Below are positions 1 through 64,000 of a stretch of DNA of 64,000 nucleotides, piece after piece. The notes beneath the pieces were generated by a model. It was not told the DNA's origin and made no database searches. It worked only from the letters and a program-made list of their open reading frames with translations. Each line of letters opens with the position of its first letter. Within the stretch, counting starts at the first letter, position 1. The position numbers were made by a program, and so were the translations under genes. The stretch spans positions 62,001-126,000 of the forward strand of contig NW_026570408.1 of assembly GCF_019649055.1 (NCBI RefSeq), written 5' to 3'. This stretch comes from Paramacrobiotus metropolitanus. Its lineage: Eukaryota; Tardigrada; Eutardigrada; Parachela; Macrobiotidae.

Positions 1-559
1 AAGAGTCCAGTTTCACAAGGCACAGTATTCACCGCCGCAAGACTTCCAAGACTCGGACACTCTCCTGAACGGGAGCTTCTGCAGGCAGCCTGTTGAGTGG
101 TGACTCTTCAAGACCCTGTTGACCTCTCAAGGATTTCACACCACTGAAACACGTTCTAAGGTGACCGGCTCCAGTTTATGTGTCATCCAGTGTTTATGTG
201 CTTACGATTTAAATAACTGGGTCTGTGACCGGCATGGTATTTTCTGGGAAGGTCGCAAAAGCATCTGAACGATCAGCAACGCTGTGCCTGAGAGCTTCTA
301 GTCAATCAATGCGCTTAATTTGTCCTCCTGCTTTATTTTACTGAGTCCATTACGCAAACAACCGTTTTCCCACCTATTCATAAGCAATCAAGTTGCACAG
401 GGACTTCTACAAGTGTCTGTAGTGGGGTGTAAGCCTATAACCGCAGATTAAAATTCAAAGCGTTGCACAGCAAAAAACATGGCCGCATAGAACTTGAATA
501 AATAGTTGTTAGAACTGAGAAAACACTAATTTTGTGATTTCTTACACGGGCATGAAAAC
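1..559. other. Intergenic, no gene seen
   Basis: No open frame with protein-like composition, no splice-flanked exon and no RNA gene were recognised. Composition is mixed and AT-rich towards the foldback repeat that starts at about 560. Confidence 0.5.
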
Positions 560-956
560 CGTTTGTGCGCGCAACATCCGGTTCGGGATTTATGGTTGTT
601 AGAAAATTCCAAAAAGTTGGAATTCATTCAGGTGTGCCAAAAGTCTCATTATTAGCTGATCTCTTTTGTATTTTGCAAATGCACATAAGTGACATAACCA
701 CGAAAACCGTTTTTTTAGCATGTTCTTTAAATTTTAAAATGAATTTCAAAAATTTTAAAATTCATTTTAAAATTCGAAAAAATTCATGGAAGTCTGGATT
801 CATGTAAGAACGATCTTCATGGTTATGTGAATTTACGTGCAAAATTTGAAAGGGATCGGTCCATAATGAGACTTTTGGTACACCTGAATGCATTTAAACT
901 TTTTGGGATTTCTTTACCCTCCTAAATCCGCATCCAGATGTTACGCGCGAAAACGG
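560..956. repeat. Palindromic MITE-like element, family 2, copy 1
   Basis: The left half (starting GTTTGTGCGCGCAACATCC) is repeated as an imperfect reverse complement in the right half, which ends with the complement of TTTTCGCGCGTAACATC. Both arms also share the inverted block CAGGTGTRCCAAAAGTCTCAT. The centre is an AT-rich loop of AAATTTTAAAATGAATTTC type. Arms are about 170 bp. There is no transposase frame; the one ORF inside is only the loop read through. A diverged second copy lies at about 25900-26220. The foldback structure is visible; assignment as a non-autonomous DNA transposon is inference. Confidence 0.7.
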
Positions 957-1179
957 AATTCACGCCTATGTATACAAATCATTTTGAAACACGGTGTCAA
1001 AAAGCAACTCTTAAAAGTGCAACTGCGCGAAAGCGAAGATTCCCGTCAATGTACACGAATTTAGTGCTATGTACCTAGCCAAAATCCCTTAGTACAGAGT
1101 ACTTCTTTTTTGTATTCTGTATTAAAGAAATCAGAGCTCAAACTATTCAGCCGGAAACGTCTCAGAAGAATGCTGGGTT

Positions 1180-1560
1180 ATGCTAAATGTCATAGTGATG
1201 TCGGTGGAGCCGCTTTATTTTTGGTACCCTGTTGCCGCTCAGATCGAAATAATGCGGATATTTGTGAGCATGCGAAACTATCACCAAAGTTCTGCTTCAC
1301 CTTCCAATGTACAACTGTTCACCGTAGTAACAGCTTATTGGTGGAAAACTTTGTCGATGTTTGTACGCCCAGGTTCGCATGGGGAAATATGTGCCGATTC
1401 TCAACATGATTATCACCAGTATGTTTCTTTTTTCTGGATTTCTGGCGGAGCTGGAGGACGGCCGAAGTTATTTGCGTGCGCATAAAAGAATTTTTTTACC
1501 ACTGATGATCATGGAAACGATGAATTTTATCATTGGTTGGTTCGGCCAACGGGAGGTGTA
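1180..1560 (+). other. Possible remnant of a multi-pass membrane protein gene
   Basis: Two overlapping frames encode hydrophobic stretches. The frame ending at 1560 has a segment NMIITSMFLFSGFLAEL followed by a basic loop and a second hydrophobic stretch (IFLPLMIMETMNFIIGWF). The frame starting at 1180 has another short hydrophobic stretch. The layout vaguely recalls small four-pass membrane proteins of the LAPTM type. No convincing start, splice sites or continuous frame join them. It may be a decayed fragment or chance. Confidence 0.15.
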
Positions 1561-2482
1561 GCACCTGGAATACGTAATACTGGAAATGTGGCGTCAACAA
1601 AGGAAAAAGAATTTCGTAACACGCACTGATCCGCAATGACAGAACCAGTACGGACAGCTCAAACGGACTCTTTACTTTTGTAATTCGATGTTTTTCGCGT
1701 TCGAAGCACTTTTTCCATATAATTTTACCTATAGAACACGACTGCATTAATATCCCGTATAGTGGGCTTTTGCAGGAGGCTTAACGTTTAGTACAACCGG
1801 TGTGTGGCTTTAACATCCGACTCAGTAACGACCCCAGAATTAGTTTGGGGTCAAAGTTACCTGTCAAACCATCATCTCATACAACTCTTTGCCCAACTAC
1901 GATACATCGTTAATGTGCGGTTTCAGTTTTAAAGAACAATGAAAGAGTGACTAGTGTAAGTCGAACAACTTACCGGCACCCTAGGTTACTGATCTTTATA
2001 ATGTGACGATACACACACTCCGGTCACAACATTTTTGCCGGTCGCGATCAACACTCACACATAAAGGAAGCGAAAAACTAATTTGACTGAATACATTTAT
2101 CACATAAATCATACAAGAACAGTGGAAGAATGGTTTTCTTTACACGAGGCTGAAAAAGAGGCACAATAAATGTACACGGTATTGGATGGGTACATGACAT
2201 TGACAGTCGTAACAGTTTTTTCGAGGCTGGACTTGACCTGAAGTATTGCAATTAATTTAATTCAGAAGAATATTGGTTTGGGCTCGTTGATTTCTGTAAA
2301 AGATGAGATTCCAGTGAACGTGTTGGATTCTTTAGTATAAGCGTTTCCTTGATTATTGCGCAAGTACACCACACTCGACCTGCTGCTGTTGTAGCAGGCG
2401 AGAGAATTTACAGTGATGCAGCCTGTTTTCGACTGTCGGGGGAGGGCATCACAGTTATTATCAATTCTGTACTGGTCCAACT

Positions 2483-2750
2483 GGAATCCTTAGCGGAGCC
2501 TTGCAGCTGTGTATGCTTAACAAGCCATTCGCATACAGACGGTTTTCTACCGTTATGCTGTTGTGCAATTCAGCGACGTTCTTTTTCGACGCATCTCACG
2601 GTTGTCATAATAAAAGTTATTATTACAACCTTGAGCTGTTTCCGGAAAAACAAACAGCGGCTAAACAGCAAAACAGCTTACGGCTGAAAATTGTCTGTGT
2701 TTGAATGGCTTGTTTAGCGTATACAGCTGTGCGGCTCTGTTAAGGATTCC
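2483..2750. repeat. 268-bp imperfect palindrome (foldback element)
   Basis: The ends GGAATCCTTAGCGGAGCC and GGCTCTGTTAAGGATTCC are inverted copies. The arms continue inward (an AAGCCATTC-type block and an inverted GGTTGTCATAATAAAAG block) to the centre near 2615, so almost the whole element folds back on itself. It lies 210 bp upstream of the first lipocalin-like gene. The ORFs across it on both strands are by-products of the palindrome. Probably a MITE of a third family; no second copy was found here. Confidence 0.6.
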
Positions 2751-2859
2751 CGGTATAGATGGTGGCGAACCATTAAGGCCCCTGGATGGTTATCCGAGTC
2801 TTGCCAACCCTGAGGGTGACGAGTTTTGGAATAAAACATGTTGTCCGACCAGACTTTGC

Positions 2860-2866
2860 TTTATAA
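2860..2866 (+). promoter_or_regulatory. TATA-like box upstream of lipocalin-like gene 1
   Basis: TTATAAG lies about 95 bp upstream of the ATG at 2960. The spacing resembles that of the clearer TATA boxes of the related genes at 10231 and 12630. Supported only by motif and spacing. Confidence 0.35.
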
Positions 2867-2959
2867 GTTTGCAACTACAGATACTCCCAACGTAATTTTC
2901 ACAACCAGCGCTCAAACTAGCCACCATAGAGTGCGGTTCTAGTTTCGTGTTACTGACCT

Positions 2960-4331
2960 ATGATGTTGGTACTTGCCTTCGTGTTTATTGCATCGGTTGG
3001 ATTTGTTGCCGGCGGCACGCGCCACAGTAAGCCACCCGTAAAGGCGATCCAGCACGCGGTCACTGAACCGAGCGACGTCCAACTGCCCAAATGCGTCCCC
3101 GGTATCCCGACAGGTTATGCCTTTGATACTCCAGCTGTAAGTGACAAATATCTACCAGTGATTTTGGGTAACCAGCCCTTAATGTACAAGTCTTCAATTG
3201 CTTTAATTAACCAGTACGTGATAAAAGTCGCAGTGTTCGTATTTTAACGGCTATAGTACAATGTTTGATGAAAGAAAGGAAAATAATATTGCGTATAATT
3301 CTAACCTTTGATAAAGAGATAGGCTGGTTTGCCCAAAGCAAATATGTACTGCGTATATAAGAGATACACTTTGTATGGACGGAAATTGAGGCTCCAGGGT
3401 TACATAACTAATATTATTCTGCTATTATTTAATCAATCATTCCAGCAATGTATGTGAGCTTTTACAGCGGCTAATAAGTGCTGAGTCCTGTTGCAATAAT
3501 TGTGCTAATGAATTATAGTGTAAGCATTAACCGCTCGGACCGTTTCTGAGCTTGTGCACTCAGGAGTTCCAAATCGTGGACGCTTAAGTAATGTAATAAA
3601 TAATCAATCAATGTCTGTTACAGCAAAATGGCGTTTGGTACCAGTACATGTACGGTCCCGCCGGTCCCGAACTGCATGACTTCGTTAACTGTATGGAACT
3701 AGACCGCGGGATTGGCTGGGTGAAAGGTTCAAAAAACGGCGCCTACATGCAGGCTACAACGGCCGTTTGTCGTTTTGACGCGGCACCTCACAACTGCTGG
3801 GGCGGTTATGTTATGCAGAACACGACGAGCAGCGGATTCTGCTACGGATCAACACGGCTGAGTCCCAACCTGGGCGCCGGAGATGCAGGTACGCAGCTTA
3901 AATCACACTACCGATCTGAAAGAAAGAATTTGGGTTTTATGCTTTATTTTATAGTGCAAGAGCATTGGTTCTACAAACTATATCTGGAGCCCGAATTATT
4001 CTATCTACGCGCCGGGTGTTTTGACCCGGACAACTTCCTCGGAAGCGTCTGCAAGCAGCCGGGTATGTCGGTGTGGACCCGCAAGAAGCCTAAGGATATC
4101 ACGCCGTTGGAGGATGCCATAATCCGTGACGCCATCGATGACCGGTTTCAGTTCATGTGTGTATCATCCAAAGATATGATTTACAATACCTGGCTCTATG
4201 ACCTCCCGGATTGCGATTTCCCCGGAAGGTCGAAGAAGTACCTGGAGGATCAGCGCTACGCCGAAGAGAATCTCGTCCATAAATGCGTCGTTAAACAGGG
4301 CTCCTCGTGTCCTCACCCTTCAGTTCTCTGA
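2960..4331 (+). CDS. Secreted lipocalin-like protein 1
   Basis: Three exons: 2960-3136, 3624-3888 and 3955-4331, with introns of phase 0 and phase 1, giving 272 aa. Residues 1-19 are a signal peptide (MMLVLAFVFIASVGFVAGG). Exon 2 opens with GVWYQYM, matching the lipocalin G-x-W-Y signature, and exon 3 has a VWTRKKP stretch that could be the third conserved region (Arg). Cysteines are abundant, suggesting disulfides. Splice sites are GTAAGT/ACAG and GTACGC/ATAG. The second intron is only 66 nt and free of stops, so its retention would add 22 residues without a frameshift. Family members are secreted carriers of small hydrophobic ligands; the ligand here is unknown. Exon boundaries and phases are the same as in the two genes at 10-15 kb, but the protein is more diverged. 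Confidence 0.65.
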
Positions 4332-5489
4332 TTTTTTTCGGATTGCGATATTGTCTTCATGGCACATGTACTACGTTCCACAGGACTGGTTTACAGTAAT
4401 ACCACGCATACAAAATCAGTATAATAAAATGGAATTCTAGTGCCTCGGTTGAGCGTCGATTGATAAACACCGATGATTCAGTTAAACAGGCAATTAAACT
4501 ACCAGGAAACCAACCAAATGTATACGAATCGAATGTAATAAGGACAATGGTATCACCAAAATCGAAAATTTAATTTCAAGTAGGGTAAGCATGACGAACC
4601 CAACATGCGGTACTCCATTCTGGATCCATGCCCTTATGCAAGGATCTCCGACAGTCACAAAATGCTATAATAGAATAACCTCAACAACTCGCAGTCAGGG
4701 GATTTGTGGTTTAGAATGTCACCTGCACCAACAGAATGGCTTGTATCATACAACGTGGAAGGCGAGCATCGTCACCGACGTGGCAAAAACCAAGAAACAA
4801 ACACGCTGGGCATCCTGCGCGAAAGCAATACGTATCCTGCGCGAATGTAGTCTTACTCTCGCACTCCTAACTTCTAAGTAACGTATCGCACAATATTCTA
4901 AATGCAATCACTTTGTACAGCTTTGCTCATCACGGAGAACATTGGTATTCATACGGATCCTTGCTGTATTTATCCTTCCATTTTTTTTAAAATTTAGGCT
5001 TTCTGAAGGAATTCATGTGAAATCTGTAAACGATACAGCAGAAATAATTACGACAGTGACACTGGAACGCTGCGGTACAGAGCCACAGGATTAAACGATA
5101 TATTCAGATCTATAAAGGGTAGAGATACTTTGTCAGTTACCCACATTTCTTGGTCGAGATTAAACATCGCAAGCGGAAAATGGCAGTTATACGTACTTTA
5201 ATATTGCCGCAGTAGAGAAAACAAAACTACGTAGATGACTTGCGTCTTGCAGTGATCTGACATCGAACAGCAAATCAAAACTCTAAAACTAATCTGCACG
5301 CTAATTAAAAGTTGATACTTGCAAAAACTCAGGTCGTCTGTATGATTATGTACCGCTAATAACCGAGCACATCGCGAACAGAACCGCCTCTGCTCACTTG
5401 CACTTCTGACCAAATCGAGGACCATTAGCAACGCCCCGATTTTTTACAAGGTTTCTGCCGACTTTCGTGGTCGATCCAATGGGAATAGG
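4332..5489. other. Intergenic, no gene seen
   Basis: Separates the convergent 3' ends of the lipocalin-like gene 1 and the minus-strand Cys-rich gene. Short ORFs at 4591 and 5198 have no signal peptide, domain or splice context. Nothing else recognised. Confidence 0.5.
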
Positions 5490-6562
5490 CTAGCAGCTCT
5501 CCCGCATAATGTTGTAACACCGGGTTCCGCAAGCAGCCTCGCCCATCCCACACACGATACTGTTGGTGCATGTTTCACGAATTACGTTGTAACAATTCGT
5601 TCCACAGGCAGCCTCGCCCATTCCACACACGACCCCGTTAGTGCAGGTCTCGCGAATTCTATGATAGCAACGATCTCCACAGGCCGCTTCGCCCATTCCA
5701 CACACTGTTCCGTTGGTACAGGTTTCACGAAACTTATGGTAGCATCTACTGCCACAAGGTTCCTCACTGAATCCACACTTCACAGGGGCCAGAGATTGCC
5801 GAGCCCTATAATTCTCACACGATCCGCCCATCTCACATATTCTCCCATTAGTGCAGGTTTCGCGAATGACGTTGTAACATTGTGTCCCGCAAGCGGCTTC
5901 GCCCATAGCACAAACCGTACCATTGGTACAGGTCTCACGAAGGCGATGATAACACCGCGTTTCACATGCCGCTTCGCCCATTCCGCATACTGTACCGTTG
6001 GTGCACGTTTCACGAAACTTATGGTAGCATTTACTGCCACAGCGTTCCTCACTGAATCCGCATTTGGGTGGCGGCAGAATCCTGCCATTTTCACAGGCTT
6101 CACCATCCTGTGGACGGTAGCAGTCCCTGTGGCCGCATCGCTGGGATCCGTGCTGGCATACGACGCCGTCGGTACTTGCGCGTTTGGCGTTCACATCAGC
6201 TGAAAACCGTAACACAATTATGAAGATTCAGCAGTCTTAGCCGACTGCGCCGTTACCGCCCACCAGCATAATACGGTAGCCTAGAAGCATCTTATGTAAA
6301 CTAAACTTTTTTTCTCGTAATCTTTGTATTCTGCTGGCTTTGGGCCAGGAAAATAAAGAACTGCGGGAAAATACAGAAGTTTTACTCCGGTTTGCCGAAA
6401 ATTCGGGAAAAGAACCAGTTTTTTTAATGTTCAATAATTTTACTTATATGCAGAGAAATACTGTAACGGCCCAGCATAATTCATGTCAGGGTACTGCTTA
6501 CCAGCGAAATGCAGTGCTGTTGCTAGCACAATTAGCATCAGTGTATAGGCGGAAAAGCGCAT
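5490..6562 (-). CDS. Secreted cysteine-rich tandem-repeat protein
   Basis: Two exons on the minus strand: 6562-6502 and 6199-5490, joined at phase 1 (G|CT), giving 256 aa. Exon 1 encodes only a signal peptide (MRFSAYTLMLIVLATALHFA). Exon 2 carries eight Cys repeats of about 25 residues with consensus C-GMGEAAC-G-x2-CY-x4-RETCTNG-x2. Repeats 2-4 and 5-7 form two near-identical triplets, each beginning CGFSEE, so a three-repeat block was duplicated. The spacing of GxxCY and the following Cys resembles fungal carbohydrate-binding repeats of the Carb_bind (PF10645) type, but this is a pattern resemblance I cannot test. Function unknown; secreted and disulfide-rich. The Arg-Glu-Thr-Cys segment is nearly invariant, suggesting recent repeat homogenisation. 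Confidence 0.75.
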
Positions 6563-7636
6563 GATAGCAGTTTGCAGCTCGATTTAAAATACAGTAGGTC
6601 AGTATTCCCTCCACGGCTAACCCAAAGTAAACTTTATTAAACTGACTTAAACGACTATCGGGTAGGTTTATATGCATAATTTGAACGAACACTTTAATAC
6701 CAGCCACCGAGTTATCAAACCTGCCATCAAAAGAAAGCGCTTATGCTTTCGCGATTGCAGACACAGATTTCAGTAAGTACAGTATTTGTTATCCGTATGC
6801 ATCCAGGTGAAAAACAGAAAAGTTACACTGCTGGTATATTTCTGAAATCGTTTACTAGCCGAAAGCAACTATATCGGTCAAGAATATCGGGGCATCCCTG
6901 GTGGCGATTACGGCATCTGTTAGTCACGACATTCTGACTCTGAAATCTCGTGCAACCAAATCCACATCATATGCCCACGACTTTAACCTTAATTAAAATG
7001 ATTAAAAATTAAATTTACAATATAAATGTTCGTGGGCGCTTCGTATGTTCGGGGCGCACCGTATGTTCGTGGGCGCTTCGAGAATTAAAAAAATAGTGTA
7101 AAGCATAAAGTTCTGAAGATAAAATTTCTGGAAATACTTCCGTTGTCACCACAAACCCCGGTTTCTGCCGAGATAAAATTTCGTGTTCTGTAGATTTGTT
7201 GAAAATGCCGACACGAACTGCCCTTGTAAATAACTTAACAGACTATTGTACGCACGGAGGATTTTGGACTGATATAAGTACTACATACATAAGTGCGCTT
7301 TCTGAAGTACTTACTAGTAGTATTCATTGCCTACAGCTCTCGTGAAAACCCCACTTCTTTTGATTTTCCATGCTTTCGACCCGCGAAAGATGCTTTGTCT
7401 ATCTGCATTAAGTAGCTATGTATTGCCTATTAACCAGTTTTCGCAGAGGAAAGGTGTTATCATTCTAAAGGTAATCTGAAGGCCTTGCAACAACCAGATT
7501 GTTTTCGTCTTTTGATAGCTTATCTAGACTTAAACCATAGTTAGCAGCGACGCAGCGTAGACTGTATTCTTACAATTCGTATAACAGTGCGCAGTATATC
7601 GCATTTCGCAAAACCGGAATCTACTAATTTTTTGCC
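6563..7636. other. Intergenic between the Cys-rich and F-box genes
   Basis: Divergent intergenic region shared by the minus-strand Cys-rich gene and the plus-strand F-box gene. It contains the short GC-richer repeat at 7025-7081. No exon or RNA gene recognised and no clear TATA box on either side. Confidence 0.45.
7025..7081. repeat. Short tandem repeat of about 19 bp
   Basis: Three consecutive variants of ATGTTCGTGGGCGCTTCGT, the middle one with GGGGCGCACC. It is much more GC-rich than the AT-rich flanks. Confidence 0.6.
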
Positions 7637-9149
7637 ATGTTTGCCAGAAAAGTCTACCATCGGAACTCTGTGAACGTCGAGCGTGATGGCACAGTCCAGC
7701 GTGGCTTGATTGTGGATAAAACCGATCAGGGATGGCTGATCGATTTCGACGTTTACAAGAAAGACCCAGAGCTGTTTCCGTATTCCGGCCAGAACATATT
7801 TCTCGACGACGATGCTAAGCCGCATACCATCCGCTGCGCCACCCAATGCTGGCATGAAGAATACGATCTGGCGGATAAAATGTACGTGCTATTGAAATTA
7901 TCCCTGAATACACCATGGACATGGTACAAATGCATAATGTTAGGGGATAAATGTATGCAGCGTCACTACGGTATTGCCGAAGTGCTCGTCGACGGCGAGC
8001 GAAGCGCCCACATTGTGCACGAGCATCGTGTGCGTGCATTATACGGGGATCAACCATTTGGGCGTTCGTTAAAGGAGAGCGATTTATCAGCAGAAAGGTT
8101 TCCATTTCTCCCTGGCATGGTTCCTGGATCAAACATTGACAGGAATAACGCTGTTTCAGCAACCGATCTTACGCTTTACAGACTTCCGGTGGAAATCCTT
8201 ACCACGATATTTTTTTCTTTAAACGGACTCCAGCAATTCGCTATCAGACTTGTCTGCGTTACATGGGACTCTATTATCCTGTCAAAAGAGTGCACACGCT
8301 CCGTCATTATCGACCTGACCTACAGCGGCCGGTTCTACATTCTAGCGTCCTGGTTCTTTCATTGCATTACGCCCAAGACGAAATACCTGATTTTTACCGC
8401 TGGTAACAAGTTACGCAGTTTTGGTACCGATCTAGACGTACTGTGGCGTATCAGCAGCGTTAAGCCGCTCAACATTGACACCTTTATTTTGTCCGGAATG
8501 AAGTTCATGCAGGGCTACGATGATGAATATTGGTCGGAACTGGTGTCATTAAAAAACCTACTGAATCATATTGCTCCGCAAAATCGCGGCCGAATAATTT
8601 TTAGGAAAGTCAGCTATCAGTACCTCTTCCTGAGCTTGTACTGCAACCGACCCAGATCCGAGGAGAAACGTGTTGATCCGTTTCAGCCATATCAGGACTT
8701 AGTGATTGAGTACGATGCTGTTGAGATCGCTGGAGACACTAATTTTCCACTGAATGTATTTGAGACATCCGCTGTAAAATTCAGCGACCCACATCATGCC
8801 GGTGTTCTGCAGGATTTGATGCAATGGATACGGTCTCCTGGTTTGGATAGAAACAGCCAAGGTGATATTGTTCATGTACGTACTGTACTGGAGAATTTTT
8901 GACCTGTACTTGCTTCGTAGGTTGTATTAGAACTTTGAAGTGTATTTTACGGTCATTCAGGATGTCCTTCGTAAATTGCAGGTACTGAACAAATGGCAAG
9001 GTTATGGGAATCCTTTTGGATCATGGAACTGGCGTGATATTATGATGGCTGTAGATACCGGACAGTTAGTACTATGCAATCGAACGTTGTGCGCTCTCGT
9101 TGGCATCTGGAGAAAGCGGTCATCTATGAGGAATAAAGTGTTATGGTGA
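7637..9149 (+). CDS. F-box protein, lineage-specific family
   Basis: Two exons, 7637-8875 and 8982-9149, intron phase 0 (CAT|GTACGT ... TTGCAG|GTACTG), giving 468 aa. The frame also runs on to a stop at 8902. I prefer the spliced form because the decayed paralogue at 25.6-28.2 kb has a matching last exon (both start VL and share LTLCAL/RTLCAL). An N-terminal module (about 1-140) contains a PWTWY motif and is shared with that paralogue. An F-box follows at about residues 182-215 (LPVEILTTIF..., then RLVCVTWDSI). F-box proteins bind Skp1 and recruit substrates to SCF ubiquitin ligases; the substrate is unknown. The rest resembles the irregular C-terminal regions of invertebrate F-box expansions. 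Confidence 0.7.
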
Positions 9150-10230
9150 AAAGTATTGCCGGTAAAGGATATGGTTATTCCGTTGTTTTTTGTTTCGATG
9201 TATCAGTCAAGCAGACTTTACAATACAGTAATAAGACACACCGGTTTACCGTTTATATAAGTGTCTGTCTCGTCTTTGGTGGTTATTTCATAACAGCTAA
9301 CTTCGTGTTGGAAACGCTGTACTAAAGTATTAACATAATTATACATTTGTACTGTATATCACCAAATTTGTGAGATATTTTTGATGACTGTTGATTCTGG
9401 ACATTTACACATGTATGTACTATGTAGTACTATGCGATTGCATTCTCGTTTAACGTAAGCGTCTGCAGATCGCGTTTAAACGCTTGCCATAATCGGCACA
9501 AAAACCACATATCCGACAGCCGACAGAAAATTTAACCGACAGAAATAATTAGCCGACAGCTAATTTAGCCGACAGAAAATTTAACAGGATAACGTAACGC
9601 ATCTACAGTGTGGCGCTGCGGGCCGTGGTATGGAGCTTAAGGTTACCAACGAATCCTGTTTTTCGCTCCGCTTATTCACCGGGCTTGCATGTACAGCTTG
9701 TACAGGAAGAAAATAAATTATAGAGTATTAACCGAAGATCTTGGAAGTGAATCAAAGGAAGAATACTATCTGCAGCTGTTCGGAAAGTATGCATTAATGT
9801 TTTCTTAGCCGTTAAAAGGATATTCGGGTAGGTATTTTCCTGTCTATCGTTTTTTTTCTTTTTCTAATATTATTATTAATTTTATTATGGAGGCTGCGTC
9901 AATAGTTAAATAAAGGAGCAACCGGTATCTTATCTACAAACAGAACGCCATGCTGGCCGTACGTTATACTCGTTTAATTACAATCATAATGCGCTCTCGC
10001 CCAGGTACGAGTGTTCACATTCCACAGACACTAAACCGGTATAAATTCTACGAGTCACTGCCACAATACATGGCGCCAACATATCGTAGTCTGGACTGCG
10101 TAAAAATGACCAAACTTATGGGGAAAATGCGCTGCGTGGGCGGTTTTACGGGTTTGTTATTTCGTAGATGGCATGCGGCATCAGGGTCTGGGAGATGTCC
10201 TGTCATTCCCGCGTCAAGTGCTTCCGGTGG
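9150..10230. other. Intergenic, no gene seen
   Basis: Holds the CCGACAG repeat cluster at 9513-9584. ORFs at 9143 and 9950 have no supporting context. No gene recognised. Confidence 0.45.
9513..9584. repeat. CCGACAG repeat cluster
   Basis: CCGACAG occurs five times in about 70 bp, mostly as (A/G)CCGACAGAAAATTTAA or AGCCGACAGCTAATTT variants. An irregular microsatellite-like tract of unknown role. Confidence 0.5.
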
Positions 10231-10237
10231 TATATAA
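10231..10237 (+). promoter_or_regulatory. TATA box of lipocalin-like gene 2
   Basis: TATATAA lies 76 bp upstream of the ATG at 10307. The neighbouring paralogue has TATATAA 66 bp upstream of its ATG, which supports the call. Confidence 0.55.
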
Positions 10238-10306
10238 CGCATTCCGAGACTGTAGCAAGCATGTTTGGCCATACGCTGCTAATACACGCGACAGACTACC
10301 GCTACC

Positions 10307-11966
10307 ATGGCCCGTATTGGATGCATGCTGTTGGGTGCCGTTCTGATTGGCACGGTGGCTGGACAGTGTCCTACTGTGCCGATTAACTTCCCGGCGAAGC
10401 CCCTGGATACCCAACGGGTACATTAGAATTTATTCAGATTGCTTTAAATTTTTTTTATGAATATTTCATAATTATGACAATACTTTAAGTTTTATCATTT
10501 TCTACATGGGAGTGTAAAGATAGCTTCATTACCCTTCACCGGCTCCCTGTGTAATGTGTTGTTATTTTTATAAAAATCTTTGATGTTGCATAATATGTTT
10601 TACGCTGATTAATTCGTTCACTTTACATTAGCCTTTTTTAATCCATTTTTTAATCCTGTGTTTTCTGAATCCAATATTTTCTGAATTCATCGTTTGCTTA
10701 GAAATGTCATTACCCGGGTGATTAGTGTATCACTGTATAAGAGCGCGAACACTGAAACTTTGAGTGACCGAAATAATTTTTAAAAAATGTGAAAGGCTTG
10801 CTTTAGGTGGAACAGAGCGAAAAGTTACAGTTATTACAAAGAAACTTCACCAGGGTGAATTAAATTTCAATTGAGGCTTGGGTGTTTTAGGCAGTTGGAC
10901 TGTGGTATGAATACCATCATCAAGACAATTACCCGTATACACCTTACAATGCGGCCAACGATCCCACCGATTACAATCTGAGCCTGAATGCCACCATTAT
11001 TGGAGCGTTTCCGTCGCCATCCGGGGGCCCAATTTCCTACTATTCCACCTGGCTGTATAGCAGCCTGGATGCCACGACATCGGCATGCAACGGCATGTGG
11101 CAACAGGGGAATTTCACATCCGACGGCCGACGACAGGTTATGTTCCAGTTCGCCACCACTCCTGGCATGGATGCAATCAGTAAGTTCATCTGTCTGATTT
11201 ACGCGCATCGTTTCAGGCGATAATCGGTTGTCGGTCGGCCAACCGCAACAGGAGAATTTTAAAAAATGTTACGGTAAAAAAGCAAAATTTAATTACCTGT
11301 ATTATTTTGTTGGTTCCAGTTATTTTATTTGATTCTCATATGTTTAAGATATTTATTTTTCTTATTTTTTCTCACTTTTTGAAGTTTTTTCTCGTATTAC
11401 GACACTGCAGTTGTAGCTAACAGAATGTCAAAGCAGCGGAAATTGCAGCATCATAAATATGACAAAGTCATTTAATACTGGAACTGGGTTTTCATGAGGA
11501 TTACTCGCTTCGCTCGGATTTAAATGTGCAGCAGTTAAGTCCCACAACCGCGTATAGAAAGATATAATAATACTTAATTATTAAGCACCGTTCTGTTCAC
11601 GATTGTGTCCTTGCAGCCAATGTCACCTACGTGAACCTCTTCACCGACTACAACCTCGTCCAGGTTCTGTACCGGTGCAATAAGCCCAACGCCGACGGGA
11701 AGAAGTGCGACGAGCCCTACACTTGGGTACACACCCGCGTTAAACCCCCGTTGCTGACTACTTTTCAAAAGCAGTACATTGAAGCCGTCGCCAACTATTA
11801 CATCACACCCATCGCCTGCGGGCAGTACAAATTCGCCGACATGATGCCGAGCAAATGGGACCTCACCAAGACCACGCCCTGCAACGCCGCACTGGACCAA
11901 CCGCCCATGTCCGCAGCGTTCAAGGCGCTGTTCCCTAAGGGGCAGACGTTTTTCCCCAGCAGCTAG
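10307..11966 (+). CDS. Secreted lipocalin-like protein 2
   Basis: Three exons: 10307-10417, 10891-11179 and 11617-11966, phases 0 and 1, giving 249 aa. The N-terminus is a signal peptide (cleavage near AGQC). Exon 2 opens AVGLWYEYHH, containing the lipocalin G-x-W-Y signature. Exon 3 has YVNLFTDYNLVQVLYRC, the TDY region, followed by VHTRVKPP, which fits the third conserved region. Paired cysteines (CNKPNADGKKC) are shared with the next gene. Splice sites are canonical (CGG|GTACAT, TTTTAG|GCA, A|GTAAGT, TTGCAG|CC). It is a tandem paralogue of the gene 730 bp downstream. Likely a secreted carrier of a small hydrophobic ligand; the ligand cannot be read from sequence. Confidence 0.75.
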
Positions 11967-12629
11967 AGAAAAATGGGATAACAGCCAATCTGTTCGGCTT
12001 TGTTAACTGACATGCACAGATGATGAGAAACATAACTGGAAACCAAAATTGGCTAAAATAAAACATCAGGCCACAGTATCGCTTTGTGATACTACGGTAC
12101 ATTCTATGTTTCTGGTCTTTTTTTGCAGTGATTAATTCCACAAATTTGCGGCTCTTCTAAACGTATGAAATTGATAATTTGTGTGGGGTTCATTATTAAA
12201 AAAAAATTAATTCAAGAAAAATGAACCACATTTACTTTAATAAAGAGTAAACAATTATTTTATCAATTATGTTTACGGTTACAATTTTTACACGGTTTTT
12301 TAATACCTTAATAGCGCGTCAGTGTGTTTTTCTTTCAAATTTCATAGGATAATGTACGATAACACTTTGCTCACGTAATTCAAATACCAGGCATGCAGTA
12401 ACACTACAAAAACTGCTATCTGCAAAGAAATTTTGGTTCAGCTTGACGTCAATGCAGAATTCTCGGTCCACGTGAAATCTTGTGTTTTATGTTTGTGTCA
12501 CCGGAAACTTGTGCTTTGGACAGCGGTTTGTACGCAAAAATGGGGAGTGTTCTCAAGTGGCGGTGTCTGCAGCAAAGACAGGCACGCAAATTTTATTCAA
12601 AGCACCGGCAAACGGCCTGCTTATTTTTC
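11967..12629. other. Intergenic between tandem lipocalin-like genes
   Basis: AT-rich spacer with no coding signature. Short ORFs at 12433-12671 read through the upstream region of the next gene and lack support. Confidence 0.45.
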
Positions 12630-12636
12630 TATATAA
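12630..12636 (+). promoter_or_regulatory. TATA box of lipocalin-like gene 3
   Basis: TATATAA lies 66 bp upstream of the ATG at 12696, matching the position of the box in the upstream paralogue. Confidence 0.55.
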
Positions 12637-12695
12637 CTACTAAAGAATTCCGTTGTGGACAACGCGGATAGAGTGAGCTCATTCTGTCGGCAAAC

Positions 12696-14648
12696 ATGGC
12701 TGTTTTGTGGACTTCCGCTGTGCTGTTTTTGGGAATTCAGACGGTTGTAGGACAATGTCCCGCTGGTACTAAAGTACCGATTGTCGTTGCTGGACAGCCA
12801 TTAGTAGACTTGGAACGGGTATGTCATTTCTGTATAGATAACTACCTAGTTTCAAAAAACACCCGTTTATTTTACTGGCTTTTAGTAAATAATTTCTTCA
12901 GTTCTAACAAAATGCGCACATACCGTAATATTGTGTACGTACAACGATTTTGGTTATTCTCACTAGTATTGATTTGCTGTTTTAGTGGTTGGTAACTTAG
13001 TATAATTGACTATACTCCTGCAATTACAACTTACAAGTGCTTTTTTATGTTGCAACTTTGTAAACGTGGTGCTGCTGATAGCATTTTTGCACTGCTTTTA
13101 GGCTTTTTAGTAAGTCCGCGAGAAATTTCTCATAGATTAAAAACGTTATAAAGTAATCCCGCTGCTGCTTGTTCGGCCTTCCAAAGACCGTTAAGATGCA
13201 ACGCTCTAAAATTTCGAAGCTTTAAATTTCTATGCCAACATTACCAAAGCTGATTTACTTATTTTCAGTTAACTGAATGCTTTACATATTGACAATGGCC
13301 ACCGAATTAAAAACAACCGCAAAGCTGGTATCTGTACATGCATAGACGACACTGTTACTTGAGTTAATTGTAGCATAGAAGTATAGAGTAGGTAATATAG
13401 GGAGAAAAATCAGTCTAGCCGAACCATTCCCCTGTACTGCTGCCGTCAGCCGGCTGGAGTTTTACGTTGTGGCTAAACTTGGTGCTTAACTGCTTATGTA
13501 CCGCGCCTGATTTAGCCGCATATGTACTGCCGTAACGTCACACTCCAGCCGGGTGACGGCAGCAGTGCCGTGAATTGGTTCGACTGACATGGTTTTTCCC
13601 CCTGTATACTTATTCATACCATCAGAGTACAGAACGAATAATATCAATTTCATAGGCCGTGGGATTATGGCATGAGTACTATCATCTGGATGGCGGGACT
13701 GCCGCGGATGCTTCCGCATACAATCTGGTAATGAATTCCACCGTTTTGGGTGCGTATCCGCAGCCCGGCCCCACGAAATCCTACTTTACATCGTGGAATT
13801 ACAACGGCTACTGGCCGCAAGATTTTCCGGCCACCACCAATCTCAAGTGCAGCATCATCAGCCAGTACGGCAACCTGACGTCTGACGGCAAGCGCAAGGT
13901 CATCGCTAACTTTGGACAAGATCCCAATGAGCTGTGTAAGGTTACCTAACAGTTTCTTACTGAATTTACTTCTTCAATCAACGCAGAATAACAACCGATT
14001 TACTTGTTCATTTTTAACATTTCCGGAAATGCTAATCATTGCTTAAAACTTGGTTCTGGTTGAAGTAAAAAAGTACTATAAAATTAAGTAAAAGGTTTAC
14101 TATAAGTACTACAAAAATAAATAAAAGGTTAACCATAAAACTTTGACCCTTTTTGGACCGTAGCGTTTTTTGTAATCAGAGTTTATCTCGAAGACTATCT
14201 TCGGTAATTAATGAAAGATATTATTTAGATATACGTATACTGAAAGGAAAGTTTTAATTTGTGATAAAATTTCAAAATTTTCAGGCTGGCATTTTTTTGC
14301 TTTACAGTGAGCTACACTTATACCAACCTCTTCACCGACTACAAACTTTTCCAAGTGCTCTACCGCTGCAACACCCCCAACGCCGACGGGAAGAACTGCG
14401 ACGACGTCATGGCTTGGGTGCACACGAAGGTTCCGCCGCCACAACTCACCACCACACAGAAGTCCTACATCGAGAAGGCATCCGACTGGTACCTGGCGCA
14501 GATCTGCAAGAAATTCTCCGATCTAATACCCAGCCGTTGGGATATGAGTTTGCCCGTGGGACTGAATCCGGCTTGTAATATGGCCTTGGGCACCGGACCC
14601 GCCCTGCCGGCTAAACTGGCGGCAGCTATACCGATAAAAGGATTCTAA
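12696..14648 (+). CDS. Secreted lipocalin-like protein 3
   Basis: Three exons: 12696-12818, 13656-13935 and 14308-14648, phases 0 and 1, giving 247 aa. A signal peptide is followed by the mature start GQCPAG. Exon 2 opens AVGLWHEYYH (G-x-W signature); exon 3 carries YTNLFTDYKLFQVLYRC and VHTKVPPP, so the third-region Arg is Lys here. Closest relative is the gene immediately upstream, with identical exon boundaries and the shared NADGK-x-C loop. Intron 1 (837 nt) contains a palindromic MITE at 13399-13603. Role inferred as for its paralogue: a secreted ligand-binding protein. Confidence 0.75.
13399..13603 (+). repeat. Palindromic MITE family 1, copy 1 (in intron)
   Basis: About 205 bp with long inverted arms starting AGGGAGAAAA and AGGGGGAAAA next to TA. 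The arms share CTGCTGCCGTCA and CGGCTGGAGT. The centre contains ACGTTGTGGCT and TGCCGTAACGTCA. It lies wholly in intron 1 of lipocalin-like gene 3. The same sequence is found reversed at 20450-20643 and partially at 62164-62236. A TA target and short palindromic build suggest a Tc1/mariner-type MITE (inference). Confidence 0.8.
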
Positions 14649-16600
14649 ACTTTTTTTCCACCATCATTGTATCTGCCATTATAAAGAATACTTGTGCTAC
14701 ATAAAGAATACGTATGCTACTTGAACGGAAATTGTGATTTGAAATGCGCTTTCATTCCGAGTACTTTGCGTAAAAATTCACTGAAGAGTAGATGCACAAT
14801 TTTATTACGCAACGTGTTTAATTAATAAATACTTTTTACATTTGACCGGAAGCCACATTTTTTGCATTAAAAAACAATGTATTTTTTGATCAACGCAACA
14901 GTTTTGCGGGAAAACTTTCAAATGCCGCTTGCCGTCACGTGCACGTGAAACCTCGCGGGATCTGTCTGTGCGCATATTACATATTGGTTTATATTAATTA
15001 CAATTGTACAAACATGGAGGCTGTGTAACTCGTAACAAAACTGTATGACGTATTGCACATGAGCACAACGTACACGTAAAAATTAATAGAGACCATGATA
15101 AAAATATAGAATACTTACTTAAATAAACATGGTGAGACACAAAAATCCAAATAAATAAGGGCAGTATTTAATATTAACAATGCAAATAAACATTTTTATC
15201 ATAAAGTGGACAACAATTCTTGCACTCGCGCAGGGACATACTTGTACGTACTATACATCAATGGATACCGGTGGACCGTAGATCGGCATCAGAATTCCAG
15301 CGATTGTGTTGTCTATAGCTTGCAGTTAGTTACTGTTACGCGTACATTATGAAAGCGGTGGCGAAAAGATAAAGCCTTTCCTGAAATATAGATACAGTAA
15401 GTAAATAATCATATTAAGCTGTTTGTTTGTTTGCCTTTTTTAATCATGTTAAACTGTTTGCGACTGGCGAGTGGCTTACAATGGTAAAGCTTTAACAAAC
15501 ATGTCTGTTTAGTGCAATACGACGGCTGATAAAGTCACGATAGGATCCTAAATTCTATTGTCATGCCCGCCGCTGAGCCGCTCGGTGTTGAGCCGCACAT
15601 AAAAGGCATCCCGTTTTCGTATCTACACCGTCATTCAATCGTTCATTGTGACTATAATTCCACAAAGTAAACTCACGTGTCCGGTTTGTGGGATATACGA
15701 GTGCAAAACAGTGTTATTGTTCCGGCAAAAATCAATACCACTGCGGTTATTTTGGCGATGATTTACGGAACACTCTGTTCACCTGCAGTCACGCACCGTT
15801 CCGGTTGCGATCGTGCATGCTTATTGTTGTTGTCGTGGAAGAAAAGCGCGACCTTCATATACAGTACAACCCATCAAGATAATTAAGTGCGATCCGTCAT
15901 CCTGTCGCAGTCAAGCGCAATAAAATCACGACGATTTGGCGGCGAGAACCGAGTGTATCTTTGCTCCTATACACCGTTCCAGCTTACGCCTTCAGCGTTA
16001 ATGGACTGATACATACTTCATTCCGGCAATTAATTTATACGACCTTGTTTACCCGGGAAACCGCTACCGTATAAAAACTGAATGTTTAAATTATTGGCTG
16101 TAACATGATCTCCTCGTATTTGTCTGTTCTGTGGGATGTAAAATTAACCCTGTTAATAATGCATAGGTTGTGTTGCCATTTCGTTAATAAATGTGTTATA
16201 TACGCTGCCTGTGTACCGGCATTTTTCTTCCCTAATGTTGTTTTTGTACGGCGTTGTGGAGTGTGGTTAAACGGCGTTTAAGGTAATAAGGACCCAGGTG
16301 TGCAAGATCTCTCATCATGAATGCCGAGCTGTAGCTGTTTTTCTTCCATGTGATGCACGTCCGGGAGGTAGCCTGTTAGTCGATGCTTGAAACACGATAA
16401 TTGCGCCATCCGCCGACCATTAAACTAGGACACTACGCGCGCGCGCATGCAGGATGTTTATAATGCCGGCGTTTGCGCCATGACACTGCACTCTGTTCCA
16501 CAACAATAATGATACTTGCGCATTTTCGCCGCACTTAATGTTTGTGTTGTATATTAGGCACGAACACAGACTTTGAAGTGCTGCCTTGAAATTCTGAATA
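14649..16600. other. Intergenic; probable 5' region of the GPCR gene
   Basis: About 2 kb with no supported coding exon. A CATAAAAGG motif at 15598 with TCATTCAATC about 35 bp downstream could mark a start site for a 5' untranslated exon of the GPCR at 16601. ORFs at 15677-15886 have no domain signature. Confidence 0.4.
15598..15606 (+). promoter_or_regulatory. Possible TATA-containing promoter
   Basis: CATAAAAGG in a locally GC-richer stretch, with an initiator-like TCATTC about 30-35 bp downstream. It is the best promoter candidate between 14.6 and 16.6 kb, but it is 1 kb from the next ATG, so it would require a 5' UTR intron or a long leader. Confidence 0.25.
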
Positions 16601-17563
16601 ATGTCGAACATCAGCAACACATCGGTTACAATCAGCGTAACCTGGGGTTTCACCCCCATCAGCGAGCTGGTCTTGATGCCTTTCTCCCTGCTCTTCAATG
16701 GGCTGGTTCTTCTGGCGTTTCTCCTCAATCCGCAGCTCCACATTCCCTTCAACTTCTACCTCGCCAATCTGGTGCTGACGAATTTCGTGTACACTCTCAT
16801 CGAAATCCCGCTGGACATCGTCAACGGCCTGTATTCCGTGTGGTGGATGGGGCCAGCGGTGTGCGACCTTTATCAGTATCTCAACTACGTCTTCAGCGGG
16901 ACGATTGTCAACACGCACATGCTCATCACCGTCAACCGCATCTGGGCGCTGACCTTTCCGCACTCCTATACGCACATGCATACGAAACGCACCGCGCTGG
17001 TTGGCTGCGCCATGGTCTGGGTGTACGTGCACGCCGCCTGCCTCCCGGGTTTGATTCTTAACACTAGAGTTCGTCTACCACTGGACAGCAGTGGTTGCCA
17101 ATTGAATTATGAACACCTCTTTGCGTGGAACGTTTTTGTGGAGTTTGTGGTGTTTGTCCTCCCGCAGTGTCTGATTACGGTGGCGTATCCGCATCTGCTG
17201 TGTCAGCGTCGCCAGCAGCGTCTGGTACGCTCGGCCATGGACGGTCCGACGCTGCAGGAGATCACGACGGGGCCGATGACCAAGAACGGCGGCCGGCAGC
17301 GGGATAACAAGAAAGCGTTCGGCGTGCTGACGGTTAGTACGCTGAGTGTGACGCTGACGTGGACGCCCGGGAGTGTGTATTATGGGATGAGCTGTTTCAT
17401 GGATGTCAGTTATATGCCGGTGTACTTTCTTATCTCGTCGTTTTTGTTTCTGGTACAGACGGTCATGGATCCGATTCTGTTTATGATGGTGTTGGGGGAT
17501 TTGCGCGTGGCGGTCTGGCAAATTGTGAAGAAAGTACATTTTTGGTGTTTGAGAATGAGCTGA
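16601..17563 (+). CDS. Rhodopsin-like (class A) GPCR, intronless
   Basis: A single-exon 320-aa seven-pass receptor. The N-terminus has N-glycosylation sites (NIS, NTS). TM1 contains FNGLVLLAF, TM2 LANLVLTNF, extracellular loop 1 WWMG, then Cys at the start of TM3 (VCDLY). The DRY box is replaced by VNRIWAL, TM6 has LTWTPGS in place of CWxP, and TM7 has MDPILFM in place of NPxxY. Intracellular loop 3 is short and basic. GC-rich third positions contrast with the flanks. The degenerate DRY and NPxxY motifs are seen in lineage-expanded invertebrate orphan or chemoreceptor-like class A receptors; the ligand is unknown. No introns, so possible retroposed origin or family-wide intron loss. Confidence 0.8.
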   Translation: MSNISNTSVTISVTWGFTPISELVLMPFSLLFNGLVLLAFLLNPQLHIPFNFYLANLVLTNFVYTLIEIPLDIVNGLYSVWWMGPAVCDLYQYLNYVFSGTIVNTHMLITVNRIWALTFPHSYTHMHTKRTALVGCAMVWVYVHAACLPGLILNTRVRLPLDSSGCQLNYEHLFAWNVFVEFVVFVLPQCLITVAYPHLLCQRRQQRLVRSAMDGPTLQEITTGPMTKNGGRQRDNKKAFGVLTVSTLSVTLTWTPGSVYYGMSCFMDVSYMPVYFLISSFLFLVQTVMDPILFMMVLGDLRVAVWQIVKKVHFWCLRMS

Positions 17564-19897
17564 ATGTTTAATGCGGTGGAATTTTTTATTATGTTGTTTC
17601 CTTGTTATGAAACCGTTTACGTGTTGTATGATGAACGTTAAGCTTAAATCCTGTTCCTTATAAATTATAGAGAAGTTTTGCTGAATGCTTAAACTGTGAG
17701 ACTCTTGTTTTGTGGAGGATCGTTCGGGGTTTCAAGAAATCCTAAGGAATCAGGTTTCTGGTTAATCGTTACGAAGCATAGCTATAGACTAATCTTATTA
17801 AATTACTCCAAGATCCTGGATTACCAGAGCGACTTATTCCGCTCCTAGCCGGCAACCGCTTCTTATCCCGACGATACAGTCACGAATTAAGATATTAGTT
17901 TCAAGAACCAGAACAGGAATTAATATCGGTAACAATCCAGTTTGACGAGCAACATTAATCTGTGCTTTAGACTTTCAAGTACAGTTTAAATCCTTACTTT
18001 AGATTTATACGCGAGAGAGGTTTTACGGGAACCAGCTGGAAGCACCACGTTGATTAAAAGGCATTCAAGAGACATTAATCGAGACACTGTAAAATCAATA
18101 AAGGTGACACTTTAAATGAGCCATTAATTACACTGTAAAGCACTGATCGTACGAATATAAGAATACATCGTAATGGGAAATGTGCAATTTTTATTTCGGC
18201 GATATCGGTACACGCACAAAAGCATACACCAAAGCGAGTAGCTCTGAGTTTAATTACAGATACATATTGTATAAATGCAAAAGAGCATCCAAAATGAAAG
18301 ACCAGAGATGCGATCTTTGCGAATGCATTCTTTCGACGATCTGTTATTCAAGAACTGTTTTGGTTTAGTTTTTGAGCACATTGATAACTGCCATCGAATA
18401 GTCATTCGAACATACCCGTTTATGGGTTTGCAAAGCTCTGAAAAACGTAACTACAGCCTAGAAGATGGAAAAAATTCGGTATGGGATGCGCCCGCCTAGC
18501 AGTTCCTTAACATAGCTAACAAAAACCTGCTCACGTCGGTATAGCTTGTAACCGTCAAAAAGCACGCAATCCACATCTTCGGGTGTACATGCGATTTATG
18601 AAAGGTAAAGGTCACCGCTGGCTGGCGGGTATTTGTCGTTGATGGTGCACATGGACCGGTTGTTCGCGTGCTTTCCGCCCCGTGTGCGGATAAGCAAAAT
18701 TTTAGCAACCATAGTCATCGGCAGCATGGTTGATAACTGGTAATCTGGAAATACAGAGTGCAGCGGGTAATGCTTAAATTAACCTTTGTTTGGGTACAGT
18801 TGAGTTCACCTATTCTCTTATTGACTGCGTGCGCTCTGCGCTACTGTTACAGCTAATTGGTAGTAAAGCAGAACATACACAGTTCAAACGACAATCGTTG
18901 GACACCCAGGGCTTTGTTAACATTTAGCTGCGAAGTCGTAATCATTTAGAATCATGATTTAGGCACTGGAATTCCATTGTTTGAAAATTCAGCGCTGGTA
19001 CCATTTTCAAATGGCCGAGTGCCAGGTTAGCATCATGCTTTGCGCACTTGCGCTGGGAACAAGGGGCTCTCAACAGTTGGTAAATGTGCTGAATTAGCAG
19101 TAGCCATAGCAAGGGTAAGACCTTGTGTGGAGTGTTGCGAATTACGAGCGTCGCTCAGAATCCACCTATGTCGGGCCTTGCATCAGTGTACCCTACAAAA
19201 AGATCGCATGCTTTTCTGTCCCGCGTTGCACGTATTCCTATGTAACATGAGAATTCAGTACCACGACCCCGCAAATCTTGCGACATAAAAATATTAATAT
19301 GTCAGGCATGCACAGCCGCTGTTCTTTCCAATAAAAACCTATCGTACAGTGGCTAATTAAGATAACTACCTGATCTTTTTGGCTCTGGACAAAGTTTGTA
19401 TGTAGAATTGTAGATCCTATGGGGGAGGAACTCTATCCGCTGAGGTCGGTGACAGATGACGCATCCCAGCTGGACACGGCAACCTGATGCGAAACTGCGC
19501 TCAGATTACTTGAATGTTTATGCGATGTGCCGGTTTATATTTCATATTTTGCCAGTGCTAATCGATACTAAATAAATTATTCAGATTAGAAAATTTAAAA
19601 AGCCTAAAATACTTAATTACCTAAACCTTAATCACTTATGTATGAAAAGTTTGAAAACTCCCTACTTATTTTATTAAATTATGTTTTTACAAACGTACTG
19701 TCATGTCCGTATATGCAGGCGAATGTTCCATTACGTCATTCCGCGCACCGTTCGGCTGCCTCCATCCAGTTCCGTCCTACCCAGCAGAGTCCTTTCGGCA
19801 GTCTTTGCTCATCGTTAAGAACATGATCTAACGAAACATACCGGAATTACTCCGAGTCATTGCTTTCCATACAATCGATGGTTAATGAGAAAACAAA
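17564..19897. other. Intergenic with one possible gene remnant
   Basis: Mostly AT-rich sequence without exons. The only protein-like stretch is the minus-strand fragment at 18458-18712. No repeats with a second copy in the window were recognised. Confidence 0.4.
18458..18712 (-). pseudogene. Possible coding remnant, interrupted by a stop
   Basis: Read on the minus strand from ATG at 18712, the frame begins MVAKILLIRTRGGKHA and continues 38 codons to TAA (18598-18596). The same frame then continues with a protein-like stretch (PEDVDCVLFDGYKLYRREQ) to TAG at 18458. The two halves look like one broken protein, but I do not recognise the family and see no splice sites removing the stop. It may be a decayed exon or chance. 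Confidence 0.2.
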
Positions 19898-21107
19898 CTA
19901 TGTTACCGGTGTGGATAATTGGCCGGTATGGATTAAGGTGCGAAAATACAGCGGTAGGATGGGATTCTTGTGAGCGGCCTGCCCATAAAACCACAGCGCC
20001 ATGGGGTAGGTTAGGAAGGCGACGCAATGCACCACGGCCACTCCGAAGAGGATTTGCACCAGACGGATACGCCGCTGGTGCGTGTTCCGCTGCAGGCCTG
20101 TCCGCAGCGTTCCCTGGTTCAACGCGGTGGTCAGCGGAAGAGCGCGGGTGCGCATCCTGTTGCGCCACATTTTCAGAAACATCAACATGTAGGCCAACGC
20201 CGTAATGGACAGCGGAGCGTACACCCCAAAGATCTGCTCCAGCAGGAAACCGATATTATTCAGCGCCCGGCACTGCTTCAGTGGGTACGGTGCTGCGGTG
20301 GTGTTCTTGCCCGCGTAAAAGTACACATGACACGAGAATCCGATGAACCAGACCAGAGCAATCTGTTAAGTATATCACTTATGCAGTACATCAAAGGGCC
20401 ACGAGGCAAAAGATGCCCTGTGTACTAATATACTACTACTCTGTATATAAGGGGCGAAAGTAAACGCGTTACACCGTTCCCCTGTACTGCTGCCGTCACC
20501 CGCCTGGAGTATGACGTTACGGCAATACATATGGTTAAATCTGGCGCGGTACGTAAACGCCATGTTCAGCCACAACGTCAGACTCCAGTCGGGTGACGGC
20601 AGCAGTACAGGGGAACGGTGGAACACGTTTACCTTTGCCCCCTATATGCTTTACCTGTTTCACTTGCACCCGCCTGGAAGACCATCTTTGATACTGTTGG
20701 GGATTCGTGGCGAAGATGGCCAAAAAGCGGTTTAGCGCCAGCATACACAGACCCCACGTGCTGGCGGTCAGCGTGGACATGAAGACAAAATTGTGATGCA
20801 AACAGAAGGTTTCCCCAAAGAAGTAAGAATGTCCATTCCCGGTCTCGGCAACATACACCCCGATGCATGCCGCCGGCAGATGGAAGCCCAGCAGCATGGA
20901 TTCGGTGATGGTTTGGTTGATGATCAGCCAGCGTGAGGCGCGGAAGAGTTTGGGCTGCTGCAGGATACCGGTAAGGAAGAGGACGAAGATGGCGATGCCG
21001 ATGGCGCAGATGGCCAGTGTTAAACCGAGAAAGATCTCGTAGTCCACGCGGTAAAGGGGGAAGAGAGATTGGGGGACTGCCGACAGGGAGGTGTTTGTGT
21101 CGTTCAT
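19898..21107 (-). CDS. Rhodopsin-like GPCR with damaged C-terminus
   Basis: Two minus-strand exons: 21107-20655 and 20362-19898, phase 0, 305 aa. The start ATG at 21107 gives an extracellular N-terminus with NDT and NTS glycosylation sites. Six hydrophobic segments are clear; TM3 ends in ALNRFLAIF (DRY-like) and TM6 contains VAFLTYPMALWFY. The frame stops just where TM7 should be (after QLSTPVT). In the next frame the DNA reads NIVCFLINHRLYGKQ then stop, which would complete a TM7-like segment, so a 1-nt deletion or an unseen splice is likely. The intron contains a palindromic MITE ending about 10 bp from the splice donor. A 3' copy of the gene lies at 22042-22370. Receptor family and ligand unknown. 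Confidence 0.65.
20450..20643 (-). repeat. Palindromic MITE family 1, copy 2 (in GPCR intron)
   Basis: About 194 bp, with inverted arms starting AGGGGCGAAAGTAAACG and AGGGGGCAAAGGTAAACG, flanked by TATA on both sides. The arms share CCGTTCCCCTGTACTGC. The centre matches copy 1 in reverse orientation. It fills most of the 292-nt GPCR intron; the intron's donor GT (20654-20653) lies only about 10 bp outside the element. Confidence 0.85.
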
Positions 21108-22041
21108 TACTGCATTAAAAAAATACACCAATGCAAAACTAAGCGAATCTAGACGTGAAAAAGTAAATTATCAATGCAAACTAAGCGACTTCACATGAGA
21201 GCGTGATGGTGCCTGTAATTTATGGGCGCAGCACACATCTTCAGATACTCATTAAATTATTTTTCGTACATCGCTGATATTATATCGGAAAGTTCCTGGG
21301 AAGGTCGCCGCAGTCGGGAAATTTTCTTTAGTGGCTGAATGCTGTCTTGTTCCAGAAATGTATCCTGTGAGCTAGTAGATCGCAACGGTGTGTAATAATG
21401 CAAGGTTATATGAAAATACATCTGACGAATAGAATTTCCTGTGGCGATGATCAGGTTGCAGATGATTAACTGAACTGCGAAACCCGCATCCTGAAGGATC
21501 GAGCGGTGTCCTCCCACTGCCCTGAATCACAGAAATCCTTCTAAATTTGACAGTATCAGTAAATAAGAGCATCGGGCCAGTAGCTATTTGGAAGAAGGGA
21601 CTTAAGTTTCGTTGTGGGAAGATGTCGGCGCCGTTGACTTAAAGGCCATGCCATGCACGTTATACATTTAACCGGAGAAATTAATTGGCCGGAAGGCCGA
21701 TTAGATAATTGAAAATTAATGTCCAGATAAAGTTGAATATTTAACAAACAAAATTAACGTTATGCCAAAGAATTTCTTGAGCATTTTCTACATTGACGTA
21801 CGCTTTACTTCTAATTAAACACAAATAGATACACACGTAAGAAACATAATAATTGTAACATTTGCACGCTACCGTGTCTTTCTTCGGCTCGGTAGGCAGA
21901 ATGCTGTATAGTCGCTCAATGCCGCCAGTAAGACTCTCTTATTAATTAAGCGGCGTTCATATGTATATCGTTAATTTTGCCTGAACCGCTCTACAATATT
22001 TCATATGGCGGATATAAATCATATAATTAACTTCTTATTTA
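21108..22041. other. Intergenic, no gene seen
   Basis: Upstream region of the minus-strand GPCR. Short minus-strand ORFs at 21257-21747 show no domain. No clear promoter motif identified. Confidence 0.4.
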
Positions 22042-22370
22042 CCTGGTTGCACCCATGGGATGCCGTGGACAGGCCGTTACAGAACATTCACAAGCGACGG
22101 ATGCGGCTGGCGCAGATCTCCTTGGGGATGTGGCTGTAAAGCACAGCATCGCCTTCTTAATGCCCCAGTTATTGTTACAGTTCTATGGACAGGCCGCACA
22201 CCAGAATCCCAACGTTCCGCACCTTAATCCATACTGGTCGGGTTATACATGCCGGCAATAAAGCTTCATTGACCCTCCAGTGCATGGAAAGCAACGATGC
22301 GGAGTAATTCCTACATGTTGCGCATAGATCATGGTCTTAACCATGAGTACAGGCGATCGACAAGGGACCT
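22042..22370 (+). pseudogene. GPCR pseudogene fragment (3' end), opposite strand
   Basis: On the plus strand this segment matches the last exon of the minus-strand GPCR at 19.9-21.1 kb, from intracellular loop 3 (LQNIHKRRMRLAQI against LQRNTHQRRIRLVQI) through TM6 (FYGQAAHQNP against FYGQAAHKNP) into the 3' flank. A shift of frame near 22125-22135 breaks it between these blocks. The homology continues past the stop into non-coding sequence (ATGGAAAGCAACG... at 22284), so it arose from genomic duplication rather than retroposition. Most of the gene (TM1-TM5) is missing. Confidence 0.75.
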
Positions 22371-22822
22371 AAAACATTTACTTGTCTGCAGTATATACCA
22401 ACACATTTATGCGTTTATGGCACTTGTGCCAAATGAACTGTCGCGCCAATTAATGCTCGGGTATAATTATGGAATTTGTATGTAGTCAATCAGTTTCGCC
22501 TAACGGGAAATTTCTAAAAGGTCAATACATGTTTGACGTGGTGCACTGGCTGGCCTAAACGTTTTTGAGCAGAAACTGACCACAGTATGGAGAATCAATG
22601 CATGATATAATATTTATTTAGGCCTTTCAGATTTCCTGTTACTTCCTTTTGTGACGTCCATAAAAAACCGGTTATTGTAAGAAAGCTATAAAATCTGATT
22701 AAATCTGCAGTAAAATGAAGCAGCATCTATCACGAAAGCAGTACAAACTTAAATTTTTAATTAGAAGAGCGGCAGTAGCTGCCTATAACTTTTGGTTGGA
22801 AGCGTTTGCACACGAAAATTGT
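22371..22822. other. Intergenic, no gene seen
   Basis: AT-rich region between the GPCR fragment and the 3' end of the minus-strand tectonin-like gene. No exon or repeat recognised. Confidence 0.4.
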
Positions 22823-24157
22823 TCAGTACGGAACAAGCTTGAGTTCTTTGCCAAAGGTCACACAAAAAAACGACTCCTCCATAATAAACACCTCCCGACA
22901 CGTCTCCCCGGCATCCACCCAATCATTCCCGTTCTTCTTGAACGCGCGGCTTTTCTCATCCAGTACGACCACGTGCCGCGAATCGAACAAATCAAATCCA
23001 GTTCCATTACGTTCGTAGTTTCTCCAGGTCTGCGTTACATACTCCCAGTACCAGAGGACATTGCTACGGTCGACGTACATCCATGATCCGCCGGCTCCTA
23101 CACCGACATCCCGAACATTCTTGGCGGATGGGTCCTTGATCCAATCGTACTCCACAAAATGGTACAGGTCGCCTGTGGAAGTGACCAGGAAGGCTTCCTG
23201 GTATGAGCGCGGTGCGAGGCGGACGAACGCGACGTTTTGCGGTGCATTAAGAACCTGGACATAAATTCGCGATCATTAAATACGTACATTATCTCAACAC
23301 CTGTTATTGTAGTCTTCGTTCGTTAATTTACCGTTATTCACGTTTAACGTTACTGCAAAATACAAACATAACAGTTTACATAATTATTGTATTTGCATTT
23401 TAACCTAAATTGGATAAAAACTTCTAATGCTGAAATTAAATTTTGAAGAAAGCCTAATCTGAGCAATAAATTTTTTAATTTAAAGCTATCCAAGACACCT
23501 AATTCTGAATGAGATGTAAGAGAAACAAGGATACGCGTCGGTAGAATTCCACGCTAAAAGTGCTTTTGACGAAAAGATCGCTTGAATGAGAAAAAACTTT
23601 TCAAGCACAGATAAACATGAATCTTTCTTTTGGTATTAAGATAAATTCACCTTTACGTTAATAAGATTATTTCGCCTTCAGATAAGTTCATATGCACAGG
23701 TAAAACCGTTGTATCTTTATGCGTTAAACGTAAACCCATATCAAAATACAATCATATTTACCTTTTGAGCAGCCCGATGATAGTGCAACCGCCACACAGC
23801 CCCCGCCGCGTCGGTGTACCACAGGCTGTCGTCGTAACCGCTGGCTGACCAGACGACATTCTCAGCAATGCGCACCGGCGGTTTCCCGGTCTCGATACGC
23901 ATGAGGACGTATTTGTCCGTTATGTAGTAGTACATATCCGGAGCGCTGCTGCTAGGCGCGCTGGCCGATGAAACATTGGAGGCGAGGCGTTCGGAGCGCA
24001 TCGGGCCATTTGCGGTTAACCGACCGGACATGGGTCTGCGCAACTGATCGGCCCAACCGTCCGGATTGCCGTGGATCGCACTATGTGTCGGTTGTATTTG
24101 CAGCGATAGCGTTATGACCACGATAACCGATGCAACGGATAATATTGTCACCATCAT
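22823..24157 (-). CDS. Secreted tectonin/tachylectin-like protein
   Basis: Two minus-strand exons: 24157-23762 and 23254-22823, phase 0 (AAG|GTAAAT ... CCAG|GTTCTT), giving 275 aa. The N-terminus is a signal peptide or signal anchor (ILSVASVIVVITLSLQI). A Ser/Ala-rich linker (SSASAPSSSAPD) leads into repeated strands typical of a small beta-propeller: VVWSASGYDDSLWYTDAAG, GAGGSWMYVDRSNVLWYW and VFIMEESFFCVTFG. The GxW-x-VD-x2-N-x-LWYW pattern resembles tectonin repeats of tachylectins and TECPR proteins, which bind glycans in several animals. That assignment is by pattern only. Cysteines are few (2 in the mature part). Confidence 0.6.
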
Positions 24158-25600
24158 TTTCGTCTATTGATCTGGAATATAAAATTTTTACACGATGCAT
24201 CTGTCAGGTGAGTTGTGTCTTTTAAATACGTACTTGAATGTATAAAAATGAATGGATGTTTGTAAAGTCAGCAGCTGTCAACAAATACGGTATGTACTAA
24301 CTGTTTCTTTACATGCGAAATGACTCCTGCGTGCCAACGCAGCAGTTTCCTTGTTGCCGCTTTTTTGTGGGATCTTGTATGCGCTCCGTATGACTGACCG
24401 GATTAACAGTGTAAAGTAAACTGTTGTTCGGTGATTTGCATTGTAATGTACCTCGTACAGTACTAACATCATACGGTAATAAGTAAAATCTGTATTGTGT
24501 GAATCTCTGTATACATTTACGGTTTAATAGTACACTACACTGACATGCAGTGAAAGCGTTTGGACAATTTTCCACGTACTGCCACTACTTCCTTTAATTC
24601 CAGTTCCTCACTTGCATCGTTGTACGGCATACGTTTCTGGCTTAGCAGTTAACGAACTGTATGACAAATTGTCTCAAAAAGACATGAAAGAGGAAATGCC
24701 ATCTGCCGTTTTTTCGCTAAAAAAGATATAACAATAACAGGATTGATTCAATGGCGCGAAAGCATAGGGTAGGATATGCAAGCCATGTAGGTACAATACA
24801 CAGTCACAGCCTTCCCAGTTGTTTGCGATTTATGCATGCATATACTGAATAGTTGTATCATTTTCATAATTCTTCGTTACTGTATAAAAACCATTACTGT
24901 GGCTTTGAGAAAACTGCTCGTTAGCACATTATTGTTTGAATTGGGCTGTAACCGATTACACGAGGTCACGGTGAAATAGATTTCGATGTCGAGCGAATAT
25001 CGCTGCTATTGCGCAGTGTTTTCCTCATAACCGCGGTCACAATTTCGACGCTAGTACCACGAAGTCTGCGTTAACGTCAGCATCGGATCCAAATCAAATC
25101 ACTGCAAATCATTCGATCTAACTGTATTTGCAGAACTGGATGAATCAACACAGCGTAATAATTGACGCTCCCGAAACATCACGCAGTGCTACCCGAGTAA
25201 TGGTTGTGATATCCCAGACATTTCGTTACAAAAGTACTGCACTCTTCAGATTGAACGGAATGTCTGCATGTGGCGAAATGGTGTGCAGTTGAGTATACTT
25301 GTGTAGTACCTAAATTTTAAATAATGAAACACGCGCGAAATAATATGCATTGCTTAGTAAACCAAGTCAGATTCCTTAAATCATTCATGTCTAACCAATA
25401 CGCCCATTAATAGACATCTCAAGACTCTGAAATATGGCAAACAAAAACCTTATTACAGCAGTTATGCGGACATTCGATTACAGCGCTCTGTCATGGCGCA
25501 ATCACGCTCTTTTGAATACTGCACTAGATCCTTGGCAGTTTTTCAGGTCTATCGGGTGGAGAGTGGGAAAGCCGGGATCGAAAAAAGAAGACGGCGAACT
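24158..25600. other. Intergenic, no gene seen
   Basis: Upstream of the minus-strand tectonin-like gene and downstream of the F-box pseudogene. No supported exon; the two overlapping minus-strand ORFs at 24278-24575 lack any domain or splice context. Confidence 0.45.
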
Positions 25601-25899
25601 TTATCCGTCAGCTAACGCCAGTTTGCCGCGCTGGCTAGCCATCTCGCGCTGCAGGGCGCACAACGTCAGCTTGCTCAAACCGGCCAGCCCGTTCTGTTGC
25701 ACGATTTCCAGCGTAAACGGCTCGTTTTTACCAGGACAAGAGTCTAGATAATCAAACCATTTTTCACAGTCGTCCAGAACCTGTGAATGACACAACAATC
25801 AGAACATTAATTTTAAGGGAAGTATGACCCGGTGTATGCTAAAAAGTACGCCCTCCGTGCTCAAACACAAAACGTCCGCATAATTCGCGCAACTCAAAA

Positions 25900-26220
25900 C
25901 TACTGTACCGATTTTTCTCAAACTTCGCATGAACACGCACTGTTACCCACATAAACAAGAATACCCATCCACTAATGTAGCATGTTTTTTTTAAATTTTA
26001 AAATGCATTTCAAGTTTTAAAACTCATTTTTAAAATTGAAAGCAAGTTAAAACTCGGATTCCGTGTAAGAGCAATCTTTCATACCCACGTGTTTTCGTGC
26101 GGAATTCGAGAAAGAACGTCCATAATATCATGGGGTGACATTAATGAGACTTAGTAGTACTGAATTTATTTGATCTTTTTTGCAGCGACAACTCCCCAAC
26201 GGGATGTTGCGCTCACAAAC
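25900..26220. repeat. Palindromic MITE family 2, copy 2
   Basis: A diverged copy of the element at 560-956. It has the AT-rich core (TTTAAATTTTAAAATGCATTT against TTTAAATTTTAAAATGAATTT type), the following GTGTAAGAGCAATCTTTCAT block and the terminal GATGTTGCGCTCACAAAC, the reverse complement of the first copy's left end. Its left end is decayed. It lies in what was an intron of the F-box pseudogene. Confidence 0.65.
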
Positions 26221-26775
26221 AATATTCATGCCAATATGTGAACATCATTTGGTTACAATTGGTCACATCATGAAACAATACGAAAAGGTGTATAGGAGAG
26301 CGCGAAAGTGAAAGTTTTCCTGCATCATGCATGTACACGAATTTGGTAGCCTGTACTTTCACTTTCGCGGTAGTCACTTTGAAAACTATATGCTGTTTTG
26401 ATTTGTTTATAACCGAGTCGCGAGAGTAATGGCGACCAACGGTCATATAAGCGAATGCCCATCCTTCTGATCCGCACACGATTCACAGACTTGTCGCCTC
26501 CACTGGCCGCCACACCCGCAATCCATTCGGACAACACCGCCAGGTCGTCTCCAATATCGGGCAGATTAGCTTCCACCACTTCGTACAGGTCATCGGCCCC
26601 CTCCGTCTTCATTCCAATGGCAGGCGTTCGAGTGACTCCGTACACAATGGGCTCCCGGTGGAAGTTCTCGTTGTGCAGTCCGTCCAGATGATTCTCCCCG
26701 GTATCTGGCACTCCAGACGACGGTGACACAAATCTTCTACTCTATCGACATCCAGGTGGAACTTGTGCACGATGA

Positions 26776-27318
26776 GTGTCAGGGTCTTCCCGGTCGTACC
26801 CGTGGCTGCCCGTGATAATCCTGGTCCAGATCCTGCACGTGTTAAACAGCGCACAGCGGGCCCAATGTCGACGGGTCTGCTCACTGTGGAACGCTCTTCT
26901 GGAGAAGCCTGACCAGGAAATCTTCGTGTCCTTTTCCCACCAGCGTTCCGTGGATCACCGTGGCATGCCGACCACCCCCAACGAGGCCGAGTGGACGCAC
27001 TCCGCGGACATGGTGGCACAAAGTTTGTGGCGGTGCTTTGGTGCCAGCGCCAAACGGATCATCATCAGTCAGGCATCGCAGCAGGCGCCCTACAACGAAT
27101 CCTTGGAGGACTGCCTGCGACTGATCGAGGGCCTCTACGAGGAGCGGGCGTTGGGATGGCTTCATGATGCGCCGGGGTGCATAGTGATGGGGGCGGAGTT
27201 GGTTCGGCGACAGATTGTTGCGCCAGTCGACTCTTGGCTTCGAACAGTAGTTCCTCCTGAACATTCAGTTTCAATAACACTCATTACCGCGAACTGGGAT
27301 ATTTTATTTACAACATGA
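26776..27318 (+). pseudogene. Inverted F-box segment of the pseudogene
   Basis: Plus-strand open frame of 180 codons without an ATG at its start. It opens with an F-box: LPVIILVQILHVLNSAQRAQ, then CRRVCSLWNALL, followed by a region comparable to residues 216-345 of the F-box gene at 7637. Both neighbours are the N- and C-terminal parts of the same protein on the minus strand, and the 5' end of this segment abuts the C-terminal part. That is exactly what an in-place inversion of about 0.55-0.6 kb would give. An independent plus-strand gene lacking the N-terminal module is the alternative, but no upstream exon is visible. Confidence 0.6.
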
Positions 27319-28212
27319 TCATTACGGTAAGTACTTCGATGCATTACAAAAAAATAGAATCTTTTAGTCTACTATAGCACTAGAAGTACTTACCGTAGAC
27401 TGACGTTAACCATGTTACTACCTTTTTGAAAAAATTTTCTCCAAGAGTTTCTATTTTTAATTTGAAAACATTCTTTCATTTCAAATGAATTTCATTTCAA
27501 AAACGGCCCAAAACTGTTGGCATTTCCAGTGACGTACCAGGTCCTTCATCTGAAGCGGAGGATCGGCTCTGATCTGCAGAAAGACCACAATTCCCCCCAG
27601 GACGCACACTGGCCAGACATCGTGCTGGGACGCCTTGACGGCCTCCTTCCAGGCATCCCACAGCGGAGCGGAAACGGGCTCGCTGCCCCAGTAGCCAGCG
27701 GGCAGCTGTTGGCCGTACGTGATGAATTTGCATCGACTGACAGTGCAAAACTCCCCCTGGCAGGCTGCCAGTCGCAAGCGCAAGGGATGCGCTCGCATCA
27801 GCTGCCGCACCAGGTGGTCCCCACCCAAACGTATCTCCACAAAGAGGTAGCGCTACCAGAACAGCCGCGGGTAGACCAGTGCAGCGGGGTACCACGTCCA
27901 CGGGCGGTTGGCATGTACACGGGCTAGCACTTCCACCGTCGGAAAGCCAGTGATGGCTAGCGCAGAGCGTGTGTAGTTGGCGAGTTCGCGACTATATTCG
28001 CGGATGTTATCGTGGAAATAGTAGAGATAATGGCGACAGCGTAAGGCTTCGCGGTGCTCCACCAGGTCGGTGTGTCGTCCGGGGCAGTCCCGGTCGACGA
28101 GGAAGCCGTTGCTGACGACGTTGGTCACGCGGCCGTGCTGCACCATACCATGGCTGTCGCGCACGTCCACCGCGTTCCAGGCGTTGACGTTATCGGGATA
28201 GACGGTGCACAT

Positions 28213-30054
28213 ACTGACGAACTAGGGATCAGCACTTTAGCTTCACTCTTTCTCAATGACAGAGTACTGTATTAGAACTTAACTCCGCAGCCTCCGCTTC
28301 ACAGAAACGAAATCTTCATAAAAATAATTAACTACAAGCCCAGAACGGATGAATAATGTCTTAGGATTTCGAGCATGTAAAAGGGTTAAGTGCATATGTA
28401 TTAAATAATGGCACGATGTTTATTATATTAAGGAGGCACGAACAAAATAAACAGGCGTGAGCAGAACCTGTTATTTTTGCTAATGCGCAGTTCGCTAATT
28501 TCAATGACAATTCGATATAATAACACATAGTAACAATCTGGGGATTCACAAACAGCCCGTGTCAAGCTAATGGCCGGCCACCATGGTAACAAGCTTTTGA
28601 GTGACCACTGGATTGTGGGTAGTGGGCATTCCAGAAAATTAATGATGCAGGAACACTCTCGACACTGAGAGGATCCTGTAGCACTTTAGAGCGTGCAGAT
28701 TGGATGTGTGGAACGGGAGAACATTCGAGACAACGGCAAAGTGTCGAGGACCCTTGTTACTTAGTACTTTAAGAGTTCAACTATGGCGACTTATCGAACG
28801 TTTACCGTACGATACGGCAACAACCCATGAGTAATTACGAATGATGCATAGAAAAAACATCCAATAACGCGATAACGAAACAACCGTTGCAGCTGCGATA
28901 TTTGAGCGCCCCCAACTTACGGTAAATTATACGTATCATACGGTATGGGGAGCACTGTATAAGGAACGCGAAACGAAAATTAGAAAATTTTTCTACAGTA
29001 CTTAATTAATTTGTATGGCAGGTGAACAACGTTTTGCACTTTACTATGCGATATCACAGTAGCCAGAATATCCACATGACATATTCATGCAAATTAGCAC
29101 TGAAATTAATCAATTTGTCTAATTAGATTGATTTCAGACTTAAGACTTAATTGTTGCCCAAATAAAGAAGTCGCTCTGCTGGTGAATTAATTAATGAAGA
29201 TTCATAATAATGGCAGAGGTTATTTTAAATAATTCAGATATTCCATTAATTTCCATAGATGAAACTGTGTACGCGACCTAAAACAGCTGCAGACTGCATG
29301 GATAAGTCAACGATGCCGAATCGTAAATCTAGTCGAGAGTAGGTTTACGATACGGCAGACTTATGCAACGTTGCCTTAAAGTGGGCATGTGTTGACGGTT
29401 CCGTGCATCCAATCCATGAGTGCAGCCTTATCTCGCAATGACACATGCAGATAACTCACACATGTCGAACCGTTCGACATGACGATAAATTTGTGTTTTG
29501 AATTCTTATACTTAGTATTCACTAGTATACCCCGCGCAAACTGCGCGGAATAAATCGGCGATAAATTGTTATTTATGGAAAGCTACAAAGTACAAACCCA
29601 TGACTGCAAATTTAGTTTTATTGAGCGGAGCGTATAAGAATATTAATAATAATATAGTTTGATTAGTTTCATTGGCGAGACAAACGGTATTTGCTCAATA
29701 CCTGTTTGGTTATGCTTATCATAACTAATGTCGTAAATTATTCTTTATTTTGGGCCTTTGACCATAGTTGACTGACAGATTGGTAGCAGTTAGAATCTAT
29801 CACAGTTTAATAATTAAATGTTTAAGGCCGTTTTGAGAAAACATTGTCGCGTTCCGCTGACTTAACCCGAAATTAGACCCGAAAAATTAGAAAATTTCCA
29901 GGAATATGTCCTTTTGTTTTTTGCAATTATAAAAAACAAAGTTTTGCTTCTCGCAAATCAATCAGCAGCATATGCCGGTCAGTTGTCAAGAACTACAAAT
30001 AAAAAAAAGCTCCATAATTACTGAAATTTTTGTAGCCGTATTTCAGTACTTCTA
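28213..30054. other. Intergenic, gene-poor
   Basis: About 1.8 kb of AT-rich DNA with TTAATTAAT-type runs. No exon, RNA gene or repeat with a second copy in the window recognised. Confidence 0.45.
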
Positions 30055-30976
30055 CAGAGGGTTATTCAGCCAAGTGTGGTCAGCGCATTAAAAAAATTCC
30101 TATAATTCAGCCGTTGCGCAGAGTCAGATTCTAATAATTGTTTTATTATGGCAAATTAGTTTTGATGCTTTTGCAAGTTTTTGTGACAATCGGGTTTAAA
30201 CAGCCCGCAATATTGGCTACTGACCTAAAGACTCCGACTCTAAACCTTTGACCAGGCAAAATTTGGCTTTCGATGATCTGGCCTTAAAAGGATCGTCTGC
30301 TTTTCAAATCTGGATGGTTTTAATTGTGAAAACGACGATCCGAATATTTTTATAGCAAAAACGATTCCATATTCTTGCGCGTTCTTGCGGTAGGACGGCT
30401 GGAAAAACGCGAAACAGGAAGACACTGCAAGAGCCATGCTCAATGTGCGAATTGTTACTCACGGAGCTATGGCTATCCTTTTCGTTCCTCCACAAACTAA
30501 AGTTGTAACGCAGGTCTTCCTTCACAATTTACAATGTTCATTGGTCGAAAAAGACGCTCCACGGATTAAGCCTGGCAGAGAGGAAGAAGTCATCCAGAAC
30601 TGAGATGTGCTCCCGGGAGCACTGCTGAGAAAACAAGGATGTTGCTTCCTGATCGAAAAAACTGGTAATTCCTTCTGAAAAGGTTTGTTCGAAACCCATG
30701 ACAGGTTTCCAGTCGATTATGGCGAAAACCCAAATTTTAAATTAATTTTGAGTAAAGGGAATCCATTTCTATAGCTGAACTGGTCAACTGTTGCCAACAT
30801 GGTGGGATAAACTGAATTTTTTCCTGGGCTACAGGATAACGAAATCTTGGCTCGGTTGAATTCAAAATGTGATTGAACTGTTGTGGCTATTTGATAAAAT
30901 TTTTTAAAAAAAGTAAAATGAGCCTGCATACAGAAATTTTCCAAAAAGTGACCACACTTGGCTGAATAACCCTCTG
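30055..30976. mobile_element. Non-autonomous Tc1/mariner-like DNA transposon
   Basis: 922 bp bounded by perfect 28-bp terminal inverted repeats beginning CAGAGGGTTATTCAGCCAAG, with TA on each side (30053-30054 and 30977-30978) as target duplication. CA-starting ends and TA duplication are typical of the IS630-Tc1-mariner superfamily. No transposase with a DDE/D catalytic core is readable; internal minus-strand ORFs (up to 75 codons) carry no recognised motif. It is therefore non-autonomous or a deleted copy. Perfect ends suggest fairly recent insertion. No second copy in this window. Confidence 0.85.
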
Positions 30977-30978
30977 TA

Positions 30979-33666
30979 CTGGTTCAGATACCATTCGGAG
31001 CTTCGTTAAATTTTAGTTAGTGCGTCCCGACAAAACAATCCAGTGATGCGACCGTACGACCACCGATGTCAACCTTTAGACCACTTAGAATAAAAATACT
31101 TTCCAGTTTCCTCCAACTGTTTACACACAAACAATTTAAACCTGATGAAGACTTCAAAATTTCGTTGTGTTCTTTGGTGAACTTTTATTGATTAACGTCG
31201 ACAACTTAAGCACAGTGTCTTGCTTGACCCCGCTGCAGATAGGCGCCGCCTATGATTCCGCTTTCTGTTACGTGCTTATAAAATTTGTTTCAAGTTTGGC
31301 AAAAATCTATGCCAAATCTATATTTGTATAGTACATCCCCAACGCATTGTCGCCTCCCAATCCCAACCAACCCATCCCAAACCCAACCCATTTAACGCCA
31401 ACAACATCCCCAACCCATTAAACGCATTGTCGCTTCACGCTTACGTCCTCACAGATGGTTCATTAATGTAGCTTGTCGCACCCAGGCGGAGAGGGTATTC
31501 CCTAATTTTTTTGTTTTGACCTTTGATGGGAGCTGATCTGACGGAATGCTTTATAGCTGGCGGAAACATAGATTAGAATGGATAAGCTTCGCTTTTAAAT
31601 TTTCTGTTTATTTTAAATTTTGAATGCTAAAAATGCGGTTTTTGTTTTCATAAAACCGTTTTGTCTACGTTCCTTAGCGGAAAAATATCCCTTCTGAAAA
31701 ATATTTTTACCTTCTCTACCTTCCCCTGCTGAGGCTCGCGCTCCTCATTTAGGTCGCCGTGAAAGATTTGCCTTGGGCCGCTTTCTCCCCCCGGGCGGTG
31801 GTTAGACTCGAATCCTAGTGCGTACGACCCGGTGGGACTGGGACTCGCTGTTTTGCTCGAGTAGTCCACATCATTTCCAGTCGAACACCAAAATTCTCAA
31901 AATCGACTTTCAGTCTCTCACAAAATGATGTTTATTTGAGATTTGAAAAAGGGATAAAATATTCCACTTTATTGGCACGGCAGCAAAAGCCAACCGCCCT
32001 TTGGAAGCAGTTTTAAATTTTAATAATACATCTAATCAACCCGTTGCGAAAGGCAACTACTTTATCTTTGGAATTTGGGTCGCTCCCACTTTCCAGGAGA
32101 TTCTGCATGTTCAGTCTTTAAGAAACATCACTTTCCGAGCCTACATATTTTAAAACTAACTCTTAATAAAAATCTTATGAACTAAAGGCAGTCCGATAAC
32201 TAACGGACACCAAAGTTCCATCAAGTGTAGATGTCTTTTCCTGTGCTGTTCGTGACAGTGGTGGCTTGGGTGGGTTTTGCAGTGGTGGGTTCTGTACTTT
32301 TCCCGTAGACTTTGTATGTTAAGTTCTTTTAAGATTTTCTCTAAAACTTCACATACTTTCAAAAACTAACTGGTTTCTGCAAATCTGCAAACTCGCGGCT
32401 ATTGAATGACATATAGACATCAAAGTTTGGTTCAGTGGATCGCTCAAAAAAGGGTGACAGAAATGGAATTCGCTAAGGCTTATTTTATTAATATTAGGAC
32501 TGTCAAATATCAGCAGCCCGCGTGTATCAGCGGCACGACTGCTGCGCACGTATCGGTTACTCATTTTTCCGCTATGACTAAGAGAAAAAAAGTGAAACAT
32601 GTTCCCACCACTGATAACGGATACACTCGTAGAAATAAACACCAAATCTGACAGCACCGTGAATTCTGCAATAAATCTGCCTTCAATGCCATTCCCTACC
32701 ATGGATAACGCAACACAACAAGCGCAAACTTGTTAAGAAAAATAATCCCACATAGCTTAATGACATGTAATTAATTTTTTTTCATGTGTAATAAATTTGC
32801 TAATTAGGTGCTAAAAAAACCCAGGTGCGAAATTACTAATTCGGGGCAGATTCGCTAATTAATTAGCTGCTAATTGTGCTAATTAGGCGTGAACGACTTT
32901 AGTTAGTTCATCAAATTTTCGCTCAGTTACTAATTATAAGGTTAATTAATTAAACCTTATTATCTTAAAACTTAATGACGAACTACAGTAAGTACAGCGT
33001 AATTACATGCAGTTTAATGCAGCCTGGATCACTACGAACGTTTATTAGCAGCGCAAGATAATTTTAAAGAGTTGACAAGCGGTCATGAATGTGAGCGCGA
33101 ATTATAAAACCGAGCTCAACAGCTCGGTTTTCTAATTCAGCAACTGATTCTCCATCTGACCAATGCGCGCGGCGTTATCAGTGAATCTGTCTGACTCACA
33201 AATCAGTGCGTGAGTTGTTGCGCACTCGAGAGTTTTGACCTAGATACAATTCGCATCAGAGTCCCAATACGTAGCATATTTGACAGCAACTTATATAGGA
33301 TATAACAAAGTATTAGTGTGAATATGAACTTATTATGAAGGTATGAATGCTCAATCACTGTCGATGTACAAACAAACAGTACAGTGAAAGTACAAGTAGC
33401 TGCAGGGACTGGGTGTTCGCAAGCAGAACAAAAGTACATGTAATGAAGTATGGACTATGGAGTGAACAGATGCGCATAATCCGCATCTAGTGAACCGTGC
33501 TTTTTCAGATTGACAGTTTGCAGTTTTTCTATTTTCTGAATGTCGTAACTTCTGTCTTAAGCTGTCTTAAAGTGCCTTTGTTAACACTGAATTGGAAAAC
33601 TTTCTTGAATTGGTGGAAATTGTGATCAACGGGATAGATTATCACTTGATTGTTGTTTTCCTCATT
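30979..33666. other. Intergenic, gene-poor
   Basis: Contains an irregular CCCAACCCAT/ACGCATTGTCGC repeat tract at about 31338-31432 and a perfect hairpin at 33106-33131. A GC-richer minus-strand ORF at 31648-31869 has no ATG start or recognised domain. SPF45 begins at 33667; in-frame codons upstream of its ATG lack a start. Confidence 0.4.
33106..33131. other. Perfect 11-bp-stem hairpin
   Basis: AAAACCGAGCT and AGCTCGGTTTT separated by CAAC. A rho-independent-like shape, but in eukaryotic intergenic DNA its role is unknown. Confidence 0.5.
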
Positions 33667-35493
33667 ATGTCATCCCTCTACGATGGCCTGGAGGAATCCA
33701 GCACGGACGACTCCACCAAGACCCCCTCCAACTCCGCACAAGCCACCAGCATCAAATTCCTCCAATCGCAACTCCAGCTAAAGAAAGCCGCGCTCCAACA
33801 GACCAAACAGAACCTCAAACCCCACCTACCCCCCACCACCACCCCCAACACTCTCCTCCGCCCCGCCAAATTCACCCCGGCCGTCAAACTCGAACCGGCC
33901 AAACTCGACATCCCCCTCCTGTCCGCCACCATCCAGCGGGTGGCCAACGAGTACGACCCCCTGTATCCCAATGAGTACGACAAGGTGAAGGCCATCCAAA
34001 CGGCGGAGGCCGCCGCCCTGACAGCCAGTACCAAGAACCCCTTCCAGGCCACGTTTTCCAATACCATCGGGCTGCGCAGTGCGCTGAGCGCCCCCGAGGA
34101 GGAGGAAGCGCCGACGGCGGGAGGGAAGATTTTGGGGATGCCCCCGACGAAAAGGGGCGCCGCCATCCCGCCGCCTCCGGAGAGTGGGGTAATGGAGTCG
34201 GGGTCGGCGGTGGCGGCCAAGATTATGGCCAAGTTCGGGTACAAGGAGGGTTCGGGGTTGGGACGGCAGGAACAGGGAATTGCCTCGGCGCTGCAGGTAC
34301 AATATGTTTTGACAGTTACTTTACTTAGAATTGTTCACGTTTTACTTTCGACTTGTTTGTTTTCTGTATAAGAAATACGAAGTAGTCATATAGGTGCCGC
34401 TTTTTTTGCATTTGATGTGTGTCAGAATCGGATGTGTTGTAGATTTGTAACTGTAGGCTTTTACAACGTTCCAGCTGAAAAAGTTTGTTTTTTTGCCTTA
34501 AGAATTTTTATGTCGATGTGATGCTCGGATCGTAAAAGATAATTGATTTTTCTGTCGTAGTTTGCCACTTTATTTCTTTTATCGGTACGGTTTCATTCAG
34601 GCTCACGGCCACTTACCTGTTGGCGCAATTTTATAACTTACATTTGAGTGATTTTACAGTGTATTTTCTGTTTGTTGTATATTATTAGTGTATGATTTTA
34701 ATACAGACTCGCTTAGTGTATCGAGCGTGAAGCTAACCATGTGGCAGTTAGAACTTATTTTGAAATCCCCAGAATAATTATACTCAGTAATTATACACTA
34801 GTACTCTATCAGACTATCAGTAATACTCGTAAGACTTTAAAATTAGATTGTGATTTTGCAGAAATTACATGTTTTCCTTCGCAGTTTTGCTGTCTATCCT
34901 GTTTTAGTAAATATTTAACTTTATTCTTGCTGCATGTTTTGTTGATTGTTTTTCGTCGATGCAGTTTGTTAAAACTGTGGTTTTATTTGGAAGTATTTTT
35001 GGATATTTTTTAGGTTTAAAAATGATAATAATTTCGAAACCGTAATTTCGAAACGTTCGATACTTGTTGTATGTAGGTGGAGAAAACCGGTCTGCGCGCT
35101 GGTAAAATCCTCCGTGAAGCCCCGCCCGAGCCGCCCTCGTCCCTCTTCGCCATGCCACCGCCCAAATTCAACACCCCGGATCTGTTCCGCAGTCAGACCA
35201 AGGTGCTCCTGCTGCGCAACATGGTGGGCCCGGGCGACGTGGACAACGACCTGGAGCCGGAAGTCAAGGAGGAATGCAGTAATTTCGGCGAAGTGGTCAC
35301 CTGCCTCATCTACGAGCTGCCCGGCAAACCGGACGACGAGGCCGTCCGTATCTTCGTGGAGTTTGCCAAAGTGGAGCAGGCCGTCAAGGCCGTCGTCACC
35401 ATGAACGGGCGCTTCTTCGGGGGACGGGCCGTCAAAGCGGGATTCTACGATATCGATAAGTTTAAGAAATTCCAACTGGCCGAACCTGTGTAA
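33667..35493 (+). CDS. RBM17: Splicing factor 45 (RBM17)
   Basis: Two exons: 33667-34296 and 35077-35493, phase 0 (CTGCAG|GTACAA ... TGTAG|GTGGAG), 348 aa. The start MSSLYDGLEE matches the conserved N-terminus of the family (MSLYDDL in vertebrates), which decides the ATG. LLQSQL-like and VKKAAL-like blocks follow (here FLQSQLQLKKAALQQTK), then NEYDPLYPNEYDK. A G-patch lies at about 188-222 (AKIMAKFGYKEGSGLG...GLRAGK). The C-terminal UHM/RRM runs from LLRNMVGPGDVD to GRFFGGRAVKAGFYDIDKF, with the R-x-F-type motif that binds UHM-ligand motifs of SF1, U2AF65 and SF3b155. It acts in 3' splice-site selection in the nucleus. The Arg/Glu-rich central region of vertebrate SPF45 is largely missing. 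The intron splits the G-patch. Confidence 0.93.
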
Positions 35494-36270
35494 TGCGGCA
35501 AAATGTGGAATTTTTGGCTGTATTTTCTTGGATGATTAGCATCCGCATTTAATGATCCTCATGTTACTTTTAATTTATGTAAGCATGAACGCATTCGTTC
35601 AAGGAACGAGAATTTACAAGGGAATAAAAAAATTCGTCTTTTACTTCTGTCAACAGCCTCCTGTAAGTTTTCCTATAAAATAATATAAATTCTATGCAGT
35701 TTACCTGCAGTTTTGAATAGGAAATCAGATACCATTTTTTATTCGTTAAAAAATGCAAATTTAAAAAATAATCAACGCTTCAAGAATATCAACAAGCCCA
35801 ATCAAAAAATAAATAAAAATCATTGATTTTTTTAAAAATTCCAACAGTACGAACACGATAACGTATTACGTAATTATACGAGTACGTATAATTTTATCTG
35901 GAATTTTCTCGGCTGTTTTGATAATTGTTTTCATAATTTCGGTGTTTTCATAATTGATAATGTTATGCTATTTCGTATCTGAACAGGAAACGGACCTGTT
36001 CAATTTTTTTAAAAGTAAGGAAACAACAAAGATCGGGGCCGCGTCTCTCACACCAATCAGTGAATTTGTCGGTTGTTTTTTCATCTGAATTCCACGCGAT
36101 TTCATGCAGAAGCCCAATTATCCATCATCTCTTGTTTTTCCGTAAAACACAGACTAATCAATAAAAACATGCAGCATACTTTCGTAAAACACTGCCCAAA
36201 AAGGAAATCGCGCCTCGTCAACGTGAAAAACCGCAAAACAACAAAAAAAAGAAAATTTGCTTGCTTCCCT
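35494..36270. other. Intergenic between convergent genes
   Basis: AT-rich spacer between the 3' ends of SPF45 (plus) and EF-Ts (minus). AATAAAA at 35622 is a plausible polyadenylation signal for SPF45. No gene seen. Confidence 0.5.
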
Positions 36271-37977
36271 TCAAGCTTCCTCCGTCCGACCGCCGCCGCA
36301 TTCAAACCGCACAAAATCCAGCACCTCCACCCCGTTCTGCAGCAGCGCCTCGCCTACCGTCATGGACGTATCCCCCAGGAACTCCTGATGCACCAGCCGC
36401 GTCTCGTCCTCCTGAATGCGATCATAGGTCACGGGCTGGTCGTCCTGTTCGCCTTCGGGCACCTGGCCCTCGGTCGCAGTGGCGGACGCACCCACCACCG
36501 GAATCTGCAGCGCACCACCCTCGGGCGCCGTCGCGGCAGTCTCCGGGGCCGCAGCCGGTGGTGCCGGTGATGATTGGGGCGGTGGGGGTGGTGGTCGCTG
36601 GATGGGTTCATCCTCCAGACTGCCGATACTCTGCGGGTTCATGCCCACCACGTGCTGGCACAACTGCCGACCGAAATCGGTGAGGGAGGTCGGCGTGAGT
36701 TGCGGATCGAGGGCCTCGGGGTTGGGGGTCTGCCGGTAGACGACCAGGGCGCCGAACCGGCCCAGGAGACAGTTGTGGGGGTGGTGGGCGTTGTCGGCTG
36801 AATGTGCGTAGCCGCTGATCTGCGGTAGAATAAACGGTTTGGTTTTTCTTTAAAATACTCGTACGGATAATTTATTCCGCTTTTTTATTCATTGTCACCA
36901 TACCGAGAACTTCCAGCTACAGAGTTAATAACTGTAAAAATCATCATTCTTTTCAACAAAAAAATAACTAACTAGATCTTTGGAATTATATAAGCACAAA
37001 AACTAAGGGCCCAATAAATTGAAACAACGAATTTCTGGATTTAATCAATTTAAAAAACGCTGTTTAATTTTACAACTCGCTAAAAAATCTCGGCTTAATT
37101 ATTTACGGAATAAAACGAATGCATATACAATCAAATAATAATCTGAATTTTGTTTGTCCACGCAGATAACAAGATAATCCGTGTATGGAAAACTGTGTGA
37201 CAAAAATATAAGAAATAAATCATTATAAATGGGAATCACTCCAATAAACTAATTCAGGGAAATTCGCGGCGCGTACCTTGCATTCCCGAGGATCCGCTTT
37301 GACAAGCACCGCTCTCCGCAGCACCATATTTTCTCCCATCTGGCCTATCGTTAACGCCGTAAGATCACCCAACGTCTTTCCTTGCGCCCATTTAAAACTG
37401 GAAATCCGATCTGGCGTTAACGACCACTAAAAAATTCCAAAACAATATAAACTCAACCCGGCCGAACACTATCAATCCCTGTAGACTACTACGCGCAGTA
37501 CACATCAACCACAGAGACACACCTCTACCGCCGTATTTTTCCACGTACCTTATGATACGACGCGCCGTCGATGGCTTTCATATCCAGCTCCTTCGTGCAG
37601 GCCTCCGCAATTGTACACACCAGCTCCTGAAACTTCCCATTGCGCGCCACGAAATCCGTCTCACAGTTGACTTCCACCAGGACGCCCAGTCCGTCCTCGG
37701 GCTTTACACGGATCCCCACCAAACCCTGCGCCGCGACGCGATCCTGCAGTTTCGTGGCTTTAGCCCAGCCTTCCTTCTGCGCCTGATCGCGCAGCCAGGC
37801 CTCGGCTTTGGGCAGATCATCCCCGAACTGTTCCAGGGCTTTTTTGCAGTTGGCGAAGGTGTAGCCCGTGCGGCGGCGCAGCGTGGCCAGGGGGGATTTG
37901 GTGGCGGGTGCGCTGGCTGAGGTTTGCATCAGACGCACGAAAGACAGACTGCGGGGGAGGAACCCGTTGAGCTTCAT
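36271..37977 (-). CDS. TSFM: Mitochondrial elongation factor Ts
   Basis: Three minus-strand exons: 37977-37549, 37426-37277 and 36819-36271, all phase 0, 375 aa. The N-terminus is a mitochondrial presequence rich in Arg/Ser ([15 protein letters not shown]). The UBA-like domain has [18 protein letters not shown], followed by the EF-Ts signature region [17 protein letters not shown], then [23 protein letters not shown] and the C-terminal [12 protein letters not shown]-Ts exchanges GDP for GTP on mitochondrial EF-Tu during translation. A Pro/Ala-rich acidic insertion of about 60 residues ([13 protein letters not shown] onward) follows MNPQSIG and makes the protein longer than usual; the conserved C-terminal [21 protein letters not shown] resumes after it. 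The MGM/MGE region and core residues are intact. Confidence 0.93.
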
Positions 37978-39014
37978 GGTGGTGGCGGAAGCGCTGGAGA
38001 TGAGATTGCAGTGATTTCAGTGTGATAATTGAAACAGAAAACTTTACTACATGCTCTTGATCGTTAGAAATTTCAAACTCGAAGTTATTGTCAATGGGAA
38101 ATTTCAAACTCCAAGTTATTTGCGACTGATGCAAAACGATCCTGACGAAAACACATTTTGCACGAGCCGAGAAAACAGGAAATAGTTGCGTCCACTACGT
38201 AGTTTCCATTTCCAGTGCAAGAAATACCACTGCTTGCTTTTCTACACCGGTATCCACTACCCAATGCCATTTGCGTCGGTGGAAATGGAGCCGGAAGCTG
38301 GCAGATAGCACTCATAGCAGGACTGTTTTTGGTGATTTACAAGACGTAAATGCACATATTTTTTTGAAACGTTAGAAGTAATTTCCGACTTTTTCTGTTT
38401 AAAATTAACAACACATAACAAAGGCACAAAGTAAAAATAAAAATTAATGTGCAAAGTCTTTATAACTTATAAGGGCCTCGTGCTAACTCTTCGTTTTTGA
38501 GTTATGTCGCTTGTTCTTGTCTCGCAGTGATGTGTCTCTGCTTGATTCTTCCAAAAGCAAAAATAATCATGATTTTAAATTTTAATCCATAAATTAATTA
38601 TAATCCACCGGTGACAACACATAACTACCAACTACTAGCACTCGTTGCGCAAATTTTAATATTCCGTACGGTACATGAAAATTTTAAACGGTCTGCATCG
38701 TACAACTTGATCAAGAAAACAGAGTAAAACAAGAATTTAATCAAAATAAATTAGGGAGCTCAAATGCAAATACAGTTGCAAAACGACAGAAAAAGCCTTT
38801 ACACACTTCATTAGCAGTGGCTCGGATTTTTCTTTGAACAGATTTATCCTTTACACGTAAAGAACAGAATTTCTTACATAGAATTTCATCATAACGCGGC
38901 ATTACCCGAGAAGAGTGCAAAACTGGCAAAATCAGGACAAAAAAGCTGCTACAGACACACAACCCACATAAACATGGCCCGATAAAATTCCCCGTGATCC
39001 GTGTCGGATTCCCA
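37978..39014. other. Intergenic, no gene seen
   Basis: Upstream of the minus-strand EF-Ts gene and downstream of the SNARE gene. AT-rich; short minus-strand ORFs show no domain. Confidence 0.45.
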
Positions 39015-39452
39015 TCATAATACCGCGAAGAGAATGAGAATAATCAAGAGGATCACCAGCAGCACCCCGATGGCCCACCACTGCGAGCGATCATCACTCA
39101 ATCGTGATACCTTCTGCAGCTTGCGCATCACCACCGTCATCGTCCCGTCCGTCCGCTCCATCTTATCCCCCAGATCATCCATAATCACCATATGATCACT
39201 GACCTCCATCCCGATCTTCTCGCTCATATCCTTCAGCACTCCCACACTGCTGCCGATCTTGTCCAGGGTGTCGTCCTGCAGGCGGATCACCTGCTGCTGC
39301 TGGCGGAGGGTATCGCTGAGGAAGGCCTCGTGTTCTTCGTCGTCATGGGGCAGGGTGGTGTAGCCCTTGGACTGGCTGGAGGGCGGGATGCCGAAGAGAC
39401 TGCGCCGCATGTCCATATCGCCGACACCCGATTTGGAGGCGCGCGTATCCAT
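39015..39452 (-). CDS. STX6: Syntaxin-6/10-type Qc-SNARE, short form
   Basis: A single minus-strand exon of 145 aa. The C-terminal half is a complete Qc SNARE motif (about 52-115: QQQVIRLQDDTLDKIGSSVG, VLKDMSEKIGMEV, the central Gln at the ionic layer in the D-HMVIMDDLGDKMERTD region) and a tail anchor (WWAIGVLLVILLIILILFAVL). The best pattern match is syntaxin-6/10, including VMRKLQKVS-x4-DRSQWWAI before the anchor. These act in endosome to trans-Golgi fusion. The N-terminal Habc-like bundle expected in this family is absent: the ATG at 39452 is preceded in frame by a TGA and no acceptor is visible between. Either Habc exons splice in by an unseen route or this is a short form. The gene symbol reflects family, not proven orthology. 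Confidence 0.8.
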   Translation of the reverse strand: MDTRASKSGVGDMDMRRSLFGIPPSSQSKGYTTLPHDDEEHEAFLSDTLRQQQQVIRLQDDTLDKIGSSVGVLKDMSEKIGMEVSDHMVIMDDLGDKMERTDGTMTVVMRKLQKVSRLSDDRSQWWAIGVLLVILLIILILFAVL

Positions 39453-41552
39453 GAGAGGATTAAGGGAGCACAATCAGAAGCGAAGAGGAGATTAGCGCCC
39501 GTAAGGGGGATAAGTAGATGGATCCATGTAGGGCTATGGATCCGTGTGTGATTCACGAAAGATGATTGAACAATCCACGTCACATCATGATCGCATTCGC
39601 TGTCATGAAGGTTATGATAATAATTAATGTGATTCCTGATCTTTTATCAGAAGATCTCAAACAGATGCGTGAAGAATCACTGAAGATGAGGTTGGTTGTG
39701 AACAGCGCGTCGATTTGCTACTGCTGCCACAGTGCACCCCAAATGAGCCCGAACTTTGGCGAAATACTGAATGGACAAAACAAAAATAAGTAATCAGAAT
39801 AACCAGGTGACGGAGAGCCAGTGAAGAATAAGAAGGTGTCAACAATCTGTTCCAATCTAAAAGAGTACTTGCTTTCAAATCTATCAAATGGTTGACTTGG
39901 CACTGCAGTCAGTGCAGTGGCTCAGCCAGTACTTTTTGGCTCAGCCACTTCCGTCAGTTCCGTGGTTACGTGATACTGACGGTGATGCACTGCAAGTCTG
40001 CAACACGGGCTGACAACTACGGTTAGCCATATTTACGGTACCCTGTGGCGGTTGCATCTTCGCAGTTTGAGAGATACATTCTTTAACTGCTTGTTTTAAA
40101 TTTTTTTATTGCAACTACTGTATGTTTTTCATAAAATATCCGATAAAAAACTGTTCGAAATTTTTAAATATTGATGTAGTCACAACTCCCAAGTGCATGT
40201 ACAATGTGTGTAGTATGTAGAATAATGTATTGTACTCGCATGCATAAAATTAGTAATTCTCGGAAAAGCCAATTCGCATAACAATATAAACTGGAACTGG
40301 GGCAGAAGTGATATGGATTATGGACTAGCTAAATTAGACCCACGTTAAATTATAGAAATATTAACCTGTTCTGCGCATTTTTTTGAGTCAAGCATATCTA
40401 TATGACTACATCCATGCAGCATCCCATGCACCGTACTCTGGGAGTACTGTACTAATACTATATCTATATATCGGATTACTATAGATACAGTACACGTACA
40501 TGTACATTATCTACGTATATCTTTCATCCTGCAGTAATAGTGATATAAAAGGCAGGCGGTAAATTTGTTAGAGTACATGAATTAACGAAATATTGTAAGG
40601 ATATTTACAGACTACACGCATAGGCACAGCCGCACATGTAACACTCTGCACTGTAATACTTACTCTGTAGTCGAACTGTAGTCTGTAATTCGAACTTTTT
40701 AATTAGTCTTTCGGCGCAGGCTTTTTGTTACGTTTAATTGGCTATTGCCTGAATAAATCTTAAGCTCTGTAGTCTGTACTCTGTACTGCATATACGTCAA
40801 AATGCGGTGGGGTAATATTGCGGATAGAAGTGAAACAAAATACCATAGAAATCTAACTTGTTCGAACTGTGACATAAATGACACCAATGTATCTGTTAAT
40901 AAATACTAAAATATTTGACATTGAAAAATTGTAAAACAAATCGAAATCGCTAGAGCTATTCATGATCTTAGGGAGCATTCCGTGTTTCCAAACGGCTGCA
41001 ATTAACATTTTCTGAATCTTCCCTATAAGGGGACCTTAGATCTGCCACGAGGTAAAATTGGTTAAACAAACTCAAAATTTACGTGCCGGCACAGCGCGAA
41101 CGTTGACAGAGCCCTATTGATTGAAAATTTTACTAAAACATAAACTGGGGTACTAATTAAGAACAATGCAGTACTCGTATGCTACTCTAGTACAGACGCT
41201 AGGCTGTTGTACTGATAGCGTACTGTTTTGTATCACTAAGGCATTGATATAATGATCTCGTCTGCGACACTTTCGTGACCTCTTCATGAGATCGAAAGGC
41301 TTTTCCTAATACACATTACTTCGACTTTTAGTGAAACCGGTACTGATAATTGTGTAATTACTTCTTTCGATCAGTGATCCGATCTCCAGTCCAGTTTAGA
41401 GTTTACACGCATACAATGATAGCCATCGGCAATTTCACAACTGCAATTTTACAAAATCTATGCTGTATTTGGTGAGCAGATCGACGGCAAGTAGGACACA
41501 GGAACTGCAAACTGCAATGAGCAATGCGCACCTTCACAAGTTCTAGTGACAT
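39453..41552. other. Intergenic, no gene seen
   Basis: AT-rich. Local features are a CTCAGCCA inverted pair at about 39918-39950 and a run of TATCTATATA/GTACACGTACATGTAC simple sequence at about 40450-40515. No coding exon recognised. Confidence 0.45.
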
Positions 41553-42346
41553 CTACTGAGCAGCAGCTTCGCCTTCGGCGGGAGCAGCTTCAGCTGGGGC
41601 GGCTTCCTCCGGAGCCCTAGCGGCGGCCACCTGCACACGGCCGGACGCAGCAGCGCCGGTCATCTTTCGGACAACGTCATCCAGCAGCGGAATATCGGCG
41701 CCCTGGTAGAGACGGCTATTGGAGTAGTCATAGAAAGAGGCGGCCTTGCTGCAGTCCACGTCGAACCACCAGTTGCAGACCAGGGTGATCTGGTTGAACA
41801 CCTGCAAACACCCCCACCAATAAGCATCAAGTTATCGACCAGTCAGAGCGCGTGTCGTCGTACACTCATGTTGGGGCACAAGTACGAGGTCTGGTTGCCG
41901 TTAATGTCGCAGCGGTGGAAGACTGCAAGAAAATAAATCTTGACCTTTGTATATACGAAAAATAGTGTCCAATGCGTGTATACCTTGGCAGCGGGAAGCC
42001 GGGGATGGATCAGCGTAGAACCCTGGTTGATGGGTGCTGCCGCAGTCGAAGGTCGTCTGCGGAATAGCGACATTATTAGGATAATCCTGACCGGCGCGCG
42101 CGGTGGCGATCAAGTTGTACTGATCGGGCACGCTCAGTTTGGTGCGTCCACGCAGCTGATCCAACGCCCCGAAAGCCAACGGATTCTGGGTCTTGACAGC
42201 GCGCTTAGCCTGGATAAAACATAAACTAGAAGGTCAAACGTCATCCCTTATATGATGTTCCGTACAACATAACGCCTTAATTGTACCTTGATGCTGGCAG
42301 CCGAAGTCGTGGCCACGACGACGAGGATAACGAAAAGGGATTTCAT
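41553..42346 (-). CDS. Secreted chitin-binding (peritrophin-A) protein
   Basis: Four minus-strand exons: 42346-42287, 42209-41984, 41922-41864 and 41801-41553 (phases 0, 1, 0), 197 aa. Exon 1 is a signal peptide (MKSLFVILVVVATTSAASIK). A single type-2 chitin-binding domain (CBM14) spans exons 2-4: TFDCGSTHQPGFYADP, CQVFHRCDINGNQTSYLCPN, then FNQITLVCNWWFDVDCS, with all six cysteines and the aromatic residues of the family. The C-terminus is an Ala/Glu/Pro-rich tail. Domains of this kind anchor proteins to chitin in cuticle or gut lining, as in arthropod single-domain cuticle peritrophins. The third exon end is set by NMS|VFNQ, matching the family. A decayed copy of exons 3-4 lies at 51.9-52.1 kb. 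Confidence 0.88.
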
Positions 42347-43392
42347 GATGCCGGCGCTGGTTTTAGGAGAGTCTTCGGTGGCTGGGTTAGAAGTAGACTG
42401 TGAGAGGCGAATGATGCTGTCTGAAGGAAATAACAACGCTTTATATATTCTTTGACTAAAATGATCGCTGTTGAATGTTTTACCGTTTGGGCGTTGGCAC
42501 GGGCGTTCACTTCCGCTTCGTGGGCAATGAAAAGTCGCGCGATATTACCTGTTGTCATTTAGTGCATATTGATTTGCGGTTTGCTGTTCAAAATCGGCCG
42601 AATTGTGATTGAAACATTGCACAGTGAAATCTAGTCAACGTTTTCTCTGTAAAGCAGCATTTTTAGTCGGTAATGATACCGTGTAAATTGCCGATGCGGA
42701 AGCGTGTGGTGTATAATGGATTCTAATTAATTAAATTTCATTCGTTACGTTGCATAATAAGTCTTGGCTTAACCGTTTTAAGGGCATTAGCATCGAGCAG
42801 GTTCGCTAAATTAAGGGTTTAACAGACGCGCCAAATTGAAATTCATTTAATACGATTAAATTTATTGCCGTTGCGACTGCCTTTGGGCTTTAACTCGGCT
42901 AAATCAAACTTTTCAGAGCAATCTTATGTAAAGCAGCTGAGCAACGTTATCTTTTGCTGAAATCTACCAACTTCCGCAACTATCATACGAGTAAGTGTAT
43001 TGCACTGTATGCATAGGATTCAGATGCAAAAATTTACATGGTTAACGTTAATGCATAAAGTGTAGAGCAGGTAATGTACATGAACCATCATTTAAAACGA
43101 ATAGCAAGTTAACAATATATTATTTTTATTTTCCACCATCGAGTGGACATATCTGGTGCGGGCGAGCGCAAGGAGTGGCTTCTTGTTTCTTAGTATCTAA
43201 ATAAAATGATTTCGCTACATAATATAATATGAATACTTCAGTATATACTGAGAAAGAACATAATATTATGTAAATAATGTTTTTGTTTACTGCCGATTGC
43301 AGGTACTGCGTGGATGTTATACGATGCAGTTCACTTTCTAATCTCAAGCTATTGTATACCAAAGACCGCGTATTGTACACGTATGCAGGATG
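42347..43392. other. Upstream of the chitin-binding gene; no other gene seen
   Basis: Contains the TATA box of the chitin-binding gene at 42441-42447. The remainder is AT-rich without exon or RNA signature. Confidence 0.45.
42441..42447 (-). promoter_or_regulatory. TATA box of the chitin-binding gene
   Basis: On the minus strand the sequence reads TATATAA about 95 bp upstream of the ATG at 42346. Confidence 0.5.
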
Positions 43393-43552
43393 TACAAGCT
43401 TGTCCGGTAATTTCTGCCGGTTCAATACAGCGAAATACACAAATTTACGTATAACGCCAAACGTAGTGTGGTGGCAATCGCCATAGCGCAAACTTCGCAC
43501 TAAATATGTGCTATCTGTACCTTTACGACAGAAATTACCGGACAAGCTTGTA
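43393..43552. repeat. 160-bp foldback element with perfect 24-bp inverted ends
   Basis: TACAAGCTTGTCCGGTAATT (plus TCTG) at 43393-43416 is exactly reverse-complemented at 43529-43552. The outermost TA could be the target duplication, leaving CAAGCTTG termini. No coding capacity. Likely another TA-inserting MITE family; no second copy seen here. Confidence 0.7.
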
Positions 43553-44417
43553 TATCGGAAAATAAAATATTAATGGCAATATTGTTATCAGTTCCGACTC
43601 AATTTGGAATAAATTCATATAAATGTACTCACAAGCTTCTTTAATTGAAATTATGATATTATGTAAAGCATCGTGTTTGATTAATTTATAAGTTTAGTGA
43701 TAGATTCAGTAAACGATTGTACATACAAGTGACACAACCACGGAACGAGTTTTCAGGTGTGTGCTTATCTACAGCATTCGAAACTGTCAGACATTTTATT
43801 ACGAATCTGATAAATAAAATATTTTGTCGTTCGCTATGATAGCGTAATTCTCTCACGATGATAGTTACACGATCATATTACTGTACGAAAGTAAAAGCTA
43901 TACTTTAAAGAATCCTTCACTAACCATAAGGATTTAAGTGCATATTACAACGCTGTATTGATATGCATTCCGAATATCAAGCTGCATTTTGAAATGTTAG
44001 TGATTCGCATAACTGTGCGAAGTTTTATTGTTTTAATATGGGGAACAGCTCACGCGATTCCCGTATACCGATTACAACGCATCTGATTCCTTTGCCAACT
44101 TTCCGGTGGTGCCTTAAAATCCTGTAGCTGTTTACCTGTTTATGGACTGTAAAATAGTTAAGAAGCAGGAAATTACCGAGTACAGCTTAAAGAAAGTGGC
44201 GGTGAGACTACTGATTCCATGCAGTGCATGTGGAAGATAAACCTCCAAATCGTCGACATAAAATCTGGCCTGATAACGCTGACCCATTAATGTTGGTACT
44301 ATTAAAACCGTGTAAAAGATTTACTTGTTTCTTCCATGTCGGCATTCTGAAGATTTATCTGGTTCACTTCCTCTTTCCGCACGAAACACATTGTTTACAT
44401 TTTAAGAAACTGGTAGA
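43553..44417. other. Upstream region of cassette gene 1
   Basis: AT-rich with no exon recognised. No convincing TATA box close to the ATG at 44418, unlike cassette genes 2 and 3. Confidence 0.4.
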
Positions 44418-46265
44418 ATGCATCACAGCGTGGCGCTCACTGTATTGGTTTTCTGCTTGTCAGGGTACGGACTAGTACATTGCGATGATCCCTCGGTAAA
44501 TGGCAACGGAAATGCCGGTTCTTCAGGGCAGAACGACCCCTCTTCGCTGGATATATTCGGACGGTTTAGCACCTTCTCGGCTCTGTTCTCGGCTTTGTTC
44601 GCCAACAACGGAACCTCCATGACCTTTAACGTTATTCCCAAACCGAGTCCAGGAGATCAGCCGAATCCAAGCAGCCCCGGTGATTTCTGTCAAGGTAAGC
44701 GGTTTCGGAACTTAAAAAAATACCGTATATGCACACAGCATTATTTTTCAGACAAAATTAATTACTGTTGATGAAGCTGATAATTTGTACTGTACGCACT
44801 GTTTTTATAATACGTTTTTTGTTTGCAGCTACGTTGATTCCCAACGCGGGACCGTTCTACCCAAAAACCTGTACCGAAATCGTTTTCACCGTTGTCACCA
44901 CAGTAAGTCAGATGTACATACTAGAGCCGTATTACTGTAGTTATAATCAAACAAAAATAAATTTTGCAGGAAATTGGTAACAACGTTGAATAAAACATAA
45001 CGGAGATACCACATCGTAAAAACAAAGCCACGCTACATGTATATAGTAGAAAAAATGCGTGACGATAACCTAATTATTCGTATTGCGGTTCGGATTCACG
45101 TGGTGCGAAATTTGCGAATATAGTACAATTACAAAGGTCAGAAAAGGTTGCAGAGTTTTGTGATCTCTTTGTACTGTAGGTAATCTCAATATTCTCGTCA
45201 GTTATTTTGGTTGTAAGCATACTGTCCATGTTCTTTTCTAATGTGCACCGTATGGGCCCATGGGCAACCACTCGTTAGTTCTGTTCAGACACTTGTCAAA
45301 TTATTGCATTTTTTGCAGGGTTGTCCATCGTATCGGGCATTCTACCAGATGTCGGGACTTCCATGTGCCCAGATGCTGGGTGACGGATCCGTTGCCTTCA
45401 GTCCGGAAAAGTATGGCCAGTGCATTGTGGGACCGGGTATCGTCTACAACGGCAGAGTATTTGGAATGGACACCGAAACCAAATCCACCTTCGCTGATTA
45501 CCAAATCACGGTTAGTATACTTTGACATAAAGCGTGGTTAAAGTTCTAAATAATACAGCGATTGTAGCGCACTTACGGCTGATTAAAACACTGATTTGCA
45601 CATGGAATGCGTTATTAACAACAATAGCATAATACTACCGCATATGACAAAATAATTTTTTATAGAATATTTTAAGCAACCACGAGATACACATTACTTA
45701 AAAAATATTAATAAAGTACGGATCTTATTCAAAGGTCCCAATTTTGCGCTGATGTGATACAACCAAGAAGTACGCATGCAGCCACACAAACTGCATTCCT
45801 TATTTTAATCGCTATTTTATTATTTCTTACCAGGGTTCGCAGGATATCGTGTAAAAATTGGCATAACAGGCTACAGCCATGCTAATACGCAGTAGTACCA
45901 GTACAGTACTCGTATTTCTGTAGCATGTTATGCAAATTAATATAAAGGTTACAAACAGGCACGGAGGTTTATGGTCTCCCTGTGGGTAACCTCAGTCTCA
46001 GTATCTCAGTTACCGCACCTGGCTCGTGATATCATCATCTGAAAGTATTTCCGTACTGGTGCTGAGCCGTTGACATGCAATGCTACACTGCACGTCCGCA
46101 CACATTAACACAGTACGCACCGGTTCTCCATCCTGATGCCGTATTTCCTCTTTGCAGGTTGATACCACCAACCTGCAGAACGGGTGTGGTGGAGTTCCCC
46201 AGGAGGCTACAACGGACAGTTTCCCAGTTCCGGATCCGGTAATTTCGCCGGCACAAGACTACTAG
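44418..46265 (+). CDS. Cassette-family secreted protein 1 (one cassette)
   Basis: Four exons: 44418-44694, 44829-44902, 45319-45510 and 46158-46265, with phases 1, 0, 0, giving 216 aa. Exon 1 is a leader: signal peptide (VALTVLVFCLSGYGLVHC), then a Ser/Asn/Pro-rich stretch. Exon A carries NAGPFYPKTC; exon B carries YQMSGLPCAQMLGDGS and CIVGPGIVYNGRV; exon C is VDTTNLQNGC plus a short tail. Exons A, B and C are the same three-exon cassette repeated in the two loci downstream. All splice sites are canonical (AAG|GTAAGC, GCAG|CT, ACA|GTAAGT, GCAG|GGT, ACG|GTTAGT, GCAG|GTT). I do not recognise the domain. Secreted with paired cysteines; function unknown. Confidence 0.75.
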
Positions 46266-47783
46266 GTTCGCCCAACGCCGTCACTTGTCAGCGATACGGG
46301 GAAACCGTATCCGTTTTGGAAAAATGCTTCGGATTTAAACTTGCAAGCGGATATATTGTGAAGATGCTCTACCATTTTCAGATATTGTGAAAACTGTCGT
46401 GTGGGAAATGCAAACTCAACGTCATCGTAATGCTAAAGCTAGCCTAGCTGTAAGAACAAAACATGAAAATACACTGAATGCATGGTTTACTTAGGCCGGT
46501 AATGGTACCGGCGCTGGCAGGTACCGTGCATGCACTGAAAATGTTCTCGAAGCATGTGCACATTATATTATGATATCTACAACATATTCTAATGGTAAGG
46601 CTCAAATTTGCCGTATTCGGAATTAAATATCCCACAGTTTCCTGTAATGCATTGTATCCGAAACTGCATGGTATACGGTAAGTACCATTTATCGGGCTAT
46701 CTTTCTTAAGGTGAATTTCTACTCAAATTAGGTCATATTAAACTATACAGGAATCGATAGAGAATTTATTTTTCTACCTACTGATGTGAATTTGTGAGAA
46801 AATTGTACTCAAGCAGTTATTTTAAAAACTGTCATAGGGTAGAAATCTTTAACAAGGTTTTAATACTGCGCAGTAGAGGAGAATATCTCTGTTCCGGATG
46901 GCGGCAAGTTTGCTGACTAGTGACTACAAGCCACAAGAATCTAACAAGCGACAACCGTGTTTGTATAAGAAGCAGAATACGCGTACTGTGTCATAAATGA
47001 CCAGGTAGAACAATGAGGGGTGCAAACGAGTAGTAACTCCGCTTAAACGACCTTACCATGCCTAAATATGGATGCACGTTTATGATGTAATGAGGTAATG
47101 CCATCTAGCATCATTCCCGTTTTCACCGTTTACTGATATTTTTAAGGTCAATCATTTTCATCCCGACTTGATAGACCGTAGTACTGATATGTCGTGGTAA
47201 GGTGCGTCTGCAGAGTGGTAAATAACATAACACAAATCTGTTCTCTGGATCAGTATTTCCGAATCCTGCAAAAAAAGAGTTACGCACGATTATAACGAAT
47301 CCTCCATAACTTAAGTAACTGACGGGGAAATAGTGTTTAGTTGTTTAGTTTTAAGAAACCGGTTATTTACACAACCTGTCTGACACCAGAATGATTTCAT
47401 TGTGAAATCATTTTACGGACATACTCACACTATACTACAGTAGAGTAGGTGTCAGACATTTTATGTCATTGCGTAAATTCTTCTGCTGTGAAACTGGATG
47501 ATGTCACTGCGTAAATTTCTCCTCTGCCGCCAGCCATGAAATTCGTAACGATCACCAATCGCCTATGAGCAAATAAAGGTGTACTGCTCTCCTTACCTGT
47601 ACTCGCGCAAATAAACAACTTCATAAAAAAGTAATGCATAGTGACATAGAGTTACTCTGCTCGCGATAACTAAAAAGACAAGGATTTTAGGAATGATTAA
47701 TGCTTATTTCACGACGTAGTGTCACCAGTCATTTACAACATTCCACTTCAAATCACTGTAGGGATGGGCCACCAAAAACTGCA
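46266..47783. other. Intergenic; 5' region of cassette locus 2
   Basis: The 3' part (from about 47480) is homologous to the upstream region of cassette gene 3 (around 52520-52640) and shares GCGTAAATT, TGCCGCCAG and CGAGCAAATAAA blocks. A short hairpin AATGATTTCA/TGAAATCATT lies at about 47390. No exons seen before 47877. Confidence 0.45.
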
Positions 47784-47789
47784 TATAAA
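47784..47789 (+). promoter_or_regulatory. TATA box of cassette locus 2
   Basis: CTGCATATAAAG places TATAAA 93 bp upstream of the ATG at 47877. The paralogous gene has CTGCATATAAAC 88 bp upstream of its ATG. Confidence 0.6.
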
Positions 47790-47876
47790 GATTGAACTAC
47801 CGAGTTCGTGCCTCGGCAGCGTGATTTTCCTTAACTTTCTTGTTCAAGTTTGTGAGGTCGATAGAATTCATCCACC

Positions 47877-48817
47877 ATGGTACTGTACAGCAGAATCCTA
47901 ATTGTGACCTTTATTATTGGGTTGGTCTATACTGTAGCTGAATGTCAATTTGATCCAGAAACTGGTCCTGACAACATTCCTGGTCCACCAGGCCGTGGAC
48001 CTGGAGACATATGGGGCATGATGGCGTGGATGGCGTCGCTGGTTGGGAAGAAGGGATGCAGTTCGGGTGGATGTGGCGGCGGTAGTACTAATATAGTTAT
48101 CAATAACAACAACAATAACGGTTATCCATATGCATCATCCGGATACAATTTCGAAAGCACTAGCGGACCAAGCAGCACGCGCAACTTTTCACCGTCTCCG
48201 TCGTGTCAAGCTACGATCCTTACCTAGTCATCGCAAAGTAACTAATGCGAGCGGGGGTTCTATCGGACCAAGTTCCCAAGTATAAAGGTTTTGTCCCGTA
48301 GTTGTGCTGAACGGCGGGCCGTTCTATCCGGACCGCCAGGAGGTTATGTCGACGGTCTCAATTATACGCGTAAGGTTTTGAAAACGACGATTTCTTATAA
48401 TGCTGCATTAAGCACTGCTGGACCGATTCCAGGGTTGTCTTCCTTATCAAGTGCCGTTCGAGCTAACTGGACTACCGTGTGGCAGACTAACGCCGCATAA
48501 CGGTGACCTTATGTTCGATACTAGCCAGGGGTGTGGCGTTGGACAAGGGTTCGTCTACTCTGGAAACCTGCTGGCTAGAGACACGATGAGCGGATCCATA
48601 TTACAGAGTGCCGTTGTCGTGGTAAGACCACCTGTTGACGCACTGTATTTTGGAAAGGTGTTAATGCACATTGCATGCAAATACATAATAAAGATGCAAT
48701 TGACAATTATCGCCCTAGGTGGACACCATCAACATGCAACACTGCAACTATCCACCAACGACAAGTGCACCGCTGTCCTGCTCGTGTCAGTTGCTGCTGT
48801 TGTACCTGCTCTTGTAA
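47877..48817 (+). pseudogene. Cassette locus 2: leader and cassette 1, splice donor lost
   Basis: The leader exon (47877-48210) is close to that of gene 3: signal peptide, Gly/Pro-rich GPDNIPGPPGRGPGD, MAWMASLVGKKGC and a Gly/Asn-rich stretch. Its end, TGTCAAG, is followed by CTACGA where both paralogues have GTAAGC or GTACAA, so the GT donor is lost and read-through stops after five codons. Cassette 1 follows: exon A 48302-48369 (the conserved Cys of the YPxxC motif replaced, PDRQE), exon B 48433-48621 (VPFELTGLPCGR, GCGVGQGFVYSGNLLARD) and exon C from 48719, which runs to TAA at 48817 with a hydrophobic end. Exon C can only splice out in phase 2, not the phase 1 of other cassettes. Either a decayed gene or one expressed only through an unusual donor. 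Confidence 0.6.
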
Positions 48818-48866
48818 ATAATAGCCAATTGTATAGCAAATTCCGACGGTTTTCCGTTGGTTGCAG

Positions 48867-50053
48867 TTTCTTTTCCGAACGGCGGACTTCTCTATCCAGA
48901 TCAGTGTACCGCGGTATATGTGACTCCGCTATAGGACCCGCATGTGTCACAGGTAAGTTTGTCCTGCTTCCGGAACGGGCGTGGCTTTATTTAATTTGAA
49001 AACTGAAAGCGAAGCTGAAAAATGAGTTAAGGTTTTAAACGAGTTCAGGTCTATCTGGTAATTAGAGGCAGGTTCAGGTTTCCTCCTTCTGACCCTAAAG
49101 TCGTTTCCAGGTGGAGTATACGTTATGTTCTGCATAGTTTACAGTAATCTTGCATGCTAATGTATGGCGGAGATTTCTTATATCATAGAATTACGAGTAT
49201 GTAACAAAAAAAAAGCGTTTGTACAGATAATAAGCAGAGCTTCAATATTGTAATCCATATTATCGAAACATATTGAAGAGTACAAGTGCAACAGGATTAG
49301 GTATCTCACCAGTTGCTGTACGCCACAAGGCGTGAAAAGACCCGAAGCTTCGAAGACCGTTTTTATACCGCAGCCGCCGGTGAAAAATGGCCAATTATTG
49401 AAGAGCGCATCAAAGACCCGTTTATTTAAAAGCTATGAGTATTTTAAATGACATGCCCCGGTTTCGCGGGGGACTTTGTCTGTCGAATTGTTACCTGTAG
49501 AGGCGAAAAAAAGCAAAATGCACAACTTAAGATGCGTAATGACTGACGTCTTCAGGAATGCGGCGGGCGCGTGACCTTTCAGCTGAACGGATTGCCGTGC
49601 GCTTCGGTGCAGTTGACGGCACTGTGGTTTTCGATCCTTCTAGTCAAAGGTGCAGCGTAGGACCCGGGATTATTTACAGCGGTACGGTAACTGCGATCGA
49701 CATGTATACAGGAATACCGTACCATACTGCGCAAATTACGGTAAGGCGTTTATTCTCCAACGATGATACTGCAATGAGTGCAATCGTAGTAAATTATCAC
49801 GTTGCACAATACCAACTTACCTTTTTCAATGCAAGACCAAAATTTTATGGTGTCGTAATTTTGGCATTCGCCTGAAATAGTGTTTCATGATGATAATTAC
49901 GATCGGATAGCTAAGTAATTGTTGACAATGATTGATACTGTCCAAGAAAATTCCCTAATTTCTGGACAAACCGCTAGTTGAAAATTTTCACAAGGTTATG
50001 TTGTAAATCTGTGATTTTTAATGAAGATGGACACCGAAAATCTGGGACATTGT
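48867..50053 (+). pseudogene. Cassette locus 2: cassette 2, decayed
   Basis: Exon A (48867-48952) has the right length and phase (SFPNGGLLYPDQCTA), but an in-frame TAG at 48932-48934. Exon B (49556-49740) starts ECGGRVTFQLNGLPCASVQ, yet is 185 nt long, one short of a multiple of three; the frame resumes with GTVVFDPSSQRCSVGPGIIY. A remnant of exon C (50028-50053) reads ATGGACACCGAA and then needs one extra base to match the VDTTNLQHC pattern; it is followed by GTAAGT. The splice borders are still good, so the damage looks recent. Closest relative is cassette 2 of gene 3 (SVQNDGTVTFDP). Confidence 0.7.
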
Positions 50054-50175
50054 GTAAGTTCAACGCCATTTTCCCCCGGCACTCCTTGCAACGGTACGCA
50101 TAACGTAAATTAGGGGTAGCTACTGAAAAGTAATAATTTCCGGTGCATTTCAGTGTTGGCGCGTATTATTTTCAG

Positions 50176-50981
50176 TTACGTATCCTGATCACAATGGACC
50201 GTTCGCTCCGATGTTTTGCGACGAAACATTTTTTACCCCCAATTACGTTGCTGTAAGTTTTCCCGCTCCATGTCTACTCCTCTCATATCATATGTACAAA
50301 TACATGTACTTAGTATGCGTTTAAGGGTAACGACTGTAACTGGGTACAGCATTAGTGGATACTGGGTACTGCTTCTCACAAACCATTGTACTCGTATTGA
50401 CAAAGAATCCTTCACATTCCCCAGGTCGAGTGTGCAGCTTTGTACGAGCTTACCGGATTGCCATGCGCTCAAGCACACCCCGACGGATCTATATCCGTTA
50501 ATGTCAACGGAGACGGGTGCGTTGTGGGAAGCGGAATTACGTACAACGGCACATTGACGGTGGGAGCTCCGTGGATATTCACAACCGGAACATGGGATGT
50601 GCAGGTGCTTAGATATGATTAGTCTTACAGGAATTATGCTAATTATGTACATTAGTAATCGGCCAGAGTGCGCGGTTGATGACTAAAATTAAGATATCCG
50701 TCCGTACACATAGAATACGAACAACGCGCGCAGCAATAAAAAAATGTGATACGATTATTAAAATCATATCTGTCAAGGTGTGTATGGTTAAGCCGTTTGT
50801 AAAAAAACGTGCTATACGTAAGTTGTGGTATTAACGTCCAAGCACTCACGCCATTGTATGTTTGTACGACTTCCGTAAAATTTTAGTGTACTGACAAACG
50901 GTTTTTGTGCTTTGCCAGATGGACACTACGAATTTGCAACACTGTCCCATTACGACATCCACTACTGCTGATGAAATTTAG
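50176..50981 (+). CDS. Cassette locus 2: cassette 3, intact terminal exons
   Basis: Exon A 50176-50252 (TYPDHNGPFAPMFCDE), exon B 50425-50604 (ALYELTGLPCAQAHPDGS, GCVVGSGITYNGTL) and exon C 50919-50981 (MDTTNLQHCPITTSTTADEI then TAG). All three keep frame, cysteines and canonical splice sites (CAG|TT, GCT|GTAAGT, CCCAG|GTC, CAG|GTGCTT, CCAG|ATG). It would be the C-terminal end of the locus. It is joined to a leader only if cassette 2 is skipped; since cassettes are 1-to-1 phase modules, skipping could keep frame. Confidence 0.55.
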
Positions 50982-51389
50982 AGCTGCAGGGGCGTCGAAC
51001 AAAAATTTGTTAATTAAAATTTAATCGAATTGCTAGAAAATTATCTAATGATGCACTCCGTATCTGAAAATTTCGTATTTCGTGCGACAATCCGACAATC
51101 AAATATAATCGAAAACTATTCGTGAATGCATGATTATTTTTTTTTCGATTGACAATCCTGTTTTCCTGCATTTTTGAGCCTGTGAATCGACGATTTTAAC
51201 GGTAACAAAACAATCTTTACCCAATAAAATGAAAACAACAAAAAAACTGACCAGTACATACAATACAAATTACTGCATGATCTTCCACTGTTGCGACTAT
51301 CTTACCAAAGCCTCTGAGCAGCCGCCCGTAGCCTTATTTCAGCGGGACGCAGTAGCTGCACCCAGCTGAAGAAGATTAAAATAATTTTA
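50982..51389. other. Intergenic, no gene seen
   Basis: AT-rich spacer after cassette locus 2. No exon recognised. Confidence 0.4.
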
Positions 51390-51545
51390 ATCACATGTCG
51401 CCCACGAGCAAACACACACGTGCGCTAGCTCAAATTGGTATATTCACGTTTTCACACAAATAAAAATTTCCAAATTGAGTACATAATATGTGGTTTGCGG
51501 TCGATCAGTAGCGGAAATAGTATTCAATTAGTAAAATAAATCCCT
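51390..51545 (+). repeat. Orphan copy of the cassette-gene promoter region
   Basis: About 150 bp starting GTCGCCCACGAGCAAACACA and including GTTTGCGGTCGATCA aligns with 52583-52735 upstream of gene 3 and, less closely, with the region upstream of locus 2. No leader exon follows it. It marks a third, partly deleted copy of the duplicated unit. Confidence 0.65.
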
Positions 51546-51823
51546 GTAGGCTCTTGGTGTAAAAAATATTTTCGCGATGCAGGAGATACCGATACGGTAC
51601 TTTCACACTTAAAAAACATCCTCCGCCCATACAGACCGTTACGCCCATTACGCAATCGCCAATTTAATAAAATCTACGTGTGTAGTTTTATTTATATCGC
51701 AGATGTTCGAACTCGAAACGAGAGCTGTAACGAATATTTTTACAAACTCTACAGAACACCAGTATTGCCTTCAGGGAACATGGCTTTCTCTGGAGCAGGA
51801 GCGAAGATCTACGCGGAATGGAC

Positions 51824-51864
51824 GACAATAGGTCGCTAGCGACAATAGGTCGCTAGCGACAATA
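51824..51864. repeat. 17-bp tandem duplication
   Basis: GACAATAGGTCGCTAGC occurs twice head to tail, followed by a third partial GACAATA. It lies at the edge of the chitin-binding pseudogene. Confidence 0.75.
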
Positions 51865-52130
51865 ACGTCACCTGAGAGCGGTACATTCCAGCCTTGGAAG
51901 GGGCGGCTCTTGGTGCAGTTGTAGAAGGGATTGCCTTGCTGTAGTTCACATCGAACCACATTTGCAACCTCGGCCTTAGGGTGATCTGGTCGAACACCTA
52001 AACACACCCACCATTCAGCATTCAGCAATCGACCAATCCGAGCGTCCTGAGCGTGCGTCGTCAACTCACGTCGGGGCACAAGTTCCAAGTCTGACTGCCG
52101 TTGATTTTGCAGCGGTTGAAGATGTAAGAA
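51860..52130 (-). pseudogene. Decayed copy of the chitin-binding gene (exons 3-4)
   Basis: On the minus strand it carries a counterpart of exon 3 (FNRCKINGSQTWNLCP against FHRCDINGNQTSYLCP), the intervening intron and the start of exon 4 (VFDQITL), then loses frame and cysteines (CNWW becomes LQMWF, DVDCS becomes DVNYS). Intron retention shows a genomic duplication. The intact gene is about 10 kb away at 41553-42346. Exons 1, 2 and the C-terminal tail are missing or unrecognisable. Confidence 0.8.
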
Positions 52131-52850
52131 TTCATGCTTGAGGATGCCTATGAAGTAAACAACCTTTGGCTAATTAGGCTCCTGCCTGCACGTAGTAATA
52201 ACCTCCTGCACAAGCGGACCCTAAAAACTTAATTTTCAATGTGGTCGTCACAGCTTTCGCTAGTATAGAGCTGATTTAGAGTATCCATTATGTATGTATT
52301 TTGTCTTTTCGTAACTATTTTGTAACTTCAGTTTTCTTTCATGATGATTTATGAGGTAAACCGAAGTTCCCAACATTGACCCTTTAGCCAATTACCTACT
52401 ACGTACTTATTGCAAACTATAATTATTGATTTTCACCGATACTCGGACAGACGCATTCCAACATACTTTTGTTGTGAAATTCTTTACTTATACGGTCATA
52501 CCGCAGGCGTCAGAAATGGATGTTTAGATAATTTCATTGCGTAAATTGCTTCTTTGCCGCCAGTCATAAAAAGTGTAACGACCACATGCCGCCCACGAGC
52601 AAATAAACACGTGCGGGAGCCCGAAATGGTATGTTTACGTTTCCTCACAAATAACAACTCCATAAAGTGATCAAGATAATGATTTGCGGTCGATCAAGAA
52701 ATATTATTTCATCCTGTAAAATAATTCCATTATCCATATATATAGGTTCCTCGAATCAGAAATACGTACTTTCGCGACATAGTGCCCATCAACCACATTT
52801 CACTGCAAATGACGCCGTAAAGAGCGTCGGTTAGCCGCAAAAGAACTGCA
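52131..52850. other. Upstream region of cassette gene 3
   Basis: From about 52500 onward it is homologous to the region upstream of locus 2 and to the orphan promoter at 51390. No exon seen before 52939. Confidence 0.5.
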
Positions 52851-52856
52851 TATAAA
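52851..52856 (+). promoter_or_regulatory. TATA box of cassette gene 3
   Basis: TATAAA within AACTGCATATAAACTGC, 88 bp upstream of the ATG at 52939; conserved with locus 2. Confidence 0.65.
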
Positions 52857-52938
52857 CTGCGATAATTTTGCTCTCTCGTGTAGATTATAATCGTTTCCGT
52901 ACATTTGCTTGCTGCTTTCACAAAATTGACACACAACC

Positions 52939-55900
52939 ATGTTACTTCGCAGCAGAATAATATTAGTGACCTTTATCATCGGGTTGGTCTATGTTGTAGC
53001 CGAATGTCAGTATCCGCCACCCGGCTCTGGTCCCGACAACAGTCCTGGTCCGCCAGGGCCTGGACCTGGAGATGTCTGGAGCATGTGGGCGTGGATGGCG
53101 TCGCTGTTTGGGAAAAAAGGATGCAACACTTGTGGTTGCGGATCGGGTGGATGCAGCGGCGGCGGCACCATCATAAATATTAACCAGAACAATAATAATC
53201 CATCGCCCGGGGACCATTCGGGAAGTACAACCGTGGACCATTCCGGAATTACTTCCGTACCAACCACTCTGCCTTCTTCTCCGTCACCGCCGTGTCAAGG
53301 TACAATTGTTGTTCTTTTTGCTGCTGGTTTGGCTAGTTGCACTGACGTTAATTATTATAGCAAAGCAATATGACAATAATCACCGTTTTGCAGCATCTAT
53401 CAACAGTGGTCCCTTTTTTCCTGGCACTTGCCAGGAAAATTTTTTTTCTGCCGTGATGCTCATTGTAAGTGCAGTGTTCTTGTGTTCATCGGAGCCGTAA
53501 AAAAAACTTAGTGTATAATTGCAGGGATCGTGCCTGCCTTATCAAGTGTCTTTCGAGCTGACAGGGCTTCCTTGTGGCAGAGTACAGAGTAATGGTGAGA
53601 TTGTGTTCGATGCTAGCCTTGGATGCGCCGTAGGCGTCGGTGTTTCTTACTATGGGAATTTACGGGCTTGGGACAGCTTCAGTCAAATGACATTAGGAGC
53701 AGATATGGTCGTGGTGAGTACATCGTACCTGGTAAAAAAATGGAAAATTACCATTCTTCCTGTCACTAGGCTCTCCGAGCACTGTGACAAATGATACATA
53801 AATTCTGATTAGATTTTATAAGATTAGCACATTAAAACGTGATTTTGAAGAACGGTAAAGGTCATACGTGTGTAGCAAAAAGCACAAAACCTTAAAACAC
53901 TTGTGACCTTTAACTGCCAATATTAATCTAAATTCTAACGCTTTGTGCTGAATTAGGTGGACACTTCCAGCATACAGTATTGCATAACCACCACACCAAC
54001 GTCAACCCCGAGCACAGATACACCCACCACGGGTTCCTTGGTGTGCATATGTAAGCTTTTGACTTAATGACACAGTGCGTGTTTGTACATATAAGGACTG
54101 CAATGTCTGAGGTAAGCAATCCCTGTCATTTCGTCACCGGGCTGTATACAACGCGGTACAAAGGCACCATGTTTATCCACAACGTAAATCTCCAGCCGGG
54201 GCGTACAAGGGTCACGCTCATGGGGTGCTTACCGTAACCTATTGTCAGCCCCTACACAGCGGCAAGTAATTCACATTGCTTCTGGCATTTTTCAGTTTCT
54301 TATCCAAACAGTGGATACTTTTCTCCATATCAGTGCACTGCAAACATCTTTACTCCCTTGTCTCTCTCCATGGTACGCTGTTGACTGCAGCTTACAGGTC
54401 CTGTGACACAGTTATTGATATTAAAACATATATCGTTTTCAACATGGATTTTAATTTGCTGTGTTACCCTTCTAACGCTCATCGATTATTAGTTAAGAAC
54501 AATTAGTACTATGCATATCGAGTTCTGAACCAAAATTTTGTGGTAATGTTAAAATTATTGTTCTGACTCCAACGAACGTCTGCATCTTTACCTGCGGCAT
54601 CGTTAATTACATAAATAGTAACCAGAACCACCATCAGCAATACGTACGCTAGAGGCACGCTAGTTGCTATTTGATCATGTTTACTGCTCAATTGTTGTTC
54701 AGAAAGGCGTCACAAATTATGATTAGGATCATTACGCAGAAAAACTTATCATTGTAACAGGGATGCACGTGCTGTTCGCGAGTGACCTTTCAACTCACCG
54801 GATTACCGTGCGCATCCGTGCAAAACGATGGAACCGTGACTTTTGACCCACTCAGTCAGGGTTGCAGCGTGGGACAAGGGACCGTATACTACGGCACTGT
54901 AACGGCAGTGGACATTTTTACAGGCATGCAGTACAGCAGTGTACAAATTACGGTACGGTAATATAACTTCTTAAGGCAGTACTGTACTACAACAAAAGTA
55001 AAACGTTTCTTTGAAAAATGGAGAGCTAAGTCATGACCAATGCTAACCAAACGTATGCAACTGAAAAATGCTAACAATGCCTAACATGCACTCCTGTGGC
55101 TTCTTGGCTTTTAAAATACTGTATGCAACACTGCTGCGTGTTTAATGTCAGTGTAATCACACGTCCAATAATGATTTCCGTTGAAATAAATTGAAGGGTG
55201 ATATAGTTATAACATATGTACGTGTTGTAAGACCTGGAAGCATTATTGTGACCTGTTCGTTTGATTACGCTCATTACGTTTCCACATTCCGGTAGCGTGA
55301 AGTTGCGTATTTGGCATATTTAGGTCAATTATCCGTTTATTATCTAGATGCTTAATCACCGCTTGGCTATACATATTACATAATAAGGGAATCTTGTGTT
55401 TGCCAGGTGGACACCACGAATTTACAAAACTGTTTCACCACATCTTCGACCACTACCACGGGACTGCCTTGCACCAGTAAGTATTATGTACTAAATTGCA
55501 TCTTACAGTCATGTGCCGATATCCTTCGATAGATTTGCGAGGATTAATTTTCTCGTAGTGTCAGTCACACCCGCTTCCTTGTCATTTGCACCCACAAGCT
55601 GCAGCGAAGTAATTCTTATGGCGAGAACAAGTGTAAGACCTTTGTATTTTACTGCTGTTATGGAGAGACATCCTCTAAAGCACCAGATAATGCTAAAATC
55701 TTTGGCGAATACCGTATTTTATCAGTTGGTGGCCCATCGTCAACTATTTTTCGTAAGGGTTGTGGGTGTCATCTTTATTTATGAGAATAAAGTTTTAAAG
55801 GGAGAAGTAATGCAAAAACGATCCCCAGCCGGATCTTAATTCCGGGGTGGACTTGTAGATCGGGAGAGACCAATAACTGATAAAACACAGTAATGCGATC

Positions 55901-58458
55901 ATAACGCCGTATAACTAAATAACTATTATTTAAATAAGTCTGTTTATAAAAGTCTGTTTAATAAGTCTGTTTAAGTGCAAATGTAATCAGCGATAAAACG
56001 GATTAAGCAAAATTCTAATGCATTCTGTATTTCGTTGCAGGGTTGCACAGACAGTGATTTTTATCGCATTAATTGGAAAACTCCCGGTTTGCCGTCAAAT
56101 TGTTTCGCGTTTAGTACCAGTTCTGGGCTTCCCTGGATCCTTGTTTTTACCCCCATTCAACCGTACAATCAATTCTATTGTGATGTCGGCCAAGGGGTCA
56201 GTTATTCGGGAAATATAACGGCTTACGACGTGTATAACCCTGGTGTCAATCTGGCTACGTGGAGCATAACGGTATGTCTCGAGATTCAAAATCCAGTTCA
56301 AAGTGGAAAACCTTCCAACTTCTTTTGCGTTTATTTAGTTAAGCCAATAGTCGAAAAACAACGGTTGTCGTGTCAGCTTCATTTCGAGCCCTGACATAAA
56401 CCCTTGGGTTGTTCGCGTTCTCAGAGAAAAAGTTTTAACTGCAGTCTGTAGGTTAAAAGGAAATTAGAACAACTGTGCAAGACTCATTAAGAACAATAAT
56501 ATAACGAGGAGAATTTCCAAGAGAAAATCCGATCAGTTCCGCAGACGGTAGAATCGGGTACATTCAAACCGATCATCGTGCTATGTTTTTTTAACGTGGA
56601 TAGATGACAGTAGATAACCAGTTACGGCCGCCCGGGACTGCCAGCTTTAAAACTGACGAAGAAAACGCGAAAAACTGGCATTACCAGATCCCGGTTATCC
56701 GACGCTTTCTGAGCTGAACAGACAAAAGAAGCGCCAATTCGCTGTCTTCCGGCACAGCCATTACGCCCATTACATAGGATAGGTGTTTATGAGGGTACGA
56801 GGCATAAGCCCATCTCAAAACACGGCCACAGTTATATTTGGGAAATGTAACAGAGATAGGCTTTGAGCCATAGCGCCGACTACGGTGATATCTCACGCAC
56901 AACTGTGACCGTATTTCGAGATGCAGGCTTGTGCCATGTTGATCATCACAAGACTCGCCGTCCGTGGTGCATTTGGACACCAAAATATTTGTTTTAACGT
57001 TACTGCTCCATTAAGATTAAACTGCGTGCACGGGACGCCGGTATACAAAGCCTGAAAAGCCAAAGCGTGGATTACTTAGTTGCAACTGCAAGGCGTATGT
57101 ATCTCCGTAGACGTAACCAGTCCTATAATTTCAGGTTGACACTTCAGGGATGGAACACTGCGTCGCCAGCGGGGCGTATCCAGTAAACGCAAATTGCTGG
57201 GGTATGTATAAAACCAGTAGAACACTCTACGGCTTCGCGAGGGCAAACAGCAAAGGTAGAAATATCTGTTGCACGGTCCCTGTTCGAGACATGACTGTAG
57301 TGACCAGAAAACGCCACTGTTGCTCCGTACCGTTATACGTTAACGTACTCCGAGTCAGTTAAAACATACCAAGATAGAATTAATTTGTTTTAATTTGCTC
57401 ATAGACTGTATTAACTTTCCATTCCGAGTCTTATTTGTACTCAACTTATACGGGGTCTCTTAGTACTACATTATTTCCGTGATACTGAATAAATACAGTA
57501 CCTCCGCTTGATTGACAGCCTAAGCTGCATGTCGGTAATGTTTGCACACTGCAGGTGCAGTCGTGTCTCGCTCCGGAATCAAGCACGTGTAGGTCGTGTG
57601 TTTACTTATGGGATTTCCTAGAGTCATCCAGTACTAATTGATAATATACATAACTCTGCAAATTGCAGCTAGCCTTTCACCCATGCCTGGCCCCATTTTT
57701 CGTCCGACAAGTTGCGATTACAGTGTTTTAACAAATATCGTATTCGGCGAGGTACGTGCAAGTTGTATCGTTATTTTTGTATCTATACAAACGTACCATC
57801 TGAAACTTAAGTATGTAATTTGTAAATTGCAGTTAATGTTATTAACGTAGTAAGGTGTCAAATACACAGCAAGTAGTCGTATGAATAGAAGTGTACTAAA
57901 TAGGTAAATGCACCGTTTCAGGCCAGCACTATATGACCGAAACAATGCCATACACATTAACACATATAATAAATATTAGACCAAATTTACTAAAGCGCCC
58001 ATGCCGTAACTAAAGCCAAAATGTTTCCTTTCCGATTGTGTTGCTATAACTAGCCCAAATACACCAGTTCCAGTATTTCTTTCCACTAGGGTTGCCAGTA
58101 TTACCCGGACCTCAATCCACGATATGAGCTATCCGGGTTTAATTCGTGCAGCGCGGTGCAACTTGTTAACAATTCCTTAATTTTTGATGTTTCCAATGGC
58201 ACTTCATGTAACATTACATCAGCAATGTCGCATACGGGAACTCTTACGGTGTATCATTCCTACTACCAGGCGGCTTTTTGGAATTCGTGGCAGATACAGG
58301 TAAAATGACCGTCTCAGTCCCTAAATCTTCTTAATGTACGGTGCAGCGTAAGATGTTTATAGCTGTTGACTGGCGGCCTGCAACCTTGTGCCGACTACTG
58401 GGCGGGTACCGGCACATTGCCAACCACTGTCACTACCACGCCTTGGTGGACGGGATAA
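52939..58458 (+). CDS. Cassette-family secreted protein 3 (four cassettes, 13 exons)
   Basis: Leader 52939-53299; then four A-B-C cassettes: 53394-53464, 53525-53713, 53957-54050; 54296-54372, 54761-54952, 55407-55476; 55559-55632, 56041-56271, 57135-57201; 57669-57751, 58090-58299, 58363-58458. The sum is 1815 nt, 604 aa, open throughout. Every leader/C-to-A junction is phase 1 and every A-B and B-C junction phase 0, so each cassette is a symmetric module. The leader has a signal peptide, GPP-rich stretch, FGKKGC and Gly/Cys-rich and Asn-rich parts. A exons have a P-x6-8-C motif; B exons have FELTGLPCGR / FQLTGLPCAS and GC-x-VG-x-G-x2-YYG; C exons are VDTTNLQNC plus Thr/Ser-Pro linkers. Cassettes 3 and 4 are more diverged (TPGLPSNC, YELSGFNSC). 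Domain unrecognised; probably an extracellular repeat protein. Confidence 0.75.
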
Positions 58459-59543
58459 CACAAGATGATCTACGATTAAAGGAGCATGAGTGAAACAATA
58501 TAGCTCCTAATTTTGGAAGCTGCTGGTTATTGTGTTAACGTGTTGCTATGTATGGCGACCGACGACCGTTATAAATCCGCTTTTTACCGCCGGAACCCAG
58601 AAACCCCCGAGTCAGCATATTTACTTGCACTGGCTATTAAGTTTACTGCTTCGCCTTGCTTAGTACGCGCTACGCAGTACAACTGAAATGGCACGTTTGA
58701 AGAAAGGATTGTATAGACTCTGCACACTCCAAAGTACTGTACGGTATACGTTGTCACATACTGGATTCTGGAGTGGAGTTTGTGTTTAGTTAGTCTAGCG
58801 GCCCAACCGAAATACAATTAGTACTTACCGAGATCATCAGAAATCATGAACAATTACAACTACCACGTGGTACATGGGTAAACGGCCTTTTCTAATACGG
58901 GAAAGTACAGCACATGTTTTCAGGCCATAACGGCTCGCTCGGAATGAAATCTCTGAAAAAATTCTACAACCTATTTCACAACGCGAAACTAAGAAAGAAA
59001 CAAATTTATATCCTAGTCACACTGCTAGTATGAACGAGTATATTGTACATACTGAAATATTGCTTAAGCAGTACGCTCGGCTGGAGGTGTTTACTTACGG
59101 ACGTATAAGATAACAGTCGAATTACATCGTAAAAGGGTTCGCTAATTTGTTGCCACTTGCCAGTATTAATTTTTTTTAAATAATACGCAAAATTATTAAT
59201 AAATCAGTTCCTTACGAATATCTATTTTTAAACTGTCATCGCATGCACAGAGCGCTTGCATATTTTATGAAAATGCAGTGATCGTTTGACTATTCGCAAA
59301 TTTACCGCTCGATTGGGAAACCAAATTACTTAAGCAGCAGCCACACGCTTCACACACTCACAACAAAGCACATTGTGCTTTATTTATGTGATGATTCATT
59401 TTTTTTATTTCACAATGAATTCATCTGCCACGCCACGGCGTTTACGGCACCTCAAGGAACATACAACATCAGAGACCAATTCAGCCCAATACACAACGCA
59501 ACAAATGCAGTCACAGGTAAACACCCAACACGTACAATTATCG
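58459..59543. other. Intergenic, no gene seen
   Basis: AT-rich spacer between the 3' ends of cassette gene 3 and the minus-strand small secreted protein. No exon or repeat recognised. Confidence 0.45.
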
Positions 59544-59849
59544 TTATCCAAAGTAGCCGTAGTTATAGCCGTAATTGTACAAGCAGATACCCATGGAATT
59601 CCCCTTGCCATCGGGAATACAGGCTGTACCACAGCAGAACACCATCAGGTAGCAGGGACAGCGTTTATTGCGGGCGGACGACACCCCGCTCATCTGGCGT
59701 TCCATGAGGGCGTGGGCGCTGGCGACCGGATCCATGGCCATGGCCGGGATGGGCGCGAGACCTCCGTATGCGTATCCGTATCCTTGGCTGTGCACGCTCA
59801 GGCTGGCGAGAAGGACCACGAGGGCGGAAAATACTACAAGGTTGGCCAT
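59544..59849 (-). CDS. Small secreted cysteine-rich protein
   Basis: A single minus-strand exon of 101 aa. The N-terminus is a strong signal peptide (MANLVVFSALVVLLASLSVH). The mature part starts with a Gly/Tyr-rich stretch (QGYGYAYGG), then an Ala/Met-rich segment, and ends in a Cys cluster (CPCYLMVFCCGTAC...GICLYNYGYNYGYFG). The double GYGY-type motifs at both ends of the mature protein recall cuticular or silk-like Gly/Tyr proteins; the Cys cluster recalls small disulfide peptides. Family not recognised. The overlapping plus-strand ORFs are shadows. Confidence 0.65.
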   Translation of the reverse strand: MANLVVFSALVVLLASLSVHSQGYGYAYGGLAPIPAMAMDPVASAHALMERQMSGVSSARNKRCPCYLMVFCCGTACIPDGKGNSMGICLYNYGYNYGYFG

Positions 59850-61992
59850 TGTGCGTAACCGACGAGTGGGAATATTGCAGGTATTATTAGCGAAAAAAAG
59901 TTATTAAGCCTAAAATTAAAAGCTGCTAACTACAACGGATGGTGACTGACTGAAAACTGACTTTTGTTGTCAAGGTTTTTACCGATATGTAATGTTGCCA
60001 AGCGGAAAACGGTATGTGAATTTAAGATCATACGTTATTACAAATCTCGTGGAAATACTTTCTGGCTGTATGAAGTGGTACTGTAGCAGCGTTATATTAT
60101 TATTTTCGTATCTGGCAGTACATATTATTATTAAAAACTGTGGCTTATATGCGTATTGTACAAACTTATTGTTTTCACTTAATACCAGCATTTTCATACA
60201 GCATGCATTTCATAGTGCCTTCCATACAGCAATACCAGCCGTACGGTCTAATGTACCCTCTACTTGACCCGAGTTTCGGCCATAAACGGTACCCCCACAA
60301 TGTACTGATGTATTAGTATTTGTATGAGTACCAGCAATTACTTGCGACCGTATAAAGTGATTTGAGTAAGTAAAATACAGTACAGTAATTATATTTTTTG
60401 CTGAAATGTTTATGGTAATGAGCGTTCTCAGTTGTCGTACTTAGCAGTTTCTCCCATTATTGTGTGCACTATGACTAATATAATTTTGACGGACACGATT
60501 GATTTTTCTCCTTGTACAACATAAATAATTCTTGCACAACCGAGTTGTAATAAGAAAAAAGCAAACACACCCTTTCAATTATTATAATGTCGTTTTAAAG
60601 TAAAACATGACCTCTTACAGAATGCTGAATAGTGAATACTCTTCACCGTTTAGTGATTTTGTGAGATAATCGGCGTTATTTCATATTCTTTTAAGAGTTC
60701 TCTAAATTTTAATTTTTTTTAATTTCGACATGGTACGAAAAATTTGTAATTTATATCTGTGCGTAAATTATGCAGTAATAATATTCCGGTTTTACAGGAG
60801 ATTGCGCAAGCGTCTTACATATATAATATTAAATTTCAACGAAGTGATATTAAAGTCTGTTTTACGATCTTTTCTTTACTCAGTTGCTTCCACAACTAAT
60901 ATAAAATTATGTACCCATATCATCGTTGTGAATCCGATCCCGCCATTATAATGTCATTATAGCTGTAAGCTTTTGGAGGCTCATCGGTTCGTGGTGGTTC
61001 ATAAATGCCTCATAAATGCCATTTGCTGCGCCACTGATAATAATTATTCTGTCGGTGGTGTTCGCATCGCCTGAAAATTTCGAAGACTGAAAAAATTGAA
61101 AAAAGTCACCACACTGCGTTATTACAGAAATCCAGCATTAGCATACAAGGTTTTTATACTTCCGTAAGTTACATCAATGGCAGACCTACAGTAGTTAAAT
61201 TACTTACCTTTTTACAGAATTACAGTTACAATAAGTAGCGCCATTGTGGCACATAATAAGCTTCCGAGATACTGTAGAAGGGGATTCCCTGGAATCTATA
61301 TGTAACTGGATTCCTTGGGATCTGTACGAGTACGGCTGCCTAGTTTGCGATTTGAACAGAGAACTGGGAAAAGTGCCTGTGTGCGCGGGGTTTCAGTTTG
61401 TATAGCGGTAACTCACTTTCGGCTTGCATGGTAGGTCTGAAATTACTAAATCTCAGTTTTTGATTGTAGTATAAACTTTTCCCTTGTAAATCGTCCTCCA
61501 CGGAACCGTGGTATAGTATATAAGTTTTCAAGGTTACTTTGAGCGCCTAACTCTACCGGTATCGGCATCTGTGGGACGATCTTGGAGCAGATGCATGGGA
61601 AGCAGAATTGCGTGGGAAATCCCTTTCAACTACCTCAAATGCCGGTTTTTTAGATGGCCGTGTCTACCTACACCATGTCGGTTTTCTAGATTTGTTATGT
61701 GGGTTTTCTGTACAACTTCCACGGGAATGCGGATCAATGATCATATTACTGATCTACTTGTATTTTCTTGATATTGATAGTGTACCTTAGATACAGATCG
61801 CTATCCATATACCGTATCTATCTTGGAATGAAATCGTATAAATGAGTAATGCCAATAGTTGCGAGCTTTGCTTAGAAAATTAGTCTCACATATTTACAGT
61901 ATATCACCCCGCCAAAAAATCATATCCGAAAAAATTTTGACATTTTTTGCAAAACTGTGTAAACTGCTGCTTATATCCAACAATTTTGCATC
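59850..61992. other. Intergenic, no gene seen
   Basis: About 2.1 kb of AT-rich DNA. Several ORFs of 60-90 codons are low-complexity or hydrophobic by composition and have no splice or start context. No repeat with another copy in the window found. Confidence 0.4.
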
Positions 61993-64000
61993 ATGTACTG
62001 CGTCAAGGATTCTATGGGCGTGCTTTTAGTACCGACTGTAGCAATACTGCTGGGCAGTTCTCTGCTGCTGTTGCGTGTCAGCTGTACAGGTTCAGGTGGG
62101 TGTATCTGCTAAAACGCAAATCTTCCCGTGCGGGAGGGTGGCAGAGGCTTACCTAAATAATCTCTGTATTTGCTGCCGTCACCCTGCTGGTGCTTCACGT
62201 TGTGGCTGAACACGGTGCTTATGTGCCGTCCTGTATTTTAAGTTACGTACATACTCTATACTGAGTATGTACTCGATCTGGAACACTGGCCGGTACATAA
62301 GTATCATGTTCATCCCCAACGTATTTGTGCGGTTCCTACAAAACCATTTTTGCCACTACTTGGTCTTCGATATATGCATGTGACCTTTGCAAAAGTCTTG
62401 GATATTCGAATTAATCCAGAATTAGATGTTGAACTTCGGAAAGCACAACGAAAATGGTTATACAGCTGCGTTTTTTAACCAAAGAAAAATAAATGTCTGC
62501 AATTTGCTGACACAGATATGTTTCTGCAAAACGAATGACTCGTTAATTCACCTAACTGTTCTTCCAGAGGAATCCGAGTTAGCGGAACAGCTGCCGGTTG
62601 CTTCAGAGGATCACGGGTTGACAGAGCAGCAGCTCAAATTTTTTCTGAGGCAAAAAATAGCTTTCGCAGAATGTAATAAAACGACATTAAATCAACCCTA
62701 CCCGAATGACGGTAAGTATAATTTGTGTTGTGCTGAGTCTGCTGACCAGTAAAATGTACTTATAAATAGAGAAACTACATGTATTATAGCCAATTATGGA
62801 CTGTGTTATATATAAATTGCTAAATCAAAAATCATATTGTTACATCATAATGCTGTTACTGTAGTTGTTTTTATAAGACAAAGTACCACATCTCGAGACA
62901 TGTGGGAAGTACTTCTCCTCTTCAGCTTCGTAGTATTACAGGTCAGGTTATTTGTTCAACAGTTATCCTTAGTTCTGGAAAAAAATCCTCAAGCCTATTC
63001 ACATTTCCATAACAATTAATCGATAAAAAGAAGGAAAAGGAGATGAGTTATAATTTTAAAGAACTTAAGACCATTTAAGAGAGTTTTGTAGAAATCAAAC
63101 CTGAAGCATGTAAATAATTAAATAATTTAAGAACTAACCTCACAGGGGTCAAATATGTACGGACAATTTGGTTTTGAAATAGGTGGTTGATAAGACCGTA
63201 ATACCAGTGAAGTACCGGTTGTATTTCGCCTTCTGTAGACTGTACATTGGTGAATTTATGATTAGCGAACGGGGATGACTAATGAGCCTGTTAAACAGGT
63301 AGGCCCTACTGTCCCGCATTATTCGACACTTGGGGATGCTGGAATTATACACTGACTGGGACGCGAGCTTACATTGCGTGTCCGGAGTGGGTGCATGAAG
63401 GTTTCGATGCCAAGTGTAAGGTCGCAATGAAACAGTACTGTTGCGAATCATATTTGAAAAATACATACCGTCTCGACTCATTGTACAATAATTACTTCCC
63501 TGATAGTGAACGCATTCAAAGACTGCACCGTCAACGGAACCTGGTGGCTACACCCGTTGACCGAAAAACATTGGTCAAATTACACTGCCTGTTATAAATA
63601 CGAGACATTACAGTATCCCGGTGCGTATAAAAACAAATTTGGAGAATGGGTGACCACGCCATTTCGTCAACCGTCACAAAGTCGAACTCGAACACGATAT
63701 CGAAACGCCACAAAGTCCTTTGACGTTTTGCTAAACCGTCCCAGCTTTCTTAAATTTTCTTAAATTTCTTAGCCGTGGCCCTTGTGAAGGTCGACTTCGT
63801 GCGTTCGGCATATCGTGACGGCTGACGACGTGTTTGTCGACACAGTGCCGGGAAGCCGTATTTCTTCTGGATGAGGCATTTAATAATGTATATTTAATTT
63901 GACTTAATATGGCGCATTCAGGATTGTTCATTTACTAATTTTTCTATATTTTAGAGCATCCGCCTACTAATATTAGTATGGAATCCACATCCGGAGCACA
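61993..64000 (+). CDS. Class-B (secretin-like) GPCR, N-terminal part, runs off window
   Basis: Exons 61993-62095 (signal peptide with LLVPTVAILLGSSLLLL), 62568-62711, 63299-63415, 63507-63620 and probably 63955 onward; all junctions phase 1. They assemble a hormone-receptor (HRM) domain: YCPALFDTWGCWNYTLTGT, YIACPEWVHEGFDAK, then LNAFKDCTVNGTWW and HWSNYTAC, with six cysteines and the GTW and WSNYT motifs of the family. The pattern is nearest to calcitonin/DH31- and CRF/DH44-type peptide-hormone receptors. The short intron 63416-63506 must be removed; without it the frame appears shifted. The seven-pass region must lie beyond 64000. Intron 1 contains a partial family-1 MITE. The last two exon ends are weak (GTGCGT donor; 46 nt of the final exon visible). 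Confidence 0.7.
62164..62236 (+). repeat. MITE family 1, partial copy 3 (in intron)
   Basis: TGCTGCCGTCACCCTGCTGG and CACGTTGTGGCTGAACACGG match the left half of copies 1 and 2 in copy-1 orientation. The termini and right half are missing. Located in intron 1 of the class-B GPCR gene. Confidence 0.65.

Follow-up and report, generated by a model that had tools for sequence, protein, structure and literature searches.

Three adjacent loci between positions 44418 and 58458 of a stretch of tardigrade DNA raise the question of whether they encode an undescribed family of secreted repeat proteins and, if so, how such a family grows and what its members might do. The stretch of DNA analysed here, referred to as the window, comprises 64,000 nucleotides (contig C188:62001-126000) with a GC content of 42-44%. 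A sequence-only reading had proposed that the three loci share one design, a leader exon followed by cassettes of exons A, B and C, present in 1, 3 and 4 copies. We placed the exons by hand, checked them for splice sites and phase, and searched the 169.8 Mb genome (533 contigs) for relatives.

We found that loci 1 and 3 each give one uninterrupted modelled open reading frame with GT-AG at every intron. Locus 1 (44418-46265) has one cassette and would encode 216 amino acids; locus 3 (52939-58458) has four cassettes and would encode 604. The motifs that had been quoted for the three exon types, GPF.P..C, LTGLPC...GCxVGxG and VDTTNLQxC with a Thr-rich linker, are indeed present. In the following list, the locus 3 exons after the leader were all placed by the splice and phase check, exons B1, B3 and B4 additionally by the B-exon profile.

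44418..44694 (+), locus 1 leader exon with putative signal peptide: ATG start, hydrophobic N-terminus, donor GT, phase 0 to 1, ends DFC/Q
44829..44902 (+), locus 1 exon A1: AG/GT flanks, phase 1 to 0
45319..45510 (+), locus 1 exon B1: phase 0 to 0, B profile 88 bits
46158..46265 (+), locus 1 exon C1 including the stop: phase 0, TAG stop
52939..53299 (+), locus 3 leader exon with putative signal peptide: contains both a Pro/Gly and a Gly/Cys-rich stretch, ends PPC/Q
53394..53464 (+), locus 3 exon A1
53525..53713 (+), locus 3 exon B1
53957..54050 (+), locus 3 exon C1, carrying the Thr/Ser/Pro linker
54296..54372 (+), locus 3 exon A2
54761..54952 (+), locus 3 exon B2: structure predicted, pLDDT 86
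55407..55476 (+), locus 3 exon C2
55559..55632 (+), locus 3 exon A3
56041..56271 (+), locus 3 exon B3, long variant
57135..57201 (+), locus 3 exon C3
57669..57751 (+), locus 3 exon A4
58090..58299 (+), locus 3 exon B4
58363..58458 (+), locus 3 exon C4 including the stop
56893..57075 (-), candidate inverted B-exon relic in the B3-C3 intron of locus 3: short match, tentative

The candidate relic scores 38-46 against several B exons, compared with shuffled maxima of mostly 33-39.

In contrast to its two neighbours, locus 2 (47877-50981) is a pseudogene with remnants of three cassettes. It cannot make the modelled protein because its leader donor is dead, exon A1 has lost a cysteine, exon A2 contains a stop and exon B2 is frameshifted:

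47877..48210 (+), locus 2 leader exon: the next donor, after CAAG, is CT instead of GT (48211-48212)
48302..48369 (+), locus 2 exon A1: lacks the invariant Cys
48433..48621 (+), locus 2 exon B1: open, B profile 63 bits, its cassette groups with locus 3 cassette 1 in the tree
48719..48785 (+), locus 2 exon C1: weak donor GTCAGT would preserve phase 1
48867..48952 (+), locus 2 exon A2: in-frame TAG at 48932
49556..49740 (+), locus 2 exon B2: frame shifted by a one-base deletion, profile matches in two frames
50027..50093 (+), locus 2 exon C2: placed by hand
50176..50252 (+), locus 2 exon A3: placed by hand
50425..50604 (+), locus 2 exon B3, terminal type: B profile 53 bits, its cassette groups with terminal cassettes in the tree
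50919..50981 (+), locus 2 exon C3 including the stop: placed by hand

Since the published Paramacrobiotus assembly is polished nanopore sequence (PMC8277472), the one-base deletion, taken by itself, may be an error; this leaves three lesions, all of them substitutions. The picture of three adjacent loci with one design therefore holds for two intact genes, with copy numbers of 1 (locus 1) and 4 (locus 3), whereas the three cassettes of locus 2 are the disabled remains of a gene and not a working one.

Searches of the genome by tblastn with single cassettes and a leader exon located further exons on contigs C79, C118 and C163 only, among the best candidates scored; as only these were scored, all family counts are lower bounds. 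Fetching and assembling the hits yielded at least four further intact gene models beyond the window, namely one on C118 (443 amino acids, three cassettes), two on C79 (C79a, 323 amino acids, and C79b, 345 amino acids, two cassettes each) and one on C163 (325 amino acids, two cassettes). The end of contig C163 additionally holds a partial second copy, inverted, and weak tblastn candidates on C53, C13, C27 and C29 contained no B exon by profile. Together with the window, the intact set amounts to at least six genes, 14 cassettes and 42 introns. All 42 introns are GT-AG and all 14 cassettes follow the phase pattern 1-0-0-1, so the regularity of junction phases noted before extends to every cassette of the six intact genes. 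The leader-A-B-C design is not due to chance, since it recurs in four more intact genes and since intact B exons, both in the window and in the paralogues, reach 65-103 bits with the B-exon profile. As modelled from their sequence, the six genes would be spliced throughout and their products secreted.

We next compared the exon cassette with the unit of the protein. Between its phase-1 entry and its exit, in phase 1 or at a stop, each cassette has two internal phase-0 introns. The terminal cassette of each gene contains the stop codon and lacks the cysteine that otherwise follows the linker; the proposal that any cassette may be skipped without breaking the frame thus fails for the terminal one, which holds the stop. 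Alignment of the 14 cassettes revealed six invariant Cys columns per module. Exactly six cysteines are present in 13 of the 14 modules, while module 2 of locus 3 has two extra, and their spacing in those 13 modules is roughly C-x(13-21)-C-x(11-13)-C-x(13-19)-C-x(16-25)-C-x(36-42)-C. The first of these cysteines is encoded three bases upstream of the phase-1 junction, by either the leader exon or the previous C exon; the last Cys of the locus 1 leader exon, for example, is part of the first module. As terminal C exons lack this residue, the Cys before a cassette junction belongs to the next module, and the protein module lies one residue pair further upstream than the exon cassette. The offset keeps the module whole when an internal cassette is gained or removed. 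Past the sixth Cys, Thr, Ser and Pro together make up 50-70% of the linker in most cassettes, with exceptions in locus 3 module 3 (15%) and locus 1 (36%). A hydrophobic N-terminal stretch was found in all six leaders and a Gly/Cys-rich stretch in the leaders of most genes, a hydrophobic C-terminal tail is absent from all six proteins, and we found no module type other than the one described here in these genes.

A tree of 17 cassettes, in which deep branches are weak, suggests how the copies arose. The terminal cassettes of the C118, C79a, C79b and C163 genes group together (92.5/87), with the terminal cassette of locus 2 as their neighbour (82.8/80); module 4 of locus 3 joins them with weaker support (78/77). 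The first-type cassettes of these dispersed genes also group (97.6/98). Mean identity among the dispersed genes is 0.59 within the first type and 0.48 within the last type, but 0.31 across types. Between loci 2 and 3, cassettes 1 (99.4/98) and cassettes 2 (94.7/95) pair one to one. Because cassettes keep their positional identity in this way, internal gain and loss is a better description than free shuffling. The earlier suggestion of evolution by cassette shuffling is too strong, given that first- and terminal-type cassettes separate; internal gain and loss, combined with whole-gene and segmental duplication, takes its place. The tree points to an internal duplication for modules 1 and 2 of C118 and to a gain or loss for module 3 of locus 3. 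The C79a, C79b and C163 genes each adjoin an intronless gene with multiple membrane spans, from one family whose members are 50-85% identical, and this shared neighbour indicates that segmental duplication spread the three loci. Among the four dispersed genes dN/dS is 0.26-0.40, which supports their being real coding genes under purifying selection. Since dS is saturated in comparisons involving loci 1 and 3, constraint on these two rests on intact frames and invariant cysteines.

The module does not correspond to a curated domain. No Pfam family matches the two full-length window proteins or the modules; no NCBIfam model matches, and PDB sequences contain no convincing relative. A B exon queried against prokaryote and viral contigs, collections without animals and thus uninformative about other tardigrades, gave no relative, and the open literature searched contains no description of this six-Cys module family. 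The idea of an undescribed secreted repeat family is therefore borne out at the level of domain models (Pfam, NCBIfam) and PDB sequences. Two candidates were considered and rejected. A PDB match to the kringle protein HGF reached an E value of 0.0004 summed over two stretches, but the single-stretch i-E values of 3.7-20 are insignificant; moreover, a kringle has C..G.G..Y.GT near its start and CxxW after it, but here the motif comes behind Cys 5 of 6, the Cys order differs and Pfam kringle does not match. CBM_14 (peritrophin-A) has no profile match in any module, whereas a neighbouring minus-strand gene does match. The presence of this CBM_14 gene near the loci is a weak hint only as to role.

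What might these proteins do? The explanation that we favour, with some reservation, is that loci 1 and 3 as live members and locus 2 as a dead one represent a small family of secreted class 1-1 modules, disulfide-stapled beads with a structural or coat role. In each extracellular module of about 100 residues, the six cysteines would form three disulfides and make the module a rigid bead. The Thr/Ser/Pro linkers may be O-glycosylated spacers, and the Gly/Cys-rich leader of most members may crosslink chains. The proteins would be structural or coat parts of cuticle, eggshell, mucus or another matrix, module number would set their reach or valency, and new copies would come from whole-gene and segmental duplication and from cassette gain or loss between phase-1 introns. 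We infer disulfides, glycosylation and structural role from sequence, the latter from the architecture and from what is generally known of extracellular modules (PMC8001218).

The main rival has the proteins act on ligands or on other organisms, as soluble factors of recognition, immunity or defence, or as salivary or gut secretions, whose variable modules bind targets. Diverse modules on a conserved six-Cys scaffold, tandem and segmental duplications, a pseudogene and copy-number variation are typical of recognition and defence families as well, and multivalency is often the mode of action of secreted cysteine-rich repeat proteins (PMC6262176). However, gene-wide dN/dS well below 1, a Pro/Gly/Cys-rich leader and Thr-rich linkers that look structural, and the lack of a match to a known recognition or toxin domain make this reading unlikely.

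Additional information on the module came from AlphaFold predictions, which cover exon B alone and used alignments of exons from this family as input. The models of locus 3 B2 (pLDDT 86.0, pTM 0.68) and of the divergent C79b B2 (pLDDT 91.5, pTM 0.72) show the same five-strand sheet. Of the cassette fold that the sequence-only reading had proposed to predict, exon B has thus been modelled twice as a beta sheet, which is a part and not the whole cassette. The best structural matches by VIA-align are to cadherin EC residues 27-95 (rmsd 2.3 over 58-60 residues) at Z 5.3-5.4, where values below 8 can reflect merely a common arrangement. Foldseek gave no significant match for the two B models (best E 0.21-0.34); its best ones are again cadherin EC domains, and intimin and Big_2 domains are also among them. 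Compared with a seven-strand Greek-key sandwich, exon B alone has five strands, which superpose on EC strands C-G. Exon B probably resembles strands C-G of an Ig/cadherin-type beta sandwich, a fold that is probably not new; the first strands may come from exon A, and the last strand may be completed by exon C.

This resemblance would also fit a module that is a highly divergent cadherin EC domain, with calcium binding lost and disulfides gained, in proteins acting as soluble adhesion molecules. Cadherins account for 49 of the 50 listed structural alignments for one B model and nearly all for the other, and by eye LESSGAI / GTLTATD sit where cadherins have F.ID..TG.I / Y.L.V.A.D. Yet an hhalign comparison of the 14 modules with 20 cadherin domains of the same genome gave a probability of 1.8% over 14 columns only, out of register, and its score of 15.4 compares with up to 13.8 in 100 column-shuffled controls. 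Pfam cadherin has no match in the modules, inspection of the module alignment against the genome's own cadherin domains showed that the calcium motifs PE, DxD, LDRE and DxNDN are absent, and the Foldseek E values given above are poor. Because the profile comparison is negative, the resemblance in fold is no evidence of membership, and we consider cadherin descent quite improbable.

It is very improbable that the exons are relics or chance open reading frames in a cluster decaying as a whole like locus 2: locus 2 is disabled and the locus 3 intron possibly holds an inverted B-like relic, but six full-length models have no stop and no bad splice site, and dN/dS among the dispersed paralogues indicates constraint. 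A degenerate Cu/Zn SOD-like domain can be practically dismissed, for although the copper-less SOD repeat proteins (CSRPs) reported for tardigrades are secreted, repeat a Greek-key beta fold in tandem and lack copper sites (PMC13017621), hhalign against nine SOD C-terminal exons of the same genome gave a probability of 0.2%, under many shuffled controls, Sod_Cu (Pfam) has no match in the modules, and SOD-repeat-like exons sit at a separate locus on C26.

Returning to the favoured reading of a secreted structural family, a more far-reaching form of it is possible, though on balance doubtful: the module may be a six-Cys Ig/cadherin-like sandwich of the tardigrade lineage, without descent from known families, that serves as the main repeat unit of a matrix confined to the taxon, for instance cuticle or ornamented eggshell, with gain and loss of internal cassettes adjusting how many modules a protein has. 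Overall, the locus provides a clean, countable case of an extracellular module amplifying within genes via phase-1 introns, in which intact, extended and dying copies stand side by side. It also offers a candidate family of structural proteins in a phylum where little is known of the proteins that make up cuticle and eggshell. If found in eggshell or cuticle, the proteins would give a direct handle on coat building; otherwise, they would be one more lineage-restricted secreted family.

Among known systems, the CSRPs are likewise secreted tandem beta-fold repeats present in tardigrades; they differ in that our module family has no SOD sequence match, and it is the separate C26 locus that looks like a CSRP. 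Predicted exon B matches strands C-G of cadherin EC1, a likeness shared with bacterial Ig-like domains (Big_2, intimin), but there is no detectable sequence kinship with these and the module lacks calcium motifs. In contrast to cadherins, the family has six cysteines instead, and no transmembrane or cytoplasmic part. With SCREPs it would share secretion and tandem repeats of a disulfide-rich domain, although locus 1 has a single module; SCREP is an architectural label, and the domain size (about 100 amino acids) and Cys spacing found here match no common Pfam domain. A parallel in gene architecture is offered by the class 1-1, mainly-beta modules described by Patthy (Ig, FN3, EGF and kringle among them), from which modular proteins outside the animal cell are typically built (PMC8001218). 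These too are bounded by phase-1 introns and tandemly duplicated, and they are extracellular and mainly beta, as predicted for the present module. All 14 cassettes are entered in phase 1, all internal ones are left in phase 1, and the terminal ones end in a stop. The family differs from these modules in that a Pfam comparison identifies it as none of them, in its two extra phase-0 introns inside every module and in a first Cys located in the exon before the cassette. Since the design of the six genes is usual for animal extracellular modules, the gene plan is not itself new. The sequence family is new to the domain libraries and the literature searched, while its gene design and predicted fold are of known kinds.

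We found four intronless ORFs with multiple membrane spans in stretches at the dispersed family loci (L043, L044, and L046); the four ORFs form one family and flank three dispersed six-cysteine genes. These ORFs look receptor-like in appearance; none of them had a Pfam match. ORFs of the F-box type were also located near family loci, both in the window and in a further stretch, L045.

L043 6925-8010 (+), intronless multi-membrane-span ORF
L043 9262-9753 (-), intronless multi-membrane-span ORF
L044 869-1885 (-), intronless multi-membrane-span ORF
L046 729-1718 (-), intronless multi-membrane-span ORF
L045 8802-9788 (-), F-box-type ORF
Window 7628-8899 (+), F-box-type ORF
Window 26776-27315 (+), F-box-type ORF

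Three more ORFs were identified in the window, the last of which is perhaps the beginning of a family B GPCR.

Window 16598-17560 (+), rhodopsin-family GPCR ORF (7tm_1, E 9e-31)
Window 20538-21167 (-), rhodopsin-family GPCR ORF (7tm_1, E 3e-8)
Window 63295-63597 (+), ORF with hormone receptor domain (HRM, E 4e-5, sub-threshold)

The window also contains a gene for a secreted chitin-binding protein (41553-42544, -), the joined exon translations of which matched CBM_14 in Pfam (E 5e-10). Between loci 2 and 3, a degenerate stretch (51771-52169, -) resembles one exon of this gene by eye and was not recognized by Pfam; it may be the trace of a tandem segmental duplication. A dispersed repeat of ~315 bp (46702-47017, +) lies 3' of locus 1 and has ~40 other full or partial copies elsewhere in the genome (68-95% identity); no terminal inverted repeats were found around it within 46400-47200. 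A single-exon ORF (59544-59900, -), with an apparent signal peptide, a CPCYLMVFCC core, and Tyr/Gly-rich ends, had no Pfam match.

At the end of contig C163, the dispersed family gene has a partial, inverted second copy (234864-236620, -), and exon B of the second cassette encodes the same amino acid sequence in both copies. This may represent a real duplication or an assembly artefact.

An exon run with diverged SOD-like repeats was observed on contig C26 (77501-83500, L072) of the same genome, and these exons probably correspond to the copper-less SOD repeat protein (CSRP) that has been reported from tardigrades.
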